From: Persicaria tinctoria
Lineage: Eukaryota > Streptophyta > Magnoliopsida > Caryophyllales > Polygonaceae
Direction of reading: 5' to 3'
Assembly (NCBI GenBank): GCA_037127255.1
Contig: JBANSL010000002.1
Coordinates: 97,494,519 to 97,558,518, forward strand
DNA: 64,000 nucleotides
The position numbers and the translations under genes were made by a program. This document shows, piece after piece, positions 1 to 64,000 of the stretch. How positions within the stretch are numbered: position 1 is the first letter of the stretch; each line of letters opens with the position of its first letter. A model generated the notes under the pieces. It did not search any database, was not told the DNA's origin, and saw only the letters and a program-made list of their open reading frames with translations.

Positions 1-3000
1 ATCCTCATGTACACAGCAGCTGCCATGGATGCAAATGCAGCCACCTAATGATCAATTGAAGCACACAAATTAAGCTGAAGTTGAATACTATACAATGTAT
101 ATAGATGCATCCAAATGTAGTTTGGTTCACACATTACACAACCTGAAATGTTTGTGGAGTTGAAAGCAATCTGGCAGTCAATGTGCCACAGACAAAAGCA
201 GCTGAGACCACTCCATTTAGAACCCCAAATGCTGTTGCTCTTTTCCCTTCTGGTATCACATCTGCCTGTAATTCAATCATACGGAGTAAACGACAAGTTT
301 TAATTAATAGATGAGGTATTTAAAAAAATGGTATATGATTGTGATTTATTGAAGATTAAATATGAATATGAGAATGATTAATTACCACATAAGCAAGAGC
401 AAGACACAAGAGGCTAGCATCACTAAAAATTGCACCCATTGTTCTGAGTACATAATAAGCATAGAAGAAGCTCCTCTCTCTACTATATGCCAAAACCGCT
501 GCAAAAAAAAGTGACAGTAAATAATACGAACTTTCATATCCAGTATGGAGCGGCGTTTAGTAACAAAAACTATTATAAATTAAAATTATTGTCGAATTTG
601 GGGTAAGTTCGTTGCCGTTGGCATAACCTTCACTTTCGATTTGCAACGATATCTCCAAACAACATTAAATTGAAAAAGAATAAATTAAAATCTTCATGAA
701 AATGACATTTTCTTAATTATTCAACCAACTTTTGTTTTGGTGGAAACTTTGATCGACCACCATTGTATGTGTGCTCCTTATCTTCCTTTACTTGTACGAC
801 TAGTTTTCATGGATGAGCTAGTTTGCTAAATTAAAGGAGACATTGGGTAGTGCCTAATATAGTGGGTATCAATTCAAAAGCCCTTTCAAATTTAATAGCA
901 CTATACAAAAATAATAACCTAATTTATATATACATATATTCATTCATTTCAATGGCTACTATATTGTGTGTGTGTGTGAATATAATTTTTTTTATCTATT
1001 ATATAGAAATAAAAGCCAATGTTAGAAACAAATTATCTAATTTGGGGATTTTAATATAACTTCTTAGAAATAAAAGTCAATGCTACAAACAATGTTCTTT
1101 CTTATGTAATTTGGAGATTTTTAATATGATTTCTCTCTTTTTTTTTTTTAATATATATATATAAAATATGAAAATATTGTGTATTTGAGAAATTTGGTTT
1201 TGTCTTTCATTATATTCTCCATTTTGAACAAGGTTTTATGAAATCTATTGAGATAAAACACTTAAAATTTTCTCAATCAAGAGAATTTGAATTATTTAGA
1301 GAAAAAGTTGGAGACTCCCATATATGATATACCGACAATTTTTTTAATTTCAATAAAGTGAACAAAACTAGTAGTAGTTTAGTGGTCATTTAGGCCCATC
1401 TCACTTCCTATCATCATTTCATCCAAGTAAATTACAAGCAATGTTTTTACTTTTCACTTCATTACCATGAGTTGAGCCTCTCTAGATGGATTGAATTGGT
1501 CTCAATTTGTAATAAGGTGGATACTCATCTTTTGATTTGGCTTGATATAGATAGATTGTGCATTTCTCTATTTAAGTGTTTTACAGACTAGTGTTAGTCT
1601 TTCGACATGTGAAAAATTAATCGATAACCTTAAAACTTTTAATTCATGGAAAAAAAATCTAATTTGAACTTTACATTAAAATAAAACATCTAATTTTTTT
1701 TCTTCAAAATTTCAATAATTTACAAAAAGTTATTAGAGATGCTCTTATACGAAACTCCAATATACGGCCAACACAAGTCTTGTAGTGTTTCAATAAGTGA
1801 AAAAGGGTAACATGTATACCCATGCGTTATATCATCCATTGTCTAATTGTCTCCACCTTTGGTAAAAGTAACACTCACTTCCCATCATCCATCGTAGAAA
1901 TGGTAGGAATGAGGATTTATCAGTACAAGTTATGATGGAGGTCATCCATCGTTTCCCCCAAATCAGTTGTAGTTCATTCCTTAATCGAAGATATTCGAAT
2001 TAAGGAGAAAAAGTTTTCGTTTTAAATTTTATAAAGGGTGTAAGAATTTCGATCGATCCAGAACAATGGAGGAAACTTAGGCAGAAATAATATGAAAATC
2101 AAATAAAGTTGATGGAAAGATAGTTTTTTTTTTTTTTTTCCCCAATGGATTAGTGATATGAAATATATGATAAAGTTTGAGTTGATATTTCATATTTCCC
2201 AATGTTTTTATATACCCCCTCTTTTGCCAAAACATATCATTTTAATTTCTTTTACAAATTTTTAAGGAAATCAACAAATATTTTCATAAAGTATAACAAA
2301 TATTTTAATTTCTTTTACAAATGGGGGGATAGGTGGATTCCGAGGCCGACTACGTTCAAACCGGTTGCTAATCCGAGAGGAAGGGATCGGTCTACAACGG
2401 TCCTGGATTTCATAGATTGGGATCGGGGCTGCTGGGACGAGGTGGCAGTCCGAAATGCTTTTCTACCGTGTGATGTTGATTACATCATGAATATCCATTT
2501 GGTGGATTCGACAGCTCAGGACTCACTGACGTGGTACTACACGAAAAATGGGAGGTATAGTGTGAGGTCGGCCTATCATATGGTGATGGAGAGGCGATTT
2601 GTGGAGGGAGGAGGGGCTGAATCCTCAAGACCAGGCGAAGGTAAGGGAGCTTGGAGGAGGTTATGGAAGTGGAAGGTGCTTCCCCGAGTAAAGAATTTGC
2701 TTTGGCGAGCTTGCCGAGGCATTCTTCCCTGCAAGGCGGCGCTGGTTAAGAGGAGGGTGAGGGTGGAGCCATGGTGTGATATGTGTGGTAAAGAAGAAGG
2801 TGCTCTCCATGTGCTGAGGGACTGCAGCTGGACCCGGGAGGTGTGGTGGCTAGCGGAAGGGCTCAATCACGTTGGCAGGCATGCCGAGGACTTCACGCAA
2901 TGGATGACTTGTATTGCTGAGTTGACTGATGAATCGCAACAGGTGCTATGGGCATACATAGTCAGCGGAATATGGCATGCGAGGAATCGAAGAGTATTCG

Positions 3001-5520
3001 AGGGCGTCCACACTGATCCAAGTTGGGTGATTGAGGAGGCTAGGGGAAAATGTGCGAATGAGAGTCGTATCGATAGCCAGGCTAGGAGGGCTATCGATGT
3101 CCAGGATGAGCAGAGGGGCAATGCACGCTGGAACCTGCCTACAGAGGGTGAGATTAAAATTAATTGTGATGCATCCTCATCGGCGGAGAAGGGCTGCGGA
3201 ATTGGGACGATCGCAAGAGACCACCTTGGGACTATGATTTGGGCTGCAGCGAAGTCAATACAGAGGGGATCGGAGCCGCTAGTGGCAGAGATGGAGGCGG
3301 CTATTTGGGCGCTGCATATCGCAAAGGAAATGGGAGTTAGGGAGGTCATGGTGGAATCAGATTGTGCCCAACTGATCAACGGGGTCCAACAGAGCGAGAT
3401 GTCGGGTGGGGTTCCTGGTCTATTGCTGAAAACGATAAAGCGGCTTGCAAGGGAGTTCGACGTGTGCAGATGGAGTCTGGTGCGGAGGAGTGGGAACAAA
3501 GCTGCTCATTTTCTTGCCCAATTAAGGCCTATGTCTAATTTCTTTGTGTTCAAGGAGGATGATCTATGTGAACCTCTATCTGTCATTGTTTTCGACGATT
3601 TGCTAAGTTTGGAATAAAATTGAGCTTTTCATCAAAAAAAAAAAAAATCATCTACTTATCATTATAAGGATATTTTCATAAAGTAGAAATCAAAATATCT
3701 ACAATCGCATGTTTTCTTGAACAAAATTAACACTATAAAATGACATGTTTTGCTAAACAGATTTTTTTATACTCGCTAATTCTTTAAATGGAAAGAATTT
3801 GATCTCACATTTTGTCAAAACTGTTGGAATATTGGTTCCCATTTATGGCTTAAAAATAAAATCAATACTAGTAAAATATAGTGATTAAATGTGGTGTGCA
3901 AAAAAGAAAAAAGAAGGGTATGTGTTTATGGTGGAAAGCTATAAAGGAAGAAAAAGACTAGTGATTATACCTAAAGGAAGGATGGCGACCGTCAACGGCA
4001 GCGTTAACAGAGCTTTCCGGCCATAGGCGTCCGATAGGTTTCCGATCAACGGCGTAATCACCATCGATCCAACTCCCGTTATCTGCCCGTTAATTCATTC
4101 ACACATCATATATCACATAAGATATATTATGGTATATATAATTTGTCAACAAAGTAACATGAACATATATGTATACAAAATATTCAACAATTTTGTACGA
4201 AGATATCGCCATTTAGGCGTTATTTCCTTGTCAAAAAGGAATTGTGCAACCAATTCGTATTCAAATCCTTCGCTTTGAGTTGTAAAGTCGACGAGAAAAC
4301 ATGTTGTGGTCCTGATCAGGTCGATCATTCGATCTCCGGCCTCTCAAATTGATAGGTTTGATGGTTAGCTAAACAATAACCATCAATGGCTAGGGTAGAT
4401 TCCATCACGGGTGAAGAAATTAGGTGGGATTTCAATAGTTCCAAACCAACTAACTCCCAAACTATCAACTACTAGTCATCTTTTGAATTGGTACTATACA
4501 TATATGTTCTCCTTGTCCTATTTACATATTTCATTCTCCCTAAACGCATTAATATATAATTAAATGTAAAATTAATAATCTAATATTTTTTTAAAAAAAA
4601 AACATAACCAAAGCACATTAATGTGTAATAAAAAAAAATTAATAATCTAATATGGAAAGAGGGTATTTTTTGAAACAAAACCATGAAAGAAATTAATTAG
4701 AATAGTGTACGGTCTAAACTAAAAAGTATGCATATATAATTAACTAATGGAGATCATATCATTATCTTACAACTTTAAAAAACATGCCTTCACCTGAGCT
4801 TCATTAAGTATAGTTAATTTAGTTCCACTTTTATCTAACTGAATTTCTATATAAGTAACCTGAATTTAAAAATTTATTAAGAAGATATATAGATTAATTA
4901 AGAAGCAAGAGTATAAGAGCAAGACCAACAACTTCTCTAAAATAGGAAAAAAAAAAGAAAAAAAAGGAGAGATTTTAGAGAAAATTGACATTTTTTCTTG
5001 CCCACAGCTTCTCCAAAATCATCTCTAAAATAGAGAAATGAAAAAAAATCTCTAAATTTGGAGGAATAATAGTTGATCTCTATAACTTAGCATTCCCGAC
5101 AACTCCCTTAAATTATAAAAATGTTCCAATTTTGAGAAGATTTTATTTTATTTTACCCTAAAAAATCATCTAATATTTTCTGTAAAATAGATAATTTAAT
5201 ATATATATAAAAAAGAGTCAAATTATCTAAATCTGTATATAATTTCTTTTTTAAAATTTCAAATTAGATAAGCTAAGAATTTTTTTTAGTTGAAGATATT
5301 ATAGGCAAGGAGAAAGGGATAGAGTAGTACGTACAGCCTGTTGGAAGCCGGTGAGGTAAATGGCGAGGGAGCACTCATCAAGGCCGGGGCAAACCGCCTC
5401 CATCGTGACGTCGGTGATGGCCGGAAGGGCGATGATCCAGGCCACATTCCCAAGGAACACCGTCACCATCAGGTGTTTCAGTCTCCACATACCATTCACC
5501 TCCTCCGTCGACGACTCCAT
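1..5520 (-). CDS. MFS transporter gene, exons 1-5 (3' part off the window)
   Basis: Spliced gene on the minus strand, read by hand. Exon 1 is 5520-5335 (62 codons from the ATG), exon 2 4082-3971, exon 3 498-386, exon 4 265-143, and exon 5 begins at 44 and leaves the window. All four introns start GT and end AG and the reading frame stays open across every junction. Exon 1 gives a hydrophobic first membrane segment followed by CPGLDECSLAIYLTGFQQA. Exon 2 holds the classic MFS motif A, GNLSDAYGRKALL. Exon 4 reads RATAFGVLNGVVSAAFVCGT. These match my memory of the plant MFS proteins related to animal hippocampus-abundant-transcript/tetracycline-transporter-like proteins (Arabidopsis At2g16970-At2g16990 group). 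It should be a multi-spanning membrane carrier; the substrate is not deducible. Intron 2 (3970-499, 3.5 kb) hosts an antisense LINE; the other introns are 1252, 120 and 98 bp. No stop or frameshift is seen in the exons, so the gene looks functional as far as it is visible. Confidence 0.88.
2322..3647 (+). mobile_element. 5'-truncated L1-type LINE in MFS intron 2
   Basis: The open frame to the stop at 3615-3617 encodes only the C-terminal end of an L1 ORF2. It starts at a WGDRWIPRP segment, continues through the zinc-binding zf-RVT region (KVLPRVKNLLWRACRGILP, then CDMCGKEEGALHVLRDC), and ends in a plant-type RNase H domain (INCDASSS, EMEAAIWALHIAK, VESDCAQLI, RRSGNKAAHFLA). An AATAAA lies at 3613-3618 and a 14-nt poly(A) tail at 3634-3647. 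A 16-bp direct repeat (ATATTTTCATAAAGTA) lies at 2278-2293 and 3670-3685, near but not exactly at the junctions, and may be the target duplication with small rearrangements. Upstream, 2240-2262 and 2301-2323 are a local duplication. The insertion is antisense to the host gene. It is dead on arrival because the endonuclease and most of the RT are missing. Confidence 0.85.
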
Positions 5521-6383
5521 CCGCTCCTTCGACCGTCGAATTTAGTTTTGGTGGTGGCCGGTGTGAGGTAGCTAAAGGCTAAATCATCTGTTGGTGTGTG
5601 TGTGTGTGTGGGGAGTTTTGTTTTTGGGGGAGAAGATGGAGTTGGCCGGGATCAGTTGAGAGCGTTGCGTGCACTTGTCGAATGTGTATCTATTTGCCTC
5701 TTTACATTCATTTCAATTTCATTACTCTTTAAATTCATACCCACCACATAGCTTTTTGTACCCTACTCAATTGACTGAAAAGAGAAATAAAGCATATAAT
5801 TAATTGTTGGATATTTTTTGTACATTTAATTAGTTATTTGACTTTTATTTAAAGGGACAAAGTACATTAAATAATCTCAATTACTCCGTATATTTTTTTT
5901 TATGAGCAACCTAGGGGATGAGGTTACGGAGACCTAGCTAGATTGTTGTGTATGTCACCAGGTCGAGCAGAACGATATATACGTCATGTGTGTAACCTTT
6001 GTCCACCGTTTTGTTACCCGATCAAAGTATGATAGAAGGTAACTTCTGTCACTTGTTACTGCATAATTGAGGTGTTAGATAAAATTAATTCAATTTCTCA
6101 TGGAGAGAGGCCTTTTTTAGTAAGATGTTTTATAATTATTAAGGAGTCCCCTCTATTTTGTACCCTTTGCAGACGGAGTTCTAATATTTTCTACAACCCC
6201 AAGCGAAGGGCAAAAACTTTAGCCATTAAAGGAGTTTATGTTTTCAAGAGTTTTGAATCTGATGTGAATTGGTTTTCCATTCCAATCTCTAATGAATAAT
6301 GATAAAACCACTTGTACTCTTATGTTAACAAACTCTGATATATTATGTTAAGTGTTAACAAACATCATACATACACTCTAAAA
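5521..6383. other. Upstream region of the MFS gene, plus unassigned repeat-like DNA
   Basis: 5521-5700 should hold the 5' UTR and promoter of the minus-strand MFS gene. A (GT)n run sits at about 5593-5610. From about 5890 a poly(T)-led stretch looks like the 3' tail of an old minus-strand insertion. A 75-codon open frame at 6072-6299 has no recognisable domain and is not called as a gene. Confidence 0.4.
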
Positions 6384-6530
6384 TGTTAGAGATGTGAATG
6401 AGAGAAAAATGTCTCACATCGAAAAGTTGAACATATCATGCCTTAATTAGTATATGAGTCGGTGATCTACTTCTTCTATTGTCAATTGGTTTTAACATGG
6501 GATCTTACTCGACTTGTGTGCTAGGCTACT
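6384..6530 (+). mobile_element. TRIM-like LTR fragment
   Basis: Begins TGTTAGAGATG and contains GTCTCACATCGAAAAGTT, then a segment reading AGTATATGAGTCGGTGATC and CAATTGGTTTTAACATGGGA. This order of short conserved blocks (TCxCACATCG, then CAATTGGTTTTxAxATGG) is what I recall from the terminal repeats of plant TRIM (terminal-repeat-in-miniature) retrotransposons of the Katydid/Br type. Only one terminal repeat is visible and no PBS was found, so it is a solo LTR or fragment. The right edge is uncertain. Confidence 0.45.
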
Positions 6531-8170
6531 AGCGTCCGTGCGCATGACCCTGGCCCCCCGTGAAGAAAAAGAAAAGAGATGGATGAGAATGAAATTGACC
6601 GCTTTTTCCCCCCCAAAAACCGAAGTGACCGATTTGTGTGACAAATAAACAAATAAACAATAAAGGAAGTTGGTTTGGTGTCGAATGGGGCATCCTCCTC
6701 CTAAATCCTCATCATCTCCTTTTGCTTCTTTCCTTACTCTTCCTTTCTTTTTCTTTTTCTTTTTAATAACCAAATGTTGTACTAAAATTATATATCGACT
6801 AATGATTTTAACATTAGCCTACTAATTAAGAAACAAACTAAAAATAAATCATGAAATAAATTACACAAATAAATATTCAATTCATGTCAAAATTAAGGTG
6901 AATATCCGCCCAATATAAATATCAACAACAATAAAAACAACCCAGTTAATCCCGCATTAAAGTGAAATCTGGAGGGTCAGGATATACGCACTCTTTTACC
7001 GAACAAGTTGAGAGAGTGTTTCCAGAATAGCAGGATATATAATAAAACCATATAGTAGTAGGCCTCACGGAAGGTTGAAGAGATAGAAAGGTAAAGTAGA
7101 TAGGAATGCGAAAGAACTAAGCATGAAAATCAGCAAAGACACCCGGCCACACTCAAACCAATACCAAAACACTATAATAAAATTAATTTAAATCATCGAC
7201 CTCTAAAATAACATTAAGGTTGCAGATCGTGTAGCACATTTGAGTTTATACTTTTACTCTTCTATTTAGCCGTCCTTGCTCCCAAGATAAGGAATATATA
7301 TATATTAATACCCCAATGTTACATTGTAACTTGTAGCTCTGTAGGCCAGAAATGTCTTTTAATTTGAGTATGTTTTTGAATGACACACAATAAAAATTTA
7401 CCATACAAAGCAAGTTAGGATAAGTTAGGTACACGTGGACATCCATTCCTCGTGCCAAGTGGCCTCTCAATAAAGGAAAATACTTGGCTTACCCAAATTT
7501 TGGTTTTGGGTTACCCAATGGTATTTATGTAAAATCCACAAAAAAATTAAAATGAATAAAAGGAAACTAAAATCTGAAAAGTAGGTCATGAGTACCCTAC
7601 CTCTAGCCTAGGTTAATAATGATGTTAGTACTTTTACTTTTTCTATAAAAGGGTTTGAATTACAAATTCACAATTTATTCAATTACAAATTCATAAGTTA
7701 TTCAAACACTTCATCTCCAAACGGTAAAATTCTAATATAAATTACTGTTCTTAAAAATAAAATTTTAATAATATAACAAATTAATATTTTTAAAACATAA
7801 AAGAAAATATACTTTATGGCCAACTTACATTATATGATGCATATAATATAAAGTTAGGAATATATATTGGAAATGGATTTATTTACTACAGTATTAATTA
7901 TAATTTATATTTATTGGGAACCAATTAAATAAATAAACATTTCGTATAATTTATTTTATAAAGCATATTTTGGTAAAGTTGTTAAAAAATAAAAAATTGA
8001 ATTAAAAAAATTTAAACTAACTCGTCGGAATCTGTGGTGGATCGTCGGATTCAAGGTTTTCGATTGCCGGAATTTGTGGTTGAAAAATTTGGGATGACAG
8101 CGGGCATTGTTGATTTAACCTTGTTTTAATGTGGACCGTTTGGACGTTTCATGACAAACATTGTAACAAA
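6531..8170. other. AT-rich intergenic DNA
   Basis: No gene supported. Poly(T/C)-rich and AT-rich stretches dominate. The open frames at 6492-6773 and 7246-7470 are low-complexity and have no recognisable domain. Confidence 0.5.
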
Positions 8171-8640
8171 AAAAAAAATTGCCTCTACCCGGAATCGAAC
8201 ATTAGATCAACTGGAAGCAGCCCGCGGACCTACCTACAAGTTGCTACACAAGCTTTCTAGGAAAAAGATTTCTTTTTTTTAAAAAAAAAATGTCAAACAT
8301 TGGACAAATAAATACTTGCCTCCACTAAGCAGTAGCCCGTGGACCTACCCGCAAGTTGCTACACAGGCTTTCTAGGAAAGAGATCTCTTTTTTTTTAAAA
8401 AAAAAAATGTCAAACATTAGACAAATAAATATTTGCCTCCACCAAGAATCGAAATGTTGATCAAAGAGCAGGTCAAGTAAACATCACACCGCTATGCCAT
8501 CTATTCTTGTTGCTTATTTCACCAGTTTTTTTTATTGACATTATCTAGGTAAATGGAGGAGGGAGAAGTAGGCCGCGGGTCTATTAGCAGTCTGCTACAT
8601 AGAACTTCTCCAAGAAAGTGGTCACTTTTTAAAAATAAAA
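8171..8640 (-). mobile_element. tRNA-derived SINE-like repeats with a ~116-bp duplication
   Basis: Read on the minus strand, GTTCGATTCCGGG (within 8181-8215) and TTTCGATTCTTGG (about 8440-8455) resemble the B box of a tRNA promoter. GGCATAGCGGTG (about 8490-8502) resembles an A box. The block with GCCCGCGGACCTACC and GTTGCTACACA recurs at 8220 and 8335, and TGTCAAACATT at 8291 and 8408, so a 115-117 bp segment is tandemly duplicated. A third, diverged piece is at about 8570-8625. Poly(A/T) tracts separate the pieces. This fits decayed minus-strand SINE copies; the family was not identified. Confidence 0.5.
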
Positions 8641-8926
8641 AAATAAAAAAAATACAATTGCTAGTATTTGTGGACAATATTTCACAAGGATCTAGATTGT
8701 GGGTCGTTAGATTGATTTAAACGGACGATTAAGATGTGAATATATAATTTAAATTTGGGTTTTTTTTTTCTAGAATTTGAATATACAATTTTATTCTTAC
8801 CAAATCACCACTCTAGATTACTAAAGTTGACCCAACTTTTTAAGTTTTACCAAATCGGCACCTTAAACCACTTCAATAATCAATTAATACTTATTTAAGT
8901 CTTAGATGGTATATTGGTGTTAACCC

Positions 8927-10890
8927 AACGGTGTCAATTTTTTTTTTTTTTTTTTTTGATTGGGTAATAATTCGGCTGCAGAAATGCTATCCGATAGCAT
9001 CCTTTCGGATGAGGTCAAGAAGACCTGGGTCGCTCTGTAACAGGGAGGGTATTGCAATTTGGGCAAGGTGTGCAACCTTATCTGCCACGCAATTGCTGGA
9101 ACGAAGAACGTGAGAGAACGAAACTTCGTGGAATCCCGTGAGGAGTTTTCTTATGTCAGTCATGATCATATCGATCTCCCATGGACATGAATTTTGTGTC
9201 TGTAAGTGTTTAATGATAGTTAGTGAGTCTCCTTCGATGATTATTCTCTGTATATGTAATTCACGAACTTTGACAATACCTTTTCTGAGAGCCAGAGCTT
9301 CTGTCATCAGGGGTGTGTGTTGTCCGACTTTATCATTGCCCATTTCTATGACTACCCCAGAGCTGTCACGAATGATATATCCTATCAAACTTTGCTCATT
9401 TCCCGAAGCGGAGCCGTCGAAGTTGAGTTTCACTCTTCCCATTGGCGGTTTTTTCCATTTTGTATTTTTTGCACTGTTTCTTTTAATCAGGCGAGGGTGT
9501 AATTCTGTTGTTGCTCTCCTGTTTGTTTCACTTTCGTGTTCTCCCGCTTTTACCCACTCCTTATAGTATGATTCCACAAGTGTTACAAACCCTCTTTCAT
9601 TTGGTGGTGTCTGTTGTTGGAAAATTAATCTGTTCCTTGTAATCCATATAGTCCACCAGTGAAAAACCATCTTCTCTTGTTGCTTTTTGTCTAGTCGGTT
9701 TCCAAGTTTGTTAATGATATCTTCTACATTCCTTGTAACCTTTATATCCTCTTTGATTTGTTTCTTAATCTGGGGTGATAGCCACGAGCATATCGTAGAG
9801 AATCTACATTCAAACAATAAGTGCGTAGCGTCTTCTTCATGATTATTACACAACGCGCAATATGGCGGTATTGCAATTCCCCTTTTAGCTAACCGAGCCG
9901 CAGTTGGTAGGCCATTTTGGCATACTTTCCACATGAAATTTTTCATTTTAGGAGGGATTCTCAAACTCCATATCCACGCATTGTTGTCATTGTTGATCTC
10001 AATTGCTTTTGTGTTTAATTTATACGCACTCGATGTTGTGAACCAACCTTTGTTATCCGGCCACCAATACATCCTGTCTTGAATCTCATTTATCGGAAGT
10101 GGGATATTTGCAATTTGTTGTGCTTTATCCGGTGGCACCGTAGTTTGGAGCTTATCAATATTCCATGACCCATTTAGGATGTACTGGTCTACCGTTTCCT
10201 CCCAGTTGGTATTTGTTGGATTAAGACATATATTTTGAATATCCTTAATCGGGGACCATTTATCAATCCAAAATTTTGCCGTTTTGCCATCTCCAATAGA
10301 CCATGCTAATCCTTGTTTGAAAGGCTCAATAAGTTTCCTTAGTTGAGACCATTGCCACGAAGCATTTCCCTTTTTATCAAATTCTAAAATAGATGTATCC
10401 TTTAGGTACTTATATTTGATGATCTCTACCCAACAGTTATCCGGTTCCGCAATAATTTTCCATATAAGTTTCATTTGTAATGCCTCATTCATTTCTTTCG
10501 TTTTTCTCAAGCCCACTCCACCTTTTGACTTTGGCCTACACACTCTATTCCACCCAATAAGAGGTTTATACTGTAAGTCTTTATTCCAGAAGAAAGATCT
10601 ATTTATTCTATCCAATTCATCATGGATTGCTGTTGGTAGCATGAAGCTTTGCATTGCGAATAACGGTTTCGCTGCTAAATTTGCATTGATTAAAACCGTT
10701 CTCCCCTGTTGGGACAATGCATCCGCTTTCCATTTTGTCAGCTGGTTTGTGGCTCTGCCTATGATATCCTCAAAAGTGCTTTTGTTAACCCTCCCGTTCA
10801 CTATTGGGCATCCTAAGTATTTATCTAGTTTGACATGGTTTGATATTTGTAAATATCCCTCAATAATTGGTACTCTTGAACGGTGTCAAT
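8927..10890 (-). mobile_element. 5'-truncated L1-type LINE with 12-bp TSD
   Basis: A minus-strand LINE insertion bounded by the direct repeat AACGGTGTCAAT at 8927-8938 and 10879-10890. The poly(A) tail reads as poly(T) at 8939-8957 on the plus strand. The frame is open from the 5' truncation point at 10878 down to the stop at 8987. It encodes the end of the reverse transcriptase (KYLGCPIV, then RATNQLTKWKADALSQQGR), zf-RVT (KNFMWKVCQNGLP, then CALCNNHEEDATHLLFEC) and RNase H (LNFDGSAS, EALALRKGI, IEGDSLTII, LRSSNCVADKVAHLA). The roughly 630-residue frame has no stop or frameshift, which suggests a fairly recent insertion. The endonuclease and RT catalytic core are missing, so the copy cannot move by itself. 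Confidence 0.92.
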
Positions 10891-11320
10891 GGAGATGAGT
10901 CGGATGTCAATTAATATTTATTAAAAAAGGTAAATAATTCTTAAAGAACATCTTTTAAAAATTGACATTTTTACAGAATTCATTATAAACTTTATATATA
11001 TACACAAACAAATGCCCGCAGGCCTATCGGCAAGCCGATGCCTGTTATTTTATTTTTGTTAAATGTTTCCGTATTAAAACTAAAAATATATATTATACAT
11101 TTGTGGAAAAATCTTTTTAGCAAGTTTAGTTATTAAAAAAAAGCGGACCATAACGAGAGTTTAAATTATTATTTTTAGGCGAACTCGGGATTTTACGATA
11201 ATTCGATCCCGTTTAAATAAATGTCAAATAAATAAGTTACATTGTATTAAAAAACGTGAATTATATGACCGACTTTTATAATATAAGTGAAATACACATA
11301 ATTATAAAAAATGTTAATTA
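10891..11320. other. Intergenic DNA
   Basis: AT-rich sequence with no gene or clear repeat structure seen between the LINE and the Mutator-like element. Confidence 0.5.
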
Positions 11321-12685
11321 TAAAAAAAAGGGCAAATTGCATAAAATAGCACGAACTTTAGGGGTGGTTGCACTCAGTGGCACGAACTTAAAAAAATACA
11401 AAAATAATCACCAACTTTGGTGTTTAGTTGCGGTCAGTGGCACGTATACCTCTATCTTGCTAATGTGGACTAGTGGGGGTGCTTACCTGTAATTTTTTTA
11501 ATTAAAAAGACATATAGCGCGATATGAATTAATGAGAATGCTTATATGGTTTTTTTAAAAATTGAAAGACATAAAAGATGTGCCAAAATTATGAAACTAG
11601 CTATGTTCCAATTTTATTTTTGATTTCATGTAATTCCAAATCAAAGATAATTGTGACAAATATAACATTTGCAAATTAAAATTTGGTACTAGTTATTTTA
11701 ATTTGGAAATTCTATATTTGTCACAATTATCTTTGATTTGGAATTACATGAAATAACGAATAAAATTGAAACCTAACTAGTTTCATAATTTGGGCACATC
11801 TTTTATGTCTGATAATATTTTTAAAAAAAATTCATGTAAGCATTCCCACTAATTAATATATCGCTATATGCCTTTTTAATTAAAAAAATTTCATGTAAGC
11901 ACCCCCACTAGTCCACATTAACGAGATAGGGGGTATAGGGTTGTGCACCGGTCTAAAGCCGAACCGAACCGGGCCAAACCAAAACCGAAACCGTAAATCT
12001 CAAATTTTCAAACCGAAAGCATTAGGGTTCGGTTCGATTACTCACCAGTTTGGTCTGTGTTCGATTCGGTTTTAACACAATTAAACCGAATTTTCATGAA
12101 TTGTCATGTGTCTTTTACAGTGTAGGTAACACTACTCTTTCAAGCAGTGTCGTTTCCTTCTTGCTTACACATATACTATCATATGTCTTCCCTTTCTCTC
12201 TCAGATATATTATTAATTACTCACATATATATTTCCACTGGAAAAGCCACCATTAAATATAGTTTACGCGGGGGTCTCTTTCTTGTAAATCTTAGTTAAA
12301 CTCCTCAAGCGTACATGAGTTTAAAAGATATATGAGCTAGGGTATATGTAAATCACACATTCTGTAAAATGACTGTACTAATTTCCATGCATTCGGTTTA
12401 ACAGAAACCGAACCGAAACCGAACACAAACCGAACCGAAAAATGAAAATTCTTGAACCGAAAGCCGAACCGAAAAACATCGGTTAGATTCGGTTCGGTTT
12501 GTGTTGGTTTCGCCCAAAAATTCAGTTTGGACCGAATAATGAACACCCCTAAGGGGGTATATGTGCCACTGGCCGCAACTAAACACCAAAGTTGGTGATT
12601 ATTTTTGTATTTTTTTAAGTTCGTGCCACTGAGTGCAACCACCTCTAAAGTTCGTGCTATTTTATGCAATTTGCCCTAAAAAAAA
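11321..12685. mobile_element. Palindromic Mutator-like (MULE) MITE with 9-bp TSD
   Basis: Starts GGGCAAATTGC at 11330 and ends GCAATTTGCCC at 12676. It is flanked on both sides by the 9-nt duplication T followed by eight A (11321-11329 and 12677-12685), the duplication size typical of Mutator elements. The terminal inverted repeats extend about 130 bp. Once the nested element at 11938-12552 is subtracted, the two halves pair along nearly their whole length with a centre near 11690: the tract with TTGTCACAATTATCTTTGATTT at about 11700-11735 mirrors one at about 11640-11675. The original element was therefore about 730 bp and almost wholly palindromic. No transposase is encoded, so it is non-autonomous. 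Confidence 0.85.
11938..12552. mobile_element. hAT-like MITE nested in the MULE MITE
   Basis: A 615-bp insertion in the right arm of the palindrome, flanked by the direct repeat GGGGGTATA (11929-11937 and 12553-12561). Because of the G run this could be an 8-bp duplication, as expected for hAT. The ends are imperfect inverted repeats: GGGTTGTGCACCGGTC on the left, and on the right TAGGGGTGTTCATTATTCGG read inward. Repeated CCGAACCGAACC-type motifs follow both ends. Such GGTTCGGTT-rich short elements are common plant hAT MITEs. No coding capacity was seen. Confidence 0.7.
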
Positions 12686-13080
12686 TAAAGTCGAATTTAA
12701 CTTATATAAAAAAATAAAGTCGAATTTAACTTATATATATATAAAAAGTCGAATTTAACTTGGTTTTAGCCGAAAAGGAATGAATAAATAAATTACAAGG
12801 GGAAGCCTAGCCCTAGTAGAGTGTAGCTTTTTTCAATAGGGTAGACCTAAAAAGCTGATCTACCTTTTATTATTTCTCTTTTTTTTAATTATATTTTCAA
12901 AATGACCATAAAATACCTTTGGGTAACCCAAATTTTGGATAAGAGAATCAGCCTCCCCAATAAATTTGTTACGTGACATCGTATGTAGTGGAGATTCTCG
13001 CTTTACTCTATCTTTCACTCATTATAAAACCTTATGTATTGCAAATAATTTTGAATTTTTATTTTCTAAATTTTTAATAT
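12686..13080. repeat. Short tandem repeat and AT-rich spacer
   Basis: Three copies of an approximately 30-bp unit containing AAGTCGAATTTAACTT lie at about 12687-12762. The rest is AT-rich with no gene seen. Confidence 0.5.
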
Positions 13081-14254
13081 TTTTTCGTGGACATAAAAAA
13101 TATGTCCAATTTCAAGCCTAAGAAAAATAATTTTTTTGGCCATTTTAGAGGAGGATTTATCTGAAAACATCCTCAGTAAAGTCGTAGCTCTTGAAGTTTG
13201 CTTTCCCACGAGTCCTCAAACGCTCCGATCAGACCAACACATCTCTATCTCTTTATGAAAAAATATCGAGTATGTGTCTGTAACTCATGTTTTAAGGGAC
13301 ATTACCGCAATTCCGAGTCCATTTGGACATCCCGGGTGGGAGTTTTGTGGATGGATAACCTTAACAGCATCAAACCTTGTCTACTACGTACAAAGGATTT
13401 TGGATTTTCATTTTTTGAGATTTTGAGATTTTTTCGTGGACTAATCCCTTTGAAAAAAATTAAAAAATTGTCCAATTTCAAACCTAGGAAAAATGATTTT
13501 TTTGGCCCTTTTAGAGGAGGATTTCTCTGAAAACATCCTTAGTAAAGTCATAGATCTTGAAGTTACCTTTCCCACGAGTCTTCAAACACCCCGATCGAAC
13601 CAACGCATCTCTCTAACTGGCAAAAATACCAAGCATGTATCCATAACTTCCGTTCTAAGGGACATTACCGCAATTCCGGGCCCAGTTGTACGTCCCTGGT
13701 GGGATTTTTGTGTACGGATGGCCTTAACCGCATCACAACTTGCCTAGTATAAAGGAATTTGGATTTTCATTTTTTGAGATTTTGAGATTATTTCGTGCAC
13801 TAACTCGTTTGAAAAAAAGTAAAAAATCTGTCCAATTTCAAACCTAGGAAAAATGATTTTTTTGGCCATTTTAGAGGAGAATTTCTCCAAAAACATCCTC
13901 AGTAAAGTCGTAGCTCTTGAGGTTAGCTTTCCCACGAGTCCTCAAACGCCCCGATCGGACCAACACATCTCTCATTCTGGATAAAATATCGAGCATGTGT
14001 TTGTAACTCCTGTTCTACGGGACATCACTGCAATTCCGGGCCCCTTTAGACATCCCAGGTGGGAGTTTTGTGGACGGATGGCCTTAACAACATTACACAT
14101 TGCCTAGTGCAAAGGATTTTGGATTTTCATTCTTTAAGATTTTGAGATTTTTTTCGTGAACCAACCCCTTTGAAAAAAGTAAAAAAATTTGTCCAATTTC
14201 AAACCTAGACAAATGATTTTTTTGACCCTTTTAGAGGAGAATTTCTCTTAGAAC
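13081..14254 (+). repeat. ~358-bp tandem repeat, block 1
   Basis: About 3.3 monomers of 358-366 bp. The landmark TTTTAGAGGAG recurs near 13143, 13509, 13869 and 14229. Each monomer holds, in order: a TTTTAGAGGAGGATTTCTCT segment, AGTAAAGTCGTAGCTCTTGA, GCCCCGATCGGACCAACGCA, GAGCATGTGTCCGTAACTCC, CATTTGGACATCCCGGGTGG, GGCCTTAGCAGCATCACACC, and a TTTCAAACCTAGGAAAAATG segment. The array is broken at 14255 by an LTR insertion. Confidence 0.9.
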
Positions 14255-17200
14255 TGGTTGATATCAAGTACTAAGGTCGATATCGAGTGCCCTTCACTCG
14301 ATTTCGACTCTGCTTGTTTTTCTGCGTGCAGGTCCGAAGAGGATTTCGACTAACTTCAGTCGATATTGACCCACTTGAGTCGATATCAAGTGGTCTTCTC
14401 GTCGACGACAGGGCGATTTTGGAACTATTTAAGCGAGCGCTGACACGCTTCCTCGTGGATTCGATGCTGAAACCCTACCACTACATTGAGAGTGTAACAA
14501 CCCAGAATTATAATTTCCGGGTTACGTTTCAAGGGATAAAACCCCTTGTTCGGATCTTGCAATCCAGGTACGGGTCGAGGTTTCAAATTCAATTTTTAGG
14601 TCAATAATAAAGGGGGATTTCAAGCCCTAAAAACATCGAAGGGCCGTTGGGTACCCTTGACCTGTCCTAAGACTATGTCGCGGAATCCATTTCAAACGGA
14701 AGTAAGGCGAAAACAGAGTAAAGATACAAGTGTCACGGAAGAACCGGTCAAAACCAAAGCATGAGTGTTTAATTACCATTTTACTAAATTAGGATATTAG
14801 CCATATTCTTCGATTCGCCAACAGGGAACCCCGTCATATAGACATCGAGCACTCAAATCTGCAGAGAATACCTTTAAAAGAAGAACGGGGAAAGGAGTCA
14901 GATCGAGCCACTCATGCGGGACCGGCAGTCCTCGCTGAGGCCACATAGTATGTGCTATACTTAATAAAGATGCTCTAATGCAGTACGAAATTCAAACACA
15001 CTAGCATGCTCCTAGTTCATAATAATGTGCAGAAATACTGTAAAGGGGCCCAAGACAATGCCAAGTGGCATATCCCTCTCCTACCTCCACCCCTTCCGAT
15101 AGGTGGAGACTGACCAGCTCGTGAATGCATTCATTCATAATCGGGGGGCACGCATGCCTAACCCGCTCCACAATAAAGCCCGCAGGCATAATATAAGGAA
15201 GTCATGACTCGATTGACTCAGGGTACCCGATGAGGCTGGGCTACCCTATGACCCTAGCAAAGACTCTAGGACTATCACAGATAACGGCCGTTCTGTTTCA
15301 AACGCATAAAGTAAACAGATGCTCAATCAATTAGTGCAACCTAAACATGATACTACATGGCATGCTTTTATGCATATGCAACACCTAACATAAAATGCAA
15401 CAACGGGCATGAATGTCCAACCTGAGTAAGCCCTCTAGGGAACTTACCTGAAGATGCAGAACAGCAAGATAACACAAGCAAGGGCCCAATGCAAGTCCAA
15501 AGCAATCCAAAAGCAATACCCCTATCATCAAGCCACTTCCGTAAGCTACCAGACTAGCATTCACACACACGAACCCAAGTTCTCAACATACTCGAAACCA
15601 ATCGATAATGAAACCATTTTCCAAAACCTTTAGCTTAGATCAGCATCAACCAAAATCATTTACTTCCAATCGACCCCATTGATAAAATCGTACCAACCGT
15701 ATTTTCCAAACTCTTAAATCCCCCAATTAAGTCAACTCGTATTCAAAATAATTTCTCAAATCATACTTGGCCAAATTCCGACATTTATCATTTAAATCCT
15801 TAACAATATTCCCAAAATCATTTTATGAACACAATCCCGGCATGTTTATTTTCAAAATCATTTCATAAATAAAATCCGACATTTAGTCACAAAATAATTC
15901 TATTTTCACAACCATATTTATAAATCATAACTCATAATTCATTTCAAATTCCTAAAATCACAATTTAGAACAACACTAAATACATATCCCAAATAATGTC
16001 TCCTTTAAACCATTTTATAATATAAAATAATAATTTCAGAATTATATATCCTTAAAACATAATATTTTAGTAATACTACTAATTTAGTAATCAAATAAAC
16101 ATCATATAAATAATACATAACAACACATAAACATTAACCCAAAGCCAAAGAAATTGAATGCTGGCCGGCCCAACCCGAGACAAAAACAAGCCCAACTGAA
16201 TCCAAACCTCTCAACCCGGAAAAGAAGCCCAACCCGAAACCTTATAACCCGAAAGCTAGAATCCGGATCTGGCCCAATAGAAAAGAAAGAAGAAGGCCCA
16301 GGCCAACCCATCTGATTGAAGACCCCAAACCCGAACCGGTTCCCAGGAAAAAAGAAAAAAAAGAATCCGGTTTGCCTTGAACCCGCCTTCCCCAATAGAA
16401 CAGGCCCCTGTCCGACGTTGCGCGGCGGAAGAAGAAGGGAGAAGAGGAGGGGCTTCTCACCGGCGGTTCCCGACCCCAAGGCTCGCTCAATCGGACCGAC
16501 ATTAATTCCGACCCCAACCCAGGCAATGAGAGCTAAACGCGAGAGAAGGAGACTCACCGAGGGACTCAAAACGTCGCCGGAAAACTCGATCCGCCCGATT
16601 CGGCTTCGGAGGCAGCGAAGGAAGCTCTGAGGGGCCTGGTTTTGGACGTAAAAGGTTATAAATGTGGGTCTTTAAGGGGTTTCGATTCGGAACAGAGGAT
16701 CGAAGGCTTACCGAGGCTTCTCACGCGAGACAGGGTAGATGGGCTCGGCGTCAGTGGCTCAGGGCCGCTCCTGGGTTGCTGCTCGGTTCGTCGGTGCTGG
16801 GAGAAGGAGGCCGATCCTGCTCGTCACCAAGGAAGGAGGAGCAAGGGGGGATGTTGGGCTCTCCTCTCGGCAACCAGGACGGGGGAATAGAGGCTGCGGT
16901 GGAGGCGTGGCTGGGGAGCGTGACGACGGCGGTGACTGGAATTGGTGGTGCAGAGGTGAGGTGCGGCGATATGGGGCTGGAAAATGGAGGAGGAGGGGTG
17001 TGGTATCTCCTCTTCGGCAAGACTCAAAGAGGGATGGATGAAGGGGTGAGTTTGTGTTGTCTGTACTCCAAATTAAAGATAAGAATTGAGGGGATGAGTT
17101 TTCTGAAATTATGGGGAGCTGGGTTCAAACAAAAAGGAGAAGGTAGGAGCCTGCTGCACTACACAAGCTAGGAAAGGAGGAGAGAGGCATGGGGAGCTAT

Positions 17201-17880
17201 CAGGTTTTGGGCACAAGGAAAGGGGAGCAAGGTTTGTCATTATGCCCAAAAGAGAGTGCACAACTTGGGAGAGAAAGGATAAGATTTGCCACAATTGGAT
17301 GGGAGGAAGGAGGGAGGAAGCTTTTGCTTCAATTCAACACAAGGAAATCACACAGGGATGGATTTCGGATGGACATTGAGAAAGAAGACAAAGGTGAGGG
17401 AGGAGGAAAGAAAAAGGGAAAAAAGAGAAAATAAGAGGGGTCCCAAAATCACAATTCAAGTACCCGGAAATAAATCTTGAAACCCGATCTCTCTCAACCT
17501 TATCCCGACTCAATTCAAAACGATTTTTAAATTTCCAAATTCGAGTTTAATTAATAAAATCCAAATATCATTTTTCCGAATTTTTGACATATGAAAGCAG
17601 AATAAGGTCTACTTTGCATAAATTTTAAAATTTTGCCGGAATCCGCTTTAATAGTTTCGAGTTCGATTTATTAAATTTAGGACGAGTTTTTCTTAAAATA
17701 TTCGATTTAAATTCATTTTTCTGAAAATTAGGATTTAAAAATCCGAGCCTTTACAGAGAGGGATTCTTGTGTTTTATTTGATTGGACATAGAGTTGGTTT
17801 AGTTCTTATATTTGATATTTATTTCATAACTAGATTCTCCTCCATAACAAATTTTGGAGCCGTTGTCGGGGAAGTCGTAG
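14255..17880 (+). mobile_element. LTR plus PBS stub of a Ty3/gypsy-type element, interrupted
   Basis: Two pieces, 14255-14492 and 17756-17880, form one interrupted LTR-like sequence inserted in the satellite. It appears to start TGGTTGATATC, carries several TCGATATCGAGT-like palindromic motifs (14255-14400), and ends near CCATAACA. This is followed by TTTTGGAGCCGTTGTCGGGG (17853-17872), which resembles the primer-binding site next to a gypsy 5' LTR. Satellite resumes at 17881. There is no internal coding region, so only an LTR and its PBS remain. Confidence 0.55.
14488..17760 (+). mobile_element. Solo LTR, 3.26 kb, chromovirus/Tekay-like
   Basis: The sequence 14493-17755 starts TGTAACAACCC and ends GAGCCTTTACA. 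It is bounded by the 5-bp duplication GAGAG (14488-14492 and 17756-17760). A single long LTR without internal region or second LTR is the product of LTR-LTR recombination. TGTRACAACCC starts and LTRs over 2 kb are what I recall of Tekay/Del-type gypsy elements, so that lineage is inferred. The many GC-rich open frames at 16.1-17.5 kb on both strands lie wholly inside this LTR and are not genes. The LTR is inserted in the LTR/PBS stub at 14255-17880. Confidence 0.8.
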
Positions 17881-19007
17881 ATCCTCAGTAAAGTCGTAAA
17901 TCTTGAAGTTAGCTTTCTCATGATTCCTAAAATGCCCCGATCGGACCAACATATCTCTCGTTTTGGCAAAAATATCGAGCATGTGTTCGTAACTCCTATT
18001 CTAAGGGATATTACTTCCATTCCGGGCCCATTTGGACATCCCGGGTGGGAGTTTTGTGACCGGATGACCTTAGCAGCATCACACCTTGCCTAGTGCAAAG
18101 GATTTTGGATTTTCATTTTTCGAGATTTTTTAGATTTTTTCGTGTACTAACCCCTTTGAAAAAAAGTCAAAAATTGGTCCAATTTCAAACCTAGGAAAAA
18201 TGATTTCTCTGGCCCTTTTAGAGGAGGATTTCTTTGAAAAATTCCTCAGTAAAGTCGTAGCTCTTGAAGTTAGCTTTCCCAAGAGTCCTCAAACGCCCTG
18301 ATCGGACCAACGCATCTCTCGTTCTGGTAAAAATACCAAACATGTATCTGTAACTCCTGTTCTAAGGGACATTACTGCAATTCCGGGCCCATTCGGACAT
18401 CCCGGGTGGGAGTTTTGTGGCAGGATAGCCTTAGCTGCATCACACCTTGCCTAGTGCAAAGGATTTTGGATTTTCATTTTTCGAGAGTTTTAGATTATTT
18501 CGTGTACTAACCCCTTTGAACAAAGTCAAAAATTGGTCCAATCCCAAACATGGGAAAAATGATTTTTCTGGCCCTTTTAGAGGAGGATTTCTCTGAAAAC
18601 GTCATCGGAAAAGTCGTAGCTCTTGAAGTTAGCTTTCTAACGAGTCTTCAAATGCCCCGATCAGATCAACGCATCTCTCGTTCTGGAAAAAATACCGAGC
18701 ATGTGTTCGTAACTCCTTTTCTATGAGATATTACTTCAATTCGGGCCCATTTGGACATCCCGGGTTTGAGTTTTTTGGCCGGATGGCCTTAGCAGCATCA
18801 CACCTTTCCTAGTAAAAAGGATTTTGGATTTTGATTATTCGAAATTTTTAGATTTTTTCGTGTAATAAACCCTTTGAAAAAAGTCGAAAAATTTGTCCAA
18901 TTTCAAACCTAGAAAAAATGAGTATTCTGGCCCTTTTAGAAGAGGATTTCTTTGAAAACATACGAAGTAAAGTCTTATCTCTTGAAGTTATCTTTCCAAC
19001 GAGTCCT
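17881..19007 (+). repeat. ~358-bp tandem repeat, block 2
   Basis: About three further monomers in the same orientation as block 1, cut at 19007 by a solo LTR insertion. Confidence 0.9.
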
Positions 19008-20484
19008 TGATAGCATCTATTTAGCAATGATTATAGGGCATGTTTGCATCGGGGTTTGGGCCTTTGAGTTAAGTATTATATATATTTTTGGCCCTTTTTG
19101 GTTTAGTTTGGTGGAATCGGTGTCTACCGCTCGTTTGTTGTGATTTCAGGTGCTTTTGAGCGGTTTCGGTGCCAATAAGAGAGCTAAGGGAGAATGACGA
19201 GCTTCGAGGTTTCTTGGTACACTTAGAAGGCGTCAAAGATGAACTAGGAGGGACGGAATCAAGGATGTGGAGCACGGAAATCGAGGCGCGCTTGGCAAGA
19301 GACGAGGAAGCAAGGAAAGGCATACACTCGGTCGAGTGCCATATACACTCGAGCAGTTATGGTCTCGAGTGGCCTCCAGTACTTTACAGAACCAAACACT
19401 CGGCCGAGTGCCTTTGACACTCGAGATGTGTTATGCCCGAGTGTCGTCCCCTGAACCGTTTTTCTTCCGTTTTTAATTTATTTTTATTGAGGGGGTATTT
19501 AAGGGACGTTTTTTAGAGAACCAAGGAGGCCGAAAAATTTGACATTGTTGAGGGCTATTTGGAAGAACTTTGTGAGAACCCGAAGCGGAGATTCGAATCG
19601 TTTCAATTCAGAATTGGTACTTTCCCTCTTGTCTCTTATTTGTCTTTGATTTCTATGCTTAGTCTAATCGAATTGAATATGAGAATCTCCATGCTAGGCT
19701 AGTTCTCCTTGTTCTAGGGTTAGGGATAATCCCGGCGATGCGGAAATAGACTTGCTCTTCATATCGCCCGAATGATCTCTCATTTGAATTGTGATTTAAT
19801 CCTATTGTACTTAATCTAATCGATGTGAATTGGTTAGACCTGATTTAGGGTTTGAGATCGAAAGAAGATAACCCTAAGTTGGAATCTAGATGGTGAATTG
19901 AGACCGAAAGGTGATCTGATCCATCAGAACTATAGGATTAAGCCTAAAGTTTAATTGTGCGAAAGTGAATTAAGCTTTTTGAGGATTAATAGGTTGTCGT
20001 CGAAATCTTAGGTTATAGTGATATTGATTGAGATCGAAAGGAGATATTGATATGATTATCACCTAGATTCTAAGAGCTAAAAGGGTCTGAATTGGTTGCA
20101 TGAGACCGAAATGAGATTGTTATCCAATTCAGACACATTTGCATTGAGAGTCTGAGACCGAAAGGAGATTTGCAATTACATTAGATAACCTACCTTCACA
20201 TAGAATTGGAAATGATTCGGGTGAGACTACATTTTGGTCCATTGAGGATGCATCGTTCGCAGAATCCCTAGCCCTGGAATGTCTCTCACATATATATTTC
20301 TCATCATTCTATTGTTATTTGTCACTTTCAATTATAAATTCTCTTAAATTGTTTTCTACTTTTGGGCTTGGTCAAACCGGTTTAAAGCTAATAATTGGTA
20401 TTCCACCAGTCCTTGTGATACGACACTTGAATACTACAATTGACACCGTATTCTTGCGGGGTTGGTTTTAGCAACATCAGTCCT
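19003..20484 (+). mobile_element. Solo LTR, 1.47 kb, gypsy-type
   Basis: LTR 19008-20479 starts TGATAGCATC and ends GCAACATCA, flanked by the target duplication GTCCT (19003-19007 and 20480-20484) inside a satellite monomer. The 3' end (GATACGACACTTGAATAC, then CTTGCGGGG) resembles U5 of plant Ty3/gypsy LTRs. Between 19326 and 19440 are several palindromic motifs such as CACTCGGTCGAGTG, CACTCGGCCGAGTG and CACTCGAG. No internal region is left. The open frames inside it are not genes. Confidence 0.85.
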
Positions 20485-23400
20485 CAAACGTCCCGATCGG
20501 ACAAATGCATCTCTCATTCTGGAAAAAATACCGAGCATGCATGTGTCCGTTACTTCTTTTCTATGAGATATTACTGCAATTTCGGGCCCATTTAGACATC
20601 CCGGGTGGGAGTTTTGTGGTTGAATGGCCTTAGCAGCATCACACCTTTCCTAGTGCAAAGGATTTTGAATTTTAATTATTCGAGATCATTAGATTTTTTC
20701 GTGTACTAACCCCTTTGAAAAAAGTAAAAAATTTGTCCAATTTCAAACCTAGAAAAAAGTACTATTCTGGCCCTTTTAGAAGAGGATTTCTCTGAAAACA
20801 CACTAAGTAAAGTCTTATATTTTGAAGTTAGCTTTCCAACGAGTCTTCAAACGCCCCGATCGGACCAACGCATCTCTCATTCTGGAAAAAATACTGAGCA
20901 TGTGTCCGTAACTCCTTTTCTATGAGATATTACTGCAATTCCGGACCCATTTGGACATCCCGGGTGGGAGTTTTGTGGCCGGATGGCCTTAGCAGCATCA
21001 CACCTTCCTAGTGCAAATGATTTTGGATTTTCATTTTTTGATATTTTTAATTTTTTTGGTGGACTAAACCATTTGAAAAAAGTAAAAAATTAGTCCAATT
21101 TCAAACCTAGGAAAAATGATTTTTTCAGCCTATTTAGAGGAGGATTTCTCTGAAAACATCTTCATTAAAGTCGTATCTCTTGAATTTAGCTTTCCCACGA
21201 GTCCTCAAACCCCCAGATCAGACCAACGCATCTCTCGATTTGGCAAAAATACCGAGCATGTGTCCGTAACTCATGTTCTAAAGGATATTACTGCAATTCC
21301 GTGCCCATTTGAACATCCCGGGTTGGAGTTTTGTGGCCAGATGGCCTTAACAACATCTCACCTTTCCTAGTGCAAAGGATTTTGGATTTTCATTTTTCAA
21401 TATTTATAGAATTTTTCGTGTACTAACCCCTTTGAAAAAAGTAAAAAAATTGTCCAATTTCAAACCTAGAAAAAATGATTATTCTTGCCCTTTTAGAGGA
21501 GGATTTCTCTGAAAACATACTAAGTAAAGTCTTAGCTATTGAAGTTATCTTTGCACCGAGTCCTCAAACGCCGCTATTGGACCAACGCATCCCTCGTTTT
21601 GGTAAAAATACCGAGCATGTGTCCGTAACTCCTTTTCTATGAGATATTACTGCAATTCTGGGCCCATTCGGACATCCCGGGTGGGAGTTTTGTGGCCGGA
21701 TGGCCTTAGTAGCATCACACCTTCCTAGTGTAAAGGATTTTGAATTTTCATTTTTCGAGATTTTTAAATTTTTTCGTGGAATAACCTCTTTGAAAAAAGT
21801 CAAAAATTAGTCCAATTTCAAACCTAGGAAAAATGATTTTTCTGGCCCTTTTAGAGGCGGATTTCTCTGAAAACTTCCTCAGTAAAGTCGTAGCTCTTGA
21901 ATTTAGCTTTTCCACGAGTCCTCAAACGCCCCGATTAGACCAACGAATCTCTTGTTCTGGTAAAAATACCGAGCATGTGTTCGTAACTCCTGTTCTAAGG
22001 GATACTACTGCAATTCCGGCCCATTTGGACATCCCGGGAGGGAGTTTTGTGGCCGAATGGACTTAGCTGCATCACACCTTGTCTAGTGCAAAGGATTTTG
22101 GATTTTCATTTTTCGAGAGTTTTAGATTATTTCGTGTACTAACCCCTTTGAACAAAGTCAAAAATTGGTCCAATCTCAAACATAGGAAAAATGATTTTTC
22201 TGGCCCTTTTAGAGGAGGATTTCTCTGAAAACGTCCTCAGAAAAGTCGTAGCTCTTGAAGTTAGCTTTCTAACGAGTCTTCAAATGCCCCGATCGGATCA
22301 GCGCATCTCTCGTTCTGGAAAAAATACCGAGCATGTGTCCATAAATCCTTTTCTAAGGGAAACTACTGCAATTCCGGGCCCATTTGGACATCCCGGGTGG
22401 GAGTTTTGTGGCCGGATGGCCTTAGAAGCATCACACCTTTCCTAGTGCAAACGATTTTGGATTTTCATTTTTCGAGATTTTAGATTTTTTCGTGTACTAA
22501 CCCCTTGGAAAAAAGTCAAAAATGTGTCCAATTTCAAACCTAGAAAAAATGTTTATTCTAGCCCTTTTAGATGAGGATTTCTCTGAAAACTTCCTCAGAA
22601 AAGTCGTAGCTCTTGAATTTAGCTTTCCGACAAGTCCTCAAACGCCCTGATCGGACCAACGCATCTCTCGTTCCAGAAAAAATATCGAGCATGTGTCCGT
22701 AACTTCTGTTCTAAGGGCTATTACTGCAATTCCGGGCCCAATTAGGAATCCCGGGTTGGAGTTTTGCGGCTAGATGGCCTTAGCAGCATCACACCTTGCC
22801 TAATGCAAACGATTTTGGATTTTTATTTTTCGAGATTTTTAGATTTTTTTCGTGTACTATAACCCCTTTGAAAAAAGTCAAAAATTGGTCTAATTTCAAA
22901 CCTAGGAAAAATGATTTTTCTGGCCCTTTTAGTGGAGGATTTCTCTGAAAACTTCCTTAGTAAAGTCGTAGCTCTTGAAGTTAGCTTTTCCACGAGTCCT
23001 CAAACACCCCGATCAAACCAACACATCTCTCGTTTTAATAAAAATACCAAGCATGTGTTCGTAACTCCTATTTAGAGGGATATTACTGCAATTCCGGGCC
23101 CATTCGGACATCCCGGTTGAGAGTTTTGTGGCCGGATGGTCTTAGCTGCATCACACATTTCCTAGTGCAAAGGATTATGGATTTTCATTTTTCTAGATTT
23201 TTAGATTATTTCGTGTAGTAACATCTTTGAAAAAAGTCAAAAATTGGTCCAATTTCAAACCTAGGAAAAATAATTTTTCTGGCCCTTTTGGAGGAGGATT
23301 TCTCTGAAAACTTCCTCGAAAAAGGGGTAGCTCTTGAAGTTAGCTTTTGAACGAGTCCTCAAACGCCCTGATCGAACTAATGCATCTCTCGTTCTGGAAA

Positions 23401-24342
23401 AAATACCGAACATGTGTCCGTAACTCATGTTCTAAGGGATATTACTGCAATTCCGGACCCATTTTGACATCACGGGTGGGAGTTTTGTGGCCGGATGGCC
23501 TTAGAAGTATCACACCTTGCCTAGTACAAACGATTTTGGAATTTCATTTTTCGGGATTTTTAGATTTTTTCGTGTACTAACCCCTTTGAAAAAAGTAAAA
23601 AATTGGTCCAATTTCAAACCTAGGAAAAATGATTTTTCTGGCCCTTTTAGAGGAGGATTTATCTGAAAACTTCCTCAGTAAAGTCGTAGCTCTTGAAGTT
23701 AGCTTTCCCACGAGTCCTCAAACGCCCCGATCGGACCAATGCCTCTCGTTCTGACAAAAATACCAAGCATGTGTCCGTAACTCCTTTTCTAAGGGATATT
23801 ACTTCAATTCCGGGCCCATTGGGACATCCCGAGTGGGAGTTCTGTGGCCGGATGGCCTTAGCTGCATCAACCTTGCCTAGTGCAAAACATTTTGGATTAT
23901 CATTTTTTGAGATTTTTAGATTTTTCCGTGGATTAACCCCTTTGAATAAAGTCAAAAATTGGTTCAATTTCAATCCTTGGAAAAATGATTTTTCTGTCCC
24001 TTTTAGAGGAGGATTTCTCTAAAGTATCTTTAGTAAAGTCATAGCTCTTGAAGTTAGCTTTTCCTCGAGTCCTCAAATGCCTCGATCGGAACAGCGCATC
24101 TCTCGTTCTAGCAAAAATACCGAGCATGTCTCCGTAACTTCTTTTCTAAGGGATATTACTTCAATTCCTGGCCCATTTGGATATCCCGGGTTGGAGTTTT
24201 GTGGTCGGAGAGCCTTAGCAGCATCTCACATTTCCTAGTGCAAAGGATTTTGGATTTTTATTTCTCGAGATTTTTAGATTTTTTCGTGTACTGACCCCTT
24301 TGAAAAAAGTAAAATTTTTATTTCAAACCTAGACAAAATGAT
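20485..24342 (+). repeat. ~358-bp tandem repeat, block 3
   Basis: The longest uninterrupted run, about 10-11 monomers. The same segment starts at 21116, 21474, 21833 and 22191, giving a period of 358-359 bp. Monomers differ by scattered substitutions and small indels, so the array is not recently homogenised. Confidence 0.92.
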
Positions 24343-24586
24343 TATTGGGGCGTTTGAGAACTCGTGGGAAAGCTAACTTCAAGAGCTATGACTTTACTGT
24401 GGAAGTTTTCAGAGAAATCCTCCTCTAAAAGGGCCAGAAAAATCTTTTTTCCTAGGTTTGAAATTGGACCGATTTTTGACTTTTTTCAAAGGGGCTAGTA
24501 CACGAAAAAATCTAAAAATCTCAAAAAATGAAAATCCAAAATCGTTTGCACTAGGTTAGGTGTGATGCTGCTAAGGCCATCCCGCA
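24343..24586 (-). repeat. Inverted satellite segment
   Basis: About 244 bp of the same monomer in reverse orientation (reads GGGGCGTTTGAGAACTCGTG at the left and GGTGTGATGCTGCTAAGGCC at the right), with direct-orientation monomers on both sides. It marks an inversion or rearrangement breakpoint. Confidence 0.85.
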
Positions 24587-26148
24587 ACAGTGCAAAGGAG
24601 TTATGATTTTCATTTTTCAAGATTTTTAGATTTTTTCGTGTACTAACCCCTTTGAAAAAGTAAAAAATTGGTCCAATTTCAAACATAGGAAAAATGATTT
24701 TTCTGGCCCTTTTATAGGAGGATTTTTCTGAAAATTTCCTCAGTAAAGTCGTATCTCTTGAAGTTAGCTTTCCCATGAGTCTTCAAACGCACCGATTGAA
24801 CCAACACATATCTAGTTCTGGCAAAAATACTGAGCATTTGTCTGTAACTCCTGTTCTAAGGGATATTAGTGCAATTCCGAGCCCATTTTGACATCCCGGG
24901 TGAGTGTTTTTTGGCCGGATGGCCTTAGCAGCACCACACCTTGCCTAGTGCAAAGGAATTTGAATTTTCATTTTTTGAGATTTTTAGATTTTTTTTCGTT
25001 GACTAACCCCTTCGAAAAAAGTCAAAATTTTGTCCAATTTCAAACCTTGGAAAAATGATTTTTTTGGCTCTTTTAGATGAAGATTTCTCTGAAAACATCT
25101 TCAATAAAAGTCGTAGCTCTTGAAATTAGCTTTCCCACGAGGCTTCAAATGCCCCGATTGAACCAACACATCTCTCGTTTTGACAAAATTCTCGAGCATG
25201 TGTCCATGACTCTTGTTCTAAGGGACATTATCGCAATTTCGGTCCCATTTGGGCATCCCAGGTGGGAGTTTTGTGGCTGGATGGCCTTAGCAGTATCACA
25301 CCGTGCCTAGTGCAAAGAATTTTGGATTTTCATTTTTTGAGATTTTTAGATTTTTTTCATGGACTAATCCCTTCGAAAAAAAGTCAAAATTTTGTCCAAT
25401 TTCAAACCTTGGATTTTTTAGGCCCTTTTAGAGGAAGATTTCTCTGAAAACATCCTCAGTAAAATCGTAGCTCCTGAAGTTGGCTTTCCCACGAGTCCTC
25501 AAACGCCGCGAGAAGACCGACGCATCTCTCGTTCCGGCAAAAATACCGAGCATGCGTCCACAACTCCTGTTCTAAGGGACATTACCGCAATTCCGGGCCC
25601 ATTTGGACATCCCGGGTGGAAGTTTTGTGGCCGGATGGCCTTAGCAGCATCACACCTTATCTAGTGCAAAGGATTTTGGATTTTCAATTTTTGAGATTTT
25701 GAGATTTTTTCGTTTACTAACCCCTTTGAAAAAGTAAAAAATTGGTCCAATTTCAAACCTAGGAAAAATGATTTTTCTGGCCCTTTTATAGGAGGATTTC
25801 TCTGAAAATTTCCTTAGTACAGTCGTATCTCTTGAAGTTAGCTTTTCCATGAGTCTTCAAACGCACCGATCGAACCAACGCATATCTAGTTCTGGCAAAA
25901 ATACTGAGCATTTGTCCGTAACTCATGTTCTAAGGGATATTAGTGCAATTTTGGGCCCATTTTGACATCCTGGGTGGGAGTTTTTTGGCCGGATGGCCTT
26001 AGCAGCATCACACCTTGCCTAGTGCAAAGGAATTTGGATTTTGATTTTTTGATATTTTTAGATTTTTTTCGTTGACTAACCCCTTCGAAAAAAGTCAAAA
26101 TTTTGTCCAATTTCAAACCTTGGAAAAATGATTTTTTTGGCCCTTTTG
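24587..26148 (+). repeat. ~358-bp tandem repeat, block 4
   Basis: About 4.4 monomers in direct orientation, ending inside a GGCCCTTTT segment where the LTR-retrotransposon array begins. Confidence 0.9.
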
Positions 26149-26198
26149 TGTGACTTCAACGGCGCCTCGTAGGACTTTCCCTGGCAACGGCGCCAATT

Positions 26199-27964
26199 TG
26201 ACGGAGGGAAAGTCGTTGATTTACCTCGCCAAAAATAATTCCCAAACGAACAAACTAGTATAGTATGCAAGTAAGGGGTCGAACCCAAGAGAATCAAGTA
26301 TTTCTAAATATTGTGTATTTATCAATATAAAAAGAAACGATTTTTATGAATGAAAATAAAAGAAGATAATATTGACAAAAGCAAATAAATGATGGAAGAA
26401 AAGCGTTTCCACCTACAAGTTCTCGACTTTGGTTGGTTTTATTGATCATCGAATCCTTTTCAAGCTATTATCTTTTCCTACGAATTCCTCCCGTCTTGGT
26501 TTAAGTGGATTAAAAGTCCTACGAGTCCAATTAATCCCTTACCCCTCAATGCAACCTTAACACGGTCAAGATTTAACAAAGAGATAGCAAATAGTCCCAA
26601 GAACTTGAGCATATAAATAACACCAATTAAACACGGTAAATCAATGTTTAAGATATATGTCAACTCCCTACATAATCATGCTTCAAACACGGAATCCACA
26701 ATCTTATGCGTGCTACTACGGAAATAACACAAATACGAAAGTATTAAATCCTAGCATGAAATCAATATTATCAAGGTAGCTAATCAAGATAACATCAATA
26801 ACATAATCAATATCGCACAAAGAAGTTGAAAGAATTATAGAGGAAAAATAACTTAAATTAGAAACTCACAAACCACCAACCAAGTCTCGAAAGTGTAGGC
26901 GGAAACTACAAAATTAGCCAAACATGGCTTACCTAAGCTTTCTTCTCTTCAAAGGTGATTTCTCTACTTGGAATTAATTCTTTTATTAAAAACTTAAGCC
27001 TAGAACATCCTATTTATAAGTCTAATGTCTTCCATAAATAAGGTAAAAGATAGATAAACTAGATAGAAACTTCCTAAACAAACTAGATAGAAGATAGACT
27101 TTCCAAATTTAATTCAGCGTCAAATTCCGCTGGCAGCGAAAATTTCCGCTGGCAGCGAATGACGTCAATCAAGCTCCTGTTGGATTTTCGCTACCACACT
27201 CGCTACCACACTCGTTGGCAGCGAATGTCCATGCCTTAGAAAATTTTCAGCTTCTTCGGTTCCGCTTCCGCGAGTCCACCCTTCCGCTGCCGCGAGAGTC
27301 TCCATTCGCTGCCGCGAGAGCTTACATCCGCTGCAGCGAATCCGGTCGTCCGCTGGCAGCGACTCCATTCGCTGGCAGCGAGTTTCCTTTCGCTGGCAGC
27401 GAGTCATGCTGCTCCTGGACATGCTTCCGCTAACTCCAGTCGCTGGCAGCGACTCATGCTCAGGCCGGCCACCTTCTCGCACATGTTGTTGCTGACTTGA
27501 TTCGCTGCAGCGGAAAGGCATTCGCTTGCAGCGAAAATCCAACAGAACACCATCACGTAGATCTTCGAAAGAGCTTTCCAACGCATGCTCATATGCGTCG
27601 ATCGGACATCCGAGGCCTCCGGAAAGTGCGTTACAAGTTCAGCTCGCCGAGCGGACAGCTTTCGCGACTCGCCCTCGTTTTCGCTCTTAGACCTCGATTT
27701 CGTTCTCCGTTGCTCCTTAGGTTGTTCCATTCTCTTTGGGACTTCTTCCTTAAGCTCTACAAAGTCTCGCCTTAGCCTTACTTAGCTCCATTCCTCGTGT
27801 TCTTTGCCTCGGATCTACGAATCTACATAAAACCATCGAAATAGCGTAGATTCCGAATTTTCCCACAAAATGAATGATAATCTAATTAACACTAAAACAT
27901 GATTATATAACAATGAAATGCACCGAAACTAACCTATAATGCCTATTGGAAACATGCCTTATCA
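26199..27964 (-). repeat. LTR 1 of the array
   Basis: 1766 bp, TGATAAGG...CCGTCA on the minus strand. The part at 27117-27530 contains about a dozen copies of the imperfect palindrome TTCGCTGGCAGCGAA and variants (CCGCTGCAGCGA, CGCTGCCGCGAG). Near 27560-27625 there is a conserved block with TCGAAAGAGCTTTCCAACGC and GTCGATCGGACATCCGAGG. Confidence 0.88.
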
Positions 27965-30027
27965 AACTCCCCCACACTTAACCTTTTGCTTGTCCTCAAG
28001 CAATACAAAAACAAGAGCAAAACCATCATACCACAAATATGATCTTCAAGCACTAACCTTGTCAAAAGCAACATCAAAGTGGAGGAGCCATGAACCTGAA
28101 AGCTAACATCCTAGCAAGTATATAAGCGATTCAAAGTAAAGGCACATCTCATCCAACCTCACCGGGATTATGTGTTTACTCTCACTCTCATGTGTATAGG
28201 CTTAACAACGTATCTCTCAACTCAATCCAAAATGCAAAAAGCTACATAGAAATTGACACATATATCACATATTCTTCACCGTGGATGCCATCACTTATAA
28301 GAAACATCAAGAGGTCTTTTATCAAGGTTGTAATGAGGCTTGGTAAGAAACTAAGGTAGGAAAATATTTAGGTTTATGGTGCTAAAAATCCGGGAAAAAG
28401 GGATCCCTAAGAACAACCGGAAGAACATCACAAATCAAATACTTTCAAAACCAAAATAACTCAAACTTTCACTCTCAAAATACTCAACTAAAGAACTTTC
28501 TCTCAACCATACATTTTTCTAACTCTCACATTCATAATAAAATAAAAGGCTCTTATTCATGCTTTTTTTTTCTTTCTCTTTTTCTTTCACTTTTTTTTCT
28601 TCCAATTTTTTTTCTTTAGAGCCAAAACAATAATGCACAATGTGAGGACTAAAACCAAAATTACACACTCGTCCAAAACTTGTAACTCTCTTAACAATAT
28701 CTTCTTTTCCACTCAACTAGATCAATCATTCACCAATTCTAATCCTAATTCCCGGATAGGGTAAGGCTCATCATCGACTAAGATAAATTTTTGTGGAGCT
28801 TCAAAGAAAAGGCTAAGGCTCAAATTGGCTACAAGCAAAGGACACATATGTAGGGTGGATATGGATAATAATATGGCTAAGAAAATCATGCCTCTATCAT
28901 ATGAAACTCATAAGTAATAAACATATAAATCGGCCTCAAATATAAATAACAATGTCAATCGCAAGAGGTAAGTACATAAGGAGAGTATAATCTCACACAA
29001 GAAAGCAAAAGGGAATAAATATGATGAAAATCCCTATAAGGCAAAAAATTCTCACTAGGATAAGTTTTGTTGGATTTCAATAATGCCCAAAACTAAGAAT
29101 CATACTTGCTCAATTGAACTAACAAGTCATGCTCCAATAAAAATCATCTCAAGTATGTGACAAGGCTAGGCAATTCAATCATATTATGGAACATATATGG
29201 TAAAACTCATAAAAATAAAATAGAGGACAAACTAAGGCAAGATGGGTATTTGAAAAACACATATATGCAATGCATGCTCTTTTTGGATTTTTTTTTCTCA
29301 TTTTTTTTTCATTTTCCAATGCAATAAATTAACGAAAAAAATAAACATGAATGCATAACGGAAAAATAAATATGAATGGATGCATGGATCTATGAATGCA
29401 ACCCTCCCCCACACTTAAACTCTTCATTGTCCTCAATGAAAATCAAAGACAAAAAATCGTAAAAATAGGAGAGAAAGAGGGTAAAGAATAGCTCACATCA
29501 TGGGAAAAGTTTCGATGGCGAAGATGATGAAGCTCGGAAGAAGAACGGTGAAGAACGACAACAACGAAGACGGACGAACCACGAGCACGGATGAATAAAG
29601 ATGGCGAAGAATGAATAAGATTGGATGCGACGACAACGGACGAAGACTAGGCATCACTGCTGGATTCGCTGGCAGCGAGTGTTGGTTCGCTGTCAGCGGA
29701 TGAAATCAGCCCCTATGTCGTCTGAGCGGTTGGACTCGCTGGCAGCGAATCATGATTCGCTGGCAGCGAATTTAGCAAAAATCTCTATTCTCCGGCCATT
29801 TTCTTTTCTCTTTTTTTTCCTGCATGGTTAACTCCAAAAATATTCCGAAAACATCTATCTACCATATAAAATAATTAGGAAATTTCTAATTTATTAAACA
29901 ACAAAACTAATTAACTAACTAGGAATGAAATAACCAATTTAGGAAAACTTACCTCGGGTTGCCTCCCGAGAAGCGTCCTTGTTTATCGTCATAGACTCGA
30001 CGGTTTATTCTTTCATTTGTTCAAGAC

Positions 30028-30810
30028 TCACTCGGACATCGCCAATGCCCTTTTTAGCAAATCAAACTCTGGTGCACACCATCTAGGTAGGCGAGCACCA
30101 CATATGAAGAAGCCGAAGTCAAAAGACGTGATGTTGAAAAAGGTCTCCAACTCTTCATATGCTCGAGCATGACTTCTTGCCGAGGGTATGTAGTACCACC
30201 AACACAGTTCCATTGGTGGTTTGTTGAAGTAATGCTCCCAAGGATCTACATATTCACCAAAATCCACAAAAGTGTAAGAAATATCATTACCTTGCTCGGG
30301 AGAAATAGTAATTGGCTCCGGACTAGGTTCCTCAATAGATGTGTTGGGGATGATTTCTTTAGGTGGAGTAGGTGCCAAAATACATGGTTCCTCACACGTG
30401 CACTCATGAGGCTCCATGTCAAAGGACATCGGGCTCCCTTCTCCATCTTTGATTGAACCATTGATGCTTGCGTCTTGGCTTCCCTCATGTATCTCGCCCG
30501 CCATTGGTTTAAAAGGTAAGGGCATGGATGCCAACTTGCACTCTTCTTCCACCTTTGCCATGTCACCCACGCAAAGGAAAAGATCCCACAATTTCGACCA
30601 ATCTAAACCGTAAAAGCCTTCATTTTTCAATGATTGGGCGAATTCTTGTATCTCGGGAAGCATGCCATCTTGAACGCAAAGTACTTGTTCTTTCAAATCA
30701 TCTTGAATACCCCGTGAAGCACGGTCGTCCACTAAATCTTGCACTCTTGTGAGGTAATGGTGAAAGTATTCTCCTTGGTATTGCCATAACTTCAACTCCA
30801 TTGCAAACAA
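30028..30810 (-). CDS. Retroelement ORF, 260 aa (copy 1)
   Basis: The only sizeable open frame in the 2.96-kb internal region, near the PBS side where gag would lie. It starts MFAMELKLWQYQGEYFHHYL and has an acidic, proline-rich middle (about residues 100-190) and an aromatic-rich C-terminus. No CCHC knuckle, protease, RT, RNase H or integrase motif can be seen. It is probably a remnant or specialised gag-region protein of a non-autonomous gypsy element, which would depend on a partner element for enzymes. The function is unknown. Confidence 0.55.
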   Translation of the reverse strand: MFAMELKLWQYQGEYFHHYLTRVQDLVDDRASRGIQDDLKEQVLCVQDGMLPEIQEFAQSLKNEGFYGLDWSKLWDLFLCVGDMAKVEEECKLASMPLPFKPMAGEIHEGSQDASINGSIKDGEGSPMSFDMEPHECTCEEPCILAPTPPKEIIPNTSIEEPSPEPITISPEQGNDISYTFVDFGEYVDPWEHYFNKPPMELCWWYYIPSARSHARAYEELETFFNITSFDFGFFICGARLPRWCAPEFDLLKRALAMSE

Positions 30811-30928
30811 TTAGTAACGAGGTGTCGTGAACCGTAAGATAGGTCCACGACGGGGTTAGATATATACAAATATTAATAAATGCACAAAATAAAGAAATAA
30901 ACTTGATTCCCCGGCAACGGCGCCAATT

Positions 30929-32694
30929 TGACGGAGGGAAAGTCGTTGATTTACCTCGCCAAAAATAATTCCCAAACGAACAAACTAGTATAGTATGCAA
31001 GTAAGGGGTCGAACCCAAGAGAATCAAGTATTTCTAAATATTGTGTATTTATCAATATAAAAAGAAACGATTTTTATGAATGAAAATAAAAGAAGATAAT
31101 ATTGACAAAAGCAAATAAATGATGGAAGAAAAGCGTTTCCACCTACAAGTTCTCGACTTTGGTTGGTTTTATTGATCATCGAATCCTTTTCAAGCTATTA
31201 TCTTTTCCTACGAATTCCTCCCGTCTTGGTTTAAGTGGATTAAAAGTCCTACGAGTCCAATTAATCCCTTACCCCTCAATGCAACCTTAACACGGTCAAG
31301 ATTTAACAAAGAGATAGCAAATAGTCCCAAGAACTTGAGCATATAAATAACACCAATTAAACACGGTAAATCAATGTTTAAGATATATGTCAACTCCCTA
31401 CATAATCATGCTTCAAACACGGAATCCACAATCTTATGCGTGCTACTACGGAAATAACACAAATACGAAAGTATTAAATCCTAGCATGAAATCAATATTA
31501 TCAAGGTAGCTAATCAAGATAACATCAATAACATAATCAATATCGCACAAAGAAGTTGAAAGAATTATAGAGGAAAAATAACTTAAATTAGAAACTCACA
31601 AACCACCAACCAAGTCTCGAAAGTGTAGGCGGAAACTACAAAATTAGCCAAACATGGCTTACCTAAGCTTTCTTCTCTTCAAAGGTGATTTCTCTACTTA
31701 GAATTAATTCTTTTATTAAAAACTTAAGCCTAGAACATCCTATTTATAAGTCTAATGTCTTCCATAAATAAGGTAAAAGATAGATAAACTAGATAGAAAC
31801 TTCCTAAACAAACTAGATAGAAGATAGACTTTCCAAATTTAATTCAGCGTCAAATTCCGCTGGCAGCGAAAATTTCCGCTGGCAGCGAATGACGTCAATC
31901 AAGCTCCTGTTGGATTTTCGCTACCACACTCGCTACCACACTCGTTGGCAGCGAATGTCCATGCCTTAGAAAATTTTCAGCTTCTTCGGTTCCGCTTCCG
32001 CGAGTCCACCCTTCCGCTGCCGCGAGAGTCTCCATTCGCTGCCGCGAGAGCTTACATCCGCTGCAGCGAATCCGGTCGTCCGCTGGCAGCGACTCCATTC
32101 GCTGGCAGCGAGTTTCCTTTCGCTGGCAGCGAGTCATGCTGCTCCTGGACATGCTTCCGCTAACTCCAGTCGCTGGCAGCGACTCATGCTCAGGCCGGCC
32201 ACCTTCTCGCACATGTTGTTGCTGACTTGATTCGCTGCAGCGGAAAGGCATTCGCTTGCAGCGAAAATCCAACAGAACACCATCACGTAGATCTTCGAAA
32301 GAGCTTTCCAACGCATGCTTATATGCGTCGATCGGACATCCGAGGCCTCCGGAAAGTGCGTTACAAGTTCAGCTCGCCGAGCGGACAGCTTTCGCGACTC
32401 GCCCTCGTTTTCGCTCTTAGACCTCGATTTCGTTCTCCGTTGCTCCTTAGGTTGTTCCATTCTCTTTGGGACTTCTTCCTTAAGCTCTACAAAGTCTCGC
32501 CTTAGCCTTACTTAGCTCCATTCCTCGTGTTCTTTGCCTCGGATCTACGAATCTACATAAAACCATCGAAATAGCGTAGATTCCGAATTTTCCCACAAAA
32601 TGAATGATAATCTAATTAACACTAAAACATGATTATATAACAATGAAATGCACCGAAACTAACCTATAATGCCTATTGGAAACATGCCTTATCA
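30929..32694 (-). repeat. LTR 2 of the array
   Basis: 1766 bp and almost identical to LTR 1; single-base differences include 31696 and 32320. It is shared between two internal regions. Confidence 0.88.
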
Positions 32695-34757
32695 AACTCT
32701 CCCACACTTAACCTTTTGCTTGTCCTCAAGCAATACAAAAACAAGAGCAAAACCATCATACCACAAATATGATCTTCAAGCACTAACCTTGTCAAAAGCA
32801 ACATCAAAGTGGAGGAGCCATGAACCTGAAAGCTAACATCCTAGCAAGTATATAAGCGATTCAAAGTAAAGGCACATCTCATCCAACCTCACCGGGATTA
32901 TGTGTTTACTCTCACTCTCATGTGTATAGGCTTAACAACGTATCTCTCAACTCAATCCAAAATGCAAAAAGCTACATAGAAATTGACACATATATCACAT
33001 ATTCTTCACCGTGGATGCCATCACTTATAAGAAACATCAAGAGGTCTTTTATCAAGGTTGTAATGAGGCTTGGTAAGAAACTAAGGTAGGAAAATATTTA
33101 GGTTTATGGTGCTAAAAATCCGGGAAAAAGGGATCCCTAAGAACAACCGGAAGAACATCACAAATCAAATACTTTCAAAACCAAAATAACTCAAACTTTC
33201 ACTCTCAAAATACTCAACTAAAGAACTTTCTCTCAACCATACATTTTTCTAACTCTCACATTCATAATAAAATAAAAGGCTCTTATTCATGCTTTTTTTT
33301 TCTTTCTCTTTTTCTTTCACTTTTTTTTCTTCCAATTTTTTTTCTTTAGAGCCAAAACAATAATGCACAATGTGAGGACTAAAACCAAAATTACACACTC
33401 GTCCAAAACTTGTAACTCTCTTAACAATATCTTCTTTTCCACTCAACTAGATCAATCATTCACCAATTCTAATCCTAATTCCCGGATAGGGTAAGGCTCA
33501 TCATCGACTAAGATAAATTTTTGTGGAGCTTCAAAGAAAAGGCTAAGGCTCAAATTGGCTACAAGCAAAGGACACATATGTAGGGTGGATATGGATAATA
33601 ATATGGCTAAGAAAATCATGCCTCTATCATATGAAACTCATAAGTAATAAACATATAAATCGGCCTCAAATATAAATAACAATGTCAATCGCAAGAGGTA
33701 AGTACATAAGGAGAGTATAATCTCACACAAGAAAGCAAAAGGGAATAAATATGATGAAAATCCCTATAAGGCAAAAAATTCTCACTAGGATAAGTTTTGT
33801 TGGATTTCAATAATGCCCAAAACTAAGAATCATACTTGCTCAATTGAACTAACAAGTCATGCTCCAATAAAAATCATCTCAAGTATGTGACAAGGCTAGG
33901 CAATTCAATCATATTATGGAACATATATGGTAAAACTCATAAAAATAAAATAGAGGACAAACTAAGGCAAGATGGGTATTTGAAAAACACATATATGCAA
34001 TGCATGCTCTTTTTGGATTTTTTTTTCTCATTTTTTTTTCATTTTCCAATGCAATAAATTAACGAAAAAAATAAACATGAATGCATAACGGAAAAATAAA
34101 TATGAATGGATGCATGGATCTATGAATGCAACCCTCCCCCACACTTAAACTCTTCATTGTCCTCAATGAAAATCAAAGACAAAAAATCGTAAAAATAGGA
34201 GAGAAAGAGGGTAAAGAATAGCTCACATCATGGGAAAAGTTTCGATGGCGAAGATGATGAAGCTCGGAAGAAGAACGGTGAAGAACGACAACAACGAAGA
34301 CGGACGAACCACGAGCACGGATGAATAAAGATGGCGAAGAATGAATAAGATTGGATGCGACGACAACGGACGAAGACTAGGCATCACTGTTGGATTCGCT
34401 GGCAGCGAGTGTTGGTTCGCTGTCAGCGGATGAAATCAGCCCCTATGTCGTCTGAGCGGTTGGACTCGCTGGCAGCGAATCATGATTCGCTGGCAGCGAA
34501 TTTAGCAAAAATCTCTATTCTCCGGCCATTTTCTTTTCTCTTTTTTTTCCTGCATGGTTAACTCCAAAAATATTCCGAAAACATCTATCTACCATATAAA
34601 ATAATTAGGAAATTTCTAATTTATTAAACAACAAAACTAATTAACTAACTAGGAATGAAATAACCAATTTAGGAAAACTTACCTCGGGTTGCCTCCCGAG
34701 AAGCGTCCTTGTTTATCGTCATAGACTCGACGGTTTATTCTTTCATTTGTTCAAGAC

Positions 34758-35540
34758 TCACTCGGACATCGCCAATGCCCTTTTTAGCAAATCAAACTCT
34801 GGTGCACACCATCTAGGTAGGCGAGCACCACATATGAAGAAGCCGAAGTCAAAAGACGTGATGTTGAAAAAGGTCTCCAACTCTTCATATGCTCGAGCAT
34901 GACTTCTTGCCGAGGGTATGTAGTACCACCAACACAGTTCCATTGGTGGTTTGTTGAAGTAATGCTCCCAAGGATCTACATATTCACCAAAATCCACAAA
35001 AGTGTAAGAAATATCATTACCTTGCTCGGGAGAAATAGTAATTGGCTCCGGACTAGGTTCCTCAATAGATGTGTTGGGGATGATTTCTTTAGGTGGAGTA
35101 GGTGCCAAAATACATGGTTCCTCACACGTGCACTCATGAGGCTCCATGTCAAAGGACATCGGGCTCCCTTCTCCATCTTTGATTGAACCATTGATGCTTG
35201 CGTCTTGGCTTCCCTCATGTATCTCGCCCGCCATTGGTTTAAAAGGTAAGGGCATGGATGCCAACTTGCACTCTTCTTCCACCTTTGCCATGTCACCCAC
35301 GCAAAGGAAAAGATCCCACAATTTCGACCAATCTAAACCGTAAAAGCCTTCATTTTTCAATGATTGGGCGAATTCTTGTATCTCGGGAAGCATGCCATCT
35401 TGAACGCAAAGTACTTGTTCTTTCAAATCATCTTGAATACCCCGTGAAGCACGGTCGTCCACTAAATCTTGCACTCTTGTGAGGTAATGGTGAAAGTATT
35501 CTCCTTGGTATTGCCATAACTTCAACTCCATTGCAAACAA
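34758..35540 (-). CDS. Retroelement ORF, 260 aa (copy 2)
   Basis: Its translation is identical to that of the 260-residue frame at 30028-30810, exactly 4730 bp away. The identity supports a very recent duplication of the whole unit rather than independent insertions. Confidence 0.55.
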   Translation of the reverse strand: MFAMELKLWQYQGEYFHHYLTRVQDLVDDRASRGIQDDLKEQVLCVQDGMLPEIQEFAQSLKNEGFYGLDWSKLWDLFLCVGDMAKVEEECKLASMPLPFKPMAGEIHEGSQDASINGSIKDGEGSPMSFDMEPHECTCEEPCILAPTPPKEIIPNTSIEEPSPEPITISPEQGNDISYTFVDFGEYVDPWEHYFNKPPMELCWWYYIPSARSHARAYEELETFFNITSFDFGFFICGARLPRWCAPEFDLLKRALAMSE

Positions 35541-35658
35541 TTAGTAACGAGGTGTCGTGAACCGTAAGATAGGTCCACGACGGGGTTAGATATATACAAA
35601 TATTAATAAATGCACAAAATAAAGAAATAAACTTGATTCCCCGGCAACGGCGCCAATT

Positions 35659-37445
35659 TGACGGAGGGAAAGTCGTTGATTTACCTCGCCAAAAATAATT
35701 CCCAAACGAACAAACTAGTATAGTATGCAAGTAAGGGGTCGAACCCAAGAGAATCAAGTATTTCTAAATATTGTGTATTTATCAATATAAAAAGAAACGA
35801 TTTTTATGAATGAAAATAAAAGAAGATAATATTGACAAAAGCAAATAAATGATGGAAGAAAAGCGTTTCCACCTACAAGTTCTCGACTTTGGTTGGTTTT
35901 ATTGATCATCGAATCCTTTTCAAGCTATTATCTTTTCCTACGAATTCCTCCCGTCTTGGTTTAAGTGGATTAAAAGTCCTACGAGTCCAATTAATCCCTT
36001 ACCCCTCAATGCAACCTTAACACGGTCAAGATTTAACAAAGAGATAGCAAATAGTCCCAAGAACTTGAGCATATAAATAACACCAATTAAACACGGTAAA
36101 TCAATGTTTAAGATATATGTCAACTCCCTACATAATCATGCTTCAAACACGGAATCCACAATCTTATGCGTGCTACTACGGAAATAACACAAATACGAAA
36201 GTATTAAATCCTAGCATGAAATCAATATTATCAAGGTAGCTAATCAAGATAACATCAATAACATAATCAATATCGCACAAAGAAGTTGAAAGAATTATAG
36301 AGGAAAAATAACTTAAATTAGAAACTCACAAACCACCAACCAAGTCTCGAAAGTGTAGGCGGAAACTACAAAATTAGCCAAACATGGCTTACCTAAGCTT
36401 TCTTCTCTTCAAAGGTGATTTCTCTACTTGGAATTAATTCTTTTATTAAAAACTTAAGCCTAGAACATCCTATTTATAAGTCTAATGTCTTCCATAAATA
36501 AGGTAAAAGATAGATAAACTAGATAGAAACTTCCTAAACAAACTAGATAGAAGATAGACTTTCCAAATTTAATTCAGCGTCAAATTCCGCTGGCAGCGAA
36601 AATTTCCGCTGGCAGCGAATGGCGTCAATCAAGCTCCTGTTGGATTTTCGCTACCACACTCGCTACCACACTCGCTGGCAGCGAATGTCCATGCCTTAGA
36701 AAATTTTCAGCTTCTTCGGTTCCGCTTCCGCGAGTCCACCCTTCCGCTGCCGCGAGAGTCTCCATTCGCTGCCGCGAGAGCTTACATCCGCTGCAGCGAA
36801 TCCGGTCGTCCGCTGGCAGCGACTCCATTCGCTGGCAGCGAGTTTCCTTTCGCTGGCAGCGAGTCATGCTGCTCCTGGACATGCTTCCGCTGACTCCAGT
36901 CGCTGGCAACGAGATGCCATTCGCTGGAAGCGACTCATGCTCAGGCCGACCACCTTCTCGCACATGTTGTTGCTGACTTGATTCGCTGCAGCGGAAAGAC
37001 ATTCGCTGGCAGAGAAAATCCAACAGAACACCATCACGTAGATCTTCGAAAGAGCTTTCCAACGCATGCTCATATGCGTCAATCGGACATCCGAGGCCTC
37101 CGGAAAGTGCGTTACAAGTTCAGCTCGCCGAGCGGACAGCTTTCGCGACTCGCCTCCGTTTTCGCTCTTAGACCTCGATTTCCTTCTCCGTTGCTCCTTA
37201 GGTTGTTCCATTCTCTTTGGGACTTCTTCCTTAAGCTCTCCAAAGTCTCGCCTTAGCCTTACTTAGCTCCGTTCCTCGTGTTCTTTGCCTCGGATCTACG
37301 AATCTACATAAAACCATCGAAATAGCGTAGATTCCGAACTTTCCCACAAAATGAATGATAATCTAATTAACACTAAAACATGATTATATAACAATGAAAT
37401 GCACCGAAACTAACCTATAATGCCTATTGGAAACATGCCTTATCA
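35659..37445 (-). repeat. LTR 3 of the array (5'-most on the minus strand)
   Basis: 1787 bp. It is 21 bp longer than the others owing to an extra palindrome-bearing segment near 36909-36930, and it carries more substitutions. It abuts satellite at 37446 (ATTTCTCTG). Confidence 0.85.
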
Positions 37446-38159
37446 ATTTCTCTGAAAACATCTTCAAGAAAAGTCGTAGCTCTTGAAGTTATCTTTCCCA
37501 CGAGTCCTCAAATGCCCCGATCGGACCAACACATCTCTCGTTCTGGCAAAATTCCCGAGCATGTGTCCATGACTCCTATTCTAAGGGACATTATCGCAAT
37601 TTCGGGCCCATTTGGACATCCCAGCTGGTGGGAGTTTTGTGGTCGGATGGTCTTAGAACCATCACACCTTGCCTAGTGCAAAGGATTTTGGATTTTTGTT
37701 TTTTTAGATTTTGAGATTTTTTTTCGTGGACACCCGTTTGAAAATAGTCAAAAATTTGTCCAACTTCAAACCTAGGAAAAATGATTTTTTGGGCCATTTT
37801 AGAGGAGAATATGTCCGAAAACAGTTGTAGCTCTTGAAGTTAGCTTTCCCACGAGTCCTCAAGCGCCCTGATCATACCAACTCATCTCTCGTTCTGCCAA
37901 AAATACCGAACATGTGTCCGTAACTCTTGTTCTAAGCGACATTACCGCAATTCCGGGGCCATTTGGACATCCTGGGTGGGAGTTTTGTGAATGGATGGCC
38001 TTAAAAGCATCACACCTTGTCTAGTGCAAAGGATTTTGGATTTTCTTTTTTTGAGATTTTGTATTTTTTCGTGGACAAAGCCCTTTGAAAAAAGTAAAAA
38101 ATTTGTCCAATTTCAAACCTATGAAAAATGATTTTTTTGGCCTTTATCGGGAGGATTTC
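37446..38159 (+). repeat. ~358-bp tandem repeat, block 5
   Basis: About two monomers between the LTR array and the next solo LTR, in direct orientation. Confidence 0.88.
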
Positions 38160-39479
38160 TGATAGCATGAAATCTACATGCTTTTATTGATTATTTCAGG
38201 TAATGGTAGATCCGAGGAGGAGACATGAGTTGATAACACATTGGATGAGAATGTCTAGTTGATCGAAGAAGCTTACATGAAGATCTCAAGAGGTCCTAAG
38301 AAGAAGAAGCGAGCCTAAACGAAGAACAAATCTGCAGAAGTTGTCGCCAGACATGCTGAACTTGTTTTGCACTTTCTGGAGGCCTCGGTTGTCCGATTTA
38401 CTATTATGACCATGCGTTGGAAAGTTCTTTAAGAGAGATACAACTTTCATGTTGATGTCGAGAGCTGATTCAAGACGGAATTTCCGTGAAAGACCAATGC
38501 AGCGGCCGCCGCCAGGGACGTTGCAAAAAGAATACTGATGCTGCGGCCGCCGCATCTGTCGACAGCGATTATACGCTACCTTTTATTAAATGAAAACCCT
38601 AGAATCTTTTTATTTCTTTTATGGCCGACTTTGATGTTTTAAAAGGCCATGTTTTATGTTATTTACACAAGTTCTATTCTACTCATTCATTCATTAGATT
38701 AGGATTCAAGACGATTTTAGTGAGAGATTGAGAGCGATGTTCGCCATGGGCGGCTAAACTCTCTTCATTCTACTTGCGATTTGAAGCTTTATTTGGATTG
38801 AATTGTGAGTTTCTAATTCTTGTTCCTTATTTCCTATATTTGAATGCTTTAACTTCTTTGCGCTTATTGATTTATTGTTTTGTTCTTTCTTGTCTGGCCA
38901 ACTTGTTAGATCAATTCAATTGCTAGGGTTTTGTAGATTCCTGATTGCGAACCTTAACCCAAGTAGCAAACTTGTCCCTTTAGGGCTGATTGAACTAATT
39001 GGATGGGTAGGAAGTTGGATGTGTTGTTAAATCCCTCTTTAGGGACTGCAAATACCTTGGTTAATCTCTGAACTTAAAGCTATCAATTGGGTTAAATCCT
39101 TCTTTAGGGACTGTTCGATTGATAAGGGTTTGTAGGACTGATTGGACTAGTAACTATATTAGGTCGGGACAAGGGCATTCATAGGAAGACTAAAAGGACA
39201 AGAGGAAGTTACAATATCAATTCAACCAAATAAAGTGAATAGTTGTAGGTAGATTGGTCTTCTCTAAATTGTTTTGCATCAATCTGTTTATAGTTTATTT
39301 TGTTTTCTTTCTTGTTTCAATCATCCAAAAACCCCCCTTTCACTAATTGGTAAATACACTTTGCAAAGGAATACTTGATTCTCTGTGGGATCGACCTCTT
39401 ACTTGCTTGCTATACTAGTTTGTAGGTTTGAGTTTTATTTTGATACGGTTTATGCGACTAAAAACCATCCATCAATTTC
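38155..39479 (+). mobile_element. Solo LTR, 1.3 kb, gypsy-type
   Basis: LTR 38160-39474 starts TGATAGCATG and ends CCATCCATCA, flanked by the duplication ATTTC (38155-38159 and 39475-39479) in a satellite monomer. It contains the block GTTGGAAAGTTCTTTAAGAG and two GCGGCCGC-centred palindromes at about 38500-38555. The 3' part (GATCGACCTCTTACTTGC) resembles U5 of related gypsy LTRs. No internal region is left. Confidence 0.82.
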
Positions 39480-39860
39480 TCTTAAAACATCCGTAGTAAA
39501 GTCATAGCTTTTGAAGTTAGCTTTCCCACGAGTCCTCAAACGCCCCGATCGGACTAACGTATCTCTCGTTCTGTCAAAAATACTGAGCATCTGTCCGTAA
39601 CCCCTGTTCTAACTTCTAAGAGACATTACCGCAATTCCGGGCCCATTTTTTGTACATTCTGGGCACATTTGGTCATTCCGGGTGGGAGTTTTTTGGACAA
39701 ATGGCCTAAACAGCATCACACCTTGCCTAGTGCAAAGGATTTTGGATTTTTATTTTTTGAGATTGTTTCGTGGACTTACCCTTTTGAAAAAAGTCAAAAT
39801 TTTGTACAACTTCAAACCTAAGAAAAATGAATTTTTTGGCCATTTTAGAGGAGGATTTCT
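39480..39860 (+). repeat. ~358-bp tandem repeat, block 6
   Basis: Roughly one monomer, with a local insertion near 39615-39665 that partly repeats the TTCCGGGCCCATTT segment. Confidence 0.85.
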
Positions 39861-40690
39861 GGTGCGGGATGAACGTCGTTGGCTTTTTCATCCTTTTGCC
39901 AAATATCAATAATATCCTAACTCAATGCTCAAACCAATAGATTAGTAAACCAATAGATTGATAAACCCTGGAACTAGTATAGCAATGAAGTCCGGAGTCG
40001 AACTCACAGGGAAAAAAGGTTAATATTCCTAACAATGATTCCTTAAGACAATAGCAATAGTTTATGGAAAATTGGTAACAAAGTAAAGCGAATAGATCAA
40101 TGATTGCAAAGTAGTGATAATAAGATAGAAAATGTTTCACCTGTAATTCTCGACAATGGTTGTGGTTCAAGATCCTAGGATTGATTCAATAGTATTTATA
40201 AAGCATATGTCGACTTGACTAAGGTTGATTAATCCGTAAAGAAACAATCTTTTTTTATTCAATATCACGAAAGAATAGCATTAAACACTCAAGTTCTGAG
40301 ACCAATTGGCATATCGATTCAACGCAAATAGAAGACATGGAAGCAACCCTCTCGGCCCTATGAACATCTACTCGACATAGATCAATCGAAATCATCTACT
40401 AAAAAGACATAGAAATATCACTTAATCAATGACTTTGTTTGCTATCTAGAAAACAACAACGAATTCATAGCATAGATGCAATTCTTAACATGGTGATCAA
40501 TCATAGAAAGGAACACAAATATAATCAATAAGAACAAGATGATAAATATACTTAGAAATAACTAATTGAAATCAAATACTCACAATTCATTCAACCATGT
40601 CTTCGAATCACAGGCGAAACTATGAGTTTAGCAACTCATAGCCAAAGTAACGCTCATCTCTCTCAAAGTATTTCTCTCCTCTCAACAAAG
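39861..40690 (-). mobile_element. LTR fragment, gypsy-type, minus orientation
   Basis: Inserted after GAGGATTTCT of a satellite monomer. On the minus strand it carries CCCTGTGAGTTCGACTCCGG and GCTATACTAGTTCCAGGG, resembling the U5 segment (GGGTTCGACCCC, then CATACTATACTAGTTTG) of the LTRs at 26-37 kb. No second LTR, PBS or target duplication was recognised, so it is a partial, older copy. Confidence 0.5.
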
Positions 40691-41115
40691 TAGCACACGA
40701 CATTTTTCTATCAGCTTGGAATGTGTACTTTTTTCCAAAATGGGGTACTCCACGAAAAATCCCAAATTCTAAAAAAATGTAGAACCCAAAATTATTTAGA
40801 CTAGGCAATGTGTGATGCTAATTAGGCAATTGGTCTATGAAACGCCCACCCGAGATGCCCAAATAGCCCCGGAATGAAGGTAACGTGCCTCACTCTAGGA
40901 GTTACGGACACATGCTTGGTATTTCTGGCAAAACCAGAGCTACATTGGTCCGATCGAGCCATCTGAGAACTCTCTGGAAAGTTAACTTCAAGGCCTACGA
41001 CTTTACTGAGGATGTCTTCTGAGAAATCCCCTTCGAAAATGCCCAAAAAAAAAATCATTTTTCCATCAACTTGGAATGTGGATTTTTTTTCAAATGGGGG
41101 AGTCTATGAAAAATC
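40691..41115 (-). repeat. ~358-bp tandem repeat, inverted block 7
   Basis: A diverged monomer plus part of another in reverse orientation (GGCAATGTGTGATGCTAATT, then ACGGACACATGCTTGGTATT and GACTTTACTGAGGATGTC). This is the right end of the satellite field. Confidence 0.8.
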
Positions 41116-41764
41116 CCAATAGTCAGCTGTTTTCTTAACAAAGGATTAGTAATGTTGGTAACTAAACACTAAACTCTAGAGCTATAACATCATTGATCTT
41201 TTATAATCAACCAAATACATACATTTCTCAAATTAAACTTCTTATGCAAACAATGATGTCAAAAATCTTATAACAACTATGTGTGATTGTGCATATGGCA
41301 CCCTTATTTTTAGTTAACTACAAACCTCATACAATAGTATCAACATATACAATCTCTAATGAAAAGCAATATATTTTGAATCGATATCAGCCACCATCAC
41401 AAAACACGCACTCCTTCGCCCAAGCAGAGATGCATTATCTATTATTGGAATATAGGATTATCCCACATTACTGTTAAACTTTATAAAATCGATACGAAGT
41501 ATTTATCTCACAAAGTCACAAAAGTATATAGCAAACAATTGTTTTCACCACTCAATCCTTTTCTTATCAACTTATTTTCAAATCTTCATTACAAATGTAT
41601 CACACCATTTATGATTATCTCTCTTCTTTTTTATATACATGAAACAAATCTAAACTAATTATCTATGTTGTATACTTGTATCATGCCTCGTATATAGAGA
41701 ACTTCCAATATTGTCCGACCAAAATAAAATATTTCAAAAAAATATGTAAACCAATAACAAATTG
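41116..41764. other. Intergenic DNA upstream of the small host gene
   Basis: AT-rich sequence with no repeat or gene structure recognised. Confidence 0.5.
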
Positions 41765-41773
41765 ACACGTGGC
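41765..41773 (+). promoter_or_regulatory. G-box/ABRE-type element
   Basis: ACACGTGGC lies 137 bp upstream of the ATG at 41910. CACGTGGC is the core bound by plant bZIP and bHLH factors and is common in ABA- or light-responsive promoters. A role here is inferred only from position. Confidence 0.45.
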
Positions 41774-41909
41774 GTAGTCTCCTCACCCCGAAGACTAGTT
41801 TAGACGACAATTCACATTTCTTCTTCCCCAAACCTTGTTCGCCCTTTGATTGTGCTTTTCCCAAATCCATTCCTCTTTACATCCAAATTCCAAAATTCCC
41901 CTTTTGTCA

Positions 41910-42386
41910 ATGAAAACCCTAAATCACGAACACGACGACATCGACAAGGATTTCTTGATCTTCAATGGCGTCAACGGAAAAAACCAAGCCTCGCCAAGCA
42001 CTGGTATCGAGCTCATCACCATCACCCCCAGCCACGCCTCCTACACCAGCCTCCGCGACGTGATCGGCGGGGCCTCGTCGCCGTCGGCGCCGGCATCTCC
42101 CAGCTGGAAGAGCTGCCGCGAGGACGTCCCGATCAGGAACCCTCTGGTGAAGCAGGCGGCGATTTCTTACTTGCAGCCATTGTCGTCGCCGCCGGGGACC
42201 GAAGATCGGAGCTGGACGGAGAAGATCACTGCGAATCTGAATAGATGCTTCCTTGGCGACGTCGACGACGACGGTGTTGAGCTGGGGTGCATGAGTCCGC
42301 TAGACGGTGCCGTTGTGGCTCCGATTAAGGAGGTTTTAGGGAGGATCTTCAGGGCGTTCTGGACGGCGGAGGATCATCAAGATTGA
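41910..42386 (+). CDS. Small intronless host gene, 158 aa, function unknown
   Basis: An open frame from ATG 41910 to TGA 42386. The start MKTLNHEHDD was chosen over an in-frame earlier start because the upstream part reads like UTR and the GC content rises at this ATG. The protein is soluble, with no signal peptide or membrane segment. It has a Ser/Pro-rich middle, a conserved-looking core (TSLRDVIGG, then REDVPIRNPLVKQAAISYLQ) and a C-terminus ending in an amphipathic VLGRIFRAFW helix. It resembles short plant proteins of unknown function carrying an RNPLVKxAAxxYLQP motif; I cannot name the family. GC-rich coding sequence amid AT-rich DNA and an upstream G-box support a real gene. Confidence 0.75.
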   Translation: MKTLNHEHDDIDKDFLIFNGVNGKNQASPSTGIELITITPSHASYTSLRDVIGGASSPSAPASPSWKSCREDVPIRNPLVKQAAISYLQPLSSPPGTEDRSWTEKITANLNRCFLGDVDDDGVELGCMSPLDGAVVAPIKEVLGRIFRAFWTAEDHQD

Positions 42387-43050
42387 ATTTTTAGGGTTTT
42401 TCGTCTTTTATTTTTGTGAATTTGGGGAGTGAATTAAATTTTTGGGAAGCTCTATTTTGACTGGTAGATGAGATAGGTCAAAGTCAACAACAACTTGATC
42501 AGTTGTAGTTCTACACAGAATTTTTTTTCTTTGAAAAAAAATATTCCCACCCATCTCGTTTGTTTTTTAGATGGTGGTGGTGGTGGATGTAATACAACAA
42601 CTATACAAGTTGGACATACATTTGTATATTGAACATAATTAATACTCCATTTATTCGGTAAAACATATCGTTTACTATTTACGTACGGTTCTTTAAAATA
42701 ATAAAAATTATATAAAATTTTTATTTTTTTATAAAAAAATAACAAGTTTGTACTTATTAATAATAACTATGAAATTGTTTAAAAAAATAGATATTTTATA
42801 TAGTTTTTATCTTATAAAAAAATGTGCGTGAATAGTAGAATGACATGTTTTACCGAACGGAGATAGTTTTTTTTAATTACTCGGAATCTATAGATAAAGT
42901 TAAAGGAATTAGATATTGTTGGACAAAAATGCGCGAATAATCGTACAACACGTTTTATTTGATTTTTAATATTTGAGTTCGACCCCATTTGGTTATCCTC
43001 TTGATTCGAAGTTGTATCGATACCAAGATTTGAATGGTTTTGGTGATTTG
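42387..43050. other. 3' flank of the small gene and AT-rich spacer
   Basis: Long A/T homopolymer-rich sequence with no coding region. The last 100 bp lead into the stem-loop repeat array. Confidence 0.5.
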
Positions 43051-44080
43051 GGCTGCACCCGAATTTAGCGGGCTGCCTACGTATCTCTTGGAAGAGAATC
43101 AAGCCTCACGTAATTCAGAGTGTTTTGGATTTTGTGTTTAGTTTGGTTTGGATTTTGTTTTCTTGTATGCATCAGAGGATGAAGTTCATGCCCACCTTCT
43201 ACGAAGGGTAGCTCGAACAACACTCCACCCGAGTAACCTGAGCCCACCTTCTCGGAAGGGTAACCCAAGCACCCGCCTATCATTTGCATAGAAAACGATT
43301 TGTGATTTTGATGTGGAGTTTGATTTGTTTTGAGATATGAGATTTGACTTAAAGGTCAAATTGGGGATTGTGATTGAACTCGTTTGTGAGTTCCCTACGT
43401 ACCCTTTTGGAAGGGATCAAATCAAACGTAGTTCTTGAAAAAGCCAAATTTGAATTTGGTATTTGTTTTATGACGTTTTGGTTGTGACCGAACTCAACGA
43501 GCGGACGCTTTGTATCAAGTCGGAGGAGACACTTTGGATTTGACGGAAATTTAATTTTTGGGACGACTTGGAGTCGAAAAGTGAATTTGAAGAGATTTGA
43601 TTTGAAAGTTTGGATGTGACTGGACTCGGTGAGAATTTGATTTACACCGGGTTTCCTACGTATCCACTTGATTAGTGGAATCAAGTCATCGTAGTTCTAA
43701 GAGAACCACTTTAATTGGTTTGGTTTGGCGATTGAACCCGACTAGCTTTTAGCTTTATGTCGAGCTTCCTACGTACCCGTTTGGACGGGATCAATTCGGG
43801 TGTAGTTTTGTAGCGAACCAATTTAATTTGTTTGGTTTTGGCCTCATATTCATTTAAAGGGAATTTAGAGCCAAACGACTGTACCCGATATATTTTTAGA
43901 ATTTAATATCAGGTTACCTACGTAACTCATAAACGAGTATCAAGTCTTTACGTAGTTCTTTTTTATAAGCAAATTTGATTTAATTTGAGAAGGGTGACTG
44001 AATCCGATATATATTGAATTTTAATATCGGATTTCCTACGTAACTCGTAAACGAGTATCAAGTCTTTACGTAGTTCTGCC
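43051..44080 (+). repeat. Six-copy double stem-loop repeat array
   Basis: Six units share CCTACGTA, a variable hairpin, ATCAA(G/A), and ACGTAGTTC. Cores start at 43076, 43394, 43655, 43768, 43917 and 44035. Just before each core lies a first hairpin (CCCG/CGGG, GAACTC/GAGTTC, CGGTG/CACCG, CGAC/GTCG, GATAT/ATATC, ATCCGATAT/ATATCGGAT). Inside each core lies a second (TCTCTT/AAGAGA, CCCTT/AAGGG, TCCACT/AGTGGA, CCCGT/ACGGG, ACTC/GAGT, ACTCGT/ACGAGT). The outer CTACGTA pairs with TACGTAG or a shorter version of it. Two further hairpins (ACCTTCTACGAAGGGT and ACCTTCTCGGAAGGGT) lie at 43194-43262. No ORF spans the array. It may be part of the untranslated region of an unidentified retroelement. Confidence 0.8.
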
Positions 44081-44129
44081 TATGAACCAAGTTTATATAT
44101 ATTTGGTGAAACTTGATTTAAGATTTTGA

Positions 44130-44340
44130 CTCCGTTTTTGTTTAGGAGCCGATTTGAGATTAACCCACTAGAATTAATCGGCAAAGAATATTTATGAGTT
44201 TTAATTTGACATTTTAATAAAACTCAAATTCTTAATTTATGCCGATTATAATTCTTATACTTTAGTGGGTGAGTTTTGTAATTAAGCTCACATTTTTTAT
44301 CCATGAGCCGATTGATGTGCTCACATCTAGTATAATATAA
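44130..44340. repeat. Imperfect inverted repeat (~100 bp)
   Basis: CCCACTAGAATTAATCGGC near 44164-44182 pairs with GCCGATTATAATTC and TAGTGGG (44241-44269), enclosing an inner pair TTATGAGTTTTAATT / AATAAAACTCAAATT. GAGCCGATT recurs at 44147 and 44303. It follows directly on the stem-loop array and may belong to the same element. Confidence 0.5.
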
Positions 44341-44445
44341 ACACACATTATATATTTTTTGTTTGTTTGTTTGAAAGGGCTCGGCCCAAATGAATTAAAA
44401 AAATGATCAGCCCAATCCATTTCTTATTTGACTTGTTTAACTCAG

Positions 44446-44560
44446 GCCATGCTCCTCTTTCTTTTCTGTACAGCACGTCACACATCATCGGCTCCTTTTA
44501 TCAGAACGCATAGGCCATGCTCCTCTTTCTTTTCTGTACAACACGTCAAACGGGTACCAA
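44446..44560. repeat. 69-bp tandem duplication
   Basis: A segment beginning GGCCATGCTCCTCTTTCTTT, followed by TCTGTACARCACGTCA, occurs at about 44446 and again at about 44515, just upstream of the SINE. Confidence 0.7.
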
Positions 44561-44565
44561 TCACA

Positions 44566-44745
44566 AGTTGGTGTAGTGGTTGTGGGGTTACATCCCATGC
44601 CAAGAGGTTCGAAGTTCGAATCCTCTTGGAAACATAGAGTCGCTTGTGAGTGGGACGGTCAACCCCTTAAATGGGACATACAGTACCCGATCCAGATGTA
44701 GAGCGACCGAGTCGATCGAACTGGACTAAGATCAAAAAAAAAAAA
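44566..44745 (+). mobile_element. tRNA-derived SINE
   Basis: About 180 bp. The A-box-like TTGGTGTAGTGGTT is at 44568-44581 and the B-box-like GTTCGAATCC near 44615. The latter sits in a CCAAGAGG...CCTCTTGG stem like a tRNA T-arm. A tRNA-unrelated body follows, and the element ends in a 12-nt poly(A) at 44734-44745. This is the standard architecture of a pol III-transcribed plant SINE mobilised by a LINE. No target duplication was found. Confidence 0.72.
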
Positions 44746-45655
44746 GCGGCGATTCTTTTGACGATCGAAGACTGTTTAGTTGGTGCCCTCCGGAGGATCG
44801 GCGTAGCAAGTGTAGCCCATAGCAAAAAGGCGGAGCCGCCAGGATCACAAGGTCGACAACACGGATGAGTGAGCCCGAAGATCAATGGGACCCGACTCCG
44901 AAGGTACGGCCAAGACAGTTCGATCAAGCGTGGTCCTGAAAGGGACTTGCCGGCAACCAACAGGCAATTTTCTTCAATTTATTTGATTTGGCCTGATATC
45001 TGTGTTTTCGATTGTGTTTGGGTTGCTCTAGAATCCCTCCTGAGTTCTTTAATTGCTCAAATTTGGGGCTCACCTGCCCAATACAAATTAATTTAGTTTG
45101 AGCGATGAATCTGAAATTCCAATTTGTGAACACCAAATTTGTTTGCATTTTTTCATGCTTTCTATGGAATTCAGATTGACATTCGCCTATTTGTGGACGG
45201 TTATTTTTTCCTTGAAAACTTCATCCAATTTGTGAACACCAAACCGACTAATTTTTTTTTGTCTGGAGAAATTAAGTCTTGATTTGCCTGGCCGATTAAA
45301 AGCTTTGTAGCAAACCATTTGAGTGGAAATTTCGCCAGAGTTTCGCCTTGATTTGGGGCATTTGATGATTCTGAAACTCAGACCACACGAAGAAGCTCGC
45401 AAGGTTCTCGAGGGTTAGGTTTCAAGAATCACACTAAGGACAAATAACATAATTTCGGCAGCAATTCGACCCGGTTTTTAGCGATTTGATGATTCCGGAA
45501 CCCAGACCATGGAGAAAGCTCGCAAGGTTTTCCATGGTGGGATTCCGAGAATCGAATATAGATCAACCAAAACTACTACATTGTTTTCTGCCTGCTCTTC
45601 CTGCTGTTGATTTCCTTTTTGTTTTGGTTTTGTGGGTGGTTGCAGATGCAGGCAA
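44746..45655 (+). other. Possible remains of a small host gene, split by the copia insertion
   Basis: At 44865 an ATG opens MSEPEDQWDPTPK, followed by GTACGG, a possible splice donor. At 45600-45645 a pyrimidine-rich stretch ends in TTGCAG, a good acceptor. The next codons, ATGCAGGCA, run into the copia insertion and continue after it (53486 onward: ATTGCCCAGGAAGATGAAG) to a TGA at about 53538. Two diverged copies of a segment with TGATTC(T/C)G and GAAGCTCGCAAGG/GAAAGCTCGCAAGG lie at about 45363-45415 and 45486-45535. This is suggestive only; no protein family was recognised. Confidence 0.25.
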
Positions 45656-46321
45656 TGAAGGAATTGATGTCCTTTAATTGATGTGTAAAATACTAATGAT
45701 ATAATAGGATTAAAATGGAGATTTATAATCTGAATAATTTAGATAATTATAGTGCTTTGCTAGAAGCCAACTATAATTTATAGATTAAATTATATTTAAT
45801 CTATTGCTATTTTATTCAGGTCCTATAAGGTCACACACAAAGAGTATTAGGAATTGGATAATTGATTAATAATAATAATAAGTTATTATTGTTGATATAG
45901 TTTGTGGATAGAAGATAAAAGATAAAGGTGACTTATTAGGAATAAGTTGACCTAGTTTCTACAATATATAAGGAGACTTATTGAGAATAAGTCTTAACCT
46001 TATATGGGATTATACGTGTCTCCAAAATCTCCTCCCACCACAAATCGCTTGCCTCCCTAACTCGTAGGGTGAGTTGCAATCCTTCGATCATTCGTTCTAG
46101 CAAACGGAGACAAGGAGATCCAATCCCGTGCTCGTGTGGACCAAGTAGAGGAGTCGCGCTTAAGGCTCTTTTCTCCAAAGGTGATTTCGAATCAAGGTTC
46201 CGCACAAGAAAGGTACGACTTTTCCCCTCTATATTGTTCATATCAATTCATGCATGAGATCCCGAATTAGATGTTAGAAAACAGTTTTCTACCCTTCCGC
46301 TGCGCGTCTAATTATCCAACA
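45656..46321 (+). repeat. 5' LTR of the copia element
   Basis: 666 bp, TGAAGGAATTGATG... to ...ATCCAACA. A TATA-like ACAATATATAAGG at 45961-45973 is a plausible promoter. Confidence 0.95.
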
Positions 46322-47942
46322 GTGGCATCAGAGCCTCTTGCATAAATTGATATGATCGATTGATTTTCTTGTTAGTTTTAATTCAATTTAGCAATATATT
46401 TGATATATGGAATAATTCGTATGATTGAAATTATGATTTTGATTGATTGGATAAATTTTGATACGTCAAATTAGTTCAACCTACTGTCTCTTTTGATCGA
46501 AAAACTCTGGTGAAATTAGTTCACCGCCGCCGACTCAATTTTAAGTCTATCAATTTCATACAGTACATGATTGTTCACATAAATGATTGGAATTTGTTTC
46601 CGATCTAAGCCGGTCAACCTTCTCTAAATGATTGGAATACATCGATCAGTGTATGAAATTGAAAACATACAAGAGATATGATTTCTTATATAATTAATGG
46701 AATATTTGATTTCGTAATCCTACAATTGTCAAAATTTGTAATTGTTATAAAATTTGAGTGGGAGTGGATGGGGCGGAATTAGGGTTATGGAAGACATTCA
46801 TGATTTTAGTGTAAAATCTTAAATTACTTTAATTAGATATGGTAGATATCTTATCCCTAATAAAAATATTTTATCCAATTATACAAGGTAATAGTTACCA
46901 TAAAATTTATTCCATATATATGATTGCTAAATTTGAATTAAATATCAAGAATATTAAATTAGTTATTTTATTAGATAATTTAATTGATTTGAGTTAAATA
47001 GTTTATTAATATGATTAATATTCTATTTCTTGTTTATATTAATTTGATTAATATTTTGATGTTATATTAATTGTGATTAATATTTATTTAATATTTGATA
47101 TTATTGCATGCGGTGACTAGTTTGGCCCAAGTAGCATATAAATACGATATGCGTATCGTTATGTATTTTTGTACACGATCTGCGTATCGTTATGTATTTT
47201 TGTAATTTAATTTTTGAAAGTAAATTTATTTATACATTGTACAAAAGAAGACGTTACAAGATTCAAGGATGGAGATCCAAAAGGAGAATCAAGGATGAAG
47301 ATCCAAGAAGCTAGAAGAACCTTGAAGATTTATCTTTTTGGTTTTCTTTTCATTAGGGGCCATACTAGGATCACAATTTATTTTTTGCATGTGTTTGGTT
47401 TATGCTTGCATGTTTGATTATGTTGTTTGTTCACTTGATAATTAGACTTGCATGAAAAACCTAGTTCCCTTAAAAGAAAATTGAGAGTATGCCTTTCCAA
47501 TTCATAACCTATGAGGCCCTTGGAATTTGATGGATAGGTTTTGCCAAAGCAAGGTGTCCATGCTTTGACCTTGGGATAGTACGGGTAAATCTATATAAGG
47601 GATTTATAGCCTTGAATTGGTTCTACTCAACAAAAGACCAAAAGACAAAGTTTTGGATTTTGAGGCATGGGATAGATTTACATAAGATGTGATCTATCAA
47701 CCAAGAGTTATAAATGTTATAACTAATAAAAGTTACTTACCTTGTCACATAAGAGTTAGGGTAGTGCCAAAGCACGCTAATGTCTTATCTGTAATAGGAT
47801 CTTGGAATCATTTTATTCAAAGGGAAATTTATTTGATGGATAAAATGGCATTAGCTTATTTACATTTAAAGCATGTTCAAATTTTAAGCTTTTTGCATGA
47901 CAAACATGATTCATATTTTGCATGTTCTATGTTGTAGATATC
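46322..47942 (+). other. Copia PBS and long 5' leader
   Basis: PBS from 46323. A 1.6-kb untranslated leader precedes gag. Within it a 24-nt segment (TGCGTATCG, then TTATGTATTTTTGTA) is repeated in tandem at about 47148-47205. No coding sequence was recognised. Confidence 0.75.
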
Positions 47943-48149
47943 ATGAACAGAAACGATAACCCAACCATCATCAATTTGCGTTCAATTCTTGAGAAGAATA
48001 AGTTGAACGGCAATAATTTCCTCGATTGGGAAAGAAATCTGAGAATTGTTCTCAGGTCTGAAGGAAAAGAGAGTGTACTTGACACCCCAATCCCAAAATT
48101 GACTGATGCCTCTACTCAAGCTGAGAAGGATCAGGAAAAACAAAGATAA
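47943..48149 (+). pseudogene. gag: Copia gag N-terminus, separated by a frameshift
   Basis: The frame from ATG 47943 gives MNRNDNPTIINLRSILEKNK, a typical copia Gag start, followed by a LNGNNFLDWERNLRIVL motif. It ends at a TAA at 48147-48149. The continuation of Gag is in another frame from about 48130. The shift lies near the A-rich GGAAAAACAAAG at 48134-48145 and is most simply a small indel. Copia elements normally make one Gag-Pol protein, so this copy is probably unable to make a full-length one. Confidence 0.8.
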
Positions 48150-51100
48150 GTCAGTGATTGTCACATGTCTTATGCTGGCTTCTATGGAGTCGAGCCTTCA
48201 AAAGAGGTTCGAAAAGATGGATGATTGCACCATCATTCGCACCTTGAAAGTTATGTTTCAGGAACAAGCGAGGATGGAGAGGTATGAGACTCATAAGGCA
48301 ATACTTGATTGCAAACTTGAGAAAGGCAAGCCAGTTGGTCCTCATGTCTTTGAAATGATTGGTCATTTTGAAAACATGGAGAGACTTGGCCACCCCTATA
48401 GCCAAGAGTTGGCTACAGACATCATACTTCATTCTCTGCACGATGGATTTACTCAGTTCAAGCTAAACTTCAATATGAACGGAGCTGTAAAAACGCTTGA
48501 AGAGTTGCATGGGATGCTTAAGACCGCTGAGCAAAATCTAACTATGGGCAACAAGAAGGAGATCTTGATGGTCCAAAAGGGGAAAGGGTTCAAGAAAGGG
48601 GCATCTGGACAGCAGAAGAATGCAAAAGGGAAGGGTAAACCAATTACCCAACCCAAGAACACTTCTGAGAAAGCTAAAGTAGCTGCTGACCATGATTGTT
48701 TCTACTGCCATACCAAGGGTCACTGGAAGAGAAATTGCCCAAAGTATCTGGAGGATAAGAAGAATGGAACTGTGAGTTCCAATTCAGGTACGCATGTTAT
48801 AGAAGTCCTATCGGCTAATGGTTCTAGCTGGGTATTCGACTCAGGCTGTGCAGGTTCTCACATTATTACGAATGTGCAGGGGCTAAAAAGGCGTAGAAGC
48901 TTGGCCAAGGGAGAGGTAGATCTTCGAACTGGAACTGGAGCAAAGGCTGCTGCACTTGCTGTTGGAGATTATAGTCTACCTTTACCTTCTGGTTTAGTTT
49001 TAGAACTTAATAATTGTTATTTTGTTCCGTCAATTACTAGAAACCTTATTGCGGCTTCTGTTTTGGATTTAGAAGGCTACAATTATTCTTGCAAAGATCA
49101 ACCCTTGTCTATTTTCAAAGATAACATTTTTTATGCCGATTTTGTGTTGAGTAATGGACTCTACATTTTGGATCAAACATCCGGCATTTATAATGTAAGT
49201 ACCAAAAGGCAAAAATCAGACGCAGGTGATAACACCTACCTATGGCATTGTCGATTGTGTCACATAGGCTTAAATCGCATGAAGAAGCTCCATAAAGATG
49301 GACTTTTGACATCAAATGATTGTGAATCATTTGACACATGTGAGTCATGTCTAATGGGAAAAATGACAAGGTCACCTTTTACTGGGGTAAGTGAAAGGGC
49401 AACTGAGCTCTTGGCACTAATACATACTGATGTATGTGGACCTATGAGTACAGAAGCTAGAGGTGGGTATAGATACTTCATAACTTTTACTGATGACTTG
49501 AGTAGATATGGCTATATCTACTTAATGAAGTATAAGTCTGAATCATTTGAAAAGTTCAAAGAATTTCAGAATGAAGTTGAAAACCAGCTTGACAAGAAAA
49601 TTAAGGCACTCCGATCTGATCGTGGTGGTGAATATTTGAGTCAAGAGTTTGATCATCATTTGAAAAGTTGTGGGATATTATCACAACGAACTCCACCCGG
49701 AACACCCCAAATGAACGGTGTATCTGAAAGGAGAAATAGGACCCTTTTGGACATGGTTCGATCAATGATGAGTTTTGCTAATCTTCCAATATCTTTCTGG
49801 GGGTATGCTCTCACAACCGCAATGTTCACACTAAACAGGACTCCATCTAAGGCTGTAGAAAAGACACCATATGAGTTATGGACTGGAAGAGTTCCAAGTT
49901 TGTCTTTTCTCAAGGTTTGGGGATGCGAAGCATACGTAAAATGTTTACTAGCAGATAAGCTCGCACCCAAATCAGATAAATGCTTCTTTGTAGGGTACCC
50001 TAAGGAAACTAAAGGGTACTACTTCTACAATCCCACCGAGCACAAAGTGTTTGTTGCCAGGGATAGTGTCTTTTTGGAAAAAGAGTTTGTTTCCAAAAAG
50101 TCAAGTGGGAGAAATGTTGATCTCGAAGAGGTTCGAGAGAAGCAACAAACCGAGCAGCAAGAAGACATGGATCACTCCATGACTGAGGCTGTGATTTTTG
50201 AGGACCTAATTCCAGAAGAAGATGGAACTCAAACTCATACAATGGGGGAGGTGGAATTGGAGGTGCAAGACCCCATTCCCAATAAGCCACAAAATGTTGT
50301 GGTGGAACCTCTAGTTGCTCAACCCACGCGTAGATCAGAAAGGGCAAGATCGCTACCAAATAGATTTGCTGAATTCATATTGAATACAAGTCTAGACATT
50401 TTGTTGTTAGAAAGCGATGAACCCACTACATATAAGCAAGCTTTGACGAGTCCAGACTCTAAGAAGTGGCATGATGCCATGGTATCCAAAATGGATTCTA
50501 TGTCTGAGAATCAAGTATGGGACTTGATAGATCCACCAGATGGGATAGTACCCATTGGGTGCAAATGGGTTTACAAACTCAAAACAGACAAGAATGGAAA
50601 GGTAAATCTATTCAAAGCAAGACTGGTTGCGAAAGGGTTTAAACAGGTTCATGGTATTGACTATGATGAAACTTTCTCACCAGTCGTTATGATTAGATCC
50701 ATCCGGATACTCCTAGCAATTGCAGCTCATTATGATTATGAGATCTGGCAAATGGATGTCAAGACCGCGTTTCTAAATGGATACTTAGAAGAGGATGTGT
50801 ACATGACACAGCCTGAAGGTTTTAAGGATCCACAAAATCCTAGGAAGGTATGCAAACTTAAGAAATCCATTTATGGACTTAAGCAAGCATCAAGGAGTTG
50901 GAACCTTCGATTTGATGAAGTGATCAAACAGTTTGAATTCATCAGATGTGAAGAAGAACCTTGTGTTTACAAAAAGTTTAGTGGGAGCAAAGTTGTATTC
51001 TTGGTTTTGTATGTGGATGACATACTACTCATTGGGAATGACATTCAAATGCTTGAGTCTGTAAAAGACTGGCTCAAGAAGCATTTCTCAATGAAAGACC

Positions 51101-51999
51101 TTGGAGAGGCAGAGTACATTTTAGGCATCAAGATCTATAGGGATAGATCCAAGAGACTCATTGGACTAAGTCAGGGAACTTATATAGATAAGGTTCTAGA
51201 CAGGTTCAAAATGAAAGATTCCAAAAAGGGATTTTTGCCCATGCAACATGGTCTATATCTAAGCAAGAAGCAGTGTCCAGTAACACCTGCTGAGCTGGAT
51301 AGAATGAGTCGGATCCCTTATGCATCAGCAATAGGATCCATTATGTATGCCATGATATGTACTCGCCCAGACGTTGCATTCGCCTTAAGTGTGTGCAGCA
51401 GATACCAATCGAGTCCAGGTGAAGCACACTGGAGTGCAGCTAAGAACATCCTCAAGTACTTGAGAAGAACTAAGGATGATTTCTTGGTGTATGGTGGTCA
51501 TGATGAGTTGATCGTTCAAGGATACACTGATGCTAGCTTCCAGACAGATAGAGACGACTTCCGATCCCAATCCGAATACGTTTTTATTCTTAATGGAGGA
51601 GCTATGAGCTGGAAGAGCTCAAAGCAAGACACAGTAGTTGATTCTACAACAGAGGCTGAGTACATCGCTGCAGTGGATGCTGCTAAGGAAGCCATCTGGA
51701 TAAGGAAGTTTTTAGCCGAGCTTGGTGTGGTTCCCAAAGGGGTTAAAGCCATTGACATTTATTGTGACAACAATGGTGCCATTGCTCAATCCAAAGAACC
51801 AAGCTCCAATTCCAAATCCAGGCACGTGCTCAGGAAGTATCACGTCATACGAGACTATGTCCAAAGAGGTGACGTGAGGCTATGCAAGATACACACGGAT
51901 AACAACATAGCAGATCCGTTAACTAAACCTCTTCCCAAGCCCAAGCATGATAGTCACACTAGAGCTAAGGGACTCAAGTCCATTGGTGAATGGATTTGA
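48106..51999 (+). CDS. gag-pol: Copia Gag-Pol polyprotein (frame after the shift, 1297 codons)
   Basis: Positions are in this frame. Rest of Gag (UBN2-type) to about residue 150, with the CCHC zinc knuckle CFYCHTKGHWKRNC near 198-211. Aspartic protease with DSGCAGSH near 243 (the usual DSGA/DSGC site). GAG-pre-integrase zinc finger with LWHCRLCHIG and CESCLMGK (about 379-417). Integrase core with the D, D, E residues in HTDVCGP (about 440), LRSDRGGEY (about 505) and NGVSERRNRT (about 540). Reverse transcriptase from about 805 with YVDDILLIG near 968. RNase H near 1139 (YTDASF, STTEAEYIA, YCDNNGA). The order protease-integrase-RT-RNase H defines Ty1/copia. No internal stop is present. With 0.45% LTR divergence this is a recent insertion; only the gag shift disables it. 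Confidence 0.93.
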   Translation: MPLLKLRRIRKNKDKSVIVTCLMLASMESSLQKRFEKMDDCTIIRTLKVMFQEQARMERYETHKAILDCKLEKGKPVGPHVFEMIGHFENMERLGHPYSQELATDIILHSLHDGFTQFKLNFNMNGAVKTLEELHGMLKTAEQNLTMGNKKEILMVQKGKGFKKGASGQQKNAKGKGKPITQPKNTSEKAKVAADHDCFYCHTKGHWKRNCPKYLEDKKNGTVSSNSGTHVIEVLSANGSSWVFDSGCAGSHIITNVQGLKRRRSLAKGEVDLRTGTGAKAAALAVGDYSLPLPSGLVLELNNCYFVPSITRNLIAASVLDLEGYNYSCKDQPLSIFKDNIFYADFVLSNGLYILDQTSGIYNVSTKRQKSDAGDNTYLWHCRLCHIGLNRMKKLHKDGLLTSNDCESFDTCESCLMGKMTRSPFTGVSERATELLALIHTDVCGPMSTEARGGYRYFITFTDDLSRYGYIYLMKYKSESFEKFKEFQNEVENQLDKKIKALRSDRGGEYLSQEFDHHLKSCGILSQRTPPGTPQMNGVSERRNRTLLDMVRSMMSFANLPISFWGYALTTAMFTLNRTPSKAVEKTPYELWTGRVPSLSFLKVWGCEAYVKCLLADKLAPKSDKCFFVGYPKETKGYYFYNPTEHKVFVARDSVFLEKEFVSKKSSGRNVDLEEVREKQQTEQQEDMDHSMTEAVIFEDLIPEEDGTQTHTMGEVELEVQDPIPNKPQNVVVEPLVAQPTRRSERARSLPNRFAEFILNTSLDILLLESDEPTTYKQALTSPDSKKWHDAMVSKMDSMSENQVWDLIDPPDGIVPIGCKWVYKLKTDKNGKVNLFKARLVAKGFKQVHGIDYDETFSPVVMIRSIRILLAIAAHYDYEIWQMDVKTAFLNGYLEEDVYMTQPEGFKDPQNPRKVCKLKKSIYGLKQASRSWNLRFDEVIKQFEFIRCEEEPCVYKKFSGSKVVFLVLYVDDILLIGNDIQMLESVKDWLKKHFSMKDLGEAEYILGIKIYRDRSKRLIGLSQGTYIDKVLDRFKMKDSKKGFLPMQHGLYLSKKQCPVTPAELDRMSRIPYASAIGSIMYAMICTRPDVAFALSVCSRYQSSPGEAHWSAAKNILKYLRRTKDDFLVYGGHDELIVQGYTDASFQTDRDDFRSQSEYVFILNGGAMSWKSSKQDTVVDSTTEAEYIAAVDAAKEAIWIRKFLAELGVVPKGVKAIDIYCDNNGAIAQSKEPSSNSKSRHVLRKYHVIRDYVQRGDVRLCKIHTDNNIADPLTKPLPKPKHDSHTRAKGLKSIGEWI

Positions 52000-52819
52000 T
52001 TTATATGTTTAACGCATTAGATATTGATCAAGATTGTTGAAACATATTTTCATCATGTTTGTTTGAAATAAAATTTCACTATTATTCAATTATGGTTTAG
52101 AATTGAATAAAATGTCCTAATAATTTGTGATTATCAAATAGGATCGCTGCGAAAGTCGTGGTGGTTGGGACCCTATTAAGTGAACTGATATTATGAATTA
52201 TGCTTTGCCATAGTCTTAATCATTAAATGGGACATAAATGATTTAATATAGACTATTATGCAAGTTGATTGATAGCGCCAAGTTTCACGGGTTATAGGGA
52301 CATAGAGATGTCTAATCAATTGTATAGACAAGTATGGTGGATACTTGTTAGGCAGACCTGCCTTAAGAATTTTCAAATAAGTTGAAGAATTAAAGGTTAA
52401 AATATTATTAGTAGGTTCCTCAGACATGAGTGTGATATCCCTCTCACTTGATGATTGGTAGCCTTTGACACTGTCAACCGCTGATCCGTAAAAGGCAGTC
52501 ATAAAGGCAGTGATTGGGGTTGCTAAAATTTAAGTGGGAGCTATAGTCACGCAAGATTGGAGAAGTCCTCCTATTTTGGATATTAGGATATCTGAGTAGG
52601 AATGATGTTCTGGCCACTCGAAGAGTAAGAACTGTAAAATGCATGGCCATGCTCAAATGGATTAATACGTAATCATTTGTTTGTTTGACAGCTCAAGCTC
52701 GGGATCGAGAAATAATTTGAATTGATATGGATAACATGAGATGCTATCATATCGTCAAATTGAACATTAAGTGACAAAGGAATTGAAACCGCACATCCAC
52801 TTAAGGACAAGTGGGAGAT

Positions 52820-53485
52820 TGAAGGAATTGGTGTCCTTTAATTGATGTGTAAAATACTAATGATATAATAGGATTAAAATGGAGATTTATAATCTGAATA
52901 ATTTAGGTAATTATAGTGCTTTGCTAGAAGCCAACTATAATTTATAGATTAAATTATATTTAATCTATTGCTATTTTATTCAGGTCCTATAAGGTCACAC
53001 ACAAAGAGTATTAGGAATTGGATAATTGATTAATAATAATAATAAGTTATTATTGTTGATATAGTTTGTGGATAGAAGATAAAAGATAAAGGTGACTTAT
53101 TAGGAATAAGTTGACCTAGTTTCTACAATATATAAGGAGACTTATTGAGAATAAGTCTTAACCTTATATGGGATTATACGTGTCTCCAAAATCTCCTCCC
53201 ACCACAAATCGCTTGCCTCCCTAACTCGTAGGGTGAGTTGCAATCCTTCGATCATTCGTTCTAGCAAACGGAGACAAGGAGATCCAATCCCGTGCTCGTG
53301 TGGACCAAGTAGAGGAGTCGCGCTTAAGGCTCTTTTCTCCAAAGGTGATTTCGAATCAAGGTTCCGCACAAGAAAGGTACGACTTTTCCCCTCTATATTG
53401 TTCATATCAATTCATGCATGAGATCCCGAATTAGATGTTAGAAAACAGTTTTCTACCCTTCTGCTGCGCGTCTAATTATCCAACA
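52820..53485 (+). repeat. 3' LTR of the copia element
   Basis: 666 bp, preceded by the polypurine tract at about 52803-52818. It differs from the 5' LTR by A/G, A/G and C/T transitions only. Confidence 0.95.
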
Positions 53486-53490
53486 GGCAA

Positions 53491-54160
53491 TTGCCCAGGA
53501 AGATGAAGAAACTGCTTTTTGTAATTGTAGCAGTTGAATAAGGTAAAGAGGAAGAAGCCAGCCGGGAGAGGAAAGTCCCAAATAAACACAACAGCGGCCT
53601 TTTATAGGAGCTAGGATAGGGTCTAGGGAGCAGTTAATATAGGAGCTGGGTATGGGAATGGGGGTAAACAATTTTTTTTCTTTGTGTAACTGCATTGCAT
53701 CCCACGTTTTATATATTATTTTGTAACTTCCAGCAACTGCTCATGTATGGATTGGGCTTCTTCTTCTTTAGCATATACTGGGCCTGCATTGGAATTTTCA
53801 TGATCCAACTTGAACTTGCAAGTCATACCTTTAAATTTAAGGAAAGAAATCACATTTTTAGCATTTGTGTAACTTTTTTTTTTTTTTATGAAATTATGAA
53901 TTCAATCAATTCACGAAAATTCACCCTTCAACAGATATTATTATCGAGTGTTATTAAATATTATGATCAAGATTTATCGAAAGGTAAATTTTCCCTTTGA
54001 CGTTGTAGGGTGCGAATGATTGAAATAGTAGGAATCACTTTTAAAAGACTTTTGGGAACATTATGTTTACTCTTTATAGGGTATACATAGATGTGAGGTG
54101 GATTTTATACTGCTTAATTTGAGGGTGTGTATCATACGAAGAAGTGGTTTGGTCTGATAC
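53491..54160. other. Flanking DNA right of copia
   Basis: Possible exon end and 3' UTR of the disrupted gene (to about 53720), then AT-rich DNA. A 101-codon open frame at 53695-54000 has no recognisable domain and is not called. Confidence 0.35.
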
Positions 54161-54164
54161 ATGG

Positions 54165-54615
54165 TGTTTGATATAAATAGATATTATCAATATCACTTAA
54201 TATTTAAATATCAGATTTAGGCATCGATATCATTTGATATACTGATTTTGAGGGGATATTACTTGATATGTAGATATTACTTGATATTTTGAATAAAAAA
54301 AAAAAGATATTACTTGATATCAGATTTACGCATCGATATCATTTAATATTTAGATATCGATATCATTTAATATTTGATATCATTTAATATTTAGATATCA
54401 GTATTATTTGATATATTGATTTTGAGGGGATATCAACTTATATCGATATCTTAATATCGATATTATTTGATATATTGATTTTGAGGGGATATCAACCGAT
54501 ATCATTTAATATTATTTGATATCTAGATATCAACTAATATCGATATCTTAATATCGAGATATTACCGATATTGATATCTTGATACCGATATCAATATCAA
54601 TATCTGATATCTAGA
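54165..54615. repeat. GATATC/TTTGATAT degenerate minisatellite
   Basis: Dense irregular repetition of GATATC, TTTGATAT, TTAATATTTAGATATC and GATTTTGAGGGGATAT (the last seen three times, near 54244, 54418 and 54476). The motifs are largely self-complementary. The tract sits directly beside the (TTA)n microsatellite. Confidence 0.8.
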
Positions 54616-54642
54616 TATAACGAGGTCTAATGTCTTTATCCA

Positions 54643-54643
54643 C

Positions 54644-54698
<55 letters not shown>

Positions 54699-54720
54699 TT
54701 ATAATAAATATTATTATTAT
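54643..54720 (+). repeat. (ATT)n microsatellite, 3' of element A
   Basis: About 78 bp of ATT repeats with one interruption near 54700. Element A ends directly against it; in the element's sense the tail reads (AAT)n. Confidence 0.95.
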
Positions 54721-55332
54721 AAATTACAAGAAATTAGTGGGTAGCCGAGATACTATCTAGGCCCACACTCCTTTAACGATAATAAAACTAAGTCTAGTAA
54801 AAATAAAAGCTACAACACGAGCCCCGGCGTGATGAGATACCGAGACTTTCTGAATCCGCTTCAACAAGGCAACTGCATCTGTATCCAGCTCCCCCAACGA
54901 CGAGAAGGAAAAGGGTAGGAAACCATATCCAGCCGTCGTGCACACATCTCTATACTTGACACACTTACGTTGAGCAGCAGCAGAAACAACACGGTCTGGG
55001 ACAAAGTCAGACACCCCTGACTGAGTCAAAGGGGAGGACCCCGTCAGATCAACACACACATCTCGCCTCCTATCCCATGAATAAAGAAGCAAATATGTCG
55101 GACGAAGAGGCTTATCATGTCCATCAACCAACCCGATATCAACTTCCTTAGCGGCAGAAATCACATCCCTATAGCAGATATCCAATAAGGTGTCGCACAC
55201 AAGGTTGTGTCAATGTTTGATGCCTACAGTACCGGCGCAGGACATAGCATGATCTCCATAGACATCACCATCAAAGACCCGAGAACAAGCCGGACATGGC
55301 CTAGATACCGCAAACAAAGGAACACCCAGACG
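54721..55332 (-). pseudogene. Element A: 5'-truncated RLE-type LINE copy
   Basis: Holds only the last ~200 codons, starting at RLGVPLF and ending LPTNFL just before the microsatellite. The CCHC knuckle (CPACSRVFDGDVYGDHAMSC) and the endonuclease-like segment (KEVDIGLVDG, RPTYLLLYSWDRRRDVCVD) are visible. One frame runs through, interrupted by two premature stops: TGA at 55210-55212 where other copies have Arg, and TAG at 54757-54759 where they have Gln. Note RPTY replaces the RPAD/RPGD of the other copies, so a putative catalytic Asp is lost. The 5' end joins (AAT)n directly, as expected for an incompletely reverse-transcribed insertion. Confidence 0.82.
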
Positions 55333-55362
55333 AATTATTATTATTATTATTATTATTATTTT
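55333..55362 (+). repeat. (ATT)n microsatellite between elements B and A
   Basis: About 30 bp, the shortest of the four spacers. It separates the 3' end of element B from the truncated start of A. Confidence 0.93.
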
Positions 55363-58300
55363 AATTATAAACTCCAAATAGTATAGAAACAAGCTGCGCG
55401 CCAACCCCCTTAGCAATGGAAAAACAAACTCTGGTAAAAATATGAGCAGCTAGATGAGAACTAGAATCTAAGGCTAAATAGAAAGAGCGGATCCGTCACA
55501 GAAGCGCAATCGCATCCCCATCCAGCTCACCAAAGGAGGAGAAAGAAAAAGGCAAAACCCCATAACCAGCAGCAGAGCACACATCTTGATACTTGATACA
55601 CTTACGCCGCACAACGTCGAGAACACATCGTCCAGGAGCGAAGGAAGCCAAGCAAGTCTGAGTGAGGGGGGAGGAACCAGTGATATCAACACACACATCT
55701 CGACCCCGATCCCAAGAGTAAAGAAGAATGTCAGCGGGCCTAAGAGGGCCGCCAAGACTGTCAACAACACCAATGTCTACCTCCTTCCCAGAGGAGATCC
55801 CAGCACGGAAGCAAATGTCAAAGAGGGTATCACGAATAAGATTATGCCGATGTTTGAGCCCAAGAGAACTCGAACACGACACAACATGATCCCCAAAAGT
55901 ATCATCCTCAAAAACCCGACCACATGCAGAGCAAGGGAGACCAGCACGAAAAAGAGGGATACCCAAACGATAGCAGAGTACAGACCTGTAAGTCCTACCA
56001 TTCATGGTCTGAGCGAGCCCAGAAATAGGAACTGCTCTGAGCCAATCAGATGAAAGGGGCCCATGCTGAGACCTCCACAACACCACCTACCGCGGGGTCA
56101 ATGAAAAAACCGACTCAGAAGAAGCCACAATCCGGGCGAAGTACACATCTGCCAATTTCTTCATAAGTTTAGGGGCAGCGAACTCGCAATAATCATGACT
56201 AAAATCAAAACTAGTAAGACCATTGAAATCACACAGCGCAACGTCAAAAGAGGCTCCCTCACCCAGGGGCAGCCCAGCAAGGCGGAGGAGCGAGGACTGC
56301 AGGCGCGAGGCCAGAAAAGAATAATGCATGACGTAACCAACAACATAAACCCCAAGCCCACCGTACCGAAACGGAAGAGTAGCCAACCTTCACTGCCAAT
56401 CACCAAACCCGGGTCCAGAAGCAGTCACAATACGCTCTAAACAGACACGGAGGGCACTGTCAAAAGTAGACTGAGCTGGGACGACGACACCCGACGGACA
56501 AGTATGCAAGGTGAAATAAAGTCTACAGATACCTGAACAAGCCCGAATCAAAAGCAGCTCACTCTACGGATCCTCAAGTTTGGAAACAAGACCCGTAAGC
56601 TCGACGGTCTTGGCCACCCGAGTCGCAACAATCTCAGCACTGTAAACAGAACAAGTACTGACAGGACCACCCAAAACCGTAACGCCAGAAACAGGCCGAG
56701 CAATGCAGACTGGGAAAACACCAGGCACCAAGCCCCTAGGATCCACGACCGGCCAAAAGACCTCAGTCTTATCCACATTAAGGTGCAACCCCAACGCAGG
56801 ACCCTCAACCGCAATCAAGTCAAGAACCTGGCTAACCAAAAGAGTGTCCCCTACAATAGAGCCATCATCCAAATACCAAGCCTAGAAGCATAAATCGAAC
56901 GTATCCCGGATCTTGCATATCAGAGGGTGCAAGACCAAAGCAAGGAGCAACGGACCAAGGGGATTACCCTGCTGGACCCCCTGGCAAGACCAAAGGTAGT
57001 GCTCCCCGTAGTAAAGTCGAGCAGGGCTAGAGTAACAGAACTCGACCCAACGCGAGAGGCCAGGGCACTGACGACGGACCTCCAAAAGCAGAGTAGTACG
57101 AGACTTTACAAGCCTATTCAAGGCATGCAGAATGGCCTCACCACCTTCAGAAACACCAACTCCGAACTGCAGGTCCCTAAAATACCCAGATAACTGAGGC
57201 CCAACCAAGAAAGCACCCACCTTAGACACAAGGCTTCTCCGGATCGTACCGATGGCAATAGGGCGGATACCACCCCCCCCCCCCCCCCCCCCCCCCGGTT
57301 TGACCAAGGGAGTAAGAGGGGCACTAGCAACATATTCTCCAAGAGCAGACGAACACCGACCCTCCAAAAAGATGTTCACCACACTCGTAATAGAAACAAG
57401 AAGCTCATCAGAAATAGCAACGGCCGCACCACTAAAATAGTCTAACAGATGCTGGGCCTTGAGCCCATCCCTACCACAAGAAGTACCACGCGGGAAACTC
57501 CTAATGGAATCCAAAATAATGGGCGGGAAAGCAATAACAGAAGGCTGATGGGCAAAACCACAAGGCAAAGCAGGGAGAGGGGCAAAACCACAAGGCAAAG
57601 CAGGGAAAGGGGCAAAACCACAAGGCAAAGCAGGGAGAGGGGCAACAGGGTGCTTGTCACAAAGCGCAATCAAAGTAGAATTAGAGTAGAGAGCAACACC
57701 GGAAGAAGAGAAAACCCGCATAGCAGCGGTGAAATGCCCATCAGAAATCTTCTTACGGCATTGACGGAGGTTAAGCTCCGGTGTGTGAGGCTCATCATCA
57801 TCCCCAACACCCTCACTGAAAGACACAGGTGCTGCCTTCAAGGCGGCCCCAAGCAACACAGTGTCACCCCCCGGAGCGCTCCAATCAACAAGAGCACTGG
57901 CAATCGACTCCTCCTAGCGTGTACGTCGAACACCCGATCGACGATCACTACTACTCCTTGGTACAAAAGCACGCAAAACACAGATGGGCATAGCCAGTAG
58001 CCGAATCCAAGCAGCAATATCAGTAGGGGCGGCAATAACACGGTCAAGCACCCCCTTAAGGGCCCGAGCAAAACCAAGACGACAACGTGGCGGTATGGAC
58101 TGAACCGTACGTAGTCCCTTGCCCAAAAGACGATCAAAAGTAATCAAATCCCATCCCAAGTCCACTTGTGCTACCCCACTATCACGTGGCACACTATCAT
58201 CTAAAGGGACAGGGGATGACAAAACTGATCCCGACGTAGGCAAAGTAGGTCGCAGAACAGGGCAATCAATATTGAAAATGAAAAACAGAGCATTACCGTC

Positions 58301-58951
58301 ACCGTCGTCTGGCGGGGAAACAACAACTCCATCGGGATGACGGCAAGGAGAACGTAACGTGTGAAGAGAACAACAAACACCACATAACCAAACGTTCAAC
58401 TTTTGGAAAGTAGCCTCAGCATTGGCATAGACGACCGGAGAAGACGACAGAAGTGAACAAGTATCAGCGGCAGAGATACCAGAACCATGCCTATCCTTGA
58501 AATGACGCAAGAAGGCAGTTTTGACAAGTCCGCGCCCACCACCATTGGGGCAATTTTGGAGGCTAACAAAGGGACACAGAAAGCAGTCCTTAGGGACCTG
58601 CATGACAGCGAAACGAAGGCGCAAGATCGAAAGCAAACCCGAAACCCACGGAAACCAGTACAACCAACAAGGCTAGGGTTTGGATTTTTGGATTAAGGAA
58701 ATTTGGACAAAAAGAGGGCGTGGGAAGGTGCGGCCTGTCGAGGAGGTCTTGCTGTCGGCAACCACGAAGCCATCGGAGGCCGGAGGCGGCGGCACCGCGT
58801 CGGAAAAGGAAAAGCCAGTGGGAGGGTCGGGGTTCAGCAGGGAGGGTGACTGGGATCAGGAGCAACCCATAGGCGGCGGCGTCCCGGTCAGAGTAGTCGC
58901 CTCACCGACCTGCTGTTATTCGCCAGTCGCCTAATCGCCTCACCGACCTGC
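55363..58951 (-). pseudogene. Element B: full-length RLE-type LINE with nonsense decay
   Basis: One frame continues for the full element from the likely start at 58603 to about 55365, broken only by stops at 57914, 56882, 56564, 56390, 56087 and 55496, with no frameshift. Domains in order: zinc fingers (CFLCPF...FLRHFKDRH, then WLCGVCCSLHTLRSPCRH); RT with FPRGTSCGRDGLKAQHLLD, CQGVQQGNPLGPLLL and WYLDDGSIVGDTL; CCHC knuckle (CSACGRVFEDDTFGDHVVSC); and the endonuclease-like KEVDIGVVDS, RPADILLYSWDRGRDVCVD. Oddities: a 24-nt C run at 57273-57296 lengthens the Gly run in the KPGGG-IRPIA motif; an in-frame 33-bp triplication lies at about 57547-57645 (ALPCGFAPLP-type repeats); about 40 bp is duplicated at the 5' end (58890-58951). 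RT motif A (LVDFKNAF in copy C) appears deleted. Confidence 0.85.
57273..57296 (-). repeat. 24-nt poly(C)/poly(G) run in the RT frame of element B
   Basis: Encodes a Gly run where copy C has KPGGGIRPI. The length is a multiple of three longer than in copy C, so the frame is kept. Confidence 0.9.
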
Positions 58952-58971
58952 TATTATTATTATTATTTTTT

Positions 58972-59035
<64 letters not shown>

Positions 59036-59038
59036 GAA
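58952..59038 (+). repeat. Switching microsatellite (ATT)n-T8-(AAT)n between elements C and B
   Basis: Plus strand reads ATT repeats to 58965, a T run, then AAT repeats to 59034. The repeat strand flips inside the tract. Element C's 3' end meets the AAT side; element B's 5' end meets the ATT side. Confidence 0.95.
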
Positions 59039-59045
59039 TAGGAGT

Positions 59046-60566
59046 TTACAAAGAATTAGTGGGGAGCCGAGAGACAATCTGGGCCCCCACTCCTTTAGCA
59101 ATAGAAAACCCCACTCTAGTGAAAATATGAGCTGCATTATGAGCCCCTATATCGTGAGCGTGTGCAAATTTTTGGATCCTCTGTAGAAGGGCTATGGCGT
59201 CTGCCTCAAGTTCCCCCAATGCAGAAAAAGAAAAGGGTAAGAACCCATAACCAATGGCTTTACACTTATCCTGATACTTGACCCGCTTACGACGAGCCGC
59301 CTCGACCACCACATGTCCTGGAACAAAATCAACCATCCCAGATTGCGTCATAGGGGATGACCCTGTCAAGTCAACACAAACATCCATTCCATCATCCCAC
59401 GTATAAAGAAGCACGTCCGCAGGACGGAGGGGTTTTCCGTCTCCTCCACACAAGCCAATATCAACCTCTTTACCAGCTGAGATCCCAGAACGATAACAGA
59501 CATTCACCAAAGTGTCACGAACAGCATTATGACGATGTTTAATCCCCACAACACCAGCACACGACACAGCATGATCACCAAAAATGTCTCCCTCAAATAC
59601 CCTGGAGCAAGCAGAACAAGGCGTCAAAATGGAAAACAAAGGGATGCCTAACCGATAGCCTAACACACAACGATACGTCTTACCATTCATAGTCTGACCC
59701 AGCCCTGAGATGGGGACAGCCCTAAGCCAGTCAGTAGCATGGTCTCGACACTGAGAACTCCACAAAGCCATCTGACGCGGTGATAAGGAAAAGGTATTCT
59801 CTGCATCTTTCGTAATCCGTGTGAAATATATGTCTGCCAGTTTCTTCATGAGTTTGGGGGCAGCGATCTCTCTTGGATTACTCAGAATATCAGTCCCTAC
59901 CTTTGTATTGAAGACACGCACGGCGTCATCGAAGGCATACCCAGGTGATGCGACCTCAGTATGCTGGAGAAGCTTAATCTGCAGGCTAGCTGATTGCAAG
60001 CGCGAAGCCAAAAAAGCATAAAAGAGAGCGTCACCTGCAGAATAAACACTAAGCCCCCCAAACCTGAAGGGCAACGTGGCGAGTCTCCATTGCCAATTGC
60101 CAAAACCCGGACCCGAAGCAGTAACGATACGCTCTAGAGAACGTCGAAGGGCTAGATCAAACTTAACCTGAGCAGACTCAAAAGCACGAGGTGGACATGT
60201 ACGCAGAGCAAAATAAAGTTTTGAGACACCAGTACAAGCACGCAGCAGCAACAACTCACATTGCGGGTCACCAATCTTAGCAACCGCATCCATAAGTGCG
60301 ATCGTTTTGTCCACTCTCTTCATCACAAGCTCGGTACTGAACACAGAATTAACACTGACAGGTCCTCCAAGGAGCTTGACCCCATGCAACGGCCTAGCAA
60401 TGTTAGGTGGAAAAACACCAGCCAACCTACTCCTCGGGTCCTCTTTCGGCCAAAAGACTTCAGTTTTATCAATATTGAGGTGCAGACCATAATTGGGCCC
60501 TTCCTCAATAATCATATGTAGAACTTTCCCCATGACTAAGGTATCTCCAAACAATAGTGCCGTCAT
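59046..60566 (-). CDS. Element C protein, part 2: RT thumb, CCHC knuckle, restriction-like endonuclease
   Basis: A 506-codon frame overlapping part 1 by 62 bp; the numbers are codons in this frame. The first residues are read in the wrong frame; after the shift GDTLVMGKVLH matches copy B. An RT thumb/linker region reaches to about 300. The knuckle CSACSRVFEGDIFGDHAVSC (C317, C320, H332, C336) is followed by RHN (345-347). Then KEVDIG (K366, E367) and RPADVLLYTWDDGMDVCVD (D384, D395, D399) form a PD-(D/E)XK-like constellation. This layout (RT, then CCHC, then RHN, then PxD...D) is that of the C-terminal endonuclease of R2/R4/NeSL-type LINEs. The stop codon lies within about 10 bp of the (AAT)n tract. 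Confidence 0.82.
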   Translation of the reverse strand: MTALLFGDTLVMGKVLHMIIEEGPNYGLHLNIDKTEVFWPKEDPRSRLAGVFPPNIARPLHGVKLLGGPVSVNSVFSTELVMKRVDKTIALMDAVAKIGDPQCELLLLRACTGVSKLYFALRTCPPRAFESAQVKFDLALRRSLERIVTASGPGFGNWQWRLATLPFRFGGLSVYSAGDALFYAFLASRLQSASLQIKLLQHTEVASPGYAFDDAVRVFNTKVGTDILSNPREIAAPKLMKKLADIYFTRITKDAENTFSLSPRQMALWSSQCRDHATDWLRAVPISGLGQTMNGKTYRCVLGYRLGIPLFSILTPCSACSRVFEGDIFGDHAVSCAGVVGIKHRHNAVRDTLVNVCYRSGISAGKEVDIGLCGGDGKPLRPADVLLYTWDDGMDVCVDLTGSSPMTQSGMVDFVPGHVVVEAARRKRVKYQDKCKAIGYGFLPFSFSALGELEADAIALLQRIQKFAHAHDIGAHNAAHIFTRVGFSIAKGVGAQIVSRLPTNSL

Positions 60567-62247
60567 CCAAATACCACGCCTGAAAACACACCTGAAACAT
60601 CTCCCAGATTTTGCGTACCAACGGATGCAAAACTAAAGCAAAAAGAAGAGGGCCGAGAGGATCCCCTTGCTGCACCCCCTGACAAGATCGCAGAGTATGA
60701 TCCCCATAGTACAATCTCGTTGGATTAGAGTAGCAAAATTCAACCCAACGAGAGATTGCAGGACAATGGTTCCGTACTTCACGGATCATAACTTCCCGCT
60801 CAACCATATTGAAAGCATTTTTAAAGTCCACTAACAACATAGTAAGACCCTCATCATCACCGCGCTCCTCAACTAAGCGATTCACAGCATGGAGAATGGC
60901 CTCCCCCCCACCCGACACACCTACTCCAAACTGAAAATCACCCAAATAACCACTCAAGGAATGACCAATCAAGGAAGCACAAACCTTGGAAACCAAACGC
61001 CTCCAGACCGTACCCACAGCAATGGGGCGAATACCCCCGCCCGGCTTGACAAGTGGTGTGAGAGGCGCACTAGCAATATACTCGCCTAAAACCTTAGGGC
61101 ATTTCCCCTCTAGAAAAAGATTAACCACCTGGGTGATAGCATTAACTAACTCATCAGAAATAGCAACTGCAGCCCCACTCAAACAATCCATAAGATGTTG
61201 AGCACGCAAACCATCTCGTCCACAAGATGTACCACGTGGAAAACTCTTAATCCTGTCCAAAACAACCTCCTTAGACGAGAATAAGTTATGGTGACCAACT
61301 GGAGTAGTAGGTATGGGCGGCGGCGGAGAGAAAGGATGTTTTGCCTTTAACTCATCAATAGTGGTATTAGAATATGGGGCAATGCCAGAGGAGGAAAGGA
61401 CCCTAACAGCAGCGGTGTAGTGCCCATCACAAATCTTCCTCTTACACTGTTTGATATTGCGTTCTGCCAACTCAAGGTCCTCCTCACCAGCCTCCGACAA
61501 GGGAGGAGAGGGCTCACTAAGAGTATCTGAAACAAGCTGCATAATAGTGGTCGACTCACTCCATGAACAAATAGCCTTGACTATACAATCCTCCTGCAAC
61601 CGCCGCTTGTTACCAGACCTGGACTCTTGGCTACTCCTCGGGGAAAAAGTTTTAAGGATACACATAGGCATCACCAACAATCTAACCCACCCTCCGATGT
61701 CAACCGGGTTGCTGATCACCTTATCAAGAGCTCCTATCAACACCCGAGAAAACCCAAGACGACACTTTGGGGGAATAGATTTCACAGTGTGCAGCCCCTT
61801 GGAAAAGATACGGTCGAGCAGATCAATATTGAAAGCCAATTGTTGTCCATCCACCATACCAGAATCACGAACTGGTTGCACTGGTGAAGAGGTAACTTGT
61901 GGTCTAGCAAAATCATAAAGCACAAATCTAACCACACCATCCCCACAATCAGGGGGGTGTACAAACTCAGAACCCCTCCCATGGCGGCATTTAGAGCGAA
62001 GAGTATGCGTTTTAAAACATACTCCACACAACCAAATCCCCATCCTCTTAAAAGTAGTTTCGGCCGCATTGAAAACAAGAATATTAGAAGAAATAGCATC
62101 CCTTGTTGTTTCCTGAGCATCCCCCGTACAATGGCGATCCTTAAGGTGTGTGATTAAGGACGCCTTGGTAAGCCCTTGGCCACCACCATCTTGGCACCCA
62201 TTGAGACCCACGAACAGACAATGAAACCGAACCGTAGCAATCGGCAT
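60505..62247 (-). CDS. Element C protein, part 1: zinc fingers and reverse transcriptase
   Basis: The open frame extends upstream to 62508, but MPIATVRFHC at 62247 aligns with the start of copy B and is preferred. N-terminal zinc-finger-like segments: CLFVGLNGC...LITHLKDRHC (one Cys of the copy B finger is Arg here) and WLCGVCFKTHTLRSKCRH. RT motifs: FPRGTSCGRDGLRAQHLMD (about 61240), KPGGGIRPIAVGTVWRR (about 61035), motif A LLVDFKNAFNMV (about 60830), motif B CQGVQQGDPLGPLLF (about 60675) and motif C WYLDDGTIV (about 60560). Directly after DDGTIV the frame shifts and ends after 14 wrong codons, so the RT thumb and endonuclease lie in the next frame. Its role would be target-primed reverse transcription on the element RNA. 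Confidence 0.85.
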   Translation of the reverse strand: MPIATVRFHCLFVGLNGCQDGGGQGLTKASLITHLKDRHCTGDAQETTRDAISSNILVFNAAETTFKRMGIWLCGVCFKTHTLRSKCRHGRGSEFVHPPDCGDGVVRFVLYDFARPQVTSSPVQPVRDSGMVDGQQLAFNIDLLDRIFSKGLHTVKSIPPKCRLGFSRVLIGALDKVISNPVDIGGWVRLLVMPMCILKTFSPRSSQESRSGNKRRLQEDCIVKAICSWSESTTIMQLVSDTLSEPSPPLSEAGEEDLELAERNIKQCKRKICDGHYTAAVRVLSSSGIAPYSNTTIDELKAKHPFSPPPPIPTTPVGHHNLFSSKEVVLDRIKSFPRGTSCGRDGLRAQHLMDCLSGAAVAISDELVNAITQVVNLFLEGKCPKVLGEYIASAPLTPLVKPGGGIRPIAVGTVWRRLVSKVCASLIGHSLSGYLGDFQFGVGVSGGGEAILHAVNRLVEERGDDEGLTMLLVDFKNAFNMVEREVMIREVRNHCPAISRWVEFCYSNPTRLYYGDHTLRSCQGVQQGDPLGPLLFALVLHPLVRKIWEMFQVCFQAWYLDDGTIVWRYLSHGESSTYDY

Positions 62248-62947
62248 CGACAAGCAACAACAAAGCACACCCAAACCAATATGCACCAAAGCAACTGATC
62301 GACAAACAAACACAACAGTAGAAGGTACCACAGCAACCGAACCACAACAACAACAAGCACTACCACAATACCACGGACGACAAACACAACAACCGATCAC
62401 GAAAACCAAGGACGCTGGGAAGGAGCATAGACAATCGGCAGTTGCCCTAGAGGTCGCCGAAACAGACCGGACACCAGAGCCACCACCACCAGTGCACCCC
62501 ACCACCACCGAACAAAGAGAGAGAGAGAGAGAGAGAGAGAAGACACACCTGCGCTACCACCGGACTGACCTGATGCAACGGAGAAGACAATGAGTGCCGA
62601 GACCGCTGGATGCCGGGGAACGCTAGTTGCTGAAAAAGAAGAGACACCGCCAACGCCGGGGAACACCGCCGGACTGAACTGATGCCCCAGAGACAGCGAG
62701 AGCGACTGAGAGGAAGACCCGTGCGCTGATCATCGAAGCCGCTGAACCCCACAACCGCCGAAAACTCACAGCCCCACCACCGAGATTGGGATCCGGCCTC
62801 AGGAGCGCCTGCTCTGGCCTCAGGAGCGCCTACCCCGGCCACCAAGAACCGCCGGAGGGACGGCCTGCCTGAACGCCGAGGCCGCCAGCCGTTGAACGCC
62901 GATCGATCGCCCAAATCTTCCGTGCCCTAGCAGACGTCACATTTCAA

Positions 62948-62949
<2 letters not shown>

Positions 62950-63046
<97 letters not shown>
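62950..63046 (+). repeat. (TTA)n microsatellite between elements D and C
   Basis: About 97 bp of uninterrupted TTA repeats, the longest pure tract in the window. Element D ends on its right side and element C begins on its left. Confidence 0.95.
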
Positions 63047-64000
63047 AATGAATTACACAAAGTTAGTTGGAAGTCTCGTAACAAATTGAGCTCCAACCCC
63101 TTTCTGAATAGTAAATCCAACTCTATGAAATAAGAAATCACCATTATTAGACCTCGCCCCATGACTCTTTGTAACCAATTGAACCCGCTTCATAAAGCCA
63201 ATAGCATCATCTCCCAGTTCCCCCAAAGTAGAGAACGCAAATGCCATGAAGCAATACCCTTTAGTAGCACAAATAATTGTATACTTCTTCTCCTTCTTTT
63301 CAGTCGCTTGGGAAACCGCCTTGCTAGGTACAAAGGAATCATTAGCTCTAGTTGTAAATGGCGAAGCCCCAACCACATCGACACAAGTGTCCCTACCTTT
63401 GTCCCACCCGTAAACCAATAAATCGCCTGGCCGCAGCTCAACACCATCATCACTGGTCATACCAGTACGCGCTTCCTTCTGAATTGTGATACCCGCCTTA
63501 TAAAAAATGTCTGCCAAAACATATCGTACCATATTATGTCGGTGCTTAGTCTCGATGCCTCGACTGCAATGCAGAGCATGGTCTCCAAAGGGGTCCATCT
63601 TATCCAGCTCACAACTGGGACATGTCGGATACCCACTAAACATAGGAATAGAGAGATGGTATTGGAGGACAGAACGAAATTGGCGAGACGGCATGGTCTG
63701 AGCAAGGCCCTCAATGGGAGTAGTCAACAAAAAATCATGTGCTCTTTCTCCTCTCACTGCTTGCAAAACCTGCAGCTGCCTTGATGTCGGATTGAGTGTA
63801 GACACCAAGTTGTCATCAATGAACTTGAAGTATCGAACCGCCAATACTGACATGATTTTTTTGGGGGCGGGGGATACAAACAAGTCATCAATATCTGAAC
63901 CAACACAAGCGACATACCTCGAGATAGCTTGGGTGAGAACACTATCAGAGCTAATGTCAGGATGTCTGGAAGGTGATGGCGCCAACTTACTCAAAATGGA
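63047..64000 (-). CDS. Element D: diverged RLE-type LINE, C-terminal part (5' part off the window)
   Basis: An uninterrupted frame from the window edge to the stop at 63053-63055. It ends GAQFVTRLPTNFV, matching the ends of A and C (LPTNFL, LPTNSL). It holds the knuckle CPSCELDKMDPFGDHALHC, then KHRHNMVRY, KEARTGMTSDDG and RPGDLLVYGWDKGRDTCVDV. It is clearly more distant from A-C than those are from each other, so at least two subfamilies meet here. With no stop in 313 codons it may be a functional copy. The 3' UTR is again almost absent before the TAA tract. Confidence 0.85.

Follow-up and report, generated by a model that had tools for sequence, protein, structure and literature searches.

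A putative restriction-like-endonuclease lineage of LINEs bordered by TAA/TTA microsatellites in the flowering plant Persicaria tinctoria

Do flowering plants carry LINEs that use a restriction-like endonuclease (RLE)? In the passages considered here, two reviews name only L1 and RTE for flowering-plant LINEs; an RLE lineage may nevertheless already be catalogued. The question is raised by four related copies at one end of a 64,000-nucleotide stretch of the Persicaria tinctoria genome (contig JBANSL010000002.1, positions 97,494,519 to 97,558,518; hereafter the window), for which an RLE-bearing LINE lineage of a flowering plant had been proposed. That proposal is supported here by the predicted RLE fold of the C-terminus, the lack of an APE domain and the rejection of a grouping with L1. 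We estimate a probability of about 0.8 that these are RLE-group LINEs that insert into TAA/TTA microsatellites and represent the flowering-plant branch of a wider RLE clade of eukaryotes.

The copies, called A to D, lie head to tail on the minus strand of the window, as judged from open reading frames and tblastn (spans: A 54727-55332, B 55379-58582, C 59049-62226, D 63056-63967). In tblastn, with rows for three of the eight queries, no fifth copy was seen in the 64-kb window, and none of the four copies has an intact complete ORF. The features are as follows.

63053..64000, minus strand: element D, C-terminal 315 codons (linker, CCHC knuckle, RLE), interrupted by the window end; from ORF, tblastn and motif spacings
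62950..63045, minus strand: (TAA)32 on the element strand, perfect, 96 nt; bounds D on the 3' side and presumably C on the 5' side
62248..62949, minus strand: presumed 5' leader of C, 702 nt, delimited by the microsatellite and by the Met that aligns with full-length relatives
59046..62247, minus strand: coding region of element C, overlapping frames 60505-62508 and 59046-60566; from ORFs, RVT_1 and tblastn
60562..60573, minus strand: YLDD, reverse transcriptase (RT) catalytic motif of C; from sequence and RVT_1 (E 6.9e-12)
59559..59618, minus strand: CCHC knuckle of C, CX2CX11HX3C; from the motif survey, with invariant and near-invariant columns
59217..59540, minus strand: predicted RLE core of C, frame residues 343-450; from the predicted fold, R2 matches and a profile match
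58952..59035, minus strand: 3' border of C, made up in element-strand order of (TTA)21, an A-rich joint and (TAA)5
55361..58951, minus strand: element B, long and decayed, the initial ~350 nt being its presumed leader
55334..55360, minus strand: (AAT)9, closing B on its 3' side and giving A a firm 5' border
54721..55333, minus strand: element A, 5'-truncated, last 202 codons; RHN and the Asp of RPxD mutated
54644..54720, minus strand: (TAA)n tail of A, inner part interrupted

The two frames of C are separated by a single frameshift directly after YLDD, and the reading frame of D stays open up to the window end. Element B has decayed further, with six in-frame stops and a poly-G run, and has lost the first Asp motif of its RT. 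The leader of C contains one longer frame, in which no Pfam domain was found. The (TAA)5 beyond C presumably forms the 5' border of B, and the TTA orientation of the C tail is opposite to that of the tails of D, B and A.

Together these copies and their relatives describe a protein of ~1050 aa in one ORF, with N-terminal Cys/His fingers, an RT, a CCHC knuckle and a C-terminal PD-(D/E)XK nuclease domain. Open single-ORF relatives were found in Tagetes (P0100, 1074 aa) and Ranunculus (P0111, 1068 aa), and one frameshift breaks the ORF of C. The Cys/His region and RT had been described for the copies in general; both are visible in B and C, and are missing from view in A and D because A is 5'-truncated and D passes the window end. 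The RT of C is a non-LTR domain (RVT_1 E 6.9e-12), with R2 proteins as its best solved-structure matches and L1 RTs next. RVT_1 was the only domain match in full-length C and in five full-length plant-clade rows (P0100 and P0111 being the two from named plants), so that the predicted lack of an N-terminal APE was borne out. As a statement about all four copies it holds for B, C and full-length relatives elsewhere; A and D, whose N-termini are missing, are uninformative.

The C-terminal motifs were compared with the published RLE series of RHN/D, E, R/KPD-X12-14-D/E and a catalytic Lys in KX2KY, as given in the available text of PMC12857005 and PMC5678591. The predicted CCHC/RHN/E/RPxD/CxD/KxxKY series was recovered in all four copies with equal spacings except for one residue in the CCHC of D. 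B, C and D carry RHN-X19-E-X13-RP(A/G)D-X14-D plus KX2KY; in A, a stop replaces the R of RHN and a Tyr replaces the Asp of RPxD. Compared with the published series, RPxD has one extra residue relative to R/KPD, and the CCHC spacing is CX2CX10-11HX3C here versus CX1-3CX7-8HX3-4C. In a survey of four motifs among near-complete C-termini, the set was complete in 23 of the 30 rows of the first search and in one of the 107 rows of the other two, non-plant searches. Only the plant side thus shows the full set as a rule, since rows of the other searches often lack KX2K(Y/H) (present in 32 of 107) or a CCHC of such spacing (68 of 107).

Direct sequence comparison with solved structures gave no significant RLE match for the C-terminal frame alone, and as the second domain of a profile hit the RLE lay in the right register with a negative score. 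Thus structural and profile-profile comparisons were needed. The predicted model of the C-terminus has the alpha-beta3-alpha-beta arrangement of an RLE and matches R2 proteins, which account for all seven Foldseek matches below E 0.001. The RLE core residues of C are E367, D384, D399 and K427-RV-K430-Y431, and in the model the predicted catalytic residues D384, D399 and K427 (the first Lys of KX2KY) are in place. Additionally, the C-terminal profile scored above 60 column shuffles against the R2 RLE; this comparison took in 20 of the 22 chosen rows, P0256 and P0356 being left out since they do not match the CCHC pattern. A full-length model of the open relative P0003 (pLDDT 70.6) placed R2 first in Foldseek (E 3e-18 versus 3e-12 for L1), and VIA tied R2 with L1 (20.5 and 20.1), in line with the RT common to both. 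The full-length model adds little on the nuclease. These predicted structures support a restriction-like PD-(D/E)XK fold for the C-terminal domain.

The resemblance goes well beyond chance: C shares 68-71% identity with P0003 (1061 aa) by tblastn. Across the C-terminal codons dN/dS was ~0.12 (A-C), 0.17 (B-C) and 0.20 (C-D), with dS saturated, and these codons are under purifying selection. The expected division into at least two subfamilies was also recovered: proteins A to C are 58-67% alike and D resembles them at 38-44%, and D stands apart in the C-terminal tree with supports of 91/93 and 80/96, below the highest level. For this tree the 30 first-search rows were thinned at 72% identity, which left seven; three outgroup rows were added, and the incomplete P0232 was left out.

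For placement among LINE clades, an RT tree was built from 38 rows chosen out of 211 near-complete ones, together with C, three R2 sequences and one L1. The original prediction had used the label "R2/R4-type", which fits the domain order and fails as R2 clade membership, a grouping of the plant-side rows with R2 alone being rejected (p-AU 0.0015). A grouping of the same rows with L1, which was tried as a refutation of the RLE placement, was rejected as well (p-AU 0.006), the AU-tested groups having been named after the tree was seen and the L1 row forming a very long branch. R2 (R2Tg, R2Pm, R2Bm) resembles the present elements in its RT-CCHC-RLE order, its RLE fold and the series RHN, E, PD, D and KX2KY, whereas its RT is far from theirs (branch 5.19). 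The target also speaks against the R2 clade. R2 inserts into 28S rDNA, whereas the present elements border AAT/ATT microsatellites, and no rRNA family was among the eight Rfam matches listed in 54500-64000. R2 has a long structured 3' UTR; in contrast, D and C continue for merely 7-10 nt after the stop codon.

Membership in the CRE clade, alongside SLACS, CRE1 and MoTeR, has somewhat less than an even chance. The hints are indirect. A crab relative inside the same RT clade (P0356) was entered by its source as "Retrotransposable element SLACS protein", and a survey of spinach by MGEScan-nonLTR labelled 642 LINEs as CRE and 22 as R2 in the portion available (PMC6337768). A near-complete relative, P0009, is encoded in spinach. 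Elements of this clade (SLACS, CRE1/2, CZAR, MoTeR, FoTeR) are of the RLE group, and their motif series, as printed in the accessible part of PMC12857005, resembles that of the present elements. However, source names and pipeline labels are no phylogeny, and the references in our tree are R2 and L1 only. Furthermore, the known CRE targets are spliced-leader genes (their exons) and telomeres rather than TAA repeats, and the CCHC spacing is X6-8 versus X10-11 here.

A microsatellite stands at the 3' end of all four copies, (TAA)n in three and (TTA)n in C, and the truncated copy A has a firm 5' junction in such a tract; the earlier proposal had made no mention of these borders. We propose that one RNA would be translated into one protein of ~1050 aa, which would bind a (TAA)n tract, possibly through its N-terminal fingers. 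The RLE would then nick the tract, and the freed 3' end would prime reverse transcription at the TAA-rich 3' end of the RNA through pairing of tail and target (target-primed reverse transcription). New copies entering the tails of older ones would generate head-to-tail arrays, and members of the lineage may still be mobile today.

The alternative that most directly challenges this targeting is an RLE LINE in which (TAA)n serves as a templated 3' tail and nothing more, with no target preference and an array that arose by chance nesting. Some other LINEs bear microsatellite tails without any targeting, and here (TAA)n follows the 3' end in three of four copies, with 10 nt from stop codon to repeat in C and 7 nt in D. 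Neither B nor C has a firm 5' border. Their leaders show similarity to each other at chance level (blastn, 7-base words, best E 0.36) and only chance-level matches to positions 1-54600 of the window (blastn, 7-base words); without clear mutual similarity, they may hold DNA foreign to the element. For that reason our confidence in the explanation as a whole and in the cross-kingdom reading given below is somewhat lowered, and that in a templated tail somewhat raised. Moreover, every 5' border doubles as the tail of a neighbor, so targeting rests on one array and was noticed after the fact. On the other side, the homologous coding sequence of truncated A starts at most 2 nt from the tract ending B, and for C and B, too, the presumed leader starts at a tract. 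The copies are merely 38-67% alike as proteins, which makes recent tandem duplication unlikely. Finally, the C tail is (TTA)n rather than (TAA)n, and thus a simple templated UAA tail fails to explain all four copies. On balance we regard the templated tail as rather unlikely, and insertion into microsatellites remains our preferred reading.

Dong of the silkworm (R4 clade) is also of the RLE group and resides in TAA repeats, which are reported at its 5' junction (PMC3774820). Membership in the R4 clade appears quite improbable, and a TAA target common to Dong and the present elements could be convergent. Dong has a self-cleaving 5' ribozyme, whereas no HDV-like match was listed by Rfam (E up to 10, a weak test) in 54500-64000. 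Folding of the 5' stretches was no stronger than that of shuffled sequences (z -1.34 for B and +0.47 for C). Utopia shares the RLE and N-terminal zinc fingers and occurs in several supergroups; it differs in targeting U2 snRNA genes, and the abstract on it names Amoebozoa, SAR and Opisthokonta as hosts and not plants (PMC4640811). The present elements border microsatellites, and no U2 family occurs among the eight Rfam matches listed (54500-64000, E up to 10).

Plant L1 and RTE LINEs are likewise non-LTR retrotransposons of plants and carry an APE nuclease. Their tails are poly(A) or (GTT)n, according to the portion of PMC9033089 consulted, whereas the present elements have an RLE and TAA/TTA tails. 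An ordinary plant L1 or RTE LINE whose APE had diverged or been lost is exceedingly improbable, given that no APE was found in full-length C or the scanned relatives, an RLE is present, RT grouping with L1 is rejected, and the RNase H and zf-RVT domains found in L1-type fragments of the same window are absent from the element.

Among the best 120 of 1968 hits, members of the RLE lineage come from eight or more named genera of flowering plants in four orders, and most of the plant relatives are entered as "putative reverse transcriptase domain-containing protein" or "hypothetical protein". The viral contigs scanned held no plant-relative DNA for target comparison. We tentatively suggest, while considering it on the unlikely side, that plants, sponge, arthropods, tardigrades and a dinoflagellate share an RLE LINE clade unrecognised as one lineage. 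Its plant branch would be an overlooked third flowering-plant LINE lineage that dwells in TAA microsatellites, with 3' pairing of repeat and target replacing a structured 3' UTR. Confirmation would call for an additional LINE class in the repeat libraries and gene sets of plants, and the distribution of RLE LINEs would then have to be explained in plants besides animals and protists. For the R2 proteins now applied to DNA insertion, a plant enzyme that inserts into a simple repeat would offer a helpful counterpart.

Eight contigs of a prokaryote collection also matched; two of these (L001 and L002) resemble eukaryotic contigs binned into bacterial MAGs.

One retrotransposon lineage occupies the final 9.3 kb of the window with four head-to-tail minus-strand copies, which follow one another along the element strand as D (63053-64000), C (59046-62949), B (55361-58951) and A (54721-55333). 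Using eight relatives as queries, tblastn recovered the four related copies of the original prediction, with no fifth copy in the window among the matches listed for three of the eight. Element C is full length. A leader of 702 nt is presumed at its 5' end, and its coding region spans two overlapping frames, split by a single frameshift immediately after the YLDD motif of the reverse transcriptase (RT). Element B is long but decayed: it carries a poly-G run and six in-frame stops, and its first RT Asp motif is gone; element A retains just its last 202 codons, and element D is interrupted by the window end. Because A is 5'-shortened and D is cut off, the N-terminal fingers and RT are visible solely in B and C. 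The nuclease part is visible in all four copies. Further features noticed elsewhere in the window are as follows.

48106-51999, plus strand: Copia-type polyprotein; a single open frame of 1297 aa carries gag, integrase and RVT_2 domains
8987-10801, minus strand, and 2202-3617, plus strand: fragments whose zf-RVT and RNase H (RVT_3) domains resemble those of plant L1-type LINEs
27165-37062: tandem units of about 4.7 kb, with identical ORFs 4730 bp apart (27165/31895 and 30028/34758)
36625: third variant of the ORF of the 4.7-kb unit
13094-14248, 17881-19007 and 20479-26147: satellite arrays, period 358-360 bp, up to 15.8 copies
54208-54612: AT-rich tandem region, made of GATATC-like units and adjoining element A on its downstream side

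As proteins, elements A, B and C are 58-67% alike, and D is 38-44% alike to them. A tree of the C-terminal part also sets D apart from A-C (support values of 91/93 and 80/96 do not reach the starred level), in agreement with the two subfamilies proposed earlier. The dN/dS ratios were about 0.12 (A-C), 0.17 (B-C) and 0.20 (C-D), with dS of 1.7 to 3.1 over all pairs and hence saturated. Accordingly, the lineages evolved as functional proteins before the copies in the window decayed.

An RT tree was built from element C, three R2 rows, one L1 row and 38 relatives chosen from 211 near-complete proteins. Ten of the 38 were labelled plant, five by organism name (P0009, P0043, P0063, P0100 and P0111) and five without one (P0003, P0022, P0035, P0064 and P0089), and these ten formed one clade with C (support 100/99). 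The 38 relatives and C, 39 rows together, formed a single clade (100/100, branch length 5.19) with R2 and L1 on the opposite side; the relative order of R2 and L1, the latter a very long row, should not be interpreted. AU tests, with groups named after the tree had been seen, rejected grouping of the plant-side rows with R2 alone (p-AU 0.0015) and with L1 alone (p-AU 0.006), the latter being one placement that would have spoken against the original prediction.

Pfam showed no APE domain, as predicted. RVT_1 was the sole match in element C (E 6.9e-12), and RVT_1 without APE was found in five full-length plant-clade rows, namely P0100 (Tagetes) and P0111 (Ranunculus), which are plant by organism name, and P0003, P0022 and P0035. 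The same was true of one sponge row, with an additional sub-threshold Sgf11 match, one tardigrade row and one row from a contig filed under a bacterial MAG. The C-terminal frames gave no Pfam match above a cut-off, and the one longer frame of the leader of C gave none.

A search with the N-terminal frame of C returned 1968 proteins at E values up to 0.001 (7995 scored). Part of the best 120 of these 1968, the rows inspected, carry organism names and many do not; all named rows are flowering plants (Tanacetum, Spinacia, Papaver, Silene, Striga, Helianthus, Tagetes and Ranunculus). Helianthus and Tagetes belong to the Asteraceae, and the six species checked fall in Asterales, Caryophyllales, Lamiales and Ranunculales. 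Searches started from two relatives reached other eukaryotes. Named rows among the best 120 of 144 proteins found with L001, a MAG-contig relative, were the sponge Ephydatia, the dinoflagellate Polarella, the tardigrade Paramacrobiotus and two plants. Those among the best 120 of 196 found with a tardigrade protein were two tardigrades, the moth Plutella and the crab Chionoecetes, whose protein is named "Retrotransposable element SLACS protein" at source. This name favors CRE as our leading guess for the named clade, as do the labels of a spinach survey, in which an automatic program assigned 642 LINEs to CRE and 22 to R2, possibly including this lineage (PMC6337768).

The LINEs of flowering plants are given as L1 and RTE only in the portions available of two reviews (PMC9033089; PMC3747384). 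In our search of open papers, plant RLE LINEs surfaced only as automatic labels in the spinach survey or as database labels; tables of two plant databases hold single CRE or R2 entries (PMC4865326; PMC8729191). For a brown alga, a library built partly by hand includes LINE/CRE families (PMC12477816).

The window contains five AAT/ATT tracts of at least 16 nt (55, 27, 16, 63 and 96 nt; 257 nt in sum, or 0.4% of the window), all on element borders, and two more of 15 nt each away from them. The 3' ends of all four copies meet such a tract, and the gap from stop codon to repeat is 7 nt for D and 10 nt for C, leaving practically no 3' UTR. The 5' border of A is firm: its coding homology starts no more than 2 nt from B's terminal tract. 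C and B likewise have presumed leaders that begin at a tract; these leaders share no clear similarity, so these two 5' borders are presumptive. Recent tandem duplication is disfavored because the copies are too different, and the simplest account of the array, noticed post hoc in this one array, is repeated insertion into AAT/ATT tracts. Comparable features are known: TAA repeats lie at the 5' junction of the silkworm R4-clade element Dong (PMC3774820, in part), and Hero and Togen have microsatellite targets (PMC4640811, in part).

By analogy to R2, the protein would bind an AAT/ATT tract, its RLE would nick the tract, and the freed end would prime reverse transcription. Given the near-absence of a 3' UTR, pairing of the 3' repeat of the RNA with the nicked tract would be the simplest choice of template and register.

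The tail of C (58952-59035) consists of (TTA)21, an A-rich joint and (TAA)5. Its (TTA)21 runs against the (TAA)n orientation seen in the tails of D, B and A. This arrangement may reflect a tract that served as target rather than as templated tail, or a later rearrangement.

Among the relatives, L001 (578-4726) and L002 (3-3239) carry eukaryote-type RLE LINE proteins, near-identical to one another by eye, on contigs filed as Verrucomicrobia and Spartobacteria MAGs; the contigs are probably eukaryotic DNA misbinned into a species-representative genome set. Additionally, in P0286 and P0295, kin of the tardigrade element, the RT lies next to precomputed ubiquitin C-terminal hydrolase domains (PF00443, PF13423), a pairing that possibly represents a LINE-encoded deubiquitinase.
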